Source: Polytrichum commune (taxonomy: Eukaryota; Streptophyta; Polytrichopsida; Polytrichales; Polytrichaceae). Taken from it: a stretch of DNA of 64,000 nt. Numbering within the stretch: position 1 is the stretch's first letter; each line of letters begins with the position of its first letter. Below, in pieces: positions 1 through 64,000 of the stretch. A program made the translations under genes and the position numbers. The DNA is taken from positions 12,496,501 to 12,560,500 of the forward strand of contig OX485805.1 in NCBI GenBank assembly GCA_950295325.1. The letters are read 5' to 3'. The notes under the pieces are model-generated. The model did not search any database and was not told the origin of the DNA. It saw only the letters and a program-made list of their open reading frames with translations.

Positions 1-193
1 GATCGTAGTTGATGCAAATGAACATAAGGTTGGGACTCTCGACACGGTTTTCGTCGTGTCGCCCCCGCGGCCACATGCTCCATCGCTTGCACACACATCG
101 TAGTAGACATATTACAGGCACTGGCAATTTCTCCACCAAGATGTCCTCCAGTTCTTGGTTCCATGATCCTTCCTGTGACTCACAACCGCTCAT
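1..193 (-). CDS. F-box protein, N-terminal part (runs off window)
   Basis: The minus strand is open from an ATG at 191-193 to the window edge, giving 64 residues. Residues 11-45 read as an F-box: W-x-x-E-L-E-D-I-L-V-E-K-L-P-V-P followed by L-L-R-C-V-C-K-R-W. F-box proteins bind the SKP1 adaptor of SCF ubiquitin ligases and choose the substrate with a C-terminal domain, which here lies outside the window. I chose this start because it is the first Met in frame, about 10 residues before the F-box, the usual place in plant F-box genes. It is divergent from another F-box-like gene at 1915. A second minus-strand frame (180-428) overlaps the start and may be a leader ORF. F-box identity is confident; the substrate is unknown. 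Confidence 0.75.
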   Translation of the reverse strand, partial: MSGCESQEGSWNQELEDILVEKLPVPVICLLRCVCKRWSMWPRGRHDENRVESPNLMFICINYD

Positions 194-428
194 GTCGTGA
201 GCACTCCCACATCTTTGCGTTGTCCATCAGATAAAACACAAATCCCTCACTTGCTTGCAAACCATACACTTGGCACTGTTTGTTGAATGTCGCCTTGCAC
301 TCCCCGCCACCAATACTCAACTTGAAGCAAACGATACTTGCGGCGAGTCCCCAAGTGAAGTCCAGAACCAAATTTAGACAAAGCTGACTGGGTTCAAAGA
401 AAAGCGTAGATCCCTTCACGTCCTTCAC
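180..428 (-). other. Open frame upstream of the F-box start; possible leader ORF or displaced exon
   Basis: An 82-codon open frame overlaps the start of the minus-strand F-box gene in another frame. Its composition is protein-like (mixed hydrophobic and Cys-containing stretches, for example G-L-A-A-S-I-V-C-F-K-L-S-I-G-G-G). I recognise no domain. It may be an upstream ORF in the 5' leader, an exon moved by a frameshift, or chance. No splice junction joining it to the F-box frame is evident. Confidence 0.2.
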
Positions 429-430
429 AC

Positions 431-459
431 GAGAGGGAGAGAGACAGAGAGAGAGAGAT
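431..459. repeat. (GA)n microsatellite
   Basis: Impure GA run. On the minus strand it is a CT-rich tract about 240 bp upstream of the F-box start codon, a common setting for a plant 5' leader. Confidence 0.7.
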
Positions 460-1290
460 CATCATTCACCCAGAGACCAATCTGTATTAGAGGCCTTTCA
501 CTCTTGGATGGATCCATGTCTCATAATTTTATCCCCAAACAATATGTAACGAACTCATGGATTACAAATCTTCAAAAATGGGGGCAGCAAATACTTTCAC
601 AGTGCTTGCTGAACTACATAGACCCTAGTAGGTGTGAGCATGCAGGTGTACAATAATTTCTGTGGATGTTGCACTACAGTGAGAATGTAGGGACTGTCAA
701 GTAAAGGATTTACAGCTCATGGTCCCCCAATACATCAAATATGTAGCTCTTGCTTCCTGCATCAGCTTACCTCAAACATTGATCACATTGAGGTCTGAAG
801 TCGGCTTGCATTCCCAAATTCAGCTGATCTCAAATTTATCATTTTCAATTGATTGAATTTAGGCTTCTTCAATCAGAATGAACTGGTCAAGATTTGACCA
901 TATTGGCTGCGACCCACCATCAACAGTCAAGGAATCAAAGTGATGCAAAATGTAACACATTACTGTACTTGATTGACTGTTGTTTTGAATGCAACCTTGT
1001 CATGTGTGAAGAACTTCAACTCTGCACGTGCTGGTTACATGTGACGAGATGATTCAGAAAACATGTGTAGAGAACTCCTCACATGCTTGATTCATGAATT
1101 TAAAACATTAATGGATTCAATTTTCAGGAGAAGTGGTATACCTGGATTGGGGCAAGGGTCCTTGATCCATGTCAGAATGGCTATCATGGTAGTCTTTTGA
1201 CTTACTTGTGTATGCACTTCACCTTCAGTTAAGCAAAGTAGTGTCATTTGAAATGGCATCCAAGAGTTGCGTCTCTTCGTGACTAACTTA
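460..1290. other. Intergenic, no gene seen
   Basis: Shared upstream region of two divergent F-box-type genes. I see no ORF, terminal repeat or RNA gene that I can support. Confidence 0.5.
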
Positions 1291-1830
1291 AACAGCTACT
1301 GCAAATGAGCTTGGGAGTTGATCCAGACATGAATGCTGCAAACATGGATCACGTCATCAAAATGTTGTATCTTCCTGAAACTGCCATGGGATTTATTGAC
1401 TGACTGATGCCTCAAAATGTGTGCAATTTCCAGTGTATCCTAGGGAAGGCTGCACAACAATCGAGCAGCTGTTGAAATGAGCTTGAGGAGTTGTTGATCC
1501 AGACATGATAAACGCTGCAAAACAAAAATCCAATATGGATCTCACCATCAAAAAAATTTCATCTCATTCAAAATGCCATGGGATCCGTTCACTGACTGAT
1601 GCATCAGGACGTGTGCACTTTTCAACGTATCCCAGTAAAGACTGCACAACAGTGAAGCAGCTGTTGAAATGAGCTTAGGAGTTGATTCAGACATGAATAC
1701 TGCAACCAAAATGAATTCCGCCATCACAACTTTGTACCTTCCTCAAAATCTCACGGGATCAATTGACTGACTCATGCATGATCAGCATGAATCCCACTGC
1801 AAATTTCAATGTATCCCAGTGAAGACTCTG
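1291..1830. repeat. Three diverged tandem repeats of about 173-192 bp
   Basis: Copies begin near 1293, 1466 and 1658. Each opens with cagct..tg..aaatgagctt, then a gagttgatccagacatga-type block, a gctgcaa block, a tgccatgggat block, ttgactgactgatgc, and ends with a gtatcc..aga..tgcacaac block. The array stops about 85 bp before the start codon of the 1915 gene, so it makes up that gene's proximal promoter or leader. Confidence 0.75.
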
Positions 1831-1914
1831 GAGAAGGCTTCCAGGTATCATAAAATTACCAGCAAGTGGTAGGAGCGGGTACAACTCTCAATCGAAAACA
1901 AGCAGCCAAGAATC

Positions 1915-4332
1915 ATGGCGGAGGAGGATCCAATCGAGGAAGTGATACACGCCGACGAGGTTGAGCGAGCTCAAGATGAGGAATACATCGACATGGATGC
2001 AGTGCGAAGGATGCTGCGACGGAGCCAACGGCAGTCGCAGATGTTTATCATCGACACACTCACAGAGTTTGATCTCGAGTATTTGGACCGCATGTTGGCC
2101 GATTTACCCTTGAAATGGAACCATCTAATGCCATGCACGGTCGCAGAAATCTTCTGCAACGCGCCCCGCCACCTGCTCGACCAAACCTGGAATAAATTGG
2201 AGCGCGGCAATCCACGCTACTTAGTGCACTGCAACGTGGACAGCACACTGAGCGAGTGGCGGCCATCGCAGTTCGAGGATGCGGAGAATCGATTATACGA
2301 GAGCTTCTGCCCCGCAATTATGTGCATGAAATCAAACACATTCCGGTTCGTTGCTTACAAAAGTGCAAAATTCTCTGCAACACACAACAACAAGAAAAAG
2401 TGGTTCGCATTCCCCTCCCTGGCCTACCTCCCCACGGATGTGAAGAAGGTGGTCGCTGGCGATGGCGGTCTTCTAGTTTGCGATGGTGGCATCCAACCTC
2501 GAAGGCCACCTATAAAAAATGAGAAGCTTCTACCCTTAACACATGACGAAGAAGATGACTATGATAGGGCAGTCTTCCCTGAGGGACAATCGGTGATGCT
2601 TGTCACTAACCCTGTGACAAGAGAGTACTACTTTCTGCCACCGATTCCACACATGATTTTGCGGGACAAGTGTGCATGTTTGGTTCTTGTACCACATGAT
2701 GGTCATTCCTTCAACATGAAGAGAAATAGGACTGCATCATTCTTAGCCAAGCGCAGGTCGAGTGCTTCATTGCTCTTGGAGAATTTCGAACCTTACTCAC
2801 ATGATCCTAATGAGTATTATCCTCCTGGACTTCGCCCCGAGTTCTATACCAAGGGCAGCTCATTTCGAGGTAGCCGGGTGTGGCAACACAATGGATCAGA
2901 GAGATTCTCTTTCTTGCAACCGAAGGTGCAACCTACAGAAGAAGATAATCAACTTTCTCCAAAGATTCCTACACCGCTTCCGAGAACTCCCCAGCCAAGG
3001 CGGACAATTCATGGTAGCCCTGGGTGCACGCCGGGGTCCCAGAGAGAGGTGGAGAGGATCGAGGCACTCATGGCTGCGGAGCATGACATCCACAAGAAAT
3101 CTCAGGTCGTGGTTGAAGATGATGTGAGTTCAACGAGCACCGAAGAAATTGAGCCTGACCCTTACAAAAACAGGTTGGAGGAATACTGCCATCACTACAT
3201 GGTTATTGTGATGGGGTCTCACCACGAATGTGCTACGGAGTCGACCAAAAATGTGGAGGAGCTTGTTTGCGCAGTGTTTAGGTCAAAAGAAAAGAATGAA
3301 GGCTGGTTCCTCCGCACTGTGCCATTCAAGGCAAGGTTGATGCCTCCTGAACATGGCCGCACGGGGTTAGCATTCCTCAAAAATGGCAGCTGGATGGCGG
3401 TTTGCTTTGGAGGTCTGTTGGTGGAGGAGCATCTGGAGGAGGTCCCTCCACCACAACCTCCGGAAGAATGTGATCTCTCTGAAAATGATAATGATGAAAA
3501 GAGCATTGCAAGCTCCAAGAGCTCAGAATCCTCAAACAATTCACATGACTCAATCTTTTGCCCAGCTGATCCAAACAAGAAACTGAAACCTCCGAACGCT
3601 AACCCTCCAGCTAAGGAGATGCAAGAATGTCCAGTGGTGCCGAAGAAGAAACTCTGGTGTGAAGATACATCGGAGGAAACCTCAAGCACCACAACTTCGG
3701 AAGAACCGCCCCCTCCTCCAACACCTGAACCGGAGTATGTCCTCATCGAAACAGTCTCAGCGGTGTTGTTTGTCGTCCCCATAGTCCATGAAGATGATTC
3801 TGCCGTTGCGTTTTCCTTCAACCCGCTCCGTACCGAAGATGGATGCCTCCAGAGTCCCATTGTTGTGCAACCATTCGGATGGCAATCCCCCATGCCCATG
3901 CTGTATGCAGTCACAAGGAAGACAGTGCAGGCAGACACCATCATGGTGTTTGCCATAGGATTTGATGTTACGGGAGGTGGAAACCCGGTGCCCAGCGGCA
4001 ACTTCATCCATGTCACAGACATGCCTACTCACATCTTCAACGACATTTTCGAGACGATAGATTACTCTCAGAAAGAGTTTGAATGCACAGCTGGGAATGG
4101 CCTCATTTGCATACGCGTGAAGGACTTTAGAGTTCTGGCTATCTATGACATACAGAAGAGGACTTGGTTGCGCCAGGACTATGCCAAGTATATGCCCACT
4201 CAAGCAAGAGCACGACCTTACCAAATGTCCGCGAATTGCGTCTACGAGCCGAATTTCTGGCAGAAATGCAACTACGACGACATGGACACGAATGAGTTGC
4301 CTCTGCATCTCTGTGGACCCTACGAAGGTTGA
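1915..4332 (+). CDS. Divergent F-box/kelch-like protein, 805 aa, intronless
   Basis: Uninterrupted 805-codon frame, much the longest in the window. The N-terminus is acidic; residues 50-95 contain L-A-D-L-P-L and resemble a degenerate F-box. Residues 163-260 look like an F-box-associated/kelch segment: W-F-A-F-P-S-L-A-Y-L-P, then G-D-G-G-L-L-V-C-D-G-G (182-192), T-N-P-V-T-R-E-Y-Y-F-L-P-P-I-P (231-245) and a Cys-containing strand. Two further blade-like parts follow, one with W-M-A-V-C-F-G-G-L-L and a C-terminal one with Y-D-I-Q-K-R-T-W. Serine- and acid-rich linkers, one with a proline run, separate them. Such proteins usually act as SCF substrate receptors, but the F-box is weak, so SKP1 binding is uncertain. 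Start: ATG 1915 is the first in frame, in the context atcATGgcg. The neighbouring minus-strand F-box gene suggests an F-box cluster. Confidence 0.8.
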   Translation: MAEEDPIEEVIHADEVERAQDEEYIDMDAVRRMLRRSQRQSQMFIIDTLTEFDLEYLDRMLADLPLKWNHLMPCTVAEIFCNAPRHLLDQTWNKLERGNPRYLVHCNVDSTLSEWRPSQFEDAENRLYESFCPAIMCMKSNTFRFVAYKSAKFSATHNNKKKWFAFPSLAYLPTDVKKVVAGDGGLLVCDGGIQPRRPPIKNEKLLPLTHDEEDDYDRAVFPEGQSVMLVTNPVTREYYFLPPIPHMILRDKCACLVLVPHDGHSFNMKRNRTASFLAKRRSSASLLLENFEPYSHDPNEYYPPGLRPEFYTKGSSFRGSRVWQHNGSERFSFLQPKVQPTEEDNQLSPKIPTPLPRTPQPRRTIHGSPGCTPGSQREVERIEALMAAEHDIHKKSQVVVEDDVSSTSTEEIEPDPYKNRLEEYCHHYMVIVMGSHHECATESTKNVEELVCAVFRSKEKNEGWFLRTVPFKARLMPPEHGRTGLAFLKNGSWMAVCFGGLLVEEHLEEVPPPQPPEECDLSENDNDEKSIASSKSSESSNNSHDSIFCPADPNKKLKPPNANPPAKEMQECPVVPKKKLWCEDTSEETSSTTTSEEPPPPPTPEPEYVLIETVSAVLFVVPIVHEDDSAVAFSFNPLRTEDGCLQSPIVVQPFGWQSPMPMLYAVTRKTVQADTIMVFAIGFDVTGGGNPVPSGNFIHVTDMPTHIFNDIFETIDYSQKEFECTAGNGLICIRVKDFRVLAIYDIQKRTWLRQDYAKYMPTQARARPYQMSANCVYEPNFWQKCNYDDMDTNELPLHLCGPYEG

Positions 4333-4916
4333 CTCTCAAATCATCAACAGCCAGTCCATTGAGCGAATTAGATTGCCTCGAACCACACTAAGGAGCTCCA
4401 ATTGCAAGACAGGAATCCTTACCAGCATTGATGATCGTCCGCAAATAGATGTCAAAATGGTGAGGACTCTCTACAACCTTTGTACAGAACCTGTAGGTTG
4501 AGTATTCTGCGCGGAGGTTATATATGCTGCAAGCTTGTTGATGATGCCTTGCAAAAACTGTGCTGACCTGATTCATGCAATGAATTCGGCAGGTTGATAT
4601 CTACTGATTTGCTTCCCTCTTGCTTCCTCGGAAGCTCGGATAAGATATCGCGATGGAATGCTCAAGTGTATCTTAAAGTGAGGGGTTGCAAGGAACGATG
4701 CTGCCTTCATTGACGATCATCACGTTGGGTGCCCAAGGCATGAATCTTCTCTCATACTCACCCTAAAACTCAATCCCTAACTCACCTTACCTTATTTTTG
4801 TAGATTTCATGTCATAAGTAATTGTATCGTGGCCGATCATGGAGGTACATTCTAAGAAAAAACGAGCACAATTTGGATTTAACTTCACTTCAAGTGAGGT
4901 TTGGGAATTCATTCCA
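4333..4916. other. 3' flank of the F-box/kelch-like gene
   Basis: No further coding region is convincing. It probably holds the 3' UTR and poly(A) site of the upstream gene; no clear signal can be fixed. Confidence 0.4.
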
Positions 4917-5790
4917 CTGTAACAGGCAACACTGCAGCTCGTCATCATGTGATGCTACGAATCTGCTTCGGTGGTCCTTTGTAGATTGAGCTTGCGTGCT
5001 GGAAGCACCCTAGTCGTGATGAAGAATTCTCTCTATCTCTGATTCAGAAATGGATGCTGTAGAAATGTGATCTCTGAGCTTGAAGATGGCCGCAATTCAG
5101 GAGCATTCCTCTGGAATTGCTCTGGAATGCATTTTCAAGCTCGGAGAAAATCCAGAGAAGTTCATGAGGAATGCGGCCATTGCTCTGAATTGCTCTGGGA
5201 AAAAGAGCTATAAAAGCTATGAAAGCTTGGATTTCATAGCTTTGTGCACTGGTGAGAAAGTCATAGCACAGTAACAGGTAATGCTACAAACCTGCTCGGT
5301 GGTTTTTCATAGATTGAACTTGCATGCTGGAAACGTTTACCCTAGTGAAAAACTCTTTCTGTGACCGATTCGGGTAAGATTGTGGAACTGTGATCTCTCA
5401 GCTTGAAGATGGCCGCACCTCAGAAGCATTCCTCTGATACTACTCTGAAATACAGTTTCAAGCTCAGAGAAATCCAATCCACAGCAATAGAGGAATTCGG
5501 CCACAGCTCTGAATTTCTCTCAAAAATGCTCTCAAATTGCCGCAACTGCTCTGAATTGCTCGGGTAACAACCTGGCTATCATAGCTTTGCGCACGGGTCA
5601 CAAAGTTATACCCATCATCGTGACATGGCAATCGCGGCAATTTAAGAGTCATTCTGAAACATTATTTATAGCAATTCAGAGCAATGGCCGCATTCCTCAT
5701 GAATTTCTCTGGATTGCTCTGGAATGGCGCTGAAAATGCTGCAATTGCTCTGAAACATTGCTCTGGAAAGAGCCTGGCTTGCAGAACTCT
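4917..5790. repeat. Direct repeat of about 350 bp (two copies) plus an inverted fragment
   Basis: Copy A (from 4917) and copy B (from about 5270) share in order a gtaacagg block, tgctacga/aacctgct, tcggtggt, tagattgaacttgc, gctggaa, a gtgatctct block and gcttgaagatggccgca. A further piece at 5670-5715 is the reverse complement of the segment near 5148-5200. The short motif attgctctgga recurs many times within. The open frames here are by-products of the repeats. Transposon class unknown. Confidence 0.65.
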
Positions 5791-6535
5791 GTGCACTGAG
5801 GGCAAAGTTAGTATGTACTTATCAATATTGTGGAAATGCAGGTCACTGACCCGGACATAATTGCGTCGGTCGATCGAACACTCGATCGAGAACTGACAGC
5901 ACAAGAATGATTGCGTGAAGGAAGGAGTGTTCCTCTCATCATCATATCATTGATTGTCAAGAATGTTCCATGAAAGTCAAGAAATGTCTTTTTAGGGTTC
6001 AGATCCTCCCACCTGCCCATGAGCACACACACTCTGAAGATTGCAGGCTTTAAAACGGCGATGGTGGTGCTTGGTGGTGACGATGCAGCAAATTCTGTTT
6101 TTATTCCCTGGATCTTTGTGGTTCGGAATGATTGCAATTTGCTACGTCCAGCGGTCATGATTTGTAAACAAACACCTTCAACCTCATGGACAATTTTGAC
6201 TATGGGATTGGATTGGGAATTGTGCCTTTGTCGTTTGTTGTTTAGCAAATGTGAATCACAAAGATTGTCATTTCAAATTTTCATAATGAGAGTCGAGATG
6301 CAAAAGTTGAAAAACTATCAATGGGAAGATTCTCTTTTTCTTTCCTTTCTGGCATGGAGCATGTCAATTATGTCAGTGTTGAACCTAGAATTAATGATGT
6401 CCATATTTTGAGCGCTACATTGTCCAATCTCTGTCGTGACATGTGCCTTTTTATTGTATTTCCTTAACTACAAGCATTGTCACATATCGCCTAGATATAG
6501 GTGTTAACATGTATGCTTGTCAAAAGTGCATAGCC
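5791..6535. repeat. Dispersed repeat segment, no gene
   Basis: About 6225-6440 carries a block with caaagattgtcatttcaa and gagtcgagatgcaaaagttg that recurs near 7075, 11685 and 42040. The class is unknown and no terminal repeats were found. Confidence 0.45.
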
Positions 6536-6538
6536 TTA

Positions 6539-6983
6539 GGGGCGGTTTACACTATGGACCATGAAGTCGTCCCACGTAAGAGGCCTATTTTGCGTGGGAC
6601 GACTTCATGGGACGACTTCCATGGTCCGAGTTACTAAAATATTAGTTTTCATGGTTCATGGGCCCTTCACTAGGTGTAAACCGAATGTGGACCATGAAGA
6701 ATGACCATGCACCAAAAAGGCTTAAAACGGCATTTTTCTGACATGGGCCCTTGCTCTTTTTCCCGGACCACCTCTTTTGCTTGTCCCAACGGAAAACCCG
6801 TTGGACCATGGCAGTGGATAGAGTAGGCTTAAAAAATAATATTTTGTGGACCTCAACCTCCGTGGTCACTCTGTCATTTTTTCCTTGGTGTAAACCCAAG
6901 TCGTCCCGGGACGACTTCAACGTCCAATCACATCGCTTAGACGGCCGTGGGACGACTTCATGGTCCATAGTGTAAACCGCCCC
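6539..6983. mobile_element. Tourist-like (PIF/Harbinger) MITE, family M1
   Basis: A 445-bp element with perfect terminal inverted repeats of about 38 bp (outer part GGGGCGGTTTACACTATGG) flanked by the 3-bp duplication TTA (6536-6538 and 6984-6986). A TTA duplication is the signature of PIF/Harbinger elements. The terminal repeats contain the inner palindrome aagtcgtccca..tgggacgactt, repeated near both ends. Open frames on both strands are incidental. Two decayed relatives lie at about 32775 and 36175. Confidence 0.85.
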
Positions 6984-7156
6984 TTATTGTGGGCACATTC
7001 AACTTCATAATCAATCTCAACTGTTGGATTAGATCAATAATTGCCTCCTGCAGTTAGCAAATATACAAATCGCAAAGATTGTCATTCCAAGTTTCTAGTA
7101 CCAGTTTTGGGATGCGAATATAGAAGATGTCAAAGATTCTCTTTTCTCTTGATCTA

Positions 7157-8836
7157 CACCCTAACCTTGATAATGTCACACCCTCCGTTTCACCAAAAAG
7201 TGTGATATAAACAAGGTGTGACATACTTGATAATGTCACATTTTGTGCATAATGTGATATTATCAAAAAATATGTAGAAAATCAAAATATAATTACAATT
7301 TTAAAAAAAAAATACGAGACTTCAATGCTTTTGAATGTAAAATCTAATTCAAAATTGTGAATAACAACAAGAGCACATCATAATGTGTCATTGAGATCAG
7401 GTAAAGACCTCTCACTAGAGACAAAGAAGCTTCTAATGTCACATTGTTTTGTTGATGTTAAATGTGCAACACCAATTCTAATGAGTTTGTCATGGATTTT
7501 TTCCATTTCTAACAACTCATGAGTGCTGAAAATCTGAGAACCTTGGCTAGCCATAAAATTCAAAACATCTTTAGCATATTTTTGTGCATCGCTTAGCTTC
7601 ACTACTTTAGATTCATCATCACTGCTATCAACAATCAATGTGTCCACTTCCATGGAATCAAGAACCTGTTCGCCATCTTGCACTAATTGCACAAGCTCCT
7701 CAGTAGAAAATTCCACCTCAAAATCATCTTCACCTTTCATGTTTATGTACTCCAAAGGACAAAGCTTTTCTACAGGCTTGCCTTCAACATCCAAACCCAA
7801 ATTTAATACGGCGATGAGTCTACCCAATTCCAAAGTTGCTTCCTCCATTTTGGACTTCATACGTTCATCAAGATTGTTTATATCTGCATTCCACTCTGCA
7901 GGCAATATGGCGGACTTTCTCCAACAATTTCTAATGGTTTGATCATCTAATTCATGCCATGCCACCACACACCATAGCATAGCTTGAAATACATCAACAT
8001 TCAATTTCCCCAAATCTTCATTTGAGTTGTTATCAATTTGTTGCAAAGTCCAGGCAACAAGCTTGCGCTTATAGCACATTTTGAATGCTGCAATCACTCC
8101 TTGATCCAAAGGCTAAACAACTGAAGTCACATTTGGTGGAAGGAGCAAGATAGTGATATGGGAGAGTACAAAAGCATTAAACCCATCTATAACTTTCTTG
8201 ACCTCACCATGAATATCATGGCTTCCTGCATTATCCATAATAATCCTCAGGAACCACCGATTGATCAACTTCCACCTCACAATGCAATTCTCTGAAAATG
8301 CCACAGAATGAATGCCAGCAGTCTAAGTTTGAAACAAAGAAATCATTTACAAGGTCTTCAACACCGAATTGATTCAACAAGCCTCAAAGCTTCAAAAGTA
8401 CCATTTAGGAAGAAACCTTGTGGATGCAGCAGTTTGTTGAGGAGAGCGGCAAGAAGATGAGGGGCAGAGCGGTGTGTGGAGCAGCGAGAGGAGAGAGCAT
8501 ACGATGCAGGCGAAGCTGCGAGAAGTTGATCTGCGAGAGAAACCGTTGCTTCTTCGGCACATGAGATTCAAGATTCAAGAACCCAAGATTCAAGCGGAAG
8601 CAGGTGAAGATGCCGACGTCATCCATAGAATTTGTTGTCCATCCGGCCTTTTTTCATCCATGTTACTTGTTATTATCACACTTACACTACAAATTTTGAA
8701 AAAAAAAATGTGACATTATCAAGGGTGATAGTGATAATAACGAGGGAGTTTTACACTATGGAAATCGGTTTCAAACTTTTAGGTGACAATATCAAGGTGT
8801 TCTATTAACAAGTGTGACATTATCAAGGTTAGGGTG
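7157..8836 (-). mobile_element. pogo/Tigger-type (Tc1/mariner) transposon, family P1 copy 1
   Basis: A 1,680-bp element with inverted ends CACCCTAACCTTGATAATG..., flanked by TA on both sides (7155-7156 and 8837-8838). The minus strand carries a broken pogo-type transposase. The 8310-8640 section, between transposase and end, is not shared with the two other P1 copies and looks like filler DNA. It is the longest copy and still lacks the transposase DNA-binding part, so it is non-autonomous. Confidence 0.85.
7378..8304 (-). pseudogene. pogo/Tigger-type transposase, N-terminally truncated, with in-frame stop
   Basis: Minus strand. 8304 to 8113 encodes I-I-M-D-N-A-G-S-H-D, which holds the second catalytic Asp of a DDE_1 domain, and L-L-L-P-P-N-V-T-S-V-V. 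A TAG stop (8110-8112) then replaces the Gln codon of the family motif Q-P-L-D-Q-G. The same frame goes on with P-L-D-Q-G-V-I-A-A-F-K and a 243-codon tail to 7378, including C-W-R-K-S-A-I-L-P and an acidic E-E-L-V-Q-L-V-Q-D-G-E section. The N-terminal CENP-B-like helix-turn-helix and the first catalytic Asp are missing. The family ordinarily excises and inserts its own element at TA sites; this copy cannot make a working enzyme. Confidence 0.85.
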
Positions 8837-8838
8837 TA

Positions 8839-9945
8839 ATGACAAATGCCCTCTTAACTATGGCATTAACTACTAGTCATGCAATGGATTAGATATCCAT
8901 CGAGAGGAGAGTGGATGATTGAGCTATGGAAACGGCGAGTCATGCCCTTCAATTGGATGTGCGACCACTTATAATGTCCATGTTTTGAGTAGCACATAGT
9001 GTAATTGCATCTTGGCACATGTCTAATTGGGGTCTCTTTGGTATTTGTTTTTAATCACAAACCTTGCCATATATCACTCAAGCATAGGTGTTCAATTAAG
9101 AAGGGTAACCACATAAAGTCTCACATACATTGTAGCATCATCTTGTGACTACTCTTCACGAATGCCACAAATAAGTTACAGATGCGCAACCTTAGCTAAG
9201 AATCAAAGAATCGTTGAGTCTTGAGATGTGTCTTATGTTTTTGAACCATTTGAAAAGGATCTAGCTCCTCAATGCTCAGAGGGTGGACTCTTCATGCCAT
9301 GTATGAACTAACGTAAGTGTAAGAAGGGGTTTTATTTGAGGCATTAGCATACATAGTATACATAATGGAGAAATATTATTTTTCTCTAATGTCTACATTT
9401 AAAAAGGCTATTAAGAATGTTGATGTAAAGGTAGATGTACAAAAGGGGGCCCTAGGGTTTAGAGAAATAATTGACAATAGATGTGTTAGTTCCATCCAAT
9501 TCAATTTTTCATTCATTGTTGTCAAATGTTAAGAGTCCTTAATGATTATCTTGTTCATTCTTGTTGGGATTTGCAATTGGGTTTTAGGTTTTTACAAACT
9601 AGAGGCTCCTAAAGCACTCGTGGGTTCCCTTGAGTTTTGCTCTCTGCATTGTGACTAATTTATCGTGCTCTTGTCTTTGTTTGCTTGATGCAATCGTAGA
9701 GTTACATGCTGTGGATTAAAAAATGTTCAATGACTTTCTTCTTGAAAAGTGAAAGTGGAATTTTACATGTATTCGACTTATTATAAACTCAAAGTGATCA
9801 ATTTGGGTCTGAAACTTAATTGAAGTTGGAGCATCCAAATGCAGTCAGTTGAAGTGTAATGGACCATAAGCATAAGAGGAGCACAAATGTATGGAGTTGG
9901 ATTAACCTAAGAAAGGTAGTGTCGAATAACTGGCAATGTTGCTTG
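8839..9945. other. Intergenic, no gene seen
   Basis: AT-rich, with no convincing ORF, RNA gene or paired termini. Confidence 0.5.
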
Positions 9946-9953
9946 TTGAGGAC

Positions 9954-10994
9954 CAGGGTTAATTTTTGCACCCGTCACAGCCTGTCACATGTCAAATTTC
10001 CGTCGAATTTTACCACAACTCGTCACAAGACAGAAAAATGTAAAACTGAATCTGTCAAAAGACATAAAGCTTTTAAAATGCCCGTCAAATGACAGGACCC
10101 AGTCTGAGATGACCTATCACAGATTTAACTTTACAAGTTCCCTACATTCATCTACTAATCATCTTAAATTCCCAACAGGCATTCATTCATGCTAGGGCTC
10201 CCGTAAAGCACGATAGAAGCCGCCACGACAAGTTAAACATTGTTTCATAGACAACAGCTTATCAGCCTTATCTGTTGAGGTTTGCTTCTCTCAGCTCGTC
10301 AAGTTGGGATTTGTTGAGTACCCGAGGTATGTTCTTATACATTTTTCGTAGCGTATCTACGGTTGCCATAATGTCCTGCAATGTTGTCTCTTTGAGAAGC
10401 TCGCACATCACTTAACGTAGAGCAGTAGACTCAGTGGAGGACCAATTGGCCCAATCTCACAAGATTATGGCAGAAGGTGCTTGTAATACCATCGAGTATT
10501 GCAATATGCGAGAGGGGATTTTCAAAGCAAAATTTGGTGAAGAGTGCATTGCGTTCTCGACTTCGATTGAATACATTGGACGCGTTAATGCGCGTATCTC
10601 TATGTGGCATAGATGTGGGAGATATAGATTGGTTAGCTGTTATGCAAGAATGGAGAAATATGCGAGATAGACGTATTCTAGCATTGGATTGAGTGATCCC
10701 AATTTTTTTGGGTTGAGGTTGTGGATAGTGGACATTTACATATAAATGTTTTTGATATAAGAGTTTATTGGTATTTTAGTACAAGAATTTATGATGTATT
10801 GCAAAGGGACTTCATTCTTTGAATACATGTTGAAGTTTACTTTGTAAATGAGCATTAAATAAATTCAACCCGTCAAATGAGAATTTTGCCCGTCAAAAAA
10901 CTGGTTTATATTGGATGAACCCGTCACAAAAACAGGTCAAGAAATTACAGCCCGTCACAAGATAGATGGGACCCCTTGTCAAAAATTACCACTG
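9954..10994 (+). mobile_element. hAT-superfamily element, deletion derivative
   Basis: A 1,041-bp element with ends CAGGGTTAATTTTTG and CAAAAATTACCACTG (13/15 in inverted comparison), flanked by the perfect 8-bp duplication TTGAGGAC (9946-9953 and 10995-11002). An 8-bp duplication and a CAGGG start are hAT hallmarks. Both subterminal regions carry many short cccgtcaca/cccgtcaaa motifs, probable transposase-binding repeats. Only the C-terminus of a transposase remains inside. Confidence 0.85.
10477..10692 (+). pseudogene. hAT transposase C-terminal dimerisation region, fragment
   Basis: The frame reads S-S-I-A-I-C-E-R-G-F-S-K-Q-N, then R-S-R-L-R-L-N-T-L-D-A-L-M-R-V-S and D-I-D-W-L-A-V-M-Q-E-W. 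The C-E-R-x-F-S and LMR-S motifs typify the hAT C-terminal dimerisation region of transposases of the ZNF862-like kind. The BED finger and catalytic core are absent, so this is a remnant. It sits inside the 9954-10994 element in the plus orientation. Confidence 0.8.
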
Positions 10995-11002
10995 TTGAGG
11001 AC

Positions 11003-12538
11003 CATGAAGGTCAACTTGAGATCTTTATATAGGCTTTTCAAAGTTCACCAACACTTTATTTTAGGCATTGGCTTCTTGAAAGAGAAAGAGGTATTTGTCA
11101 ACGTTGACAAATAAAGTTGAAAGTGGACTTCCATATTTCTTCTTATATTTTAAACTAGGTTGAAAAAGCCACAAGAACTTAACCTTAGAATCTATTTCTT
11201 CTAAGGTGAGTGCACCTCAGTTATGAACCATGATCCTTAATGCTTTCTTATGTATAGGTGCATAATCCAAGTTTGAATTGTGCATTTCCGTAAGGAAGTC
11301 ATTATAGGTCATTTATGACTTTCACTTTATGAATTCATATTGCATTCACTTGGACTCCAAGACTAGCAAGCTCAACTTTCATGTTTCTCATTTGGATTTG
11401 CTAAATTGCTTGTGTTATTTTCATTATGTTGTCAAACTTCTACATATACAAAAAAAAAAGGAAACAAACAAACAAATGCAACAAAAAATGCAAAAATGCA
11501 AAAATATTGTTTTTAATATATTTTTAAAATCCTTACATATATTGCGCCTCTAGTTGAGAATATGTCTCAATGTAATACGTGTAGAGTATGTGCCCTATTG
11601 TGGGCACTTCCAACTCCACAAATAAACTTTACTATTAGATCACCTTAAGAATTGTCTCATCCAAATAGAATTTGGGAATTACGAAGAATGTCATTTCAAG
11701 TTTCATAATCAAACTGCAAGCGCAAACTCCTAAGTGAAGATTCTCAACCGCTTTAATAGAAAATACAACCCCTCCTAATTGTGTTACATATTAAACCTAG
11801 GGTAATTATTGTATATTGTACATGTGGTTCAGTCTCATTGTAACACGTGTCAATCTAAATACAAACCTTGCCATAAGTTAGATGGTGCTAAAAGAAATAT
11901 TCTTAAATCTTGCAATAATAGGACCACCTACCCTAGTAAACGTGCCTAATTTGGTTACTTACATTATTTTAGACACCCATAGTTGAGTGCTATGTGATTA
12001 TATGTGACTCCAAGAACGGATTTAGTTAAGACACGTATTCAATAAACATGGAAGAACATACTCAAAATATGAAAATCATTCTAGAGTCTAGGCTTAATAG
12101 TCAACAACATTCAAATAACATGTATGACCACTTGATGAGCACACAAATCTTTGCTTTGATATTGAATGAGATAGTCATAAAAACTCCGATAATTATGAGG
12201 AAAGCGGCTACGGCTAGTTAGAGAAAGTAAGCAATTAAGACCCATCAACCTTCTATATGAATGCCCCACCAATGAATGGATAGAAGCGACCACTCGTTAC
12301 AGATGGACTGCTTGGTTTTGGGAAACAACTGGTTGAAGTTTAAGACTTCAGTCGAATTATGGACCATTTTAGAGGAGTATAGAGAATACAGTACATGTCA
12401 AATTAATGAGGGACAAAAAAAACCCGAAAGTTGTCAACGTATAACCAGTTGGACTCGGAAACGCTCGGATCTCGACCGATTTTGCTCAAAAATCTGCTCC
12501 CGGGACACTCAAAAAGCAGAAGTTACATCTTGGCTACC
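11003..12538. other. Intergenic with a dispersed repeat
   Basis: About 11600-11870 resembles other copies near 7000, 42000 and 43540: tgtgggcac..ccaac, then aatgtcatttcaagtttcataatc, then cattgtaacacgtgtc. Otherwise I see nothing that I can support. Confidence 0.4.
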
Positions 12539-12540
12539 TA

Positions 12541-12915
12541 GTACTCCCTCCGTTTCAACATAATAGTTACATTTGGTGAAATTTCTCTCAAACTTCGCCA
12601 AGCGAACTGGAATGTTGTCATAAACAATGTAAATGTTGTTGTTGATGAACTACCAAGTCACATAACAGTTTACACTTGTTTAACAATAGATATTTGGACT
12701 CGACGGCGTTAACGCACATCAACGCGGTTTTATGTGTGAGATCAGTCGGTGTCGATCGTCAATGGCGATGAACGGGTGTTACTGTGGACACCCCTAGCTC
12801 GCCAAAAAGCACTTAGTGAGAGCTATGCAACGCATGCAGTTTCCTGCTCAAAAGTGCACAAAATGACCCACAGATGTTCTGAAACGTCACTTTTATTCTG
12901 AAACGGAGGGAGCAC
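12541..12915. mobile_element. Stowaway-like MITE (Tc1/mariner)
   Basis: A 375-bp element bounded by TA (12539-12540 and 12916-12917). The ends are GTACTCCCTCCGTTTCA and its inverse TGAAACGGAGGGAGCAC, with one mismatch. The ctccctccgttt terminus is the well-known end of plant mariner-like elements and Stowaway MITEs. It has no coding capacity. It inserted about 40 bp upstream of the small ORF at 12953. Confidence 0.85.
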
Positions 12916-12952
12916 TAAATAGACAGCTAGAGAACAAAGAAGCCTAGCACCA

Positions 12953-13266
12953 ATGGAGGATCAAAACATTCATCACGATGATCATCAACACGTACACGAA
13001 AAAAAGAAAAAAAAAATTCAACCTGAGCCAAAATTGTCAGAAGAGCAGCACCAGCACCCAACAATTGACGTCGTCTTCAACGTCCCACCAGATATTGTCG
13101 ATAGAAAACAACTGAAGATCCCACTCTGCACTTGCAGACTCTGGTGGCACCAGATGTGAGGAGCCTCTCATCATTGATGATGTCCAAGATCGGGCCAGCA
13201 ATTGTTTTTGATCAGGTCAGTGGATGGGAACCATGGGAAATCTTCAATAGGCAAGCCTATGAATGA
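12953..13266 (+). pseudogene. Small gene or gene fragment of unknown function, frameshifted
   Basis: An ATG at 12953 opens 68 codons with a His/Lys-rich start (H-H-D-D-H-Q-H-V-H-E-K-K) and the motif V-F-N-V-P-P-D-I-V. That frame stops at 13159. From about 13125 the neighbouring frame continues plausibly (L-Q-T-L-V-A-P-D-V-R-S-L-S-S, then I-V-F-D-Q-V-S-G-W-E-P-W-E) to a stop at 13264-13266. This suggests one frameshift, or an unrecognised short intron ending at gcacttgcag. The V-F-D-Q-V-x-G-W-E-P-W-E part looks like real protein, but I do not recognise the family. Confidence 0.4.
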
Positions 13267-13519
13267 TGAAGGTATATATGCGAGGGTGTTATGCGATCAC
13301 TTGTCCTTGTTCTCCATCTTCTATTGATCATATTTAAAGGTGGAAAAAGCGACAGAAACCGGTTAGAATACGTTGATTCGGCTCGAAAGAGTGCGTTGAA
13401 ATCTGTGCAATTTTCTTCGGAGATGGTGTAGAGGAAATGATGAGGAATGCAAGTTGTTTTGCAGTTTTATTCCTTGTGAATTATTAGTTATGTTTTCCCA
13501 AAGATGCAAGGAAGCCAAA

Positions 13520-13533
13520 CCCCCCCCCCCCCC
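13520..13533. repeat. Homopolymer C14
   Basis: Uninterrupted run of 14 C. Length is likely to vary between reads and assemblies. Confidence 0.9.
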
Positions 13534-14861
13534 TCCCGCCGCCTTACTTGTATGGTAGAGTTTTTTTAAATTGAGCATTATAATATCCTACTTTGTGTGA
13601 AGGATGCACACAGATTGGTTGATTCAGTGGCACCCATCCCAAGTGGTGTGAACCGGACTCTAATTGACCGATTGTTGCATCTGACCTATCACTGCATCCT
13701 TTTTGGGCCACCACTTTTACAGGAGGGCATTTTGAGTCCATATAAGAATCAGTCTACTCTTAGTTTAGTGCACTGGTAGTGGTCATTCAGTATTGTGTGT
13801 TTTCCTACCTTACGTCTTCAACTTTTTAATTGCATTAGCATATCTATGATGGAGTATCAATGGAAAAAATATCATATTGAATATCGGACATCCCTTGGTT
13901 TAGTTATGGTTATCGTAAGTGCATCTTTGTTCATTTTTCAGCCAAATACATAGGTCCTCCCAATTGTGCTCATTATTGAATGTAGAGTACTTGATAAAAC
14001 TTGAAGATATAGTGCAGTTTCTTCTAGCCATGTGTTTTTATGGTGTTTGTTCTTTGATCCTTCACCTAACCACACACCAATCAACTACAGGTGCTCAATT
14101 GAGAAACGTAATCAAATTGCATCCACACACCTTATGGTTGCTTCCAAGAAATGTGGCCTCTTTTCATGTGCAATAGATTTAGGACAAGAATCCAATCGAT
14201 GAGAATACCTTGTGTGAACCCAATGTCATAGCAATGAGGTTAAGGTGACTAAGTCTTAATTTCTAATGGATTTTTAAAAAGCATACATGCAATCTTCTTA
14301 AGTTATTATATATGTGTGCCTAAAGTGGTCGATGTTGAGTGGATGTTTTGGATATTCCAACCAATGAACCGTCATATTTATCCAAAGATTAATTGTAGAA
14401 GTATTTGTTTTAGGAAAGTTTTGCACCCATTAGTAGGTATATGACGAAGACATGTCTACATTACGTGGCAAAGACCTCCAAGGATAGGCCCTTTGTAACA
14501 TAACGAGTTGGGCCCATGGCACCCCTTGCATATAGCTAAATGCTTTGTATCATTCTCCCACCCTTCACTCTACATGCCATCGTCAACAATTGAACATTTT
14601 GGAACCCAAAAGGTGATGGGCTTTGCATTGATTTTCCACTGTACAATAGATTGTGGGAATTAACAATATTGGTTATAAATCGGGGGACAAGCATGGCATT
14701 GCGCCTTTAAAGTTCAAACGGCGATGACAACGAATAAACTTGTCCAAACTCATGGGCAATGCTCTAAGGACATTGTACATGTTTGTCGGGCTACCTTGAA
14801 ACAAAGGGTGACATGGGTGGGTCACACTTATTTACATTTCAAAGCCCGCCTCTCATATCTC

Positions 14862-14890
14862 GGGGGGGGGGGGGGGGGGGGGGGGGGGGG
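14862..14890. repeat. Homopolymer G29
   Basis: Uninterrupted run of 29 G after a tctcatatctc context. It creates glycine runs in overlapping frames, so those ORFs are not genes. Confidence 0.9.
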
Positions 14891-15394
14891 AGTCTCCCTC
14901 TTGTGTACAGTAACCATGTGCGTACAAAGGGCATTTTTACGGGGGCTATCTACCTTCTCGTTTGGATTTTAAGGAACCCTTTAAGTAGAAAAAAAATGCT
15001 AAATTACTTATGTAATATTGATACACTCGTTCTGTACGAAGGCAAACTTAAGGCTCTAATATGGCATGGTGTATATCCACATTGCCATATATTGGTGAAA
15101 GAAGAGTGTACACATCATAACCCAATCGTTCAATTTTCATCCATTTTGCATGTATTACATGTGAATATACTCATTCTATTTTTTTTAAAGCCCTCTATTA
15201 TTTTTGTCATATTAATTTCTTTCTACCTCAAACCTAAAGCAGGGGTTTGCCCCTTATGCTAAATTATATATAATCATATGTTTCACAATTTAAGTAGGCT
15301 ATGATAGATCTAAAGTTTTTATAATTTTTCTTGCCAATGAATAAAAAGCACCTTATAGTTGTTCTCATGTGGTTTCAACTTTTTGGCCGGTCAT

Positions 15395-15408
15395 CCCCCC
15401 CCCCCCCC
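15395..15408. repeat. Homopolymer C14
   Basis: Second run of 14 C, in the opposite sense to the G29 tract about 500 bp upstream. Confidence 0.9.
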
Positions 15409-15705
15409 GAATCCCACATCCATTGCAACATTTCATAATTATTATTGATCATCCAGTATTGGCCTTCAAATTTACACCTATCACACCTACTTAGCACACA
15501 TGTATATTACAAATTAGTGAAATTTATTGTGCACACAAAATGGGTACTTGTCATCAAGGTGTACACTTCATGCTTTCAAGTCTCATAGTATAACACTTTG
15601 GGACTACAAATGTTCCAAACCCCATGATCATAAGTTTCTTCTCAATTTCTTCTTGTAAGTTGTTAGACTCCAAGTCATTGTCAATGGATTTCTATGAGAA
15701 TTATA

Positions 15706-16649
15706 CCGTAGTTTACTAGCAGGTTAGGCAACTTGCTGCCTAATATTTAATTAAAGTTCAAAAAGTAGGTTCGGCACCTAAAAATAGTATATTCATATTT
15801 TCGGCAATTTTCTCTTTTAATTTTTAAAAATTCGGCTTACATTCATTTTTAATTTTCTATTTCAACTTATATCTTGTACATCTCTCTTGCATTGAATGAC
15901 AAGCAAGATGCGAGTGAAGAGTTGAGAATGCTCTGTGCTTTATGCAAGTAGAGTGGAGTTGTGTTCAACAATGCATATGGGATATGTAAACTTTGAGGTG
16001 AAGCACCTAGTTAGACGTCATTTTTATAACACGCATAACTTTTGCATAGAGTCTTCAAATGACATAAAATTTGTTGGAGGTGAAATATTACTTGATTTCT
16101 AAAATTTTCTTAGACCAACAAAATTCCAAAAAAGTTGATCTTCTATGCACAAATGAGCTCCAAAAAACTGTTATGAACGCATTTTAATTTTTTGATCTTT
16201 ACACGGCTGCAATGTTTTGTCCATATCTTTTGCATAAAGACTTATTTTGACACAAAACTTGTTGGAGGTGGAAGAAGGATTGATTTCTCAACTTTTGTTA
16301 GTTGGACAAAATTCTATAAAAACTTCATCTTCTATGCTCAATTGGACTCCAAAAATTTATGTACAACACATTTGAAAAGCCTCGCCTAGAGTCTTGCTAC
16401 TTCTTAACCCTTATTCTTTGTGGACTAATGTACGTGAGCTTGATTACAAAAGGAGCACCTTCTCTCCTTCAAAATTCACATATGCTTCCACTGTAAGTAA
16501 AGCTCTAGTGAGAAGTAAAAATTTCTTACTTTTAGGCAATTTTGGAAAATAATTAATTTTATATTCGGCAAAAAATGCCAATAATATTCAAAAAAATTAG
16601 GCATCTATTTTTAGAATTATTTTGTGCCGAACCTGCTATTAAACTACGG
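15706..16649. mobile_element. TA-flanked terminal-inverted-repeat element, unclassified
   Basis: A 944-bp element with ends CCGTAGTTTACTAGCAGGTT and, inverted, CCGTAGTTTAATAGCAGGTT, bordered by TA. Just inside both ends lie AT-rich segments with ggcaatttt and ttcggca motifs. The middle holds two diverged direct copies of about 180 bp (near 16020 and 16205: cataacttttgcata, ttgttggaggtg, gatttct, cttctatgc). No transposase frame is present. The TA duplication suggests Tc1/mariner affinity, which is inference. Confidence 0.65.
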
Positions 16650-17368
16650 TATGTAGATTGAAAAAACAAAACAAAACAAACAAAACCATGATGTTGTTTT
16701 ACATGAGTTCAATATCCAAAACTCACTGGTAGCATCATCAATATTATCATTGGTTGTGTTCTACCAAGGTTTTTTAAGTATTTATCATCTACAAGTTAGA
16801 TGAATTTTAAATAATAAGAATTTTTTCACATAATGTTACACGAGTTTCATTTTGTGAATACCAAATACCTCTTTGTAAGAGGCTTGGGCATACACGGATT
16901 TCTTTATAGGGTCAACATGAGAACACTTCACATGTTTTTGGGTCACCTTATGAAACAAAGGGCAAGACGAGTAGGTTACTCCTACTTATATCTCAAACCC
17001 AACCTTTCATATCATGTGGAGCAAGTTGTAATAAATATTGATCGTTAGAAGCAAGATATTGACCTTTCACATCTCCCATACTTATTTAACTCACATGTAT
17101 TACGTAGAAGTTGATGGGCATTCCATTTACAAGTCAATGTTTGTCTCGCAACTCAATGGTAATGTTTTTCTATCCAAAGATAGATTAGCAAGCATTAAAC
17201 ATAGTATTCATTTCAACAACCATGATAATTGTCTCCAAGCAAGATCTTCATGTGGATCAAATTTGTTATCTATAGGATCTGATTGTGGGGTGCATTTTGT
17301 CTAATGGAGTACAACAATGCTATTGTCAACCGTAAAATCCGCTGCCAAACGAAAAAAAAAAACGTTCA
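16650..17368. other. Intergenic, no gene seen
   Basis: Only short open frames without recognisable domains. Confidence 0.4.
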
Positions 17369-17755
17369 ATGACTGATGTTAAAGCTGGAAATGCTACTAA
17401 CATATTGAACGGAGTAGATTCTAGTTCATGGTGGGTGGGTAGGGTGCAGGCTATGCGGCGGCGCAATGGGAAACAATTTGGAGTACTTAGGCAAGCGGTT
17501 GACCTCCTTGCTCGAACGGAGGAATCAGGGAGGAGAAATCCTAATAATCCCCACATCGAAGTAATGTTGCAATATTATAGAAAATATCCAGGCCGTAACA
17601 AATTTAAGTATGATCACACGGATAGCAAATGGATTGATGTAGATTGCATTATATCTACGGTAACCATGAGCTACAATTCTACAAATGAGGTGTACACTCT
17701 TGATAGGAATGATTCAGAGCAACTATCCAAGTTTGTGACAGAACGAACTATATAA
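17369..17755 (+). CDS. 128-aa protein of unknown function
   Basis: An ATG-initiated frame of 128 codons whose composition is clearly protein-like: S-S-W-W-V-G-R-V-Q-A-M-R-R-R-N-G-K near residue 20, then V-L-R-Q-A-V-D-L-L-A-R, M-L-Q-Y-Y-R-K-Y-P-G-R, K-W-I-D-V-D-C-I-I-S-T-V-T-M-S and Y-T-L-D. The pattern of a basic Trp-containing head followed by alternating aromatic strands suggests a compact beta-rich domain. I cannot name the family. It may be a host gene, or the last exon of a larger gene or transposon-borne protein, since no introns or partner exons are obvious. No transposon ends flank it closely. Confidence 0.5.
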   Translation: MTDVKAGNATNILNGVDSSSWWVGRVQAMRRRNGKQFGVLRQAVDLLARTEESGRRNPNNPHIEVMLQYYRKYPGRNKFKYDHTDSKWIDVDCIISTVTMSYNSTNEVYTLDRNDSEQLSKFVTERTI

Positions 17756-19014
17756 GATCCATGACCAAGCTTAAAGTGTTTCACACTATATGGTTTTGGT
17801 CTTCACTAGCATGTAAAGTGATTTTGAATAAAGGATTTGTATGGAGCGAATGTTGTGTTTGTGAACACACTCACAATCTTGTTGTGTTTGTAAACACACA
17901 CTCAATCATGTTGTGTTCCATCCTAAGTCTTCTTTTTGTATTTTCACTTTAAGTTTTTGTACTTGGTTTTTGCAATGGTACGTAATTTTTATATTTTTTT
18001 GTTGCCATGCTTTTCCCATCACTTTTGCATTGCATACATTCTTAAATTCAATTTTTTTAATTAAAAGGAATATAGACTACAAAAAATTTCAATGACAAGG
18101 GCATTATAAGTATTGGTAGGGTACAAAAAAAAGAAGCCATTTTAGAATATTATGTAATTATAGGGAGCTTGTAATTCGTGCCTTGGAGGTAAATAGCCCC
18201 TAAACAAATACCCCTCCGCCGCACGTGGCACACAAAAATCCTACTGAGTGACCTCCCCATGGTGTTGCGTGATAACCCATTGATTGTGCATGTGAACTCC
18301 TCTCTTTTAGATTGAAATTAAGAACATTATTGATTGGACTTTCCTTCCTTTTTGTTGTGATGATCTAAAGAGGTGTAGACATTTTCCTTTAGATGGCAAT
18401 GCTTGGGTATCTATGGTGGCAATATGTGAACTCCGTGAAGAGGAATGTCATACCCCTCATTAGAGCAACCCGATGCGCCACTTGTAGGGCTAGACCTTAG
18501 GGTGACACCCAAATCCTGCAAGGCAACAAGGTGGTGGCCACCTATATATAATAGTGGCTAAGAGCGATCACACCCCACAAATGTACCCGGGCTCACTACA
18601 CAAGCCAAGTGGAGGGGCTTTGTGGGTAGGTTGGTTTGACAAGTTTGCCGTCCTGTAAAATATGTCCATCAATTGAAGCTCAAAGAGTGGCATATTAGGA
18701 TTGAGCAGAGGTTTGGCCTTTGGTGAAAGATGAATGCGACCCCTACGAGGTAATTTTGGACACCCAACCTCCCCTACCTATGGAAAAATCTTTGCCACAT
18801 TGTTGTGGTTAAATAAACCATCATTTGAAGGAAATGAATCCAACATATATGTTAATTTGATTCACAATACATTTCCATCTAAATATTTGCGCACTGATGC
18901 TCTTCTCCATCTAGGCACTAGTTCTTTTCCTTTGGCCTCATGGGACTCATTATCCACACCTCCTGGACGCCACTATTATGATGAGCAGGTGTCGTAGCAT
19001 AAATGATCTTTGCT
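17756..19014. other. Intergenic, no gene seen
   Basis: Includes short (g)ttgtgtttgtgaacacac repeats near 17845-17910. The other open frames look non-coding. Confidence 0.4.
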
Positions 19015-20744
19015 TCACATGAACATGCAATACGGAGAGATGTCTAAAGCATTTACCATTACAACCTCAGTTGTCATCTGTCTCTTCCTCTTAATGATAT
19101 CGATGATTAGCTCTTGGAAATTTTTCTTGGCTATGCTAAGAGCCTCCCTCAAGGTGAATTCAATCTTGGCATCCAAGATCATTTCCTCCAATACCCCCTT
19201 CATGTCAATGGAAGTCTCAATATCTTATTGAAGTTTGTAAGCATGTGCTTTTGCTTTGGTCTTGCTTACATCCTCCTTTTCTTTGTTTTTTTTACTACCA
19301 CTAGACTGTCCCCACTCTTTATCAGGAAGTAGTCCATCTTTTGGGTGCATAGTGTTAGGGCTTGCTGACTTTGATTTTGTAGAATTTTTTTTTCCTCGTT
19401 TTTTTTGCAAGATCATTGTTTATTGGAGGTCTTCTCTTAGATATTGGTTCCTCTTCATCCTCAATATCAAATCTCACACGTTTCTCTTCAACTGAAGCAT
19501 GATGCAAGTTATCATGGTAATTTTCTTCATTCAAAAAGATATTGATGTTGTTTGCATCAACAGGATCTTCCCATCCAGTTGGTGTTCTAATGGCTTGAGC
19601 CCCCCTCTTCATTTGCATATGTGATTAAGTAGATGAAGCACTAACTGAGTGTTGCTCCACTTAAACATGATATGTTTCAGCTCCATGCACTTGCACACGG
19701 TTGGTTCTTGTCATCTTCTCTTCCATTAACTTCTTCATTCCCCCTCTCCCAAAGTTGGTCCTCAATGGAGAATTTGTAGCTGCATCGTGGATCTTTCCAT
19801 CTTTCTAGAGGACAAGATCATTCTTGAGGGCTTCTTCATAATTCCTTGATAAGGTCTTCAAGAATACTTCCTTCATTTGGCTTTGTAGCTCTAAAGGTGG
19901 ATCATGGAGCTATAGAAGATGTTGAATCAAATGGCTTCTTGGAAGCTTTTGGAGTCTGAATAGACTCCACCATCAATTATTGCTCCAACACTCCTTAACC
20001 TCACACGTCGTTGTTTGGCCAAGAGAGTAAATATCTCCTCCACCCTCTTCCAATCATTGGTAAAACCACCTTCTGTTGTGCGATCTCCAAGAAGTATGAG
20101 AAGCCTATCTTCAAGTCCCTCATCAGCAGTTTGAAGAAATAAATTTGCCTTCCTAGTCTCTAGGAGGTGTTTCTCTGCCAAAGGTAATTGGCTATATTTC
20201 TTCTCAAAATCATTGAGCAGCTCATTTGGGCTCATGTTGTGACCAGGTCGTTGCTCCACCCACTTTTAAAAAGACCTCTTAGTCATTATCTCTGAGTCTT
20301 CTTCAAAGTATTCATCTCGAATAAGCTCAGCAAACTCAATCCATGATTCTGCCCTCTCACGAATCTCTTGCACCCGTTCAAGAATTTTAGGCACAACCCA
20401 AAGTCAAACGTCTCAAACATGCGGTCCTCACCAACTTCGTGTACTTCCATCTCACAAATGTACAGCCGCAAGAACTTGGAGATGTTCTTACCATCAAATC
20501 TCCCAATATTAGCAACAACTGTTTTAAGAGCCTTCGTGGCCCCTTGTCCACCTTGATTGGCTTGATGTTGTTCCATAAACAAGGCTAACACCTCGAGAAT
20601 GTCCTCCATGGAACTTGGGCTCCACCGGCACGAGCTGTCCCTCCAGATTCTTCCATCGAGATTCTTAAATCTAGTTGGCCCAAAACACCTTTCAGTGGAA
20701 GCACCAAAATGTCGGGTAGAGAGGGTTCCGCCTTGGGAAAACAC
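19015..20744 (-). pseudogene. Ty3/gypsy-type gag remnant
   Basis: Several minus-strand frames line up as one decayed gag polyprotein. From 20744: M-E-D-I-L-E-V-L, then F-D-G-K-N-I-S-K-F-L-R-L-Y and E-M-E-V-H, the head of a retrotransposon gag domain. From 20259: a P-N-E-L-L-N-D-F-E-K-K stretch, A-E-K-H-L-L-E-T-R-K-A and G-D-R-T-T-E-G-G-F. A TAA stop near 20265 lies in frame just before that piece. Frames at 19618-19355 and 19203-19015 continue with basic and Glu-rich linker and L-R-E-A-L-S-I-A-K-K-N-F-Q-E-L, probably the end of gag before protease. No reverse transcriptase or integrase was found. Gag would form the intracellular particle. Assignment to Ty3/gypsy is by resemblance. Confidence 0.6.
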
Positions 20745-22254
20745 TGGGCTTTTGGTTGCAACTAGATTTGTTTATCGGACCGTCGTATCTTTTGGTCTTC
20801 AAGAGTCTTGGTCTTCAGTTTCTTCAAATCTTCAAATTTTTTCCCGTCGGCCTATCATGTTGCGGCTCTAAATGGGTAAAAGGTAAAGGTAGGGTGATAA
20901 GAAACCACAGGCCTCGGACGGGTAAAACGGGACATCAAAACACGAGTTGATGTCTGAAAGATTGGCTCCTAAACTTTCAAACCCACGGTGACCAGCAACT
21001 GTGCCTCACCAATGGGAATAACAGAAAACAACCTTGTGGGTCATCAATCTCACTTCGTCGTCACAAACATGAAACGGGATTTTTATGGATTCCCACAAAA
21101 CCCGCAACAATTTTATGATACAAAAAAAAATCAAATGCGACTAGTGTGAGGCCAAACCCCCCACCCTTAAGCGTTCGTAGTCCGAGTAGTGGGTTTGGGC
21201 TCACATTCCTCCGTGGCATTGGCCTTAGGCTTGGATGTGTCCTTTGATGACTCAAGTGTCCAATTCCTTGCCTTGTACGCGCAAGCCCAAGCGGATATTC
21301 CCTTCTTCCTTTTACCAATGGTTACCTTCACTTCTTTAGGGTCCTTGAGCTCCTCACTAGGTTTGGTTGTTGAGTCCATAGTGCAAGGATCAACTTTTTA
21401 ACCTCTACTTAATAATTCAATACACCATGCATGGTATGGAAGCATCCAAACACACAAATCTTTATTTGACAATCCAAGTGAATAGTATTAAGAAATACTT
21501 TTCTCCAAGGCTTATTGTCTCACAATCAAAGCATCAAGCCCAACGAGTCTACTCCTCAAGTTTCCTACCCTACCAATCACTTAAACACAACCACCCCAAC
21601 CTCAAAAACTTAGGAATGTGGCTCTTGGTCCATCACAATCACCAAATCCTCATTTTTCTATCTTCCTCCATTTTTTTCATTCAAGGTGAGTAGATTCCCC
21701 CATAGAAGAACCCCGGCAGTCTCCAACAAGACCCTTCCCGAGGTCTCAGTCTCAAATCTCCGGGTGTAATTTTGCGTTGTTCTCCAATTGTTCCGCCCGT
21801 CATCGCCCGTCACTTTCTTCCTTGAGGCACCTGTTCCCCGCAGACAGAGACCAGCTCCTTGTTAGCCCTCCTCTAGTTAGGCTAGCTTCGAATTAGCTAG
21901 CTCCTGCTTTGCTCGGCCCTTAATTAAGCTGCTCCTAAGTACGGTAGCTAGCTCCTGATTTGCTTGGCCTTGATTAGCCAGCTCCTCTCTGGCCTAACTT
22001 CAAATAGTCCGGCTTCTAATTTGCCAGCTCCTTAGTTAGCTCAACTCGCAATTAGCCTATCTCCTAATTAGCATGGCTCATGATTGGCCTAGATGTCCTT
22101 TAAACAATTTGTAACCAACTGCCGGTTCTCCCCGATCATAGCCACCTTCCCCTAATTAGCTGCCGTCTGGTGATTCCTTTGATCTCAGCTTGGTTAGTGC
22201 AGCTCCCTTGATTTAATTAATGCAGTTCCCAGTCTCGGCTTCAGTTGCCACCAA
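20745..22254. other. Region upstream of gag; possible retroelement leader
   Basis: On the minus strand this precedes the gag frame, where a 5' leader and LTR would be expected. No paired LTR or primer-binding site could be fixed. A 70-codon minus-strand frame (21379-21167; starts M-D-S-T-T-K-P-S-E-E-L) has protein-like composition but no recognised domain. Confidence 0.35.
21870..22090. repeat. Degenerate short-period repeat (agctcctaattagc-like)
   Basis: The words tagctcct, aattagc, ttgctcggcc/ttgcttggcc and ccagctcct recur at irregular short spacing for about 220 bp. It has no coding sense and probably expanded by slippage. Confidence 0.6.
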
Positions 22255-22312
22255 CAGTCTCGGCTCAACATTACAAGGTCACGGCTCTTGGCTCATGTGT
22301 GAAGTGGCCCTG
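22255..22312 (-). repeat. Terminal fragment of the H1 PIF/Harbinger-like element
   Basis: Its reverse complement matches the left end of the element at 25911: gggccacttcacacatgagc, then caagag..gtgacc and ttgtaatg. It is an orphan end without partner terminus or duplication. Confidence 0.6.
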
Positions 22313-24571
22313 ACCAGCAACTGCAGCTAACTAGGCCCAGCTGCAGAGCTAATCCCAGCTTACAGCTTACCCAGTCTCGGACTCCCAGCACCTTCTCCAA
22401 AAGTCCTGCTCCTTCTTCAACAATTCAGGCCTTTGGCCAAATATTAAACCATTCAAAATAAGTACCATCATCTAATACCAACTGAGTGCGCCAATTTAAT
22501 GGTTCAAACTAAGCTCTATAAACTAAATGCTATGAGTTGAACACTATGAACTAAACACTATCACTAAATGCCTTAAGTCAAATACTATATCTAAGCAATG
22601 CAAAACCAATCTAAAAACTAGTTTGCCTCGGTTCTCTACCTAGAACCTTGCACCACACGTGCACCCTTCTTGCTCCACACACACCCACACACACCACATG
22701 AGGTGCCAAGAGGGCAAGAAGAAAAGAGAGCCAAGAGAGAGAGACTAACTAACTACACTAATTCACCCCACTAATTTCCCACACATTGCCTCTAAGTACA
22801 AGAGTTTTTCCTACTAACTAAGTCACATCCTCCTCATGAGCTCTAAGAGCTTCACTTCCTAACATCAACAAGAGAGAGCGAGAATGAGAGCAATCCCCCA
22901 CCTTACCTCGGACCCCCTTGGGAGTGCTCAACCCAAACTTAGCCTCCTCCACTTTCCGCCGCCATAACTTTCTCCCCTTACCTTCCCAAATTGTCACTCA
23001 CCACTTTAATTCAAACCACGATGCTTAAATCGTAATTTGATTGGTGCTTTTAGAATTTGCTTATCCTCCATCTTGCATTCTTCCTTGGACCTTCCCCATT
23101 AAGTGGCCACGATGAGGTGGTCCACTTGTGCGCTCAATGTGATCCTCCATTCATCCCAATTCGAATGCACTTGCTTCTTGAGTCACCTTGGTTGTCTCCA
23201 TCCATTGTACTAGCCTACTCACTAACTATTTGATTTAAGCCTTTCCTATCTACCCTACTTCACTCCAATCCTTTTCTAAGGTAAAAATACAATAACCACT
23301 CACATGCTAGCCTCTTACAACATTGTACTTCTAAGGCTAACATTTCACTCTTTTTATATTTTTGTGAAGTGATACACCACTTCAACGCACACCAACTAAT
23401 ATTTTCTAACACTAAGACTAAATGTGGGCACCGCTTTGGGCTCACAACTAGCCTCCAAATCCGGTTGGGAATCACAAAAATGACAACGAACCACAAGCCA
23501 CAACACACTTGAATCTTGAGAAGTCTTCAAATCTTCATATGAATGCCAAATTGAGCGAATGAGATCTTCACAGAAAGCTAACAATAAATACTACACTTCC
23601 TCAAAGTTTCATTGCAAACAAAAGACATGTCCGTCTTCTATGGTCGGTTGAAGTCTCAGCCCTTCTTTATAAAAGCCAACAGACCTCCCTCCACTCAAAC
23701 TAGCACAACTTTTAATTGCTAACTTCAAATCAAGCAAGTGAGATCACTCTAGAGAAACAACACCATGAAACACAACTCCTCCATATTTTATTTCAAAAAT
23801 CCCCATAAACTCACACCCATGAGCTTCAACAAACAAACAAACAAACAAACAAAAAACCTCTTCTCCACAACAACCTCCTCTCTACAACCACACACTCATA
23901 TTGAGAGAGACAAAGTCCCCCTTTTTATCCTCATCACATGGGCTTCTAATCACCCGTTGGTCCAATAGTAAACCAAGAATAAAATAAAAGATAAGACTAA
24001 AAGGGTAAACTAAGAGTAACTAAGAGTAAACAAAAAAAGTAATCTATTTCTATTCCCTTTTACTTTCCTCCAAATCAAAGAATCACAATGCAATACTAAA
24101 TAAGTACACATCTATATAGTGTACGTATTTACATTACAACAGCGGACATGCTTAAATTTCAATCTCAAGAATCCAAGTAGTATACAACAAGAAGGAACCA
24201 AAGTAGGCCCATCTAATCTACACTTTGGCAACTCGATCACATAAGTATTGGACACATCCACACTATGAATATAGTGCAATGAATGGGAAGGCCACCTGGC
24301 CACCTCTGATTGACCCAGACCCCATGCTCCAATTGGTGACACTTGGCGAGCCATGCACAACACTGTTAAAAACAGTTAGAGCCTGGAGGCTTCATTGTGG
24401 GCCCAATACATTACTTTGTTGTCATTTGCAACATTGGCCCAGTAGCAGGGCCTGCCAGCTTGCTTCTGACTTGTGTAGCCCTAAAAGGGGTGAAGTGGTT
24501 TCTAAGGTGTCAAAAAGTATTATTATTCCCAAGGTGAGAATTGTCAGTGAGAGCATCCTTATAAGTAGTTA
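22313..24571. other. Intergenic, low-complexity AC-rich DNA
   Basis: Rich in CA/CT words, with an (acaa)n run near 23831-23850 and cacacaccca runs near 22678. On the minus strand it reads as a long untranslated leader that could belong to the gag-bearing element downstream of it. No gene found. Confidence 0.35.
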
Positions 24572-25889
24572 CAGTCCGACCTCTTTGATATGACATGTTT
24601 CGGAAACGAGAAAACCGTTGTGTTATTGACGTGTCACTTATTCAATCATGTGACAAATTGGACCTCTTTGTCATAAAAGCGATGTGTTCCATGATAACAC
24701 ACATTCGATGTTTTGCCACATATACAAAAGAATTTGTTCTTTCCAATGACGTTATGAATGTGAAATTCTTTCCCAAGAAATTTATGTGGACTTGAAGAAG
24801 GTTTCAATAGTTTTAATGTTGCCATTTCAAATTAGCAGTAGATCTCTTACAAAGCTTCTATGATATGGCTTGCGGTTTCATAACGTAGCGTGAGCAAACT
24901 CTAATGGGTTGTTTATCAAAAAATGTAGCTAACAATTGAGTTTGATGAGCATTTGTTGATCTCACAATATGTGGAGGTCTTTCATCGACATCTGGAGAGT
25001 CCAAGGGCTCTTCATCATTCGTGTCGAAACTAGGTGGCTCTATTCTTGTCCCAAGGCCATGTCAACAAGCTCTCACATGCAATATTCCACCTCAATGATG
25101 TCTTCATCTTTCAATATAAGATAATCTTCAAATGGCATCTCATCTTGTCCAAACTACAGTTTTGATATGAGAAGTGCTAGATCTTCAGACTCCTTGGTCA
25201 GTGTCAATTTTTCTCATTGATCCTCATTAGCAAAGTCTGCACTCCGATTAGGTGGAAATTTTCATGATTTTCTCCAACATTTTTGGATTGGTCCAAGGAT
25301 CCATATTTGTCCATACCTTATAGCTCCAAATGAGTGCTTGTTTAATATTAGGTTCAACCTTTTTCAAATCATGTTGATGATCTGAATCATATTGCAATCA
25401 ACCCACTTGCTCAGCTTGCACTTGTATCGCAATTCATAAGCAACAATTATACCTTGGTCGAGTGGTTGCACCACGCTTGTGCAACCAGGAGGCATAAATA
25501 CAATAAAAAAATAGATTGCACATCTTGGTTTAGGGTTTAGGTAAAAATTGATTCGAAAGAGACACAAGTTGATGAGTCTCTTGATTAGGTTATGAGATAG
25601 AGAACCTAACTTCCCTTAGCTCCCATGTTTTAAGATTAGTTTACATTTAAATTTTATCCACGTTTCATATGTGAAAGTTACATAAATTTCATATTAATTA
25701 CGTAGTTATACATATGTGGGACCCATCACAAAAGCATCTACTACTTCTATAACACGACATTTTGGGGATCTACAAGTGTCGCATTAACAATATCACACTT
25801 GTATTGTAAAGGTAGATTCTAACTAGAAAGTTTGGTTCACAAAATTTGTGTCACTATATCGAGGTTGTCATATTAAAGAGGTAGGATTG
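24572..25889 (-). mobile_element. pogo-type transposon, family P2 (distinct from P1)
   Basis: A 1,318-bp element bordered by TA (24570-24571 and 25890-25891). Its ends are CAGTCCGACCTCTTTGATAT and, inverted, CAATCCTACCTCTTTAATAT. CAGT-type ends and the TA duplication fit pogo/Tc1-mariner. The minus strand holds remnants of a DDE_1 transposase. A truncated sister copy in the other orientation is at about 27393-27790. Confidence 0.8.
24900..25567 (-). pseudogene. pogo-type transposase remnant, family P2
   Basis: The frame at 25567-25364 contains F-M-P-P-G-C-T-S-V-V-Q-P-L-D-Q-G-I-I-V-A-Y, the conserved segment after the second catalytic Asp in pogo/Tigger transposases, followed by a basic Y-K-C-K-L-S-K-W. 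Further down the minus strand, broken frames resemble I-K-Q-A-L-I-W-S and N-P-K-M-L-E-K, matching the N-C-W-R-K region of the P1 transposase. The reading frame is interrupted repeatedly and both termini of the protein are missing. Confidence 0.7.
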
Positions 25890-26164
25890 TAATTGGCAAC
25901 GTCAACCTTAGGGCCACTTCACACATGAGCCAAGAGTTGTGACCTTGTAATGGTGAGGACCCTTGACTCTCATCCAAAGGCCATACCATGGGTGTTGGGA
26001 AAGCCATTTTATGTAGTCTTGGGCCCTCAAGCATAGTGTGAAGTGAGAATAAACCATATTGTGGGACCATTGCATATTTTGTTGGTGGAAAAGAGGGGAG
26101 GATTTGGTTTAATATAATATGTCTCAAACTTGATCAATTTAAGAGATCACTTGGTGTTGTTTGT

Positions 26165-26880
26165 ATGTTTGGGAATATGTTTGGGAATCTGCCCTACATT
26201 ATGTTCCAAAACCCCAAGTGCACACTATGTCGCATCAATGATAGAGACACATGGCCACATCTATTATCCACATGCGAACACCCATACCTAAAAGGCCTAC
26301 GAATCGCAAGACACAATAAAGCAACCCACCTCATTGCTCAAACCTTACAAGCCAATAAAAACACCAGGTTCTTCACCTTGACCAATGCGGGCAAACTACC
26401 CAACCAACCCCAAGACCAAACAATTCCCGAGTGGCTCCTCCAATGTACATGTACACAAGAACCATGCCAATGTCAAGCCAAATTAAGACCAGACATAATG
26501 TGCATTATCGGAGCTCCCAACCAAACGCAAACTCCAATACTACCCTCCCCAAGCCACACCGTACAATTCATTGAATTCACCTACTACCATGACAGATCCC
26601 CGAACAAGCCCGCACACGCAAACACAACAAATATGACCCACTAATTACCACACTAAGAACTAACGGATGGAATACCAACCCCCTCGTTACTATCACCACA
26701 GGAGTAAGAGGTGCTATTCACGAAAACTCCATTGAACAATTAACCAACCTGAAAATCCCCAAAACCCACATCAAAACCCTCATGAAAAACATACACCAAA
26801 ATGCCATTAAATACCTCACCTATTTGGTCCTAAATAAAAGGAAACTTGACAACAAACAAAACCCTATCCCACCACCATAA
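26165..26880 (+). pseudogene. LINE C-terminus: CCHC motif plus restriction-like endonuclease
   Basis: This is the 3' coding end of a non-LTR retrotransposon. It opens near residue 18 with C-T-L-C-x7-W-P-H-L-L-S-T-C, a C-x2-C..H..C knuckle seen downstream of the reverse transcriptase, then I-A-R-H-N-K-A. Next comes R-P-D-I-M-C-I and F-I-E-F-T-Y-Y-H-D, which fits the PD..(D/E) core of a restriction-like endonuclease. A frameshift near 26625 moves the rest into another frame (K-Y-D-P-L-I, G-W-N-T-N-P-L-V-T-I-T, G-V-R-G-A-I-H), ending with TAA at 26878-26880. The reverse transcriptase is absent because of 5' truncation. A second copy lies at about 43960. Confidence 0.65.
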
Positions 26881-27060
26881 GGTGGAAATTGTTCTATAAT
26901 ACACCAGAGCCCACCTCCCACAAGAGGCATAACACCCAATATTGCATCTCGGATCCCCGAGATCGATATAGGGTTAACGGGCTCACATTCACGCCGATAT
27001 GCATAATACGGGCGTTATCTTTTCTTTTCTTTTCTTCTAAAATTTGTCTTGCTGGAAAAA
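26881..27060 (+). mobile_element. LINE 3' UTR and tail
   Basis: Shares a 3' UTR with the copy at 44390-44540: agcccacctccca, gaggca.aa.acc, ttgcatc.cgga, aggctcacattca, then acgttattt running into a T-rich (cttttt)n tail. The shared 3' end with different 5' ends is the usual mark of target-primed insertion. Confidence 0.65.
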
Positions 27061-27392
27061 ATATTAAAAAAATCATAGTCTCCTGGAATTTGTGTCAGGC
27101 CCATCTCTTATGCAAATTCCGGTAGACCATGCACCCTTATCCACAACATGCCATGTAGGACTCCATTTAGATTTGTCATCCACGAACTTTTCTTTGGGGC
27201 TTTAGGCCTTCGCCTCCTAGCTTGAAGTGAACTTAAACAGTCTCCGCCTTTTTGACCAATGAGAGCTCTTACAATGCCATGGCCAGGGGCCTTCAGCCTT
27301 GTGTGTGAAGTGGCCCTTATTGTATGGGACAAGTGTTTGTGGAGATTTTGGGCGTAATTGGTGGACACACTAGTATAGTCTTCCTTCTTTAA

Positions 27393-27790
27393 TACAACAC
27401 TTGATAATATGACAACCTTGATATTATGACACTTTTTTTTTGGTAACTTTCTAGTTAGAATTTATGTTTATAATACGATTGTGATATTGTTAATATGACA
27501 CTCCTAGACCCCCAAAATGTCATATTATAGAGACAATAGATGCATACATTGCGGGTCCCGTACATGTATAACTACATAGTTAATACAAAATTTATGAAAC
27601 TTCCACATATGAAACATGGATAAAACAAAATCCAAATGTACACTAATGTTAAGACATGGAAGCTAACTAGTTTCTCTATCACATACACCTAATCAAGAGA
27701 TTCATTAGCTTTTGTATCTTTCACATCAAATTTTTACTTCAACCCCAAACCAAGGCGCACGATCTGTTTTCAAGCTTTTTCATGATTGAT
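27393..27790 (+). mobile_element. Truncated P2 pogo-type copy
   Basis: Matches the reverse complement of about 25500-25889 along its length: aatatgacaacct, a tctagttagaat block, gtgatattgttaat, cccaaaatgtc, gggtccc, gaaacttccacatatgaaac, and cctaatcaagaga. It breaks off near 27790 inside the transposase region, so only one end survives. Confidence 0.65.
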
Positions 27791-28491
27791 TGAAAGAGCA
27801 TGCATGATATGATCTTCAAGTGATAAATTTATCAAAATGGTTTATAAGGTGTAAATGCTTCATGAGGTATCTAGGGCAATTGTTCATGAAATTTATTGGA
27901 GTCGACAAATAATTCCAATGTTTGTATGAGGATTTTTTTTAATTGTCTAAAAAAGATTATGAGGACCCAATCGTATGAAATTGAAGGTCTCACTTTGAAA
28001 TATTGGGGCTAACTTATGTTTCAAGCAACATATTTATCTATAAAATTTATGTATCAAACTCTAGGTGAGTTGACTAAAAGACAAGTTTCAGAGCTTACGC
28101 ACAAAATCACCCAAGTTTTCTTAATGTTTAAGTAACATGCTAAACAACTACAACTAGACTACAAAAGTCCATATGTATAGTTGTCATACTAGGATCAACC
28201 TGGAACAAGTTAATCTTGGATAAGATGAGGAAAAATTTAGGGTGACGAATCCCACATGTCCGATTTTTATTCTATTTCTCAATAACCTGAAAAATATTTC
28301 AATTAAAAAATTCAAGATTTTATCAAAGTTTCAAAATTAAGCCTCAACACACAACACTCTACCAAGCTCTTGACAAAAAAAGTATCTCACAATCTCTTAT
28401 TACTAGTTTGGTTGTTCATTGAGTCTCAAGTCTTGGAGGGAACTTGCAAATAGCTCTATGTTGCACTATTTACTCTCAAGCCGTACTCTAA
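27791..28491. other. Intergenic, no gene seen
   Basis: AT-rich, with no convincing feature. Confidence 0.4.
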
Positions 28492-28649
28492 TAGCCCACC
28501 CACACTTACTAGTGCAGGCCACCACTGAACAATTTCTACCAACAAGGGCCACTTCTAAAGTTGGTTTAACGAATGAGAGCCATTGGATATAACCAGTGTT
28601 GGTACTCGCTGTTCATTGGTGGTCTGCACTAGTCAGTGTGGGTGGGCTA
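28492..28649. mobile_element. Short MITE (158 bp), TAA-flanked
   Basis: Inverted ends of about 40 bp with few mismatches: TAGCCCACCCACACTTACTA and, inverted, TAGCCCACCCACACTGACTA, bordered by TAA (28489-28491 and 28650-28652). The 3-bp TWA-type duplication suggests PIF/Harbinger. The structure is nearly a hairpin with a short loop. Confidence 0.75.
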
Positions 28650-28652
28650 TAA

Positions 28653-29104
28653 GTCTAGGGCTCAAAAACATTACATAACTTACCTTGGATTCTTTAAGCA
28701 ATTATTTTGGCATACTCCGGATTTGCACTCAATTTCACCGCATGGAACATAACAAGGTAAGCAATCATGTCATGACTATGCTAGGAGCCCCGCTTGGTTT
28801 TGTTAGATCTCACAACCGAAAATTGGGTACGAACTCAAAGTACTTTAACATGTTTCCGTCGGTGCTAGCTTCTCATAAAACCTAAAGGGTGCAAGTACAT
28901 CTAAGTTACTTATCTTACATCATGCTCCGGGCTTCATGCATCATCAACACCACGACTCCGGCCCTTCTACTTTTATGATACCCCACTAACTTAGTACAAA
29001 ATATGGTTCCAAACAATGCTTGCTTTTTTTTCCAATTCAAAAATTCAAAAATATCCAAATGCCATCAATCATTAGAGTGACGAAGATAAAAGAAAATTAG
29101 GTGA
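28653..29104. other. Intergenic, no gene seen
   Basis: Nothing supported. Confidence 0.4.
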
Positions 29105-29320
29105 TTGTTAAACCGACCACAAACTAGTTAAAACGACCACATACATGTGTTGGGTGGTCACCTAACTTGTCAAAATTTGAACAATTTCAGTTATATGTTG
29201 AACTATAAGAAAGAAGAAGCAAATATAATATCTTGCTCCTCTTCATGTGTGCGACGAAGAATCAAATTTTGACAAGTCACGTGATTGTGTGACGCGTCTC
29301 TGTGGTCGATTTAACAAAGT
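29105..29320. mobile_element. Inverted-repeat element, probable MITE
   Basis: TGTTAAACCGACCACA near 29106 pairs with tgtggtcgatttaaca near 29300. Internally, acttgtcaaaatttga (about 29167) pairs with tcaaattttgacaagt (about 29262). The target duplication is unclear, so the class is open. Confidence 0.5.
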
Positions 29321-30024
29321 AAGTGGATTTAACAGTCCCCTTAACTAGATAAATAAGAATTGTACCATATGGAAGCCCATGTGGCACCCCTACCATAATC
29401 CCTACCATATAGAAAATTGACCTAGATGACAAAGGGCGCACCTCATGGAAGGAAATCATTAAACCATATATTGTATCATGGTCAACCATGATCAATATAA
29501 GGTGAACATGCTCATTGTCATGTGGGTACTAAAACACCAATGTTTTTCTTTTTCTTTAGAGAGTGATAAGGTCAGAGACCAAAACTCTTTAGCAGTTTGG
29601 GTAGAAAATAATTCATTTAAAAGGTGCCTAAATTTATGGGAAATTGGTTTCGTTGAGTGTCAAAAGAGAAAAAAAGAAAAAAGAAAAGAAAAGAAAAACA
29701 TCCAAAGAGTGCCTAAAATCACAATTATGTTGGTTAAGGGAAGTGTTCAGGTTAATCGTAACCGCCATAAATGAAACTAAGAAAACCATCCATGGATTAT
29801 AGAAATGACTTGGATGAATGTCTAACTTATTTTAAATTAATAATTAAATATGCCCAATTTTAGATTTTTTGTTGGGTTGGCTAACTTACTTTTGCACTTT
29901 GAAATGCTTGCATAAAGATGCCCAAGCTACTAGAGAGCTACGGTGTGGATCCAATTATTGATTTTTATTCAATCTTGGACACGTACATCCAAATTTGTAA
30001 TTTCGTGTTTAAATACCTATATAA
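29321..30024. repeat. Dispersed repeat shared with 43020-43460
   Basis: About 29578-29935 matches 43020-43460: agaaaataatt..ttt, aaggtgcctaaatttatggg, tttcgttgagtgtca, a purine-rich run, catt/catcc..aaag.gtgccta and, further on, accaattttaga. The class is unknown. No gene. Confidence 0.5.
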
Positions 30025-30544
30025 TGCCCCCTTCCCACCTGACTTTACCAAATAACCAAAGTATTTCCTAAAAAACGGGTAAAGCTCCCTGGGTTATAGC
30101 GGAGGCATCCAGCTATCGTGATGCACCTACAAGAACTTGTTCAGGAGATTTCCAAGTAGGTTTTAGTTAAGTAGCTTTCACACATGTTCATGGTTTTATC
30201 TACCAAGCGATGAATGTTGGATAGTTTTTGTCCCATCCCCAAATGCCTTACTACTCACCTATCTTACCATCAGTTGTTGTTAATGAAGCTCCTCGTGCCC
30301 TCATAGTTAAGACTAAAAAACAACCAATCACAAGGGCAGGAGGGACACTTTTAAAAGTCCTATATTCTTGTCTCATGTTTAGGTACCGATGCGAGGGTCG
30401 GTGCTTGAGGCTTGAAACCTTGGCTTTTAAACCATGCCACATCATTTGCCAACTAAGCTGGGCACTAGATAATGCCAATGGTGTGAAGGCCGGGTTATTA
30501 GAACCAACTTTTAGGCTTACTTAAAGTCAGGTGGGGAGGGGGCA
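30025..30544. mobile_element. MITE family M2, copy 1 (Tourist-like)
   Basis: A 520-bp element with ends TGCCCCCTTCCCACCTGACT and, inverted, TGCCCCCTCCCCACCTGACT, flanked by TAA (30022-30024 and 30545-30547). A second copy with the same ends and the same TAA is at 38670. No transposase. The PIF/Harbinger affinity is inferred from the 3-bp TAA. Confidence 0.8.
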
Positions 30545-30767
30545 TAAGTGTAGGCGAATATAGTCTTTTTGGCATGGAAGATGTATAAAATGATCAGCTA
30601 TACAAGTATAGTTTGGTCCATACATGATATTACCAAAATGGCTTCACGACAACATCATACGTGGCATTCACTTTATATTAAATAGTTGAAAGACGTTGCA
30701 AGAAGGCCGTGCATTTATTAAAGGCTAGACGGACAAGAACATGGTCACTACATTGAGTGTCCTAACT

Positions 30768-31163
30768 AGTGCACGTGGTATCAATCATTTCCGTAACCCA
30801 CACACTATTTTGCCATGTCTCAAAATTAGCGAGGGTTGAAGATTGTACTAAGTGATACTAAATTCATGAATACATGTTGATTTACCATACATTCTAATAA
30901 AGCTAGTGTGTGCTCGAAGATGCTTGTAGAGTGATAACAAATTTACATGCAAACACATTCTTGTCAATGGATAGCGCCATGATGAATAATGCCGGTACTT
31001 TCAACGAATAATGTTGCTGTAAATAATATCTTCAGTGGATTATGTCGAAGATCTTTTGGTGACACTAATTTCACAGTGTAAAGAAGTTTACTAGATATCA
31101 CCTTCACTAATTTCCCACACGCACTATTAGTCCTCCTTCGCTAATTGGGATAATTGGTGTAGT
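30768..31163 (-). mobile_element. Repeat family R3, copy 1
   Basis: The right end ctaattgggataattggtg is followed by TA. The reverse complement shares gggaaattagtgaaggtgat and accaaaagatct with copies at about 37828 and 40009. The left end is only approximate. Confidence 0.55.
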
Positions 31164-31301
31164 AACTTTACATTCTTCACTCGAAGGGTAGAATCTAGAA
31201 TTGGATTTACGAGATGCATTGTAAGTATAATGTAGTGCCATGAAGCTATAGGTAATCTTAACGAAGGCTACAACTTAACTTGCGGACTACAGATGCAACT
31301 A

Positions 31302-32168
31302 CAGTCTAACCTTGATAATGTCACACCATCCGTTTCACCAAAAAGAGTGATATAAACAAGGTGTGACATATTTGATAATGTCACATTTTGAAGATTTGTG
31401 CATAATGTGATATTATCAAAAAAAATAGGTAGAAAATAAAAATAAAATTACAATGTAAAAAAGAAAATAACAAATACGAGACTTCAATGTTTTTGAATGT
31501 AAAATCTAATTCAAAATTGTGAATTACAACAAGAGCACATCATAATGTGTCATTGAGATCAGGTAAAGACCTCTAATGTCACATTGTTTTGTTGATGTTA
31601 AATGTGCAACACCAATTCTAATGAGTTTGTCATGGATTTTTTCCATTCCTAAGAACTCCAGAGTGTTGAAAATTTGAGAACCTTGGCTAGCCATAAAATT
31701 CAAAACATCTTTAGCATATTTTTGTGCATCACTTAGCTTCACTACTATAGACTCATCATCACTGCTATCAACAATCAATGGGTCTACTTCCATGGAATCA
31801 AGAACTTGTTCGCCATCTTGCACTAATTGCACAAGCTCCTCAATAGAATATTCCACCTTAGGGTAGAATATTCCAACATTCAGGGTTGGTGCACAATGAA
31901 GTTCCAAGAATAGCATTGCATTTATCACAAGGGCGGCGCATGACCCTTTCGGCTATTACAATATGTCCATCCAACCATCACATACAATCCATCCATACTT
32001 GGTATTATCACATTTACACTACGGATTTTGGAAAAAAAATAGTGATATTATCAAGGGTGATAGGGATAATAACAAGGGAGTTTTACACTATGAAAATCGG
32101 TTTCAAACTTTTAGGTGACAATATCAAGGTGTTCTATTAACAAGGGTGACATTATCAAGGTTAGACTG
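31302..32168 (-). mobile_element. pogo-type transposon, family P1 copy 2 (deletion derivative)
   Basis: An 867-bp element with inverted ends CAGTCTAACCTTGATAATGT at both sides and TA duplications (31300-31301 and 32169-32170). An internal deletion joins the left region directly to the C-terminal part of the transposase. Confidence 0.85.
31524..31928 (-). pseudogene. P1 transposase C-terminal fragment, fused after deletion
   Basis: 134 codons on the minus strand. The first 24 residues (M-I-N-A-M-L-F-L-E-L) come from the element's left region; the rest follows the P1 copy 1 tail from E-E-L-V-Q-L-V-Q-D-G-E. The catalytic domain is deleted and the last residues have drifted into another frame. 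The same M-I-N-A-M-L-F-L-E-L start is present in copy 3. Confidence 0.75.
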
Positions 32169-32170
32169 TA

Positions 32171-32774
32171 CAAGCTTGGATAATCGGGTATTCTAAGACT
32201 AAAATTGTTCAGCAAACTAGATTGATGTGAAATGATTCACGACATCTTGTGAGTTGGACCCCACCCATGGCCCACGCAACTCAACACCCCAAGACGAGGG
32301 GTGATCTCACTAGCTACTACTGACACCATATGCCGACATCTCCGCCTGTAATAATGCAAAAAGTGGTGGGCCACCATCTACTTCTCAACCTTATCCCCAA
32401 CAATTTCACGGCTGGAACCGGATGGAAACTTTGATGTGATCGGGCAGGCATATCGTGCCCTATTACGAGCACGTATGCGATACTTCTTCTCTCTCTTGCA
32501 TGGCTGGACTTATAAAGTTTAGACACAAAGTCAAAGACACACCATAATTGCAACGAAGTTCTATTACAACCAACACAAAGAATCAAAGCAACACATATGT
32601 ATACGGATTGAATATGAATGTGTAAGTGTCATTATTCTTTAAAGCTTTCTGCCATCTCCGTGTCTCTATATACAAGTCACACGCGTTGAAGCGTCGACCT
32701 GGAAACGTGTGTGTGCATCACCTCTGGAAGTGGAAACTGAGTCCTCAAGGAAGACTTGGTCAGCCTTGAATCCG
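32171..32774. other. Intergenic, no gene seen
   Basis: The minus-strand frame at 32317-32586 has no recognised domain. Confidence 0.4.
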
Positions 32775-33010
32775 GGCCGGTTTTACACTATGGACCATGA
32801 AGTCAGACCATGGAAGATGGCCTTTGTCAATAGTCTGAGTTCATGCTCCAACTTTCATGATTCGGCTTCTTAAAAAAGTAGTTTTGAAAGTTTTGGCCCT
32901 TCACTAGTGGAAGCCGAATGTGGATTAAGAAGAATGACCATGCACCAAAAAGTGAGGGTGCTGCTTTTTTTGATACATGTTCAAAAAAGGCAGTTTTGGA
33001 AGAAAAAAAT
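32775..33010. mobile_element. Partial, decayed M1 MITE copy
   Basis: Resembles the left part of the M1 element at 6539 and the copy at 36175: ttttacactatggaccatgaag, then gatggcctttgtcaat, cttcactag, gccgaatgtgga and aatgaccatgcaccaaaaag. The right terminus is missing. Confidence 0.6.
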
Positions 33011-33189
33011 CAAGATTGACCATTCTCTTGTCTTCTCTTGGGCTTCACTTGTGTTCTCTTCTTGTTAAATGTGTTGAAGATGTGGCTTGCAAATCTTCTC
33101 AAAACATTTTTATAAAAAAAAAACGAGCAATTTAATTTGTAGATGTGACATGTAATTTACATGTGACATGTACCTTGTGTTGTCACTAA

Positions 33190-33507
33190 CCTAAATAGGA
33201 TATTCAATGTTTGATTATATTTAACGTTGTTACCACCCCACCTTGCTCAACACTAATTTTCAATTCTTTGATAATTGGTGTTAGAAGATTTGCTAGAAGA
33301 TATGTTGGAATTCTCCTTTTATCATTGTTATTTGTTTTTATATCCTTACTAACACTAAATTCAAACATGTAACTTCCACATGTTACCATAGTTGATATTT
33401 AGTGTTTGATTTTACATTTAATGTTACTTACTTTCATAGGGTTATTGATATTTAGTGTATGCATTCATATTTAGTGTATCAAACACTAAATATCCTATGT
33501 AGTGTAG
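33190..33507 (-). mobile_element. MITE family M3, copy 1 (reverse orientation)
   Basis: The reverse complement aligns along its length with 42463-42775 and 48291-48597: ctacact..ata, gatatttagtgttt, cctatgaaagtaagtaacat, atgtggaagttacatg, and atcaaagaattgaaaattag. It is the most diverged of the three. Confidence 0.65.
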
Positions 33508-33544
33508 TAGAAAAATATGTGAAAAAAGAACCGCAATCATTTTC

Positions 33545-33615
33545 CCATTGCGGTTCTTTTGACCGCCCTGAGACCATTGCGGTTCTTTTGACAACCCTGA
33601 GACCATTGCGGTTCA
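33545..33615. repeat. 29-bp tandem repeat, 2.5 copies
   Basis: The unit ccattgcggttcttttgacc... starts at 33545, 33574 and 33603. Confidence 0.8.
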
Positions 33616-33621
33616 GGACCA

Positions 33622-33710
33622 CTTCACACACGAGGCTGAGAGCCTATGTCCATTACACTTCAAGCATTCTCATTGGTGGAAAAGATGAAGCCAGTCCAAG
33701 TGTATATTCT
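33622..33710. repeat. Terminal fragment of the H1 element (right end)
   Basis: Matches the reverse complement of the right end at 27230-27315: ccacttcacacacgaggctg, then attctcattggt. It has no partner terminus nearby. Confidence 0.55.
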
Positions 33711-33886
33711 CTAAATTACTCTAAAATGATAGGTAATTTTCATGATGTCTTAAACTTCAACTGATTATTTCTCAAACTCAACTGGTTCATTTGTAACTAG
33801 TAGTCCGTTCTCCCTATTCATTGCTCAACATGAATGATATTGCATGTGTGATAACAATATTGATGTATAAATTCCAGGATCATTTA
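33711..33886. other. Short intergenic spacer
   Basis: Nothing supported. Confidence 0.4.
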
Positions 33887-34345
33887 GGGCTGCTTTTCAC
33901 GCGGACCAAGTGCCATGACCTTGGAAAATCTAAGGGCCCTTCAAAAGCATCCAATGGCCATACTGTGGGAAATAGAGATTTTTGGGCCTCAAGCTCAACG
34001 TAAAGTGCAAGTTGACCATGTCGAGGGACCACGACATATTTTCAAGTTTGGGTCCTCATCGTGACAATATAACGTTTCTAGGAGCCCATGGCGGTTTAAA
34101 TGATTGCCATGGCCCCCAATTTTGCATTAGACCCACCTCTTTTTGATGGACCTAACGCAATATCTAGTGGACAATGAAACATTATAAGCTCGATGCCATG
34201 TAGATGTTTCATCCATTCAAATTTCCTTAGTTCTTTAGGTCTTCTAGGTCTAATGGTAAAGGTGAACTTAAATTGTTTATGGTTTCTCGACCAATCACAT
34301 ACTTTTCCAATGTCTTTTTTCTCATATTGAAGTTGGAACCTCCTC
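33887..34345. mobile_element. H1 element copy B, without the LINE
   Basis: Starts GGGCTGCTTTTCACGCGGAC after TTA (33884-33886). It shares with copy A the left half (ccatgaccttg, catccaatggccata, tgggcctcaag, ccatgtcgagggacca) and the right half (gacccacctctt, tttaggtcttc, aggtgaacttaaattgttta, gaccaatcaca). The two halves are contiguous here, whereas copy A is split by about 900 bp. The right end is degraded, so 34345 is approximate. Confidence 0.6.
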
Positions 34346-34813
34346 CTACTCTGCCACAAGCAAGCTACCATTCTACCATGGAGGAGGTAGCGTTGTAATA
34401 TTATCGATTGATCAATAACCTGATCAAATTTCATCTACCTTATAATTGATGACTCATAAGGTCAACCTTATAAGGGTACGAGGTGAATATTACACAATGG
34501 TCTATAAGTGTACACAACAGTCAAGAATGTCTTCCTCTTGCGTATTAAAATGTAAACACACGACACTTGCCATTAGTATGCTCAATAATATCTTCCCCTT
34601 GCATATTAAAACACAAAACTATCATCTCAAGTATTCCATTGTGCTACGCTAATGTCATGGATATAAATAAAAAAATCACTTCAAAATCGCTTATGTTCAT
34701 AAATAATATCATATTGGCAATTAGCAAACGTGACACTTTGATACCTCCATGCATCTAGTTCATGCCTTTCTCAAATAGTGTACGTAACACTAAATACCGC
34801 AAATGGTGTGGTA
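34346..34813. repeat. Dispersed repeat shared with about 48180-48290
   Basis: About 34490-34620 contains, inverted, the words cttgcgtattaaaatgtaaacaca and gacacttgccat found again near 48190-48290. No gene. Confidence 0.4.
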
Positions 34814-35024
34814 CATGGATTATCCCAATTAGTGTGTGTTACTGTTGGGAGTTATGCAATGCTATAAATATTTAATGAGAATGTAATATCTTACCAAGAA
34901 AAGTCAATTATGTTCTATAATGTCTTAAACAACATGATGGACTTTCATTAGTGAAAATTGAACTCCTTAGTAAGACGTTATTGCGATTTTAAATAATAAC
35001 ACACACTAAATGGGATAATCAGTG
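34814..35024. mobile_element. MITE, 211 bp, TA-flanked
   Basis: Ends CATGGATTATCCCAATTAGT and, inverted, CACTGATTATCCCATTTAGT, both continuing gtgtgtta, with TA at 34812-34813 and 35025-35026. The terminal words are like those of family R3, so the two may share a transposase. Confidence 0.75.
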
Positions 35025-35026
35025 TA

Positions 35027-36174
35027 GCATACAAGCCTCGAGCAACAAGTGCCACAAGTCAAGTGTATGATATTTCTATCTAGAAAAACTGTCTTGCATT
35101 TGTGACGATTCTTAAAGTATACCGCTATAATAGATTTGCATGTTAGACATATTCTTGTAATGGGATAAAATTGTCTTTATGCATCTACATACTAAATCCT
35201 AATCCATTCAAGCTAACTTGACATTGGAATCAAAACCACCCGATGTTAAATTGATGACCAAAATTGGTTTCAAGAGTTGCAAAAGCCTTAGCCTTGTGTC
35301 ACAAAAGACATGCATACATAAAACCAACATTGAGCCTAAAATCTACCAATCGTGCATGTGAGGTCTTTGAATGCGTGCTACTTGTTCATGGCATTGATTT
35401 TAGGGTACGCTTTACTTTTGGATATATCAACCTCGGATCATTACCTTCATTAGTACATGCCTCAAGGTGATTTGGCATTAGAATCCGGGTCCAAGATTCA
35501 AATTCATGTTTGTTTGTTATTTAAAAAAAATTAAAATCAATTTTTTTAAAAAAACCCTAATGGGACCTTATATTTGAGCTCAAGATCGGACCCAAGCTTG
35601 AAGATTGGTTTCTCAAATTAGGAGGAGTGTTTTCTTAATCATGGATCAATTAGATTTATAGGAAAAGCAATGCCACATTAGTGCCACCTCATTCTTCCAA
35701 TCTTGGACCCATACCCTACTATAAAGTCCTATGTTCCACGGTTTTGGTCTTGACCAGTAGAATTACTTGATGTTGGAGTTTCTTTGGTCTTGGACCCTAG
35801 TACAAACCGGTGTTGCTATGATAACATGTTTCTTTAAGACCATTCGGGTTGGCATAATGAGGATTTATTATCTCTTGATAACAATAAGACATGGATTTTT
35901 GACGATATTTGTATTTTTTATATTGTCATATCTTCATACCATACAAGAACCTTCACACCTAGGTAAATCACCCTCATATTAATAAGATCTAGAATGGTAT
36001 CGACCCAAAGGCCATGGGATTTTCTCACCTTGAGATGTCCACCGAATTTAAGGATTTGACATGGATTACAACCTTGATACCCGTATGTAGGTTCTTTAAT
36101 TCCATACATTTACCGTACCTTTATTCTTGTGTAAGGTAACATTGGTATAACTTAAACCCACAATCGTCTCCATG
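35027..36174. other. Intergenic, no gene seen
   Basis: Short frames only; nothing recognised. Confidence 0.4.
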
Positions 36175-36745
36175 AGGGCTGGTTTACACCATGGACCATG
36201 AAGTCGGACCATGGACGATGGCCTTTGTCAATGATCCTACTTGATGGTCCAACTTTCATAATCTAGTTTCTTAAAAAAATCAATTTCCAAAGCCTTTGGG
36301 CCCCTCACTAGTTGTAAACTGAATGTGGACCAAGAGGAACGATCATGTACCATAACTGAATGTGTTTTTTTTAATATATGTCCAGAAAGGGAAAATTCAA
36401 AATAAAATTTGAAGTTTGACCATTATTTTATCTTCTTTTATCCCCATCTTCTATTCTCCAAAGAAAATATAATTAAATATCTATTATAAAAATATATTCT
36501 CTGCCATGGACCCTTGCCTTTTTCTACATAGCACCTCGCATAGCACCTCTTTTGCCTCTCCCACCGCAAAACTTGTTGGACCGTGTCAGTGGATACTGTA
36601 GGCATTAAAATATGTCTTTTAAAGACCTCGAACTCCATAGTCACTTTGACATTTTTCCTTGGGTGTAAATTGAAGTGGTCCCGGGACAAGTTCAACAACC
36701 AATCACCATTTTAGAAGGCCTTGGGACAACTTCACGGTCCTCAAA
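36175..36745. mobile_element. M1 MITE, older full-length copy
   Basis: From gggctggtttacaccatgg at the left to a decayed tgggacaacttcacggtcc at the right, with internal order as in the 6539 element (gaatgtggacc, a gatcatg.acca block, ccatggacccttgc, cacctcttttgc). About 570 bp. The target duplication can no longer be read. Confidence 0.65.
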
Positions 36746-36990
36746 TGTTCTCAACAAAATCCATGGTCAGATGAAGCCAATTTAATGTTCATGGAAGCTC
36801 CAGTGAATTTTGGCCATGAATTTCTCGATTCCATGAGGCCAGGCCTTTGGGTTTCTCTTCACTTGATTGTGCTCATAAAGAGCTGGTCCACAAGATTCTG
36901 ACAACAATCAAATCATCTAGGGATGCGTGGTGTCTATGTAAACGAATCCATTGCTAAGGTGAAAATGCATTGAATTATACTATAACATGT
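36746..36990. other. Short intergenic spacer
   Basis: Nothing supported. Confidence 0.4.
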
Positions 36991-37210
36991 AAATGACCAT
37001 TTAAGACGAGTTGACTTCAAAAATAGAGTCAGAGACCCTGAATTCAGTCTAGTTGAGTCGAAGTGGGATGAATCAACCCTCAATTTTGTAGACAATTCTT
37101 TACTCTAACTGACTATTTAAAGACAATTCGACTCCGGAAATAGAGTTAGAGACTCTGAATTAGTCAAGTGGAGTTGAAGTAGAATGAATTGGCCCTCAAT
37201 TTTGTGGGAG
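36991..37210. repeat. Tandem duplication of about 116 bp
   Basis: Two diverged copies (from 36995 and 37111): gac.atttaa.gac, then atagagt.agaga, gaattcagtc, gttgaagt and ccctcaattttgt. Confidence 0.65.
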
Positions 37211-37827
37211 AATTGTTTTTACTAGAGCCCCTTTGTCCACGAAGGATGAGTTTATGTAGACGTCACAAATCCCAAACCCAATTTGTAACACACCCTGCTC
37301 CTTACACATTGACCCAAAGACATATGGTTTGGGCTTCATGGTGTTTATTTAAACTCATCCTTTGTGGATGAACATGCTTGAGTGGAAACAAGTCTTATAT
37401 AGGTTGAGGGCCAATTCATTCTTATTGAATCTCTTAAGACTGATTCAATATCTTTAATGCTATTTTTGGTGTCCAACTGTTGGAAGAGTTAGTCATTTTC
37501 AAGTTATATAATAGTTCACTACGTTTTCACCTTCTCAATGGATGCATTTAGTAGACAATGCGAACCCCTAGCCAACTCAAATATGTCCAGTTCAAATATT
37601 TATGTATGAATTCGTGACTTGCAACATGTACGTGGCTTTGTTTTTATTAGAGTCCCTTCATCCACAATTGATGAGTTTAAGTAGATGTTACGAAGCTTGA
37701 GATGTGCACCCTTCTAAATTCTCGTGGTGTCTGTGTAACCTCGCATGTTGGGAAAATGAAAACATATCAAACTATTCTATAACTTAAGAAATAAAATAAA
37801 ATAATTTTGGCATAAGAGATTTTGATC
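37211..37827. other. Intergenic, no gene seen
   Basis: Nothing supported. Confidence 0.4.
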
Positions 37828-38207
37828 TAATTATCTCAGTTAGTGAGTACGGAAAATTAGTGAAGGTGATACTAAGTTTTCTTTACACTTTGTAATTGGC
37901 GCCACCAAAAGATCCAGGAAGCATTGTTCAACCTGACATTATTCGTTGAAAATATTATAATTAACATCATTATTCACTCAAAATATTGGCATTATTCACT
38001 AACAAGCATGTGTTTGCATCTTTCTATTGCTCTACAAGCACCTTCGAGCATGCATTGATTTTCTTGAAATGTATGGTGTTTGAGCATGTGTTTATGAATT
38101 TAGTATCAATCAGTAAAAATTTAAACCCTTGTAAATTTTGAGACTTGGCAAAAATGTTGTATGTTTTGGGAATTAGTACAACACACATTAATTGGGATAA
38201 TCAATGT
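37828..38207 (+). mobile_element. Repeat family R3, copy 2
   Basis: Shares aattagtgaaggtgatacta, ccaaaagatcca, agcaccttcgagcatgc and an ending ttaattgggataatcaatg followed by TA. The left end is approximate. Confidence 0.55.
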
Positions 38208-38669
38208 AAACCCTAATCTCCCCGTAATCCCACTCCCTCTCTTATATTACAAAACCCTATGGGATTGATGTTCTCAGTTTTAATCTCCCCTCCTTATCGT
38301 CACATTGCCTTCCCATGTACCATGGGCTTTGACATTAAAGTAATCCACCAAATCATTCGAACCACACTTTGGCACACATGACAATGTCACCATTGTGTTA
38401 TTGTCACTATTTCAATGTTTACTTTGTGTTTATTCCATAATATCACGTGCTACACTTATTTTCCTAGTATCATGCATCCATGTCAACACTACACACCCCC
38501 TTAATATCACGTGCACTTTGGTTGCCACATGCGCAATATTAGGAAGTTAGGGTGTAGTATGAAGGTGTTCAAAAGGAGAAATATCACTCAACCTATAGGC
38601 TCCCTATAGGGGACTTGTTAACACTTTCATCTACAATCAATGCGTTTACATTAATACGAAACAATGTAA
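38208..38669. other. Intergenic, no gene seen
   Basis: Nothing supported. Confidence 0.4.
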
Positions 38670-39172
38670 TGCCCCCTTCCCACTTGACTTTACCAAATAA
38701 CCAAAGTTTTTTTTTAAAAACCGGGTAAAACTCTCTTAGTTATAGCAAAGGCACCCGGCCATCCAGGTGCACCTACAAGGACTTGCTCCGAAATTTTATT
38801 GAGTCACACATGTTCGTTATTTTTACCTACCAAGCAATGAATGTTGGATATTTTTTGTTCTTAATGCCTTACCGCTCATCTATCTTACCATCGGTTTCTA
38901 TTGACAGAGCTCCTTGTTCCCTTGTACCCAAGACTAAAAGCAACCAATCACAAGGGCTACATGTGACACTTTTAAAGGTCCTACATTCTTTGCCCCGTCT
39001 CTAAGTATTGATGGGAGGGTTGGTGCTCAAGGGCCTAATTAGAACCTCTGCTTTTAATCCGTGCCATGTCATTTGCCAACTACGCCCAAGACTAGATGGC
39101 ATTTGATGGTGTGGAGGCCATGTTCTTGGAACAAACTTTTAGGGTAAGTTGAAGTGAGGTGGGAAGGAGGCA
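38670..39172. mobile_element. MITE family M2, copy 2
   Basis: A 503-bp element with left end TGCCCCCTTCCCACTTGACT and inverted right end TGCCTCCTTCCCACCTCACT, flanked by TAA (38667-38669 and 39173-39175). It aligns with copy 1 at 30025 along its length. Confidence 0.8.
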
Positions 39173-39175
39173 TAA

Positions 39176-40008
39176 GGCTTGCACCATAGAGTCACCAATA
39201 ATAAGAATAATATATGACTTTGATAGATGTCACCTAAAGTACAACCCTTTGTTTGGTAACTTCTCTTATTGGGACACCTATGTTTAAGGTCGAGGCATCC
39301 ATAGTCAACTATGTCCATTTAACCACTCACTACTATAGGTTCATGTAATGGCAACATGGATGAGATCTATATTTTTTAGGCAAACAAAGTTAAGATTTAT
39401 GCAACAACAACTTGTGATTGATTACCCTCGTAAGAGTTTTGATAATTGTTGTAGCATTAGCATTTGGATGATCGGTTATGGTTTAACCTAAGGATTGAGT
39501 ATGTGATACTGTAACTTTACCACTTCCAAATTTGTAGCAATTCCCATATTCATGAATTTTAAAATAAATTTCATTCTCCTTAGAATTTGTTCCTCTTTGC
39601 AAGAAAAAACAATTCCCCACTATCACACCTACTAAAAATATGAAAAATCTCCTATTTTATTGGTTAAAGATGCCTTAACCTTAAGTGGTATGTTGTTCCA
39701 AAAACATATACCAAAAAACACACGTGTTTAATAGATATCGGGTTGAGTGCTAGACTCAATAGTCAACATAATCATGGACCATGGGGAGGGGGGCTATTTG
39801 ACCATTTAATGAACACTAAAATCTTCATTTTGATAATAAATTAATATTCTCATGAGCTCCCAAAAACATGAGGAAAGTTGTTATGACCTTGATTTAGATT
39901 TCCTAATCACCTTGCACTAATCGCATGTTTCACATCCTAGTAGAAGTAGGCTAGTTGAAAAAAGTAGACATGTAAGACATGTGTCAAAAAGATGCCCTTT
40001 TCCTACTA
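39176..40008. other. Intergenic, no gene seen
   Basis: Nothing supported. Confidence 0.4.
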
Positions 40009-40444
40009 CATTAATTATCCCATTTAGTGAGAGTGGGCGAATAGTGTGTGTGGGAAATTAGTGAAGGTGATACTAAATTTAATTTTCGATACGAAATCAA
40101 TTCACCATAAGATCTAGGGTTTTGGAGCCCAAGTGTCATAGTGTCAGAAACTCTCAATGCAACCTCTCCTCAATTCCTTGGCATTAGGAGATGCCTCATG
40201 AGCAAGTGTTGCCAGCTGAATAGAAGAAGAAGCAACCCCTTTGAGCTCACCAAACCACATTATGCAGCCTACGAACACCTTAGAGCACACATTGATTTGC
40301 TTGAAACACACATGGTAAACGAGTGTGTATTGGTAGACTTAGTACCGCTCCGTATAAATCTAAATGCTCGCGAATTTCAAGATTTGACAAAATAGTGCAT
40401 ATTTCGGGAACTAGTACCGCACGTGCTAAATGGGACAATCAAAG
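40009..40444 (+). mobile_element. Repeat family R3, copy 3
   Basis: The left end CATTAATTATCCCATTTAGT and the inverted right end CTTTGATTGTCCCATTTAGC are bordered by TA (40007-40008 and 40445-40446). 436 bp. An 84-codon frame inside has no recognised domain. Confidence 0.65.
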
Positions 40445-40669
40445 TAGTGGCCGCGTTAGACTAGGACAATGCCAACGTAACTTATATTGAACGTCAACTT
40501 GTTGAATGAAGGAGACAATTATGAGACCATGCATCAAACCCAGTCTCCACATGATGCTTCCCGGAGTTCCAAGTCAAGAACATTTTGGAGAGTGTGCTAC
40601 TCGGCTGCGTTGTTTCAAGCACAAATGATCGGCAACAACAAAGTCCACATGCGGTTCAAATGGTTACTA
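40445..40669. other. Short intergenic spacer
   Basis: Nothing supported. Confidence 0.4.
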
Positions 40670-40677
40670 TTTCCCAC

Positions 40678-41336
40678 CAGAGTTCGGGAAGTTTTTGAAG
40701 CCTTAGTGGCTAATTGCCGGTAGTTGCTACGAAGGGTCGGATTTTTCCCAATTTACATCGGCAACAGCCAGTCTTTTGTAAAAACAATCGGCCAATTGCC
40801 TATATTTTCATATTTTCATTGGCCAATATCCGATTAAATGGAATTCATATCGGCACTAATTGTTTAAAAAATGTATGAAAAGTTATTAGAAATCATTTCT
40901 TAGTACAAAATCTTGAATAAGTGAAAAGAAAGGCATGTTCAAAACTTTAAATTTGAAGAGTTAATATCCTTGGCAAGAATTGAACCTAGCAATGTCTTCA
41001 CCGCTTGAAGGCCAAGGGTCCCCCAATTCTTCATAGAAGCAATTGGATTTGGTCATGGAAAGGTTGCATAATTCAAAGAGTTTAAGGTTTAGGGTACTTC
41101 TTCAAGTGCATCATCAGATGCCCAAACAAATAGCGCTCTGGATGCTTCCAGCTGAAATCCAGTGACTCACAAGAAGAATTGGCTACATTTCCGGGACATT
41201 TTCTGGTCCATCGGCTAATTGCCGGAGGATTGAAATTACAGTCGGATTGCCATCCGATGGTTGGAAATTTGGACCAGCCATGAGGGGAAATCCATCGGCT
41301 GATAATGAACTAGCCATCGGTTTTCCCCGAACATAG
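40678..41336. mobile_element. hAT-like non-autonomous element, family A1, complete copy
   Basis: A 659-bp element flanked by the perfect 8-bp duplication TTTCCCAC (40670-40677 and 41337-41344). The left end CAGAGTTCGGGAAG and the inverted right end CTATGTTCGGGGAA are weakly matched. Inside, near both ends, are inverted cggc.aattgccgg/catcggct.. motifs. No coding. A near-identical copy begins at 63627. Confidence 0.75.
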
Positions 41337-41344
41337 TTTCCCAC

Positions 41345-42462
41345 TCCAGTATGTTGTCTAAATTAGTGTGGGTTTGCCATTCGGGGTTGCGTATTGCTAT
41401 GAACTTTTTATCAACATTATCAATTTCTTACCAACCACATTACATCGTATTCTAGGGTGTGCAACTAACTAGCTACTTGTATCATATGGGTGAAAAATGA
41501 TATTCCTAGTGTAAATTTATAGGAACATGTAACTTCAAATGGTAATCTGCACTAATTGGATAGAATGGTGTAGTTGCCCGCTTTTCTTAGGATACGAAAC
41601 ACACGATTAACTTAGCAGGAGATTGTTAGCACATCCAAATTGAGGCCGTAGCTACTTTCCTCATAATTTTTGGAGCTTGTATGGATATTTTATTTATTAT
41701 CAATGTGAAGATTCTTGTGTTTGTTAAGTGGCCGTATAGGTCCCTCCCCAAATTATGTTGACTTTTGAGTCTAGATTGGTTGTCAAATATTGAGCACGCG
41801 CTTTGATCTCTCTTTTATACACGTGTCTTTTGGTTTTTTTTTTGGAGCCACAACTAAGCACATGCCACTAAAATATAGGTGTTCAAATAAGATAAATATC
41901 CAAATTAGGCATATCTATCTTAAGTGGGCTAAGGTGTATTTGTAGACCTATGACCGACACTTTCAAACTACACACACACTTTTGGCCATTGGATGAGATC
42001 ACAAATTGTCTCACCCAATGAGCAATTATGAGTCATGAAGATTGTCATTTCAAGTTTCAAAACCGGAGTCGAGATGCAAAAGTTACAATAGTAGAAGTAG
42101 AAAATCATTGGTTTTCTTCAAGGAATCGCATAGGCCATCTTGATTGCGTTGATTATTGAGTCTAGAATGACGACCTTATTTTGAACACATGCTCCAATCT
42201 CATTGCAACATGTGCCTTTTTTATGTTAGTTTTAAAATGGAAACCCTAATACTATACTTTAGTACAACAAAGACGTATGCATACAACTAGACTCTAAATC
42301 AAGGCATGCTTACCGTGAGTGATCATGCAGGCTTACCCAATTCATCACATGTTGGTTAACGCGTTTTTGAAGGTTGGAAATGATTTGTTATGTTGGTCCA
42401 ACATATTAAAGAATGCATGGTATTGATACACAATATCTACAATAGCATCAATGAACTTACCT
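41345..42462. repeat. Intergenic with dispersed repeat
   Basis: About 41985-42230 carries the family with gaagattgtcatttcaagtt, gagtcgagatgcaaaagtta and a cattgcaacatgtgcc block. No gene. Confidence 0.4.
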
Positions 42463-42775
42463 AGCTACACTAAATATGATATTTAGTGTTAGATATACTA
42501 AATACGAACACTACACTAAATATCACTAACCCTATGAAAGTAAGTAACATTAAATGCAAACTCAAACACTCAATATCATCTATGGTAATATGTGAAAGTT
42601 ACATGCACGAATTTAGTGTTTAGTAGGAAAGAGGTGGCAACAAGGAAGGCGGCAGCGGCACATTTATGTCTAACACTAATTATCAAAGAATTGAAAATTA
42701 GTGTTGAGCATAGTAGGGTGGTAAAACACTAAATCTAATCAAACACTAAATATCATATTTTGTGTACTTGTTATC
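42463..42775 (+). mobile_element. MITE family M3, copy 2
   Basis: Starts ctacactaaatatgatattt and ends with a matching inverted end (atatcatattttgtgta). Nearly identical to 48291-48597, including tggcaacaaggaaggcgg in the middle. The target duplication is not clear. Confidence 0.7.
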
Positions 42776-43959
42776 CCAAATGGAATACCAATCAAATAAT
42801 GATACTTGATTGGATCACAATATGAGGGAATTTTTGTACGCTCCATGGTTGAGTCATTATTTGGGTCATCACCATCCTGATATCAAATTGGTACTCCAAT
42901 ATCTACAAACAAGGATTCTAGTATGGTAGGTAGACAAACTAAATGATGCTAAACACCAAAAAAAACACGTTTGAATATTGCTTACTTTAATGGAATCATA
43001 GAAATGGAGATTTCCTCTAATACACCATAGCACTCTAGTAGCTTGGGCAGAAAATAATTAATTTTAAAGGTGCCTAAATTTATGGGAAATTAATTTCGTT
43101 GAGTGTCACAAAAAGAAGAAGAAATAACATTCAAAGTGTGCCTAGAATTACAATAATGCAAGTGACATTTAGTGGAATCCAACAAGGTAGCATCATATAA
43201 CTTCAACAATGTCTTCATGCGGCATCAATCCCACTTGTGGTTTAAAAACAATACAAGCATGAGAATTTGCTCCACAAATCATGTTGACACAATATCATGA
43301 AAATGGAAATGAGACAAGCAAACGGGAATGAATGTCTAAATTATTTTGAATTACTTTTTTAATATGACCAATTTTAGAATATCGTTTTATGGATTTCCTA
43401 ATTTACTTTCTCACTTTAATCAATTATTAGGCATAAAGGTGTCCAAGGTGTTGCAGTATTTACCCGAATTATCATACAAAAAAATAATACCATTCCAACA
43501 TCAGTCTTCTCAAAATATGAGCTATGTGTGCCATGTTGTGGGCACTACCAACTACATGCACCCATATGGTTGTTGCATCGACAAGTTGAAGATCTTGCCA
43601 TGTTAGCAATTCTCAACGACAAAGATTTTAGTGAGTAATAGTTTGTATGCTCAAGAGAACTATGTTCAAATTACAAATTCCAATATTCATTAAGTGGCCG
43701 TGTAGGGAAAGGCTGCTTAGAATGCCCGTTTTTTGTGTATGTACTCTTGGTTCACATGGTGTTTCAAAATATCATCAATAATTATAAAACTCCACCACAT
43801 TCAGACAAGTATGTGCTTGAATACAAAGCTTTGCCTACGAGGCATTCGTTATGTGCACGAAAACGCTTCCAACCTTTGTACAAAATAAGAGCACTATAAT
43901 GTGCCTTTGCCCTCATCTACACAATAAAAATCCATGTTTCTTCAAGTGCCTCGTTTAAG
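42776..43959. repeat. Intergenic with dispersed repeat
   Basis: About 43020-43460 matches 29578-29935 (gtgcctaaatttatgggaaa, tttcgttgagtgtcac). No gene. Confidence 0.4.
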
Positions 43960-44382
43960 GTTCATGAATGAAAGCCAAACTAAGACCGGACACCTTATGC
44001 ATAATCAGAGCCCCCAACCAAACACAAACACCCATGTCACCCTCCCCCACACACATAGTCTAATTTATCAAATTTTACATACTGTCATGATAGATTCCCA
44101 TAACAAGCCCTCCTGCGCAAACACATGAAATATGACCCATTGATCAACACCCTACACAACAATGGATGGAAGACCAACCCCCTTGTTACCATCACAGTTG
44201 GAGTTAGAGGAGCCATACACGAACATTCCATAGATAAATTGACCAAACTAAAAATCCCAAAAACCAACATCAAAACCCTCATGAAAAGTATACACCAAAA
44301 TGCCATCAAATACCTCACATACATAGTCCTAAAGAAAAGAAAACTAGACAACAAACAAACTCATGTCCCCCCATCATTATGA
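43960..44382 (+). pseudogene. Second LINE copy, C-terminal fragment
   Basis: Broken frames from 43960 and an 85-codon frame 44125-44382 (K-Y-D-P-L-I-N-T-L, N-G-W-K-T-N-P-L-V-T-I-T, G-V-R-G-A-I-H, L-K-I-P-K-T-N-I-K-T-L) match the end of the LINE at 26165. The endonuclease core is damaged. The 5' truncation lies further downstream than in the first copy. Confidence 0.65.
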
Positions 44383-44545
44383 ATTGGGATTACTAGTATA
44401 CTATTGGAGCCCACCTCCCATGGAGGCAAAATACCTTAGGTTGCATCACGGAATACTGTAATCAACACAAGGCTAATAGGCTCACATTCATGCATGTACC
44501 GAGTTACGGACGTTATTTTTTTTTTTTCTTCTTTTTTCTTTCATG
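44383..44545 (+). mobile_element. LINE 3' UTR and T-rich tail, second copy
   Basis: Ends with acggacgttatttttttttt followed by cttctttttt. Same 3' UTR landmarks as 26881-27060. Confidence 0.6.
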
Positions 44546-45016
44546 AATGAAAGCAATTGCACATGGGGAAGCTATGCTATCATGCCAAAAGTGACTTTCA
44601 CATACGATATGCACAAAATCAAGATTAGACCCAACTTAGTTAACTGTGATCATAGTTCAATTTAACACCCCAAATATGTTAATTTGGTAAGATAAATTTA
44701 GTCAAACGTCTTTGTATTAGCATCATGCGTAGGTTGATTGTGTGGGTGCTCAATACTACAAGATTTGGTTGGTTTGTTACATGCAATGTTGTCATTACAC
44801 TAGTGGAAAGCATGGGCCCAAAGCACACTTCCCATTTGACATGGGTGGGGTTCTTAACACACAACCCAAATGATAATTGAGTTTAATGTACGAGTGTCTT
44901 TCAATTCCACTTGACTCTAGTCATTTCGAGTCGTGTGCCAAGGACCACCTCTAGCTATCAAATGGGAAGTGCACTTTGAACCCATGTGCCTAGCTATGAA
45001 GTTAGCTAAACAAATA
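44546..45016. other. Intergenic, no gene seen
   Basis: Nothing supported. Confidence 0.4.
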
Positions 45017-45994
45017 CAGTCTAACCTTGATAATGTCACCCTTGTTAATAGAACACCTCGATATTGTCACCTAAAAGTTTGAAACCGATTTTCATAGTGT
45101 AAAACTCCCTCGTTATTATCCCTATCACCCTTGGTAATGTCACTATTTTTTTTCCAAAATCCGTAGTGTAAATGTGATAATACCAAGTATGGATGGATTG
45201 TATGTGATGGTTGGATGGACAAATTATAGTAGCCGAAAGGGTCATGCGCCGCCCCTGTGATAAATGCAATGCTATTCTTGGAACTTGATCGTGCACCAAC
45301 CCTGAACGGTGATGTCTATACACGACACTCAAAGGTGTTGTCTTTCCACGGCACTGTCAAGACTTCTCAGCCTCCATGCACCCCACCTTCCGTCACATGT
45401 GTTCAACTGTGTGTCTTTTCACGGTGTTCACACATGTGGGCACAAGAAGAAGTAGAAACCAAGGAATTTTGCTTCACGGAGCCAGAATTGGGGTTTCTGG
45501 AAGGTACTCACATTTGGGAAGTAGAGGGAGATCCCCAATTTTGTTTAGCAGAATTTGTAAACTAAGTTAGAGGGTTGTTTATCACTAGCCAAGGCTCTCA
45601 AATTTTCAACACTCTGGAGTTGTTAGGAATGGAAAAAATCCATGACAAACTCATTAGAATTGGTGTTGCACATTTAGCATCAACAAAACAATGTGACATT
45701 AGAAGCTTCTTTGTCTCTAGTGAGAGGTCTTTACCTGATCTCAATGACACATTATGATGTGCTCTTGTTGTTATTCACAATTTTGAATTAGACTTTACAT
45801 TCAAAAACATTGAAGTCTCGTATTTATTATTTTCTTTTTTACATTGTAATTTTATTTTGATTTTCTACCTGTTTTTTTTATAATATCACATTATGCACAA
45901 ATCTTCAAAATGTGACATTATCAAATATGTCACACCTTGTTTATATCACTCTTTTTGGTGAAACGGATGGTGTGACATTATCAAGGTTAGATTG
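45017..45994 (+). mobile_element. pogo-type transposon, family P1 copy 3, with filler DNA
   Basis: A 978-bp element. The left end CAGTCTAACCTTGATAATGT and the inverted right end CAATCTAACCTTGATAATGT are flanked by TA (45015-45016 and 45995-45996). It lies opposite to copies 1 and 2. Between the conserved left region and the transposase tail, about 45310-45580 is unrelated to the other copies. Confidence 0.85.
45575..45757 (+). pseudogene. P1 transposase C-terminal remnant
   Basis: 60 codons matching the very end of the P1 copy 1 frame (S-Q-G-S-Q-I-F-N-T-L-E-L-L, R-S-F-F-V-S-S-E-R-S-L-P-D-L-N-D-T-L). It has no catalytic residues. Confidence 0.75.
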
Positions 45995-46668
45995 TACAAT
46001 CAAACATGGTTCTTTTGAACCAAAAACTGAATGACTCAATGTGTGGAAATGGGTGCGTGTGCCCAAAGGACCGCGGTTTCATTTGACTTTTGATACAATG
46101 TCATTTTAGTCATTTTAGCTCGTCATCTTGTTGCAAAGAGAACCATATAATTTCCCGGTCGTGTGTGGAGACTCAAAAAGTCCAACCAGCAGTATGACCT
46201 CATGCCATAATGTAGAAATAAATTTGCTCTAGGGTAGAGGTGCCCATAATCAGGGGTGTTTTTTCACAAGGTCCCTAACATGTCTAGGGACATGTTCATA
46301 AAAAAAAAACATTTCCAGTGGACGGGTTCTTAGAAAATGAACCGGTTTTGGGACATGTCAAATTCACTTTGGACGGGTTCTAAAAATAACATTTTTTTAA
46401 ATTAAAAAAAATGGTACAAATATCAATTACGTTATGTCATATATGACATGTGAATATAAGCATAATGCAATCAAACCACTAATACCCAATCAAACTATCA
46501 ATCTTGAAGTGTTCGATTCACCTGCATACATTAATTCATCAACCACAAAATTTAGAACCTTTTTAACATAATGTCAAAGATTACAATTGAATGTAAACTT
46601 AGTAATTGAATAAGAATTAGTATATATAAACATGTTAAAAAGTTTAAAAATAAAGAGCTACTTACCCT

Positions 46669-46905
46669 TCAAAGAAGTGGATGAATTCTCCTATCCTTCA
46701 TGTTTCTCCAAACAAGCATCACTGCATTCCAATCGATGTTTTCAACTGGAATATTTGCACATGAAATGCACATGAAAGCTAAAGCAACTGAGAGACCGGT
46801 GAGAGATAACTTGATTGCAGTCGTCAAATGAACCGGTTGAGTTTGAGAAAACACCTGTTGAAGTTCAAGATTGCAGGAGAAGATTGTTCCGGCGGCACTC
46901 TTCAA
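46669..46905 (-). pseudogene. hAT transposase C-terminal fragment
   Basis: The minus-strand frame ends in I-D-W-N-A-V-M-L-V-W-R-N-M-K-D-R-R-I, closely like D-I-D-W-L-A-V-M-Q-E-W-R-N-M-R-D-R-R-I of the hAT at 10477, preceded by a decayed L-S-V-A-L-A-F-M-C-I-S. The upstream C-E-R-x-F-S part is lost. The first half of the open frame is not transposase. Confidence 0.7.
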
Positions 46906-47045
46906 CTTCTTGAATTCAAGTTAGTTTCAAATGAACCGGTTGAGTTTGAGAAAACACTTGTTGAAGTTCAAGATTGCAGGAGGAGATTGTTCCAGCGGCA
47001 CTCTCCAACTTCTTGAATTCGAGTTAGTTTCAAATGAATCGGTTG
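46825..47045. repeat. 103-bp tandem duplication inside hAT element 2
   Basis: The unit begins caaatgaaccggttgagttt at 46825, 46928 and 47031 (third copy partial). Confidence 0.8.
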
Positions 47046-47433
47046 AGTTTGAGTGACTAAGTTTGAGTGACTGAGTCTAGTTCAGTTTCTATGAACTAGT
47101 CTGTGGACAAACAGACAAAATGGGGCAGTGGCAGGCTGGCAAATTGGTAATTATAATAGAAAAAACAGAAATGAACGAAGATAGTAAGATACTATTGTTT
47201 CCAAGTGGCAAGTGCACCAATCACATGCCGACATCTTTCGGGTTATCTTTATTGATTTGTTTTTTCCTTTAACCTTTTCATGGACGGGTTGTTTTTTCTT
47301 CAACCTTTTCATGGACGGGTTGGTTTTGAAATTACCGGTTTTGGGACGGGTTGCAATTTTTTTTGCCTTTCAATTCGAGGTTTTGGGACGTGGACGGGTA
47401 AAAACTTTGTGAAAAAACAACCCTGCCCATAAT

Positions 47434-48290
47434 CAATCACTTAAGATATTATGCACCATATTTGGAGAAGTATAAGGCGGTGCAAATTCTTTCCTGTGTA
47501 GGAAGATAGAAATTAGGAGGATTGTAAACTGTTGAGTAATTTGAATCCTTATATTGAAATTGATGTGAATTTTTGAAGCCAAAAGTTGGCATGAACATAT
47601 TACCAATGTCTAGAGTATGCCATAACCGTTCATTTCAACTACTCATTCCTCTTCACTTTAGCCCTCAAAACGCAAGACATGTGTCATGACATTATGGGTT
47701 CCAGCTTGATTGAAATGGAGTCCCAATATGGTCGTATTTCAATTCCCAAGCTTATCGAAATTCAATCCCAACCTCATCAAAATTCAATCCCAACTTGTCG
47801 ATGGTGTCCTAATCCAGAATAATCGATATTGTATTTTATCATCAAAATGATGTAGAATAGTATTGACCTAAACCTCATAGTGTTTCCGAGTCCAACCATT
47901 TACATGTTGCAATCTTTTAGTCTTCCTTGATTGATATAAGGTACATTCTATATATTCCTCTAACACAACCGGTAATTTTTCTGAAGTCTTGAACTTCAAT
48001 TAAATCATTTGGAACTAAGTTGTTTATGGTGTTTAGTGTCACGTACACTATTTGCGAAGGGCCTAAACTAGATGCCCAAAGGTCTCAAAGTGCCAGCCTG
48101 CTAATTGACAACATAAGTAACTTCTTTTAGTGAAAAAAATCTACATCGTGCCATTTAGAGTAGCACATTGGAAAACTCTAGATGGTAGTCTTGCATTTTA
48201 GTTTGCAAGGGGAAGATGTTTTTGGGTGGACAAATGGCAAGTGTCATGTGTTTACATTTTAGTATGCAAGAGGAAGGCATTCTCGAGCAT
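47434..48290. other. Intergenic, no gene seen
   Basis: About 47460-47640 resembles 48825-49060 (catatttggagaagtataa, ggaag.tagaaat, gaatttttgaagcc, tttgccataaccg), another dispersed repeat. No gene. Confidence 0.4.
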
Positions 48291-48597
48291 ACTACACTAA
48301 ATATGATATTTAGTGTTAGATACACTAAATACAAACACTACACTAAATATCACTAACCCTATGAAAGTAAGTAACATTAAATGTAAACTCAAACACTAAA
48401 TATCATCTATGGTAATATGTGAAAGTTACATGCACGAATTTAGTGTTTAGTAGGAAAGAGGTGGCAACAAGGAAGGCGGTGGCGGTGCATTTATGTCTAA
48501 CACTAATTATCAAAGAATTGAAAATTAGTGTTGAGCAAAGTAGGGTGGTAAAACACTAAATCTAATCAAACACTAAATATCATATTTAGTGTAGTGG
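48291..48597 (+). mobile_element. MITE family M3, copy 3
   Basis: Left ctacactaaatatgatattt and inverted right ctacactaaatatgatattt match perfectly over at least 20 bp. It is nearly identical to the copy at 42463, so the family moved fairly recently. Confidence 0.75.
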
Positions 48598-49966
48598 GAA
48601 GTGTCATTTGTGTACATTTAAGTCAACTTGTAGACCATTGTGCAACATAGGTCATGCACCTTATAACACTCTTGAACATACTCATGTCAAGATGTTAGTA
48701 AGCGCACTTGAACACCAAGTGTCATGATGAAGTTGTTGATCATAAATGTAACCTAGGATATGATGGGGAAGCGACACTATCATGCATGTGACACTAGAGT
48801 AGAGGCGTCCATAACCAATCGCTTAAGAAATCTTGTACTAGATATGGAGAAGCATAAGCCAATGCAATTTTTATTTTTATTTTTATTTTATTTTTTGCGT
48901 GTAGGAAGCTAGAAATCATGTTGGTTGCAAAATAAAAATTAGTAATTTTATTCCTTAAATTGACATTTCTATGAATTTTTGAAGTCAAAGTTGGTTTGAA
49001 CATATTAATGATACATATAGTTTGCCATAACCGCTCATTCTTCTTCACTTCAACACTCAAACCTAGGACATGTATCATGGCACTATTGGTTATGGCCTAA
49101 TTGAATTTTAGTCCCAACCTGATTGAAACTGTGCCGCCCTATAGGTTCCTAACGGGGTCTTGATCGGGAATAGGTGCCTCTACTCTAAATACCACAAAAG
49201 GTGTAGTGGTCAGTTCTCCCCGTTCATCATGAAAGAGGAGAGATGCTTTAAAAGTGAGGATAGAAGCATATAAGTTATTATACTATTAATTGTTTTTGTT
49301 AACATTAACTCGGTGCAGCGAAGTATGTAATAACATGCTCTTCATAGCTAGGTACATGTTTATAACACTTACCATCAGGGAAGGTGAAAATGGTTCTTTG
49401 CGTGTGGCGGGTTACAAGAACATTGAAAATTGGACCTTCCTTGCTTTAGTTATGGTTATCGGAAGTGCATGTTTGTTGATTTCTTCATTGGATACGTAGA
49501 TCCTCCCAATCGTGTTTACTATCGAGTGTAGAGTAGTTACTAACACTTGAAGACGTAGTCCAGTCTCTTTTAAACATACGTCTTTCAATCTCCCACCACA
49601 TAAAACTACTTTCATCACAAGTAATCCTATGGCTTATGCAACTCTGGGCCATTGTTATTATCGATCGTCGCAAAGGCTTACGTACAAAGTATGAGCCTGG
49701 GGCGAACCAACCCGTACAGTGGTTCCTTGGAGACCAGGGTTTAGGCATCCAACAAGGAACGAGTGTATGGGTTGGTTCGCCCACATCCATAGTATGGCTA
49801 GTGTCATTGTATGATTACCTTTATCTTGCTCTCTACTTTCTACTACACTTTAAGAAGGAAGCTTTACTGTGATTCAATCAATATTTTTGTACATGGCACG
49901 AATGTCAAAGACTAAAAAATGACATTTATCTATTAATAAATAGTCAAATTTGAATATGTGACATGT
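48598..49966. other. Intergenic, left flank of the large Mutator-like element
   Basis: Contains dispersed repeats shared with 47460-47640 and 13910-14040. No gene. Confidence 0.4.
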
Positions 49967-49975
49967 ATTGTATAC
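49967..49975. repeat. 9-bp target site duplication, left
   Basis: ATTGTATAC, repeated exactly at 63472-63480. A 9-bp duplication is diagnostic of Mutator-like elements. Confidence 0.9.
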
Positions 49976-50018
49976 GGAAGACGTTAAATACCCCCCCACG
50001 AACTTATAGGGGGCACCT
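49976..50018 (+). repeat. Left terminal inverted repeat of the Mutator-like element
   Basis: Begins GGAAGACGTTAAATACCCCC and ends TTATAGGGGGCACCT. It pairs with 63429-63471 at 41 of 43 positions. Confidence 0.92.
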
Positions 50019-50299
50019 CTGACATGTACAGAACTGCCCGCGAAGTGACGTCAGCAGTGTCCAGCCGTCCATCCACTCCACTCGACGTTCATCCACTCCA
50101 CGTCCGCGTTGAAGGCGTCCTCCAGACCTGCATAGCTAGGATTTAGTACACGACATTGACATATACTAAGATCCTTATACATTTATACATACAATGTTAT
50201 ATACACAATGTTACAAGTATAGGGTACTGTATATCCAGTTCTGCATCTGCTGTCCTGTATACCCAGATCTGTACACCCAGACCCAGTTCTGCATATGTA

Positions 50300-50600
50300 C
50301 ATATACAGTACATGCTCTGCAAATATGCGATGGAATGTTCCTGTATATCTACCTATACAGAACATTCCCTTCAGATCTGCGATGGAGTCGTTCTGCATAT
50401 GTACCTATATAGAACATACTCTGCAAATATGCAGAATGAACTCGTTCTCAATCTCTACCTATAGATAACATGATCTGCAGATCTGTACATGGACTCGTTC
50501 TCAATATCTACCTATAGAGAACATGATCTGCAGATCTGTAAATGGACTCGTTCTCAATATCTACCTATACAGAACATGCTCTACATGTATGCGAATGGAG
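50300..50600. repeat. Subterminal tandem array, about 54-bp unit
   Basis: acctata.agaacat recurs at about 50351, 50402, 50458, 50512 and 50566, with gatctgcagatctgta and ggactcgttctcaatat between. It may bind transposase or shape the promoter of the plus-strand gene. Confidence 0.75.
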
Positions 50601-50726
50601 TGATTTTTGGATCTAGGGTTTAAGGGTCTTGGAACGCAGAGCACACATTTCTTTGCACAGTGTGTGATGGTTTAGGGTTTCGTCATTTGTGCTCGCGTTT
50701 TTAGATTTTGAGTTCTTTGCTATCCG

Positions 50727-51185
50727 TTTCCAGTTCTGATGTTCGAAGTTGTTGGGTACTGCTCAAATTTTCTTCATCGCCTTCTACTTGCATCCCCTCC
50801 CTCATTTCCAGTTCTGTTGTTCGAAGTAGTTGGGTACTGCTCAAATCTTCTTCATCGCCTTCACCTTGCATCCCCTCCCTCATTTCCAGTTCTGCTGTTC
50901 GAAGTAGTTGGAAACTGCTCAAATTTTCTTCATCGCCTTCACCTTGCATCCCCTCCCTCGTTTCCAGTTCTGCTGTTCGAAGTAGTTGGGTACTGCTCAA
51001 ATTTTCTTCATCGCCTTCACCTTGCATCCCCTCCCTCGTTTCCAGTTCTGGTGTTCGAAGTAGTTGGGTACTGCTCAAATTTTCTTCATCGCCTTCACCT
51101 TGCAGCCCCTCCCTCGTTTCCAGCTCTGCTGTTCGAAGTAGTTGGGTACTGCTGAAATTTTCTTCATCGCCTTCAACTTGCAAGG
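50727..51185. repeat. 78-bp minisatellite, six units
   Basis: Units begin tttccagttctg at 50727, 50805, 50883, 50961, 51039 and 51117. Because 78 is divisible by three and the unit lacks stops, two plus-strand frames and one minus-strand frame stay open across it. The minus frame (51264-50701) repeats a 26-residue acidic unit containing G-D-E-E-N-L-S-S-T-Q-L-L-R-T. Whether any frame is translated cannot be told. Confidence 0.9.
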
Positions 51186-51216
51186 ACACACCCCCTCCCT
51201 CATCACATTTGTATTC

Positions 51217-54200
51217 ATGGAAATGGCCTCCCGAAATTCTGTTCAAGAGAAGGCGACCACCCATTTCCCCCGCAATTTGTCAAATCCTCAATCCAGTGTA
51301 GAGTGCGATGATGACATCCCACAAATCGCTCCTGCAACATTTCGTGCAATGCAGGCTGATCTTATAATTTCGTTGAGAGAGAGAGTTCAAAATCCTCCTC
51401 CAGGTGCATTTGCTATGGACGACTTGGTGTGGACCAACCACGTTACACAAGGTCAAGGGATATAGAAAACCTCTAAGTTAGCTGTAATATTGTGGGAGAG
51501 ACTTGATGATTTCATTAAAGGCGAGCAACAACATCCTCAATTTCCCTGCAATTTTACCAAGGAAATCGTCCGTGTTAACTTGCCAAACTCCTTGCGAACA
51601 CCTCGTGCACACAGTCCTGCTATTGTACTGAGGTTTGACCTACTGCCTGCTCTGAATTTGAAACCACACACTATTCATGTTCTGCTTGTCATAATGTGCT
51701 CACCAGCCAGATATCAAACTTATGCATTTCATTCTACACTCCACAATTTGCAGTACACTGTCCTTACTGTTCATGAGGGTGTATGGATTCCATGTCCTGC
51801 AAATATGTACATATAAAATTTTACATATTCAATACATGTGTTCTTCCATTGCCATTGCAGATACAGGTGCAATTTTGGTCCTGAAGATAGGAGTGATATT
51901 GTTGCGCATGATATGCAAGCTCTACTGAAATCTACACAAAAAAAAAGCAGAAGATGTTGCAAAAGAAAAAGCGAGGTAAGAAGGTAATACCGGAATACGA
52001 GTCTTTCGCAGTGAGCAAATCAACCCGTCCAAAGGTTGCGCGCATTGGCAAGACATATGCGGGCAACTCAAGAAAGCGAGGGTGCCAATGTTGTTTTCTT
52101 GCGAAGAAGCCCTATCTGGACCACTCGTTGTGTTTGCTAATTTATGAAAATGCAGAACACTTGAATAAAGCTGGAGAACACTGCCACGGCACCATGCTCG
52201 GTGGATTTAGATATGCGCTCGGTGCTGGTCTTTCAACTGAAATAAAACAAAAAATTGTTGAAATGCATGCCTATGGATTATCCCCTGCCCAAATCATGCA
52301 ACAACACACCAAAGAGGTTCGTGAGCTTGCCGTGTGTAATGGAGTGGTGACGCGCGACACATTCTTGTTGCCGTGCGACGTCAGAAACATATGTCGAAAG
52401 AGGGCTGAAGATCTGTGGGAGAAACATCCGTCCAACCCGATTAGCGTCCGTATGTGGGCAGCAGAGAATCCAGACAGCGTGTTCTACTACCAAGAGCACT
52501 CGCTACTGGACCTTAATTCTCAAACACAAGACGACTCACCTTTCACCATAGGCATACAAACTGAATGGCAACTTGAAATGATGGCAAACTTCGGTCAACA
52601 ACGCTCTTTCCATTGACGCCACGTTTGGTACCAGCCAGACTAGGGTAAGCTAATGTCCATGTCCTTCATCTTCGTCGTCATGTTCTGTGATGATTTTCTC
52701 ATATTGTCAGTCAATTTGTTTCAACCATGTTCTGCCCTATGCTAACAATGATGTTCATTGTTTCTACAGTACCCACTCTACACTGTTATGGTGTTCGATG
52801 ATTGGAGAAATGGCATACCAGTGGCTTTCTTTGTCATTTCGCGGACACGTGAACAAGATCTCCGCCCAGTTCTTCAAGCGCTGCATGACAGGGTTCAAAG
52901 GTTAAAAAATGATTGGTTACCATCCTCTATTATCGTTGACAATGCTCAGGCTGAAATAAACACACTTGGGTAAGCAGTTATTGTCTGTTCTGCAACTTTT
53001 ACTTTGTAGTCTCACCCCAATATGTAATGCAGTGTCCTGCATTGCATATTGGTGTTAATTATTAATTCCTCACTGTTACAGGTATTTTCCTCAGTGTTCA
53101 TCCTCTGAGCTCATAATCTGCTGTTCTGTCTCTTGCGCAGCATGGTGTGGCCGCAAGCCAAAATTTTCCTGTGCTTGTGGCATGTCAGAAAGTCATGGGC
53201 AGAGAACGCCATCAAGAAAATTTCAAGCGCTGCAGAACGCAACACTGTTCTTCAAATGCTCGGCGACATAATGTACGGGAAAGGTTGCAAGGTTGACGAT
53301 GATCCTATCGACTGGGCCCTCGACCAACTTGACAATATATCTAACACTCGTCCATTGGCGAGTGCGTTCATGACATACATGAACGATGTTTGGATAGTCA
53401 AGACACCAATGTGGTGCGTCGGAGCGCGACGGATACCACATGCAGGACAGAACACTAACGCGGCTATTGAATCCTATCACAACAATTTGAAGAGTGTTCT
53501 AAACTTTGCCAAAGAGAGATTTGTGGGTAGGCGCATGGACTGGCTTATTTATCATCTAACGGGTGACGTTTTGACTCATTACTGGTACAGTGTCCAATGC
53601 AAAGCATACGGATATATACGCAACAAGAAACAAGAGGGTATTGTTGCATCTGCAATTATGGGAGCCAACGACATACCTGATAGTAACGTCCTCATTTGTA
53701 TGGACAAGGATGTTGCATATGTGGGGTTTGTAAACAACCGCCCGAAGGTGTGGACCATCAAATGTCCGGACTCTGAATGGGCACAATGCAACTGCCCCGT
53801 CGCCAAAGAGGGCATGATTTGCAAGCACACCATTAAAGTCTTCAAGATGCTTCACCCTAGAATTGAAGATGGTGCCATAGTGCGTGAAGCTGGTACACGA
53901 CATGGAACTCAGCGCGCCACTCCAATTGCGCGTTGCTACGCAGGACTGTCACAACAGACTACTCAAATCCATGTTTCGGAAGACATGGGCACACCAATCG
54001 AAGTTGAACCTGTGGTGCAGGACAATGTTCTGCAAATTGATGTTGTCGAAGATCACATCAAACTAACTCCTGTGGACGACGAACAGAACCCCTCGCAGTT
54101 CTCCTCTCAGTTTACCCAGATGGACTCCTTCCATTCGACTCCCCTTTCCCAAGAGAGTTCTTCACAAGCACCTACTGCCGCAACCGCGCACGACATTTAC

Positions 54201-54434
54201 GCCACCCTTGCACTCAAGGCTGAGCAACATCCTGTTCTACAAACTCACTTGATCGCTGGCCTTAGGCACATTCGGGGCAAGCAAAACCAGCTTATTGCAC
54301 AAGGGGTTACACGGATGCCATTGACTCCTACGACAACCTCGTTTCCAGAGAGGGCAGGCGACAACTCTTTAAAACGCCGGAGGAGTTTCCTGGAGTTCCC
54401 GTTGCCGAAGAGAAAGCTTTCCAGCTCCAAATGA
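51217..54434 (+). CDS. Mutator-like transposase (MULE), multi-exon, with disabling lesions
   Basis: Cuts the element out and inserts it by DDE chemistry in the nucleus. The N-terminal part runs from ATG 51217 to 51816, interrupted by an in-frame TAG (51463-51465). The core uses exons 51954-52644, 52770-52969 and 53141-54434, with introns gtaagc..acag and gtaagc..gcag. Landmarks: FLYWCH/WRKY-GCM1-like finger with G-C-Q-C-C..H..C-H-G (about 52080-52200); first Asp in I-D-A-T-F-G-T (52615-52617); second in I-I-V-D-N-A-Q-A-E (52938-52940); L-C-L-W-H-V-R-K-S-W; probable catalytic Glu in N-A-A-I-E-S-Y-H (53469-53471); SWIM finger C-N-C..C-K-H (53787-53829). Besides the TAG, a frame change near 52600 just before the first Asp and another at the A-run near 51938-51946 break the frame, so this copy is probably inactive. 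Confidence 0.85.
53787..53829 (+). other. SWIM zinc-finger motif of the transposase
   Basis: C-x-C followed by C-K-H, with P-V-A-K-E-G-M-I between. SWIM fingers near the C-terminus are standard in plant MULE transposases and in the FAR1/FHY3 family derived from them. Confidence 0.85.
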
Positions 54435-55084
54435 TAGGGTTTAAGTGTGAACAATAATCTGCATTATCTGCATATTTGTAATGCAGTACACAGTTAGTTC
54501 TTACTTGTAATAGTTTTTAATTCTGTGTGCAAAGCTATGTGTTAACAATAAAATGGTCCTTCCTAAGTACCATATCTGGGTGTAGTAGGGTGATTCATGT
54601 TCTGGTTACGACATACCTCAGCTCATTTTCCTTGTTGTACTGCAACTCGCTTGTCCTGCTCATTGTGTATTGTTCTGCACCATTGGTTGATCACGCGCCA
54701 GTTGTCCTGCCCATTCCCTGCTCTACACTTCTTCTACTGCACATCGACTGTTTCTGGGTTTGGTGCGTTTTCATCATGACTGCTCCCATCCCTTTCAAGT
54801 GATCCCATCTAACCACATCCCCCCCCAACATCCCATATCACACATGGTCTTCTGAAATGCCATTGTTTTATATCAAAATGGTTGCTATTGAAAGCAGTAC
54901 AAATGGTCTTTGACCTTCGAGTGTTCTTTGTATCATGTTCTATGTTTTCTATGCTGTATATCTTGTTCTGTGTATCATGTTCTGTGTATCCTGTTCTACA
55001 TGACTACACGGTATTTGATGTTGTACAATGTAATGGAAACTGTACATCCATTTTACAACATGTTACACATGTAAAAAATACAAC
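54435..55084. other. Convergent intergenic region between the two element genes
   Basis: 650 bp holding the 3' flanks of both genes. A run of tgttctgtgtatc-type words (54930-54995) is prominent. No gene supported. Confidence 0.5.
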
Positions 55085-58000
55085 CTAACTCTTGTCGACT
55101 ACTTTCGGAGGTCCGACCTTGAGCCTTACTCTGCGATGTCGTTTCGCTGGAGGTCTTCGTCGTGGTGCTGTCTGGTGTACAATTCTCACGTTCCATTCCG
55201 TGGAGTGGTGCCATCCATTCTCTATCACATCGATCAACGCATTCCGAACTACCCTCCTTGTACGCAATGCATTTGTCCTGCTATAGTTCAACGCGAATCC
55301 CTGCAACAACACAAACATCCTTAGAGCATTTGTTGCAGAACAACAGTACATTAATTGTGGTAGTATTATACTTAAACTTTTTATGATCTATTACTCATCT
55401 GCGTATTCTCTATGCATGTTTAGGTGTTCGAAGAGGTCTAAGACTCAATTACCTCACACAATGTAAGGGGTCTATCTCTCACGCTCTTTGTATACTCCAT
55501 GATATTCTTCAACATGTAGAACCCGCAAGCCCAGCCATAATTTTGTTGTGGCACAATTGCTTGTACCCACTGCTGGGACGAGCTAACAACATTCCACATA
55601 TCAGCATCGGTATCATTGCCACTCCACGCAGCCCACAACTTTCCGAGTCTTGTTTCAATTCTGGGGTCGGAATGGAGACCTGACCCTACCAAGGAATCGA
55701 GATGGAAGAACCTGTGTTCCCCTACTATGTAAACGGTCCAATGTTTCCCGCATGTATAAGGAACTATTAAAGTGTTTATGTTCTGCGTTGGAAGGGCTCC
55801 ATGCACGTCATGTATGAAGGCTACATATACCTCTAAGGTGTCTTTTTCTTGCTCCTGAAGATGCGCTAGGAGCAGGTTTAGAAGATAAGGACTGCAAACG
55901 TGACACTTTAAACTCTCAAGTTGGAGATTCAGCCACGCCCTAATCCATTCCATCATGTAGTTACTCAACTTCCCATGATTTTGAACCAAAGGCTTCATAT
56001 CCCCTTTCCACTGTAGACTCAAATTCTCACCACGATACAGAAACTCAAAACTTGCAACTTTCTTCCCACCTGCTTCAGCAATGATGGTGTTAACAAGTTC
56101 CTCAAGTCTGCAGAACACAACCTCATGTATTAGTCTCGTAGCCAGCAACATCAAAGGACGGTATGAATATTATGTTCTGCATCATTAACACTACATAAAA
56201 GTTATCTTCCATCCGATTTTTGTGTTGTACTGCCCAGTACGTCGTCCAAAGTTTTGTCCTCCTTAGGCTGGACAGGACGGGAGCTGACCTTCACTGGCTC
56301 AACATGTTCCTCCACCTCTGATACTACCGGGCACGCAGTGCGAGTTGAAGTGGATGCATCCTTTGTCGCCGTCGAAACTTCACCCATGTTCTGGACCGAA
56401 GTGGATGCATCCTTTGTCGCCGTCGAAACTTCACCCATGTTCTGGACCGAAGTGGATGCATCCTTTGTCGCCGTCGGAACTTCACACATGTTCTGGACCT
56501 CTTTGTAGGCGTCATTGAAAAGTGCGCCTATTTCGTCCGCTGCAGCACCAGCGTCCTGCGAGCATCCGGATGAGTCCAATGGTTTGTTGTGGGTGCAACC
56601 AGTAGGGGTAGTGTCGTCGAGGTTCAACCTCCGTGCTGGAGAAACCATTGTCCTGCCATCCGGAGGCCCTATTGCAAGCGTGTGAGACGGCGTCCTGTAA
56701 AACCACGGTCTTGTGTTGACCATTTAGCAAAAGGCATAGGTGGAAGGCACTTAATTGAACTCATAGGTTGATAAGGGTGTGATATGAGGCACGAACCTTA
56801 ATGGCGTGTTCTGCATCTCAGAACTAAGCTGTGTTAGGGTTAGGTCATGCGTGCTGATGCGGTCGACGCCATTGAAATCCATGTGCATAGGTATTGAGTC
56901 CAAACTCTCCAAACTCATGGCCTCATGTACTTCACCCCCGAACCCCAATGTTGATCGAGATGATTTTTCCATAGGCATCGCCACCTCTTCGAACAACAAC
57001 GCCCTCGTGCAATGTAGGTCAGGGGCAATGTCATCTGTTGTTTCCTCCACTCCCAGTCCACAATTGAACAACCGCAATTGGGTGGACCTTACATATTGCA
57101 AGCTCTGTACTATATCCTTCACCCGCATCTGCACGCAGGTGCTCTTCTTGTGCAGGTCACCCAATGTCAATGTTCCTATGTCAACGTCCTCGCGGAAGAC
57201 CATTGATGAACACAGGACCTGCGCCACATATCCTTCACTTACTTTGGCCATCGTATGTTGTTATACCAGTACTGTTCTGCACTATATAATACTATATTGT
57301 TTTACAATCAATATTCAAAATGTACTATTAGACATATCATGTTCCTATTAACTCCCAATCGTCATAGTGAAGAACATGCTAAACCCCGAGGGTGATTGTC
57401 AGATGAACAGGACTCAGTACATACCTCGCTACACTTCGCTTGGCGTTGCTCTCCGACGTCGACACTGAACCACATGTCAGCAAGCTCACTTTCATGGTGC
57501 ATGCGGACCATGTCTGCGATGGCTCGTTGCGTGATCCTACCGATGAAGGACTCCATTTTCTTAACCACAGCCATGCGCCCTGATGGTTCGTGTCCAAGCA
57601 GAGCTGCAACGTCTGTGAACAGGACATCAATGTGTTTTGCGGCACTCTCGATGCTGGGGAAAGTACACCAACCTGTTGTAGGGATGTTATGGGCAATTGT
57701 CGTCAAGGCGACTGAGTGGACTGTGTCTCGAGCAAGCTCCAATATGTATTCCTCGTGGAGACCTATAGTTGGGTGTGAGATTGGACGACTGAAGCCCGTA
57801 TGATTTCTGACCAAGTACAAAAATGCTCTCAAAACATGCGGGCACTCATGCTCAAGCGACAGAGGCTCGGTCTTCGTGTTCGACAGCAGAACAGCTGACA
57901 TCTCCAGCCACTCTTGTTCTGTGTGGTCCCATGGGCCAGCCTTAAAATTTTTTAGAGGCCATTTTCTGAATATCTGGTACAACGGTGACCATTTCCACTT

Positions 58001-60483
58001 GGACTCCTTCTCTTTCACGGCGCTGTCAAATTTTCGTAACGCGTCTTCGACGTGATTTCTTCTAAAATTCTCAAAGTTGACCTTGGCGGCAGCAACCTTC
58101 TCATCGTACTCCCTTTGTTCGACGCGATAATGAAGATAGTCTTTCAGGTGCCTGAGCTCTTCATACACGTTCACATCGGAATTGCTCTTAAAAACCCTGA
58201 CCTGCGCCTTTATTTTATCCAAAAATTCGCTATGTTCTCCAAGGTTCTTCTGCAATGTATACACCGGCAGAACATAAAAAAACGACTCATTATAAGAACA
58301 TAATATTGTGCAGCCAATCTGATCTGGTAGAACATGAGATAATAGAGCACATTCAAAACTGAAGAACATGGAGTGAAACACAATACCATATTTTTGCCAT
58401 ACAGGTACCATTGCCCGAATGCAACCCCAACGCGATAGCCAATAGAGCCATCTTCCAATTGTTTATGGAGGTATTGCATGCAGCCATCCGGGTCATCTAA
58501 GAGACTTTTTGGCACCCAGTAATCGTCAGTCTCGTTGATAAGCACATAGAGACCATCGACTGGCACTGGTTCTGGAGGCCGTGTAATCTCTTTAGGCACA
58601 TGGAAAAGAACTGTGGCCTCCTTGTACGCGTGTTGTTTGCACTCCTCCCGCGACATGGGGATAGGTTGGACAGGTTCAGTCGAGGGCTGGGCAACAACAA
58701 GGGGAATAGCATCTTCCTGCGGAGGCTCGAGTTGCAGAACAATGTCCGTCACAGGTACTGTTTGCGGAACAATGTCTATGTCTATGGCAGGATTCAACAG
58801 TACACCATCGTGCGAAGTCGTAGCTCGAATAAGTTCAGTCTGCTGAACCTGTGGGTGGATATGTTCCACACGCGACGGCGAAGGCTGCGCACGATGTCCA
58901 TGCTCGTGCGTCACAACACGGAAATGCCCATGGCCATTGTTCTGCGAATTTGGAGTCGCCTCCTTTGATGTGGAGTCGGACTCGCTTGGCGACGTGCCCG
59001 AATTCTGGTCCTCTTCGCTGGAGGATATACAAATCCTGCGAGATGTCTTCCAATTTTTCTTCGGTCGTCCCTTACTGGCAGAGGGTGACTTGGGTACTCT
59101 GGGCGGTCCCTTCACTGCAAGGTTTTGCGCCTTGCGGGGTGGTGATGAGGGAGCGGCGTCCACACCAACGTTGCGAGTTCTACAGCCAATGATAGGAACG
59201 GGCGTCCTCGTTGTTAGCTTGTGTTTTCTGGATGGAACACCATGTTCTGCATCGGCAGCTACCAATGATGTACTGCCCACTGGATTGGACTCTAATTCCA
59301 GAGGCGAAGGAAACTGCGATGGGGATTGAGAATGCGACCCATGTGGCGAGGAAACCTTGTTGAATTTCTGTGCAATCCTATGCTTCTCTCCATGATTGTT
59401 TGGCTCCCAGGTTGGATACATCTTGAGTGGCTTCTCTCCCGTATAGCTCTTATATAGGTTAAACATCATATGGTAAGAGACAATGTTCTTATCCTTGTAT
59501 GACTCATTGCAATAAATACAATTGAACCTGTACCTGTTGTTGGCCATTTTAACTTTGTCCCTCGCCTGCCAATATGCCTCTACCACAAGCTCCTCATACT
59601 CATCCTCTACGTACATACATGCACAGGTCTTCCTATTTTGTTTCATGGTACAACGGAAAACCCTAGATGTTCCATCTGGACCAACAAACACCTGCAAAAC
59701 AGTACATGTTCAATATGTAGAACTGATGGGAGGGAAGAAAGTTCTGATAGAACTACAGGACATGTTAAATTCCTAAAACAGATGAGAGGGAAGAAAGTTT
59801 TGATAGAAAAAACAGGACATGTTCATTTCCTAAAACTGATGGGAGGGAAGAAAGTTCTGATAGAACTACAGGACATGTTAAATTCCTAAAACAGATGAGA
59901 GGGAAGAAAGTTTTGATAGAAAAAACAGGACATGCAAATTTCCTAAAACTGATGGGAGGGAAGAAAATTCTGATAGAACTACAGGACATGTTAAATTCCT
60001 AAAACTGATGAGAGGGAAGAAAGTTCTCATACAAAAAATAGGACATGTTAATTTCCTAAAACTGGTGGGAGGGAAGAAAATTCTCATACAAAAAATAGGA
60101 CATGTTAATTTCCTAAAACTGATGAGAGGGAAGAAAATGCAGTGAGCAAAATATGACTTGTTTAATACCAAAAACTGATGCTTACCCCTTAAAAGTTCTG
60201 AGAGAATTTAACATATTGTTGTGTATGCAAATATGTAACCAACAATACAGGAAAATGGTAAGGAAAAACAACACAACAAGTTCTGTGAAGGAATGCTTAC
60301 CCCTTCTTGCCAGCCTTGTTTACCATGTATGCTCAAGTGGATGAATTTGTGCCTCCCCAAGGACCTTATCAGGGCTTCATCTTCGAGGACATGCCAACCC
60401 ACAGCAAACGCCTCTGGAAGAAGTTTCGCCCCGTTCTTGTTCTTAGTCACTTTGGATGCTCATGTTCCTTCAGTTGTCGCCAT
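55085..60483 (-). CDS. Transposon-borne Ulp1/C48 SUMO-protease-like gene, seven exons
   Basis: Minus strand, about 1,360 codons, presumed nuclear. Exons by phase and splice signals: 60483-60301, 59691-58387, 58249-57425, 57218-56797, 56694 to about 56202, 56107-55453, 55300-55085. Exon 2 has C-x2-C..H (residues 60-76 of its open frame) and an AT-hook-like G-R-P-K-K (about 210), then Ser/Pro-rich linker. Exon 5 repeats 17 residues (V-Q-N-M-G-E-V-S-T-A-T-K). Exon 6 is the C48 domain: His in G-K-H-W-T-V-Y-I-V, Asp in F-H-L-D-S-L, Gln and Cys in P-Q-Q-N-Y-G-W-A-C-G-F-Y, all intact. Exon 7 is basic. Ulp1 enzymes release SUMO from conjugates; such genes travel in some plant MULEs, perhaps to alter host control. 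Oddities: TGA at codon 8 (60460-60462); the exon 5 donor is not found; the exon 4 acceptor is uncertain. It could be two genes. Confidence 0.75.
55453..56107 (-). other. Ulp1-like (C48) peptidase domain exon
   Basis: Exon 6 of the gene above, acceptor tgttctgcag and donor gag|gtaatt. In the open frame starting at 56154 the catalytic residues fall at His138, Asp153, Gln204 and Cys210, with the family Q-x5-C spacing. The preceding C-S-P-Y-L-L-N-L-L and I-N-T-L-I-V-P-Y segments match the start of the C48 fold. Confidence 0.85.
56345..56500. repeat. 51-bp tandem repeat in exon 5
   Basis: Three copies of gtggatgcatcctttgtcgc plus cgtcgaaacttcacccatgt. It keeps the minus-strand reading frame and encodes a 17-residue Ser/Thr-rich repeat. 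Confidence 0.85.
59725..60145. repeat. 57-bp minisatellite in intron 1 of the protease-like gene
   Basis: The unit starts gatgggagggaagaaagttc, with aggacatgtta and ttcctaaaac. There are about seven units; the first five alternate between an actacaggacatg type and an aaaaacaggacatg type, suggesting amplification as a dimer of about 113 bp. It lies wholly inside the intron 60300-59692. Confidence 0.85.
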
Positions 60484-61370
60484 TAATGCGTTCGGGTATG
60501 ATGATTTCAATTGTGCACAAAAAACACTCAAAACTACACTTGAAAATGAGCAAACCCTAAACCTCACACGCTTTCATAATTTGCTGGCATTAAATGTGCG
60601 ATAAGGGAATGAAGAGTCTGCAAATAAGCAAAACTGCAAACCCTAATAAAATTGTGCAGAATGTCGCTAATGAACGGCCGTGGACATAAACTGCCGCAAT
60701 AATAACTGCTGCTACAACAACAACCAGGAGCAGTTATTGGACACCAATCGATTAGCACTCAAAACCCTTGGAATGCCGCAAAAACCTTTCGAGTATAACC
60801 CGCAACCGCTTCGAATGTCACTAAAAACGCTTAGATTCTAACTAAATCGACTCATCGAAATCCAGTCCACACTCGCCGGACACACACCAGCTCATAATTT
60901 TCGCACGTTCATACTCAAAAGGAAATCAAGCAGTTCACGAATGAAACCCTCGCAGCCCTTTACAAGCTCTTTAGAAAATGGTTAAACTTGCTGGTCTTCA
61001 ACCCAATGACGTCCAAATGATACCTAATAATCCTAAACAATCACTTTCAGTGAAATCACTACGTCATGATTGATGCAGCTATCATTAAAGAGCATGGGCG
61101 TACGACATCCCTTGAGCAGGACAGCAGTCGCGTCGAACTGCTCTGTACATGACTGCAGTCGCGAGGAACTGGTATCTACATGAAGGCAGTCACGTGGAAC
61201 TGCTGTGTAGAACAGAACAGTAGTGCAGCAGTGCAGCAGAACAGCAGTGCATCAATGGCGTGGAGGTGATATGTACAGCACAGTAGTAGCGTGGAACATT
61301 AAATAGGGAAAATGTTCAACTTGAAGAGGCTGTCAATGTCTCCCTTGTTCTATGTTGGATTTGAGTTCGT
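60484..61370. other. Upstream region of the protease-like gene
   Basis: Probable promoter and 5' leader on the minus strand. It includes a short repeated cag.cgcgtggaactg./agcagtgcagca segment (about 61120-61290). No gene seen. Confidence 0.5.
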
Positions 61371-63000
61371 GTTCGACAATGAAGCACTGTCCATCTCCCA
61401 CTGTAATAAAATGCATACCGTCTACGTTGGAGATGACTCCATGATCCACAACCAATAAGAATGCATGTTCCACTATAAACCATAGCCCATGTTCCTAAAC
61501 CAAAAAGAGTGCATGTTCCCAAAAAACCAAAGTCAATTTTCGACAATCAAACAGAGTCCATGTTCGACAATCAACCAGTGTCAATGTTCCACAACCAATA
61601 ACATCCATGTTTCACAATCAAGCAGTGTCCATGCTCCACAATAAACCAGTGTATATGTTCCACAATAAACCAGTGTCCATGTTCCTCAATAAACTAGTGT
61701 CCATGTTCCACAATCAAGTAGTGTCCATGTTCCACAATCAAGCAGTGTCCATGTTCCAAAATCAAGCAATGTCCATATTCCTCAATAAACTAGTGTCCAT
61801 GTTCCACCCATATTCCTCAATAAACTAATGTCCATGTTCCACAATCAAGCAGTGTCTATGTTCCACAATCAAGCAGTGTCCATATTCCACAATCAAGCAG
61901 TGTCCATGTTCCACAATCAAGCAGTGTCCATGTTCCTCAATAAACCAGTATCCATGCTCCACAATCAAGCAGTGTCCATGTTCCATAATCAACTAGTGTC
62001 CATTTTCCAGAACCAAGAACATTCATGTTCCACAATCCTATGTTGTACTAAATAATGTCCCTATGTTGTGCTAAATAATGTCTCTATGTTGTGCTAAATA
62101 ATGTCCCTATGTTGTGCTATTTTATGTCCCTCAATAAATTAGTGTCCATGTTCCACAATAAACCAGTGTCCATGTTTCACAATCAAGCAGTGTTCATGTT
62201 CCACAATCAACCAGTGTATATGTTCCACAAACAAGAACATCCATGTTCTACAATCAAGCAGTGTCCATGTTCCACAATAAAGCAGTGTCCATGTTCCTCA
62301 ATCAACCAGTGTCCATGTTCCACAATAAACCAGTGTCCATGTTCCACAATAAACCAGTTTTCATATTCCACAATCAAGCAGTGTCCATGTTCCATAATCA
62401 ACCAGTGTATATATTCCACAACGTAGAACATCCATGTTCCACAAGCAAGCAGTGTCCATGTTCCACAATCAACCAGTGTATATGTTCCACAACGTAGAAC
62501 ATCTATGTTCCACAATCAAGCAGTGTCCATGTTCCACAATCAAGCAGTGTCCATGTTCCACAATCAAACAGTGTCCATGTTCCACAATCAAACAGTGTCC
62601 ATGTTCCATAATCAAGCAGTGTCCATGTTCCACAATCAAGCAGTGTCCATGTTCCACAATCAAGCAGTGTCCATGTTCCACAATCAAGCAGTGTCCATGT
62701 TCTACAATCAAGCAGTGTCCATGTTCCTTAATAAACCAGTGTCTATGTTCCACAATCAACCAGTGTCCATGTTCTTCAATAAACCAGTGTCTATGTTCCA
62801 CAATCAACCAGTGTCCATGTTCCTCAATAAACCAGTGTCCATGTTCCACAATCAACCAGTGTCCATGTTCCACAATCAACCAGTGTCCATGTTCCACAAT
62901 CAACCAGTGTCCATGTTCCTCAATAAACCAGTGTCCATGTTCCATAACCAAGAATATCCATGTTCCACAATACTATGTTATGCTATTTTATGTCCCTATG
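61370..63000. repeat. 24-bp minisatellite array, about 1.5 kb
   Basis: The unit gtgtccatgttccacaatca plus agca, with a second variant ctcaataaacca in the last part. Variants interleave in blocks. The left edge (61370-61560) is degenerate and the core (62500-62940) very regular. The length is a multiple of three, so several frames stay open for 100-190 codons (for example repeating V-S-M-F-H-N-Q-A); these are not taken as genes. Short 23-bp interruptions occur at 62040-62130. Confidence 0.92.
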
Positions 63001-63140
63001 TTGTGCTAATTAATGTCCCTATGTTGTGCTATTTAATGTCCCTATGTTGTGCTATTTAATGTCCCTATGTTGTGCTAATTAATGTCCCTATGTTGTGCTA
63101 TTTTATGTCCCTATGTTGTGTTATTTTATGTCCCTATGTT
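62975..63140. repeat. 23-bp tandem array
   Basis: The unit gtccctatgttgtgctattt plus aat, about seven copies. The same unit also appears inside the 24-bp array at 62040-62130. Confidence 0.85.
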
Positions 63141-63159
63141 CTCCCTAGCTAAGTTCAAT

Positions 63160-63335
63160 TCAATGTGTATTGTATATGATGTCATGTATACGATGTCATG
63201 TGTGGGATGCACTGTATACGCAGTCCTGTATACGGGGTTATGTATCCGCTGTATTGTATACGTTGTGCTATATACGTCGTATTGTATCCGATGTCCTGTA
63301 TCCGGCGTCATGTATACGCTGTACTGTATACACCA
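63160..63335. repeat. 15-bp degenerate array near the right end
   Basis: The unit tgtatacg.tgtcctg/a, about eleven copies, ending about 95 bp before the right terminal repeat. It is subterminal in position. Confidence 0.8.
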
Positions 63336-63428
63336 TATAACTCCTGAACGCGTTGTCATCCATACGCGTCCGCGAATGACCGGCACAACCGGTCACCCCG
63401 TCGCCGGGCAGCCCTGCACATTTTCAGC

Positions 63429-63471
63429 AGGTGCCCCCTATAAGTTCGTGGGGGGGTACTTAACGTCCTCC
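63429..63471 (-). repeat. Right terminal inverted repeat of the Mutator-like element
   Basis: Inverted counterpart of 49976-50018, with two mismatches. Confidence 0.92.
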
Positions 63472-63480
63472 ATTGTATAC
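63472..63480. repeat. 9-bp target site duplication, right
   Basis: ATTGTATAC, identical to 49967-49975. Confidence 0.9.
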
Positions 63481-63626
63481 ACCAAACCAATCTAATTAGG
63501 TTTCTATTTACGAAACTTTCAGCACGTCTGGAGTTGGGGCCTTGCTTTGCAAACAATACTTATTATTGTTACCATTTACGGTTCTCCCTGACTTGTACTA
63601 TATTTAAGGTTGCGGGCACTGCCCAC

Positions 63627-64000
63627 CAGAGTTCGGGAAGTTTTTGAAGCCTTAGTCGCTAATTGCCGGTAGTTGCTACGAAGGGTCGGATTTTTTCCAA
63701 TTTACATCGGCAACAGCTGGTCTTTTGTAAAATCAATCGGCCAATTGCCTATATTTTCATATTTTCATTGGCCAATATCCGATTAAATGGAATTCATATC
63801 GGCACTAATTGTTTAAAAAATGTATGAAAAGTTATTAGAAACTATTTCTTAGTACAAAATCTTGAATAAGTGAAAAGAAAGGCATGTTCAAAACTTTAAA
63901 TTTGAAGAGTTAATATCCTTGGCAAGAATTGAACCTAGCAATGCCTTCACCGCTTGAAGGCCAAGGGTCCCCCAATTCTTCATAGAAGCAATTGGATTTG
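63627..64000. mobile_element. hAT-like element A1, second copy, cut by the window end
   Basis: Starts CAGAGTTCGGGAAGTTTTTG and follows 40678-41050 with only a few differences in 374 bp. Flanking CTGCCCAC (63619-63626) is the expected left 8-bp duplication; the right side is outside the window. Confidence 0.8.

Follow-up and report, generated by a model that had tools for sequence, protein, structure and literature searches.

A Mutator-like element family of a probable moss that carries a convergent C48 peptidase gene and family-specific dispersed 7-mers

Results and Discussion

A Mutator-like element (MULE) of 13.5 kb was found at positions 49976-63471 of the window (the whole stretch of DNA analysed, 64,000 nucleotides), and it carries, convergent to its transposase gene, a second gene whose product combines a CCHC finger, a conserved middle domain and, at the C terminus, a C48 (Ulp1-type) peptidase, this C48 gene being part of the element. 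That the pairing of element and gene is real is regarded as virtually certain. The make-up of the second gene, a C48-less sister clade and the presence of families peppered with their own 7-mers are new here. ULP-bearing MULEs are known from flowering plants, where the use of the protease to the transposon is unknown according to a review (PMC13317346), and no paper on such elements in bryophytes was found in the open-access literature, with subscription papers and preprints outside the scope. The host is probably a moss (hence "the moss element" below), a non-seed plant being the case for which the initial annotation had proposed an old or independently built association, as three of three LFY-like loci read have Asp at the diagnostic residue, which we take to be the mark of the moss-type protein.

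Structure and Copies of the Element

The terminal inverted repeats (TIRs) of 43 nt, located at 49976..50018 on the plus strand (the core of the left end) and at 63429..63471 on the minus strand, are complementary at 41/43 positions (95%), and the similarity between the ends reaches beyond this core to about 65 nt at 88%. The TIRs are bordered by the target-site duplication (TSD) ATTGTATAC at 49967..49975 and 63472..63480, an exact 9-bp match with a probability of about 5e-6 at fixed ends, as calculated from the base composition of the window. Both features, already reported in the initial annotation, recur in sibling copies. Exact 9-bp TSDs flank 15 of the 16 family-A copies checked, the window copy counted, with the copy at C1:38.8 Mb as the single exception, while the four copies of subfamily B have exact duplications of 9 bp (three copies) or 10 bp (one copy); the TSDs of these 15/16 family-A and 4/4 family-B copies are of the length seen in the Mutator superfamily (9 bp; 8-11 bp). 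One copy of the C1_51 family also displays such a TSD, and in the C4, G and D stretches and in two T stretches no ends were found by a TIR/TSD search. The genome search suggested earlier for further copies thus revealed a multicopy element (16 family-A and 4 subfamily-B copies with ends checked), and the ends do not adjoin unrelated sequence elsewhere, the same element being bounded in the other copies.

The description of the window copy as intact-ended is correct for its ends but not for its coding sequence, where the transposase is frameshifted and the zinc finger has lost one Cys. The proposal that the copy inserted recently has as its basis the exact TSD and the 2-4% synonymous divergence between the window-copy transposase and three siblings; in a genome search for an empty site, the joined window flanks gave no match beyond their own two halves in the window. 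The window was also scanned for tRNA and Rfam families, with no match.

Transposase and Second Gene

The transposase gene is predicted to contain three exons on the plus strand, which include exon 1 (51954..52644) with the first catalytic Asp and, at the N terminus, a Cys/His cluster, exon 2 (52770..52969) with the second catalytic Asp and the MULE domain, and exon 3 (53141..54434) with the catalytic Glu and a SWIM-like CxC...CxH motif; the acceptor AG of exon 3 is AA in one sibling. The catalytic residues are D222/D288/E408, and the MULE domain is matched in Pfam at E 1.3e-16 in a sibling copy lacking the window frameshift and at E 1.2e-6 by exon 2 of the window alone. The frameshift, upstream of the first catalytic Asp, results from a 2-bp deletion at about 52595 that is absent from 7/7 siblings compared. 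The annotated MULE transposase with SWIM finger stands for the MULE domain and DDE residues, whereas for the finger a SWIM-like CxC...CxH motif is seen, its later Cys residues and His near-invariant among 39 aligned sequences, with a Pfam SWIM score (12.8 bits) under the cut-off (19.6). A profile scan of a sibling transposase returned MULE and ZSWIM1-3 RNaseH-like matches. PF03108, the DNA-binding domain that marks mudrA-type transposases, was not found in the 584-aa sibling transposase (E up to 10), and a genome-wide PF03108 search gave no match, its controls being equally without match.

The second gene lies on the minus strand. Its exon-1 frame (58210..59709) encodes the N-terminal CCHC zinc finger, a Ser-rich linker and an AFGQWYLYG block, and overlaps the exon-2 frame (57362..58462), which encodes the conserved middle domain (WKWSPLY...CPHILRA), so that the exact junction is not fixed. 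These are followed by the exon-3 frame (56751..57260), conserved in families A, B, C4, C1_51 and G, the exon-4 frame (56202..56723) with a 17-aa tandem peptide repeat, and the last exon (55438..56107, the open frame running on to 56169) with the C48 domain (Pfam E 6.3e-7). The five frames are collinear in A, B, C4 and C1_51, which was counted as evidence for one gene, and the 3' part of the exon-2 frame was found in family D too. The last Cys of the CCHC finger is replaced by Tyr in the window copy, and the peptide repeat has three units there and 2, 4, 2 and 2 units in four siblings. No DUF1985 was detected in the exon frames at E up to 1, or in exons 1 to 3 at E up to 10. When the C48 exon and the middle-domain exon were modelled with AlphaFold from one sequence each, confidence was low (mean pLDDT 40.9 in both cases), and the models were set aside. 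The sister clade appears to possess the middle domain without C48.

The C48 alignment and profile were made from the 19 stop-free sequences out of 38, and H143, D158, Q209 and C215 are invariant in all 19, as are two Trp residues (W79 and W144), which bears out the convergent gene with a C48 catalytic tetrad described in the initial annotation. In the wider set the catalytic Cys is Tyr in 1/38 sequences, and in-frame stops occur in 14 of 34 chosen C48 domains. When the 19-sequence profile was compared with solved structures, the nearest included Ulp1, SENP8 and SENP1/2; membership of the C48 fold family and the catalytic H-D-Q-C are shared with these cellular SUMO/NEDD8 proteases, although similarity to them is low (best E 1.8e-6). 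The term SUMO protease is consequently sound as to the C48 family and unproven as to SUMO, as SENP8 stands beside Ulp1 and SENP1/2 among the nearest structures. Elsewhere in the genome there is at least one ULP gene of the host type, split over several exons (L126).

Co-Inheritance of Transposase and C48 Domain

Within the 408-Mb genome, a convergent C48 match was located within 10 kb of 77 of the 132 related transposase matches (117 C48 matches among those listed), whereas under random placement such pairs numbered 0.21 on average and 3 at most in 1000 runs; only 1/132 transposase matches had C48 nearby in any non-convergent arrangement. Conversely, a convergent transposase lies within 25 kb of 28 of the 31 C48 matches of at least 60% identity, among the matches listed, and the case named as refuting the annotation, in which the C48 exons form a host gene apart from MULE ends, does not hold. 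These counts cover 132 of 133 transposase matches, one small second piece being dropped, and 117 of 152 C48 matches, where second pieces of split loci and two matches outside those listed were dropped. A host C48 gene caught by chance between MULE ends would be consistent with a C48 gene that has no transposon hallmarks of its own, and with nothing further; the pairing count set against random placement, together with C48 lying inside TSD-bounded copies, refutes such chance neighbourhood and leaves it a negligible probability.

The transposase and C48 distances are strongly correlated, with a Mantel r of 0.977 for 34 loci, where none of 10,000 permutations exceeded 0.479, and of 0.931 when the 28 closer loci were taken (permutation maximum 0.294). 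The 34 loci are a hand-picked subset of the 77 pairs, selected to be nearly full-length and to cover a range of identities, with stops written as X, and the two trees have their main clades in common. C48 identity inside this genome falls to 20-30%. The co-diversification seen in the Mantel values and matching trees agrees with the old association proposed in the initial annotation. In five comparisons of family A with families B/C4, dN/dS was 0.22-0.25 for C48 and 0.15-0.19 for the transposase, values that indicate purifying selection on C48 between families; within family A, C48 compared with the two nearest siblings gave dN/dS >2 on very few changes. A functionless fragment of a host ULP, transduplicated in the manner of Pack-MULEs, might explain the stops in several C48 copies, since MULEs frequently capture gene fragments. 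That explanation is nevertheless considered highly improbable given the purifying selection between families, the invariant catalytic residues, the matching transposase and C48 trees, the exons collinear across families, and the host-type ULP locus, which is very different and split over exons. The Pack-MULE arrangement, a host fragment with no transposase, is not the one observed, as a transposase stands beside C48.

Family-Specific Motifs and Tandem Arrays

Differential 7-mers were observed for the different families. The window copy contains 24 dispersed GTTCTGC sites (span 50238..61242; first-order shuffles, mean 1.8 and maximum 6). GTTCTGC occurs 24 times in A, 60 times in B and 20 times in C4; GTCCTTC occurs 22 times in C1_51 and 27 times in G; and GTAGTGC occurs 24 times in D, against maxima of 4-6 in 100 shuffles, while positions 1-48000 of the window hold GTTCTGC, GTCCTTC and GTAGTGC 1, 2 and 3 times. 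Second motifs were also present, such as GTTCTTC (21 in C4 and 12 in C1_51) and GTTCTGC (8 in D). For held-out loci of the G clade, where the prediction was made beforehand, GTCCTTC exceeded every shuffle in 3/3 loci (9, 6 and 13). One of two motif predictions failed in the first held-out set, at locus C3_36.56 (GTCCTTC 3, shuffle maximum 4), whose internal part is mixed, with GTCCTTC 4 (maximum 2) and GTTCTGC 5 (maximum 3). The motif density of family A is 1.76 per kb in coding and 1.79 per kb in non-coding sequence, and non-coding sequence in the other five families holds the motif at 1.5 to 2.7 times the coding density, unbounded flanks being included for C4, G and D. A dispersed 7-mer, GTAACAT, also occurs in T124 and T125 (23 and 16 sites), sister elements that lack C48, which indicates that the motif is independent of C48.

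Five tandem arrays were located in the window copy, namely a 53-bp array (50286..50599) in the left non-coding part, a 78-bp array (50725..51182) that is open in several frames, a 57-bp array (59696..60136) upstream of the second gene, which has about 17 copies in the sibling at C1:36.6 Mb, a 24-bp array (61438..62971) that carries CATGTTCC, and a 14-bp array (63166..63331) adjoining the right end. The largest array of family A holds CATGTTCC rather than GTTCTGC, while in family B GTTCTGC lies inside four tandem arrays whose units are not related in other respects. A short motif specific to the family, often within its own tandem repeats, is the pattern of the VANDAL/VANC system, and it was found here, with one held-out locus mixed.

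Possible Role of the Second Protein

In the favoured reading, to which we give an even chance, the second protein would counter silencing in a sequence-specific manner by means of its Ubl-protease domain, and by analogy it would act like VANC of the Arabidopsis VANDAL elements. The finger or middle domain would read the short motif amassed by its own family, about TGTTCTGCA in the window family and TGTCCTTCA or TGTAGTGCA in others; the peptidase would free chromatin or silencing proteins at motif sites of SUMO or of a different ubiquitin-like tag; and the outcome would be that its own family alone is re-opened for expression and movement. That the family motif is read by an element-encoded protein is a balanced proposition, and a part for the peptidase in anti-silencing is put more tentatively. 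The absence of DUF1985, the motif in coding sequence, the mixed locus C3_36.56 and the damaged window copy were counted against the anti-silencing reading, as were the second motifs of C4, C1_51 and D, the lack of GTTCTGC in the largest array of family A, the 7-mer of the C48-less elements, the high C48 dN/dS within family A, and the stops and the one Cys-to-Tyr change among C48 sequences.

Alternatively, the second protein may be a transposition co-factor, whose peptidase would take SUMO or a related modifier off the transposase, or off host repair and replication proteins, at the element, with the motif as a binding site of the transposase or an accessory protein. The joint diversification of transposase and C48 and the spread of the motif across the whole element, and in C48-less relatives as well, are compatible with this, and a parallel is offered by the maize element MuDR, whose second gene is mudrB. 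Binding at the ends predicts sites near the ends, however, and the sites were found throughout, in the middle of the element and in introns as well as exons, while the array turnover resembles that of VANC targets; the co-factor is rated unlikely.

The anti-silencing reading draws on several likenesses to VANDAL/VANC, including a second gene adjoining a MULE transposase, a short motif repeated in its own family, largely in fast-changing tandem arrays, and tandem peptide motifs, represented here by the 17-aa repeat of 2 to 4 units (PMC5735166). The short motif bound by VANC spreads in the form of tandem repeats (PMC5735166), and some VANC genes carry a Ulp1 domain, according to a review (PMC13317346). 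The moss element differs in having no DUF1985 match, a motif that is also exonic, and TIRs. A more speculative extension, which we rate as rather unlikely, is that mosses have a separately built, transposon-encoded anti-silencing system with a Ubl protease as effector, in which an older MULE partner protein gained C48 and the families have since rewritten their DNA with a private motif (TGT-NN-T-G/T-CA) matched to the reader, leaving several drifted protein-motif pairs per genome. With its several family motifs, a sister clade lacking C48 and dozens of transposase-protease pairs that were inherited together, a probable moss makes the question of the protease's role testable, as its pairs represent natural swaps of reader and motif.

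Comparison with Other Ulp1-Bearing Transposons

Kaonashi/KIU of Arabidopsis and the ULP-bearing MULEs of rice, melon and grapevine are likewise MULEs with C48 reversed to the transposase, and dozens of copies exist in both Kaonashi and the moss element. For Arabidopsis, PMC6117577 gives a count of at least 97 MULEs in which C48 is intact, and for melon PMC2528002 places ULP in TIR-MULEs and Jittery-like MULEs. Direct kinship, by which one MULE-ULP pairing predating the split of mosses and flowering plants was inherited by both, would account for the shared convergent layout (PMC2528002) and for the deep C48 divergence in this genome. It is judged improbable: Kaonashi is described in PMC2528002 as non-TIR and mudrA-bearing, whereas the moss element has 43-bp TIRs and a transposase with MULE and ZSWIM1-3 RNaseH-like matches and no PF03108; the angiosperm capture is dated to the monocot-eudicot split in a review (PMC13317346); and the presence here of a clade lacking C48 suggests that C48 was gained locally, or was lost in that clade. 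The moss C48 also differs from that of Kaonashi in closing a protein with finger and middle domain and no DUF1985. From these sequence comparisons the moss pairing looks old and separate from angiosperm Kaonashi, independence being favoured because the transposase has no PF03108.

Among other DNA transposons, Ginger elements reportedly contain an Ulp1-type protease domain. An Ulp1 domain is also present in a grapevine CACTA element (PMC2528002), and while the moss element shares this domain with CACTA and Ginger, their transposases are unrelated to its own.

Structure and copies of the element

The Mutator-like element reported in the initial annotation was borne out at 49976–63471 of the window, with 43-nt terminal inverted repeats (TIRs, 41/43 identical) and an exact 9-bp duplication. 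Further copies in the host genome were confirmed, as the first 300 bp of the element match 17 places including the window (at least 281 bp of match, 88–100% identity). Joining these left-end matches with right ends gave 16 copies open to a check of target site duplications (TSDs), which were exact at 9 bp in 15 copies and absent from the remaining one; in the related subfamily B, exact TSDs were observed in 4/4 copies, one of them 10 bp long. Copy lengths range from 11.3 to 46.2 kb, with 11/16 at 11.3–15.5 kb, and in one 30.8-kb copy about 18 kb splits the transposase.

The window copy had been described as intact-ended, and this holds; its transposase, however, is damaged by a 2-bp deletion at about 52595, absent from 7/7 siblings. 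Exon 2 of the window transposase by itself matches Pfam MULE (E 1.2e-6), and a 584-aa sibling transposase without frame break matches MULE (E 1.3e-16) and the ZSWIM1-3 RNaseH-like domain (E 7.7e-11), harbors D222, D288 and E408, and shows no Pfam match to PF03108 or FAR1.

Pairing of transposase and C48 genes

The pairing of this transposase with a gene ending in a C48 (Ulp1-type peptidase) domain is systematic across the genome searched (407.8 Mb, the seven largest contigs totalling about 406 Mb). A convergent C48 lies within 10 kb of 77 of the 132 transposase matches, against a random-placement mean of 0.21, and a C48 at this distance in any other arrangement was seen for a single match. Pairing was observed for 68/82 transposase matches at 60% identity or more and for 1/33 below 48%. 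From the C48 side, a convergent transposase lies within 25 kb of 28/31 matches at 60% identity or above, 41/56 at 40–60% and 12/30 below 40%, and the C48 matches lacking one may be fragments or diverged.

Transposase and C48 protein distances are correlated over 34 chosen loci (r 0.977, permutation maximum 0.479) and over 28 closer loci (r 0.931, permutation maximum 0.294). The maximum-likelihood trees of both proteins have in common clades A (the family of the window copy), B, C4, C1_51 plus C3_36/C5_47, a 12-member G and a distant D group. Between A and B/C4, dN/dS is 0.22–0.25 for C48 and 0.15–0.19 for the transposase; many deeper comparisons were saturated, and values among close copies are noisy, with C48 above 2 resting on very few changes.

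The second gene and its product

The second gene comprises five exon frames (e1–e5) on the minus strand, from 59709 to 55438, which are collinear across four sibling or related families, while in family D the recognisable parts are limited to portions of e1, e2 and e5. The predicted product runs from an N-terminal CCHC finger through a conserved middle domain and a variable part to C48. The predicted finger (C-x2-C-x12-H-x5-C) was found by pattern match in A siblings, C4, C1_51 and D, and by alignment in B; in the window copy Tyr replaces its last Cys. In the variable part lies a 17-aa repeat whose unit number ranges from 2 to 4 among five A copies. The catalytic tetrad noticed earlier stands, with H143, D158, Q209 and C215 invariant in 19 stop-free sequences, whose profile matches an Ulp1-like SUMO protease among solved structures (E 1.8e-6), as well as SENP8 and SENP1/2.

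At four distant-D loci (C2:581215-595835, C1:58328842-58358757, C6:28209246-28253436 and C6:39259440-39275094 of G000), a second C48 gene lies 10–37 kb further on in unchanged orientation; these second genes form their own clade (C48b), and a second middle-domain match stands beside them at 3/4 loci. A piece of a host-type ULP gene (VPQQDNQCDCGIFLLHYVELF; Pfam C48 E 1.9e-9) was also observed at C5:50311500-50314500, in a region holding several ULP-type matches.

A sister clade without C48

The transposases at 45–48% identity (some 33 matches) form a supported group (100/98) in the maximum-likelihood tree, separate from the C48-bearing ones, and one long-branch transposase fragment without C48 falls inside the C48-bearing group. 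In two C48-less examples, the fetched stretches L124 and L125, hhalign matched the product of the convergent gene to the middle domain over 170 columns at 23% identity (probability 91.9, E 7.1e-7 as the value for a single comparison), and a scan of four convergent-gene frames gave no C48. This is suggestive of C48 having probably been added to a pre-existing partner gene, or else having been lost in the C48-less clade. These elements have their own dispersed 7-mer, GTAACAT, with 23 sites in L124 and 16 in L125. Beside the C48-less MULE, L125:7797-9428 holds a 544-aa open frame of leucine-rich-like repeats (LTNLIALEELSF...LKHVPEGFGTLTCLKKL).

Family-specific motifs and a possible role

The top dispersed 7-mer of each family was counted and compared with 100 shuffles. 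GTTCTGC occurs 24 times in A (shuffle maximum 6), 60 in B (6) and 20 in C4 (5); GTCCTTC 22 times in C1_51 (5) and 27 in G (6); and GTAGTGC 24 times in D (4), with 1, 2 and 3 occurrences, respectively, in window positions 1–48000. With flanks, the three read TGT-TC-TG-CA, TGT-CC-TT-CA and TGT-AG-TG-CA. GTTCTGC lies inside each of four B tandem arrays whose units are unrelated, the family motif also occurs within coding DNA, and second motif variants were observed in C4, C1_51 and D. Predictions were fixed ahead of two held-out fetches: 3/3 G-clade loci agreed (GTCCTTC 9, 6 and 13 against shuffle maxima of 4, 2 and 4), C3_36.56 went against its prediction in the outer parts and gave a mixed result in the inner part, and a third locus with no prediction set had GTTCTGC 5 times (shuffle maximum 3). 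Telobox-like AACCCTA was also seen in A, B, C4, C1_51 and G at 0.50–0.98 per kb, against 0.25 in window 1–48000; teloboxes can recruit Polycomb proteins in plants.

In Arabidopsis, VANC is described as binding short motifs that are propagated through tandem repeats within its own VANDAL family, where it causes methylation loss; VANC proteins themselves include tandem peptide motifs that vary (PMC5735166). The element resembles this system in its predicted DNA-binding-type finger, variable peptide repeats and family-specific motif arrays. By analogy, the second protein would bind its own family's motif as VANC does, binding may lead to demethylation of that family, and the effector role would fall to C48, with a ubiquitin-like tag as its putative substrate. 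The main rival is that the second protein serves as a transposition co-factor.

Host lineage and novelty

Three of the four SAM_LFY loci of the genome were translated, and each shows GLDYLFDLYEQC with Asp at the diagnostic residue, where type I LFY has His. Reports of type II LFY come mostly from mosses, plus a single liverwort (PMC6588583). The host is likely a moss, with Polytrichales as a guess at its order. As the initial annotation had stated, ULP-bearing MULEs are already described in flowering plants (PMC13317346, PMC2528002, PMC6117577), including TIR-MULEs in melon (PMC2528002), and searches of the open-access literature listed no bryophyte case. New here are the host lineage, the transposase without PF03108, the predicted finger–middle–C48 protein, a sister clade lacking C48 and the motifs particular to each family.

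Other features of the window

The window also contains a pogo/Tigger-like transposase remnant (7381–8112, minus strand; frame against DDE_1, E 3.1e-9), an 819-aa open frame (1873–4329, plus strand) that matches nothing in Pfam at E 0.01, and a 103-bp tandem repeat (46824–47053; 2.2 copies, 95% alike). Two MITE-like inverted repeats lie left of the element, at 48291–48595 (31 nt, 97%, 243 nt apart) and 49700–49782 (30 nt, 90%, 23 nt apart).
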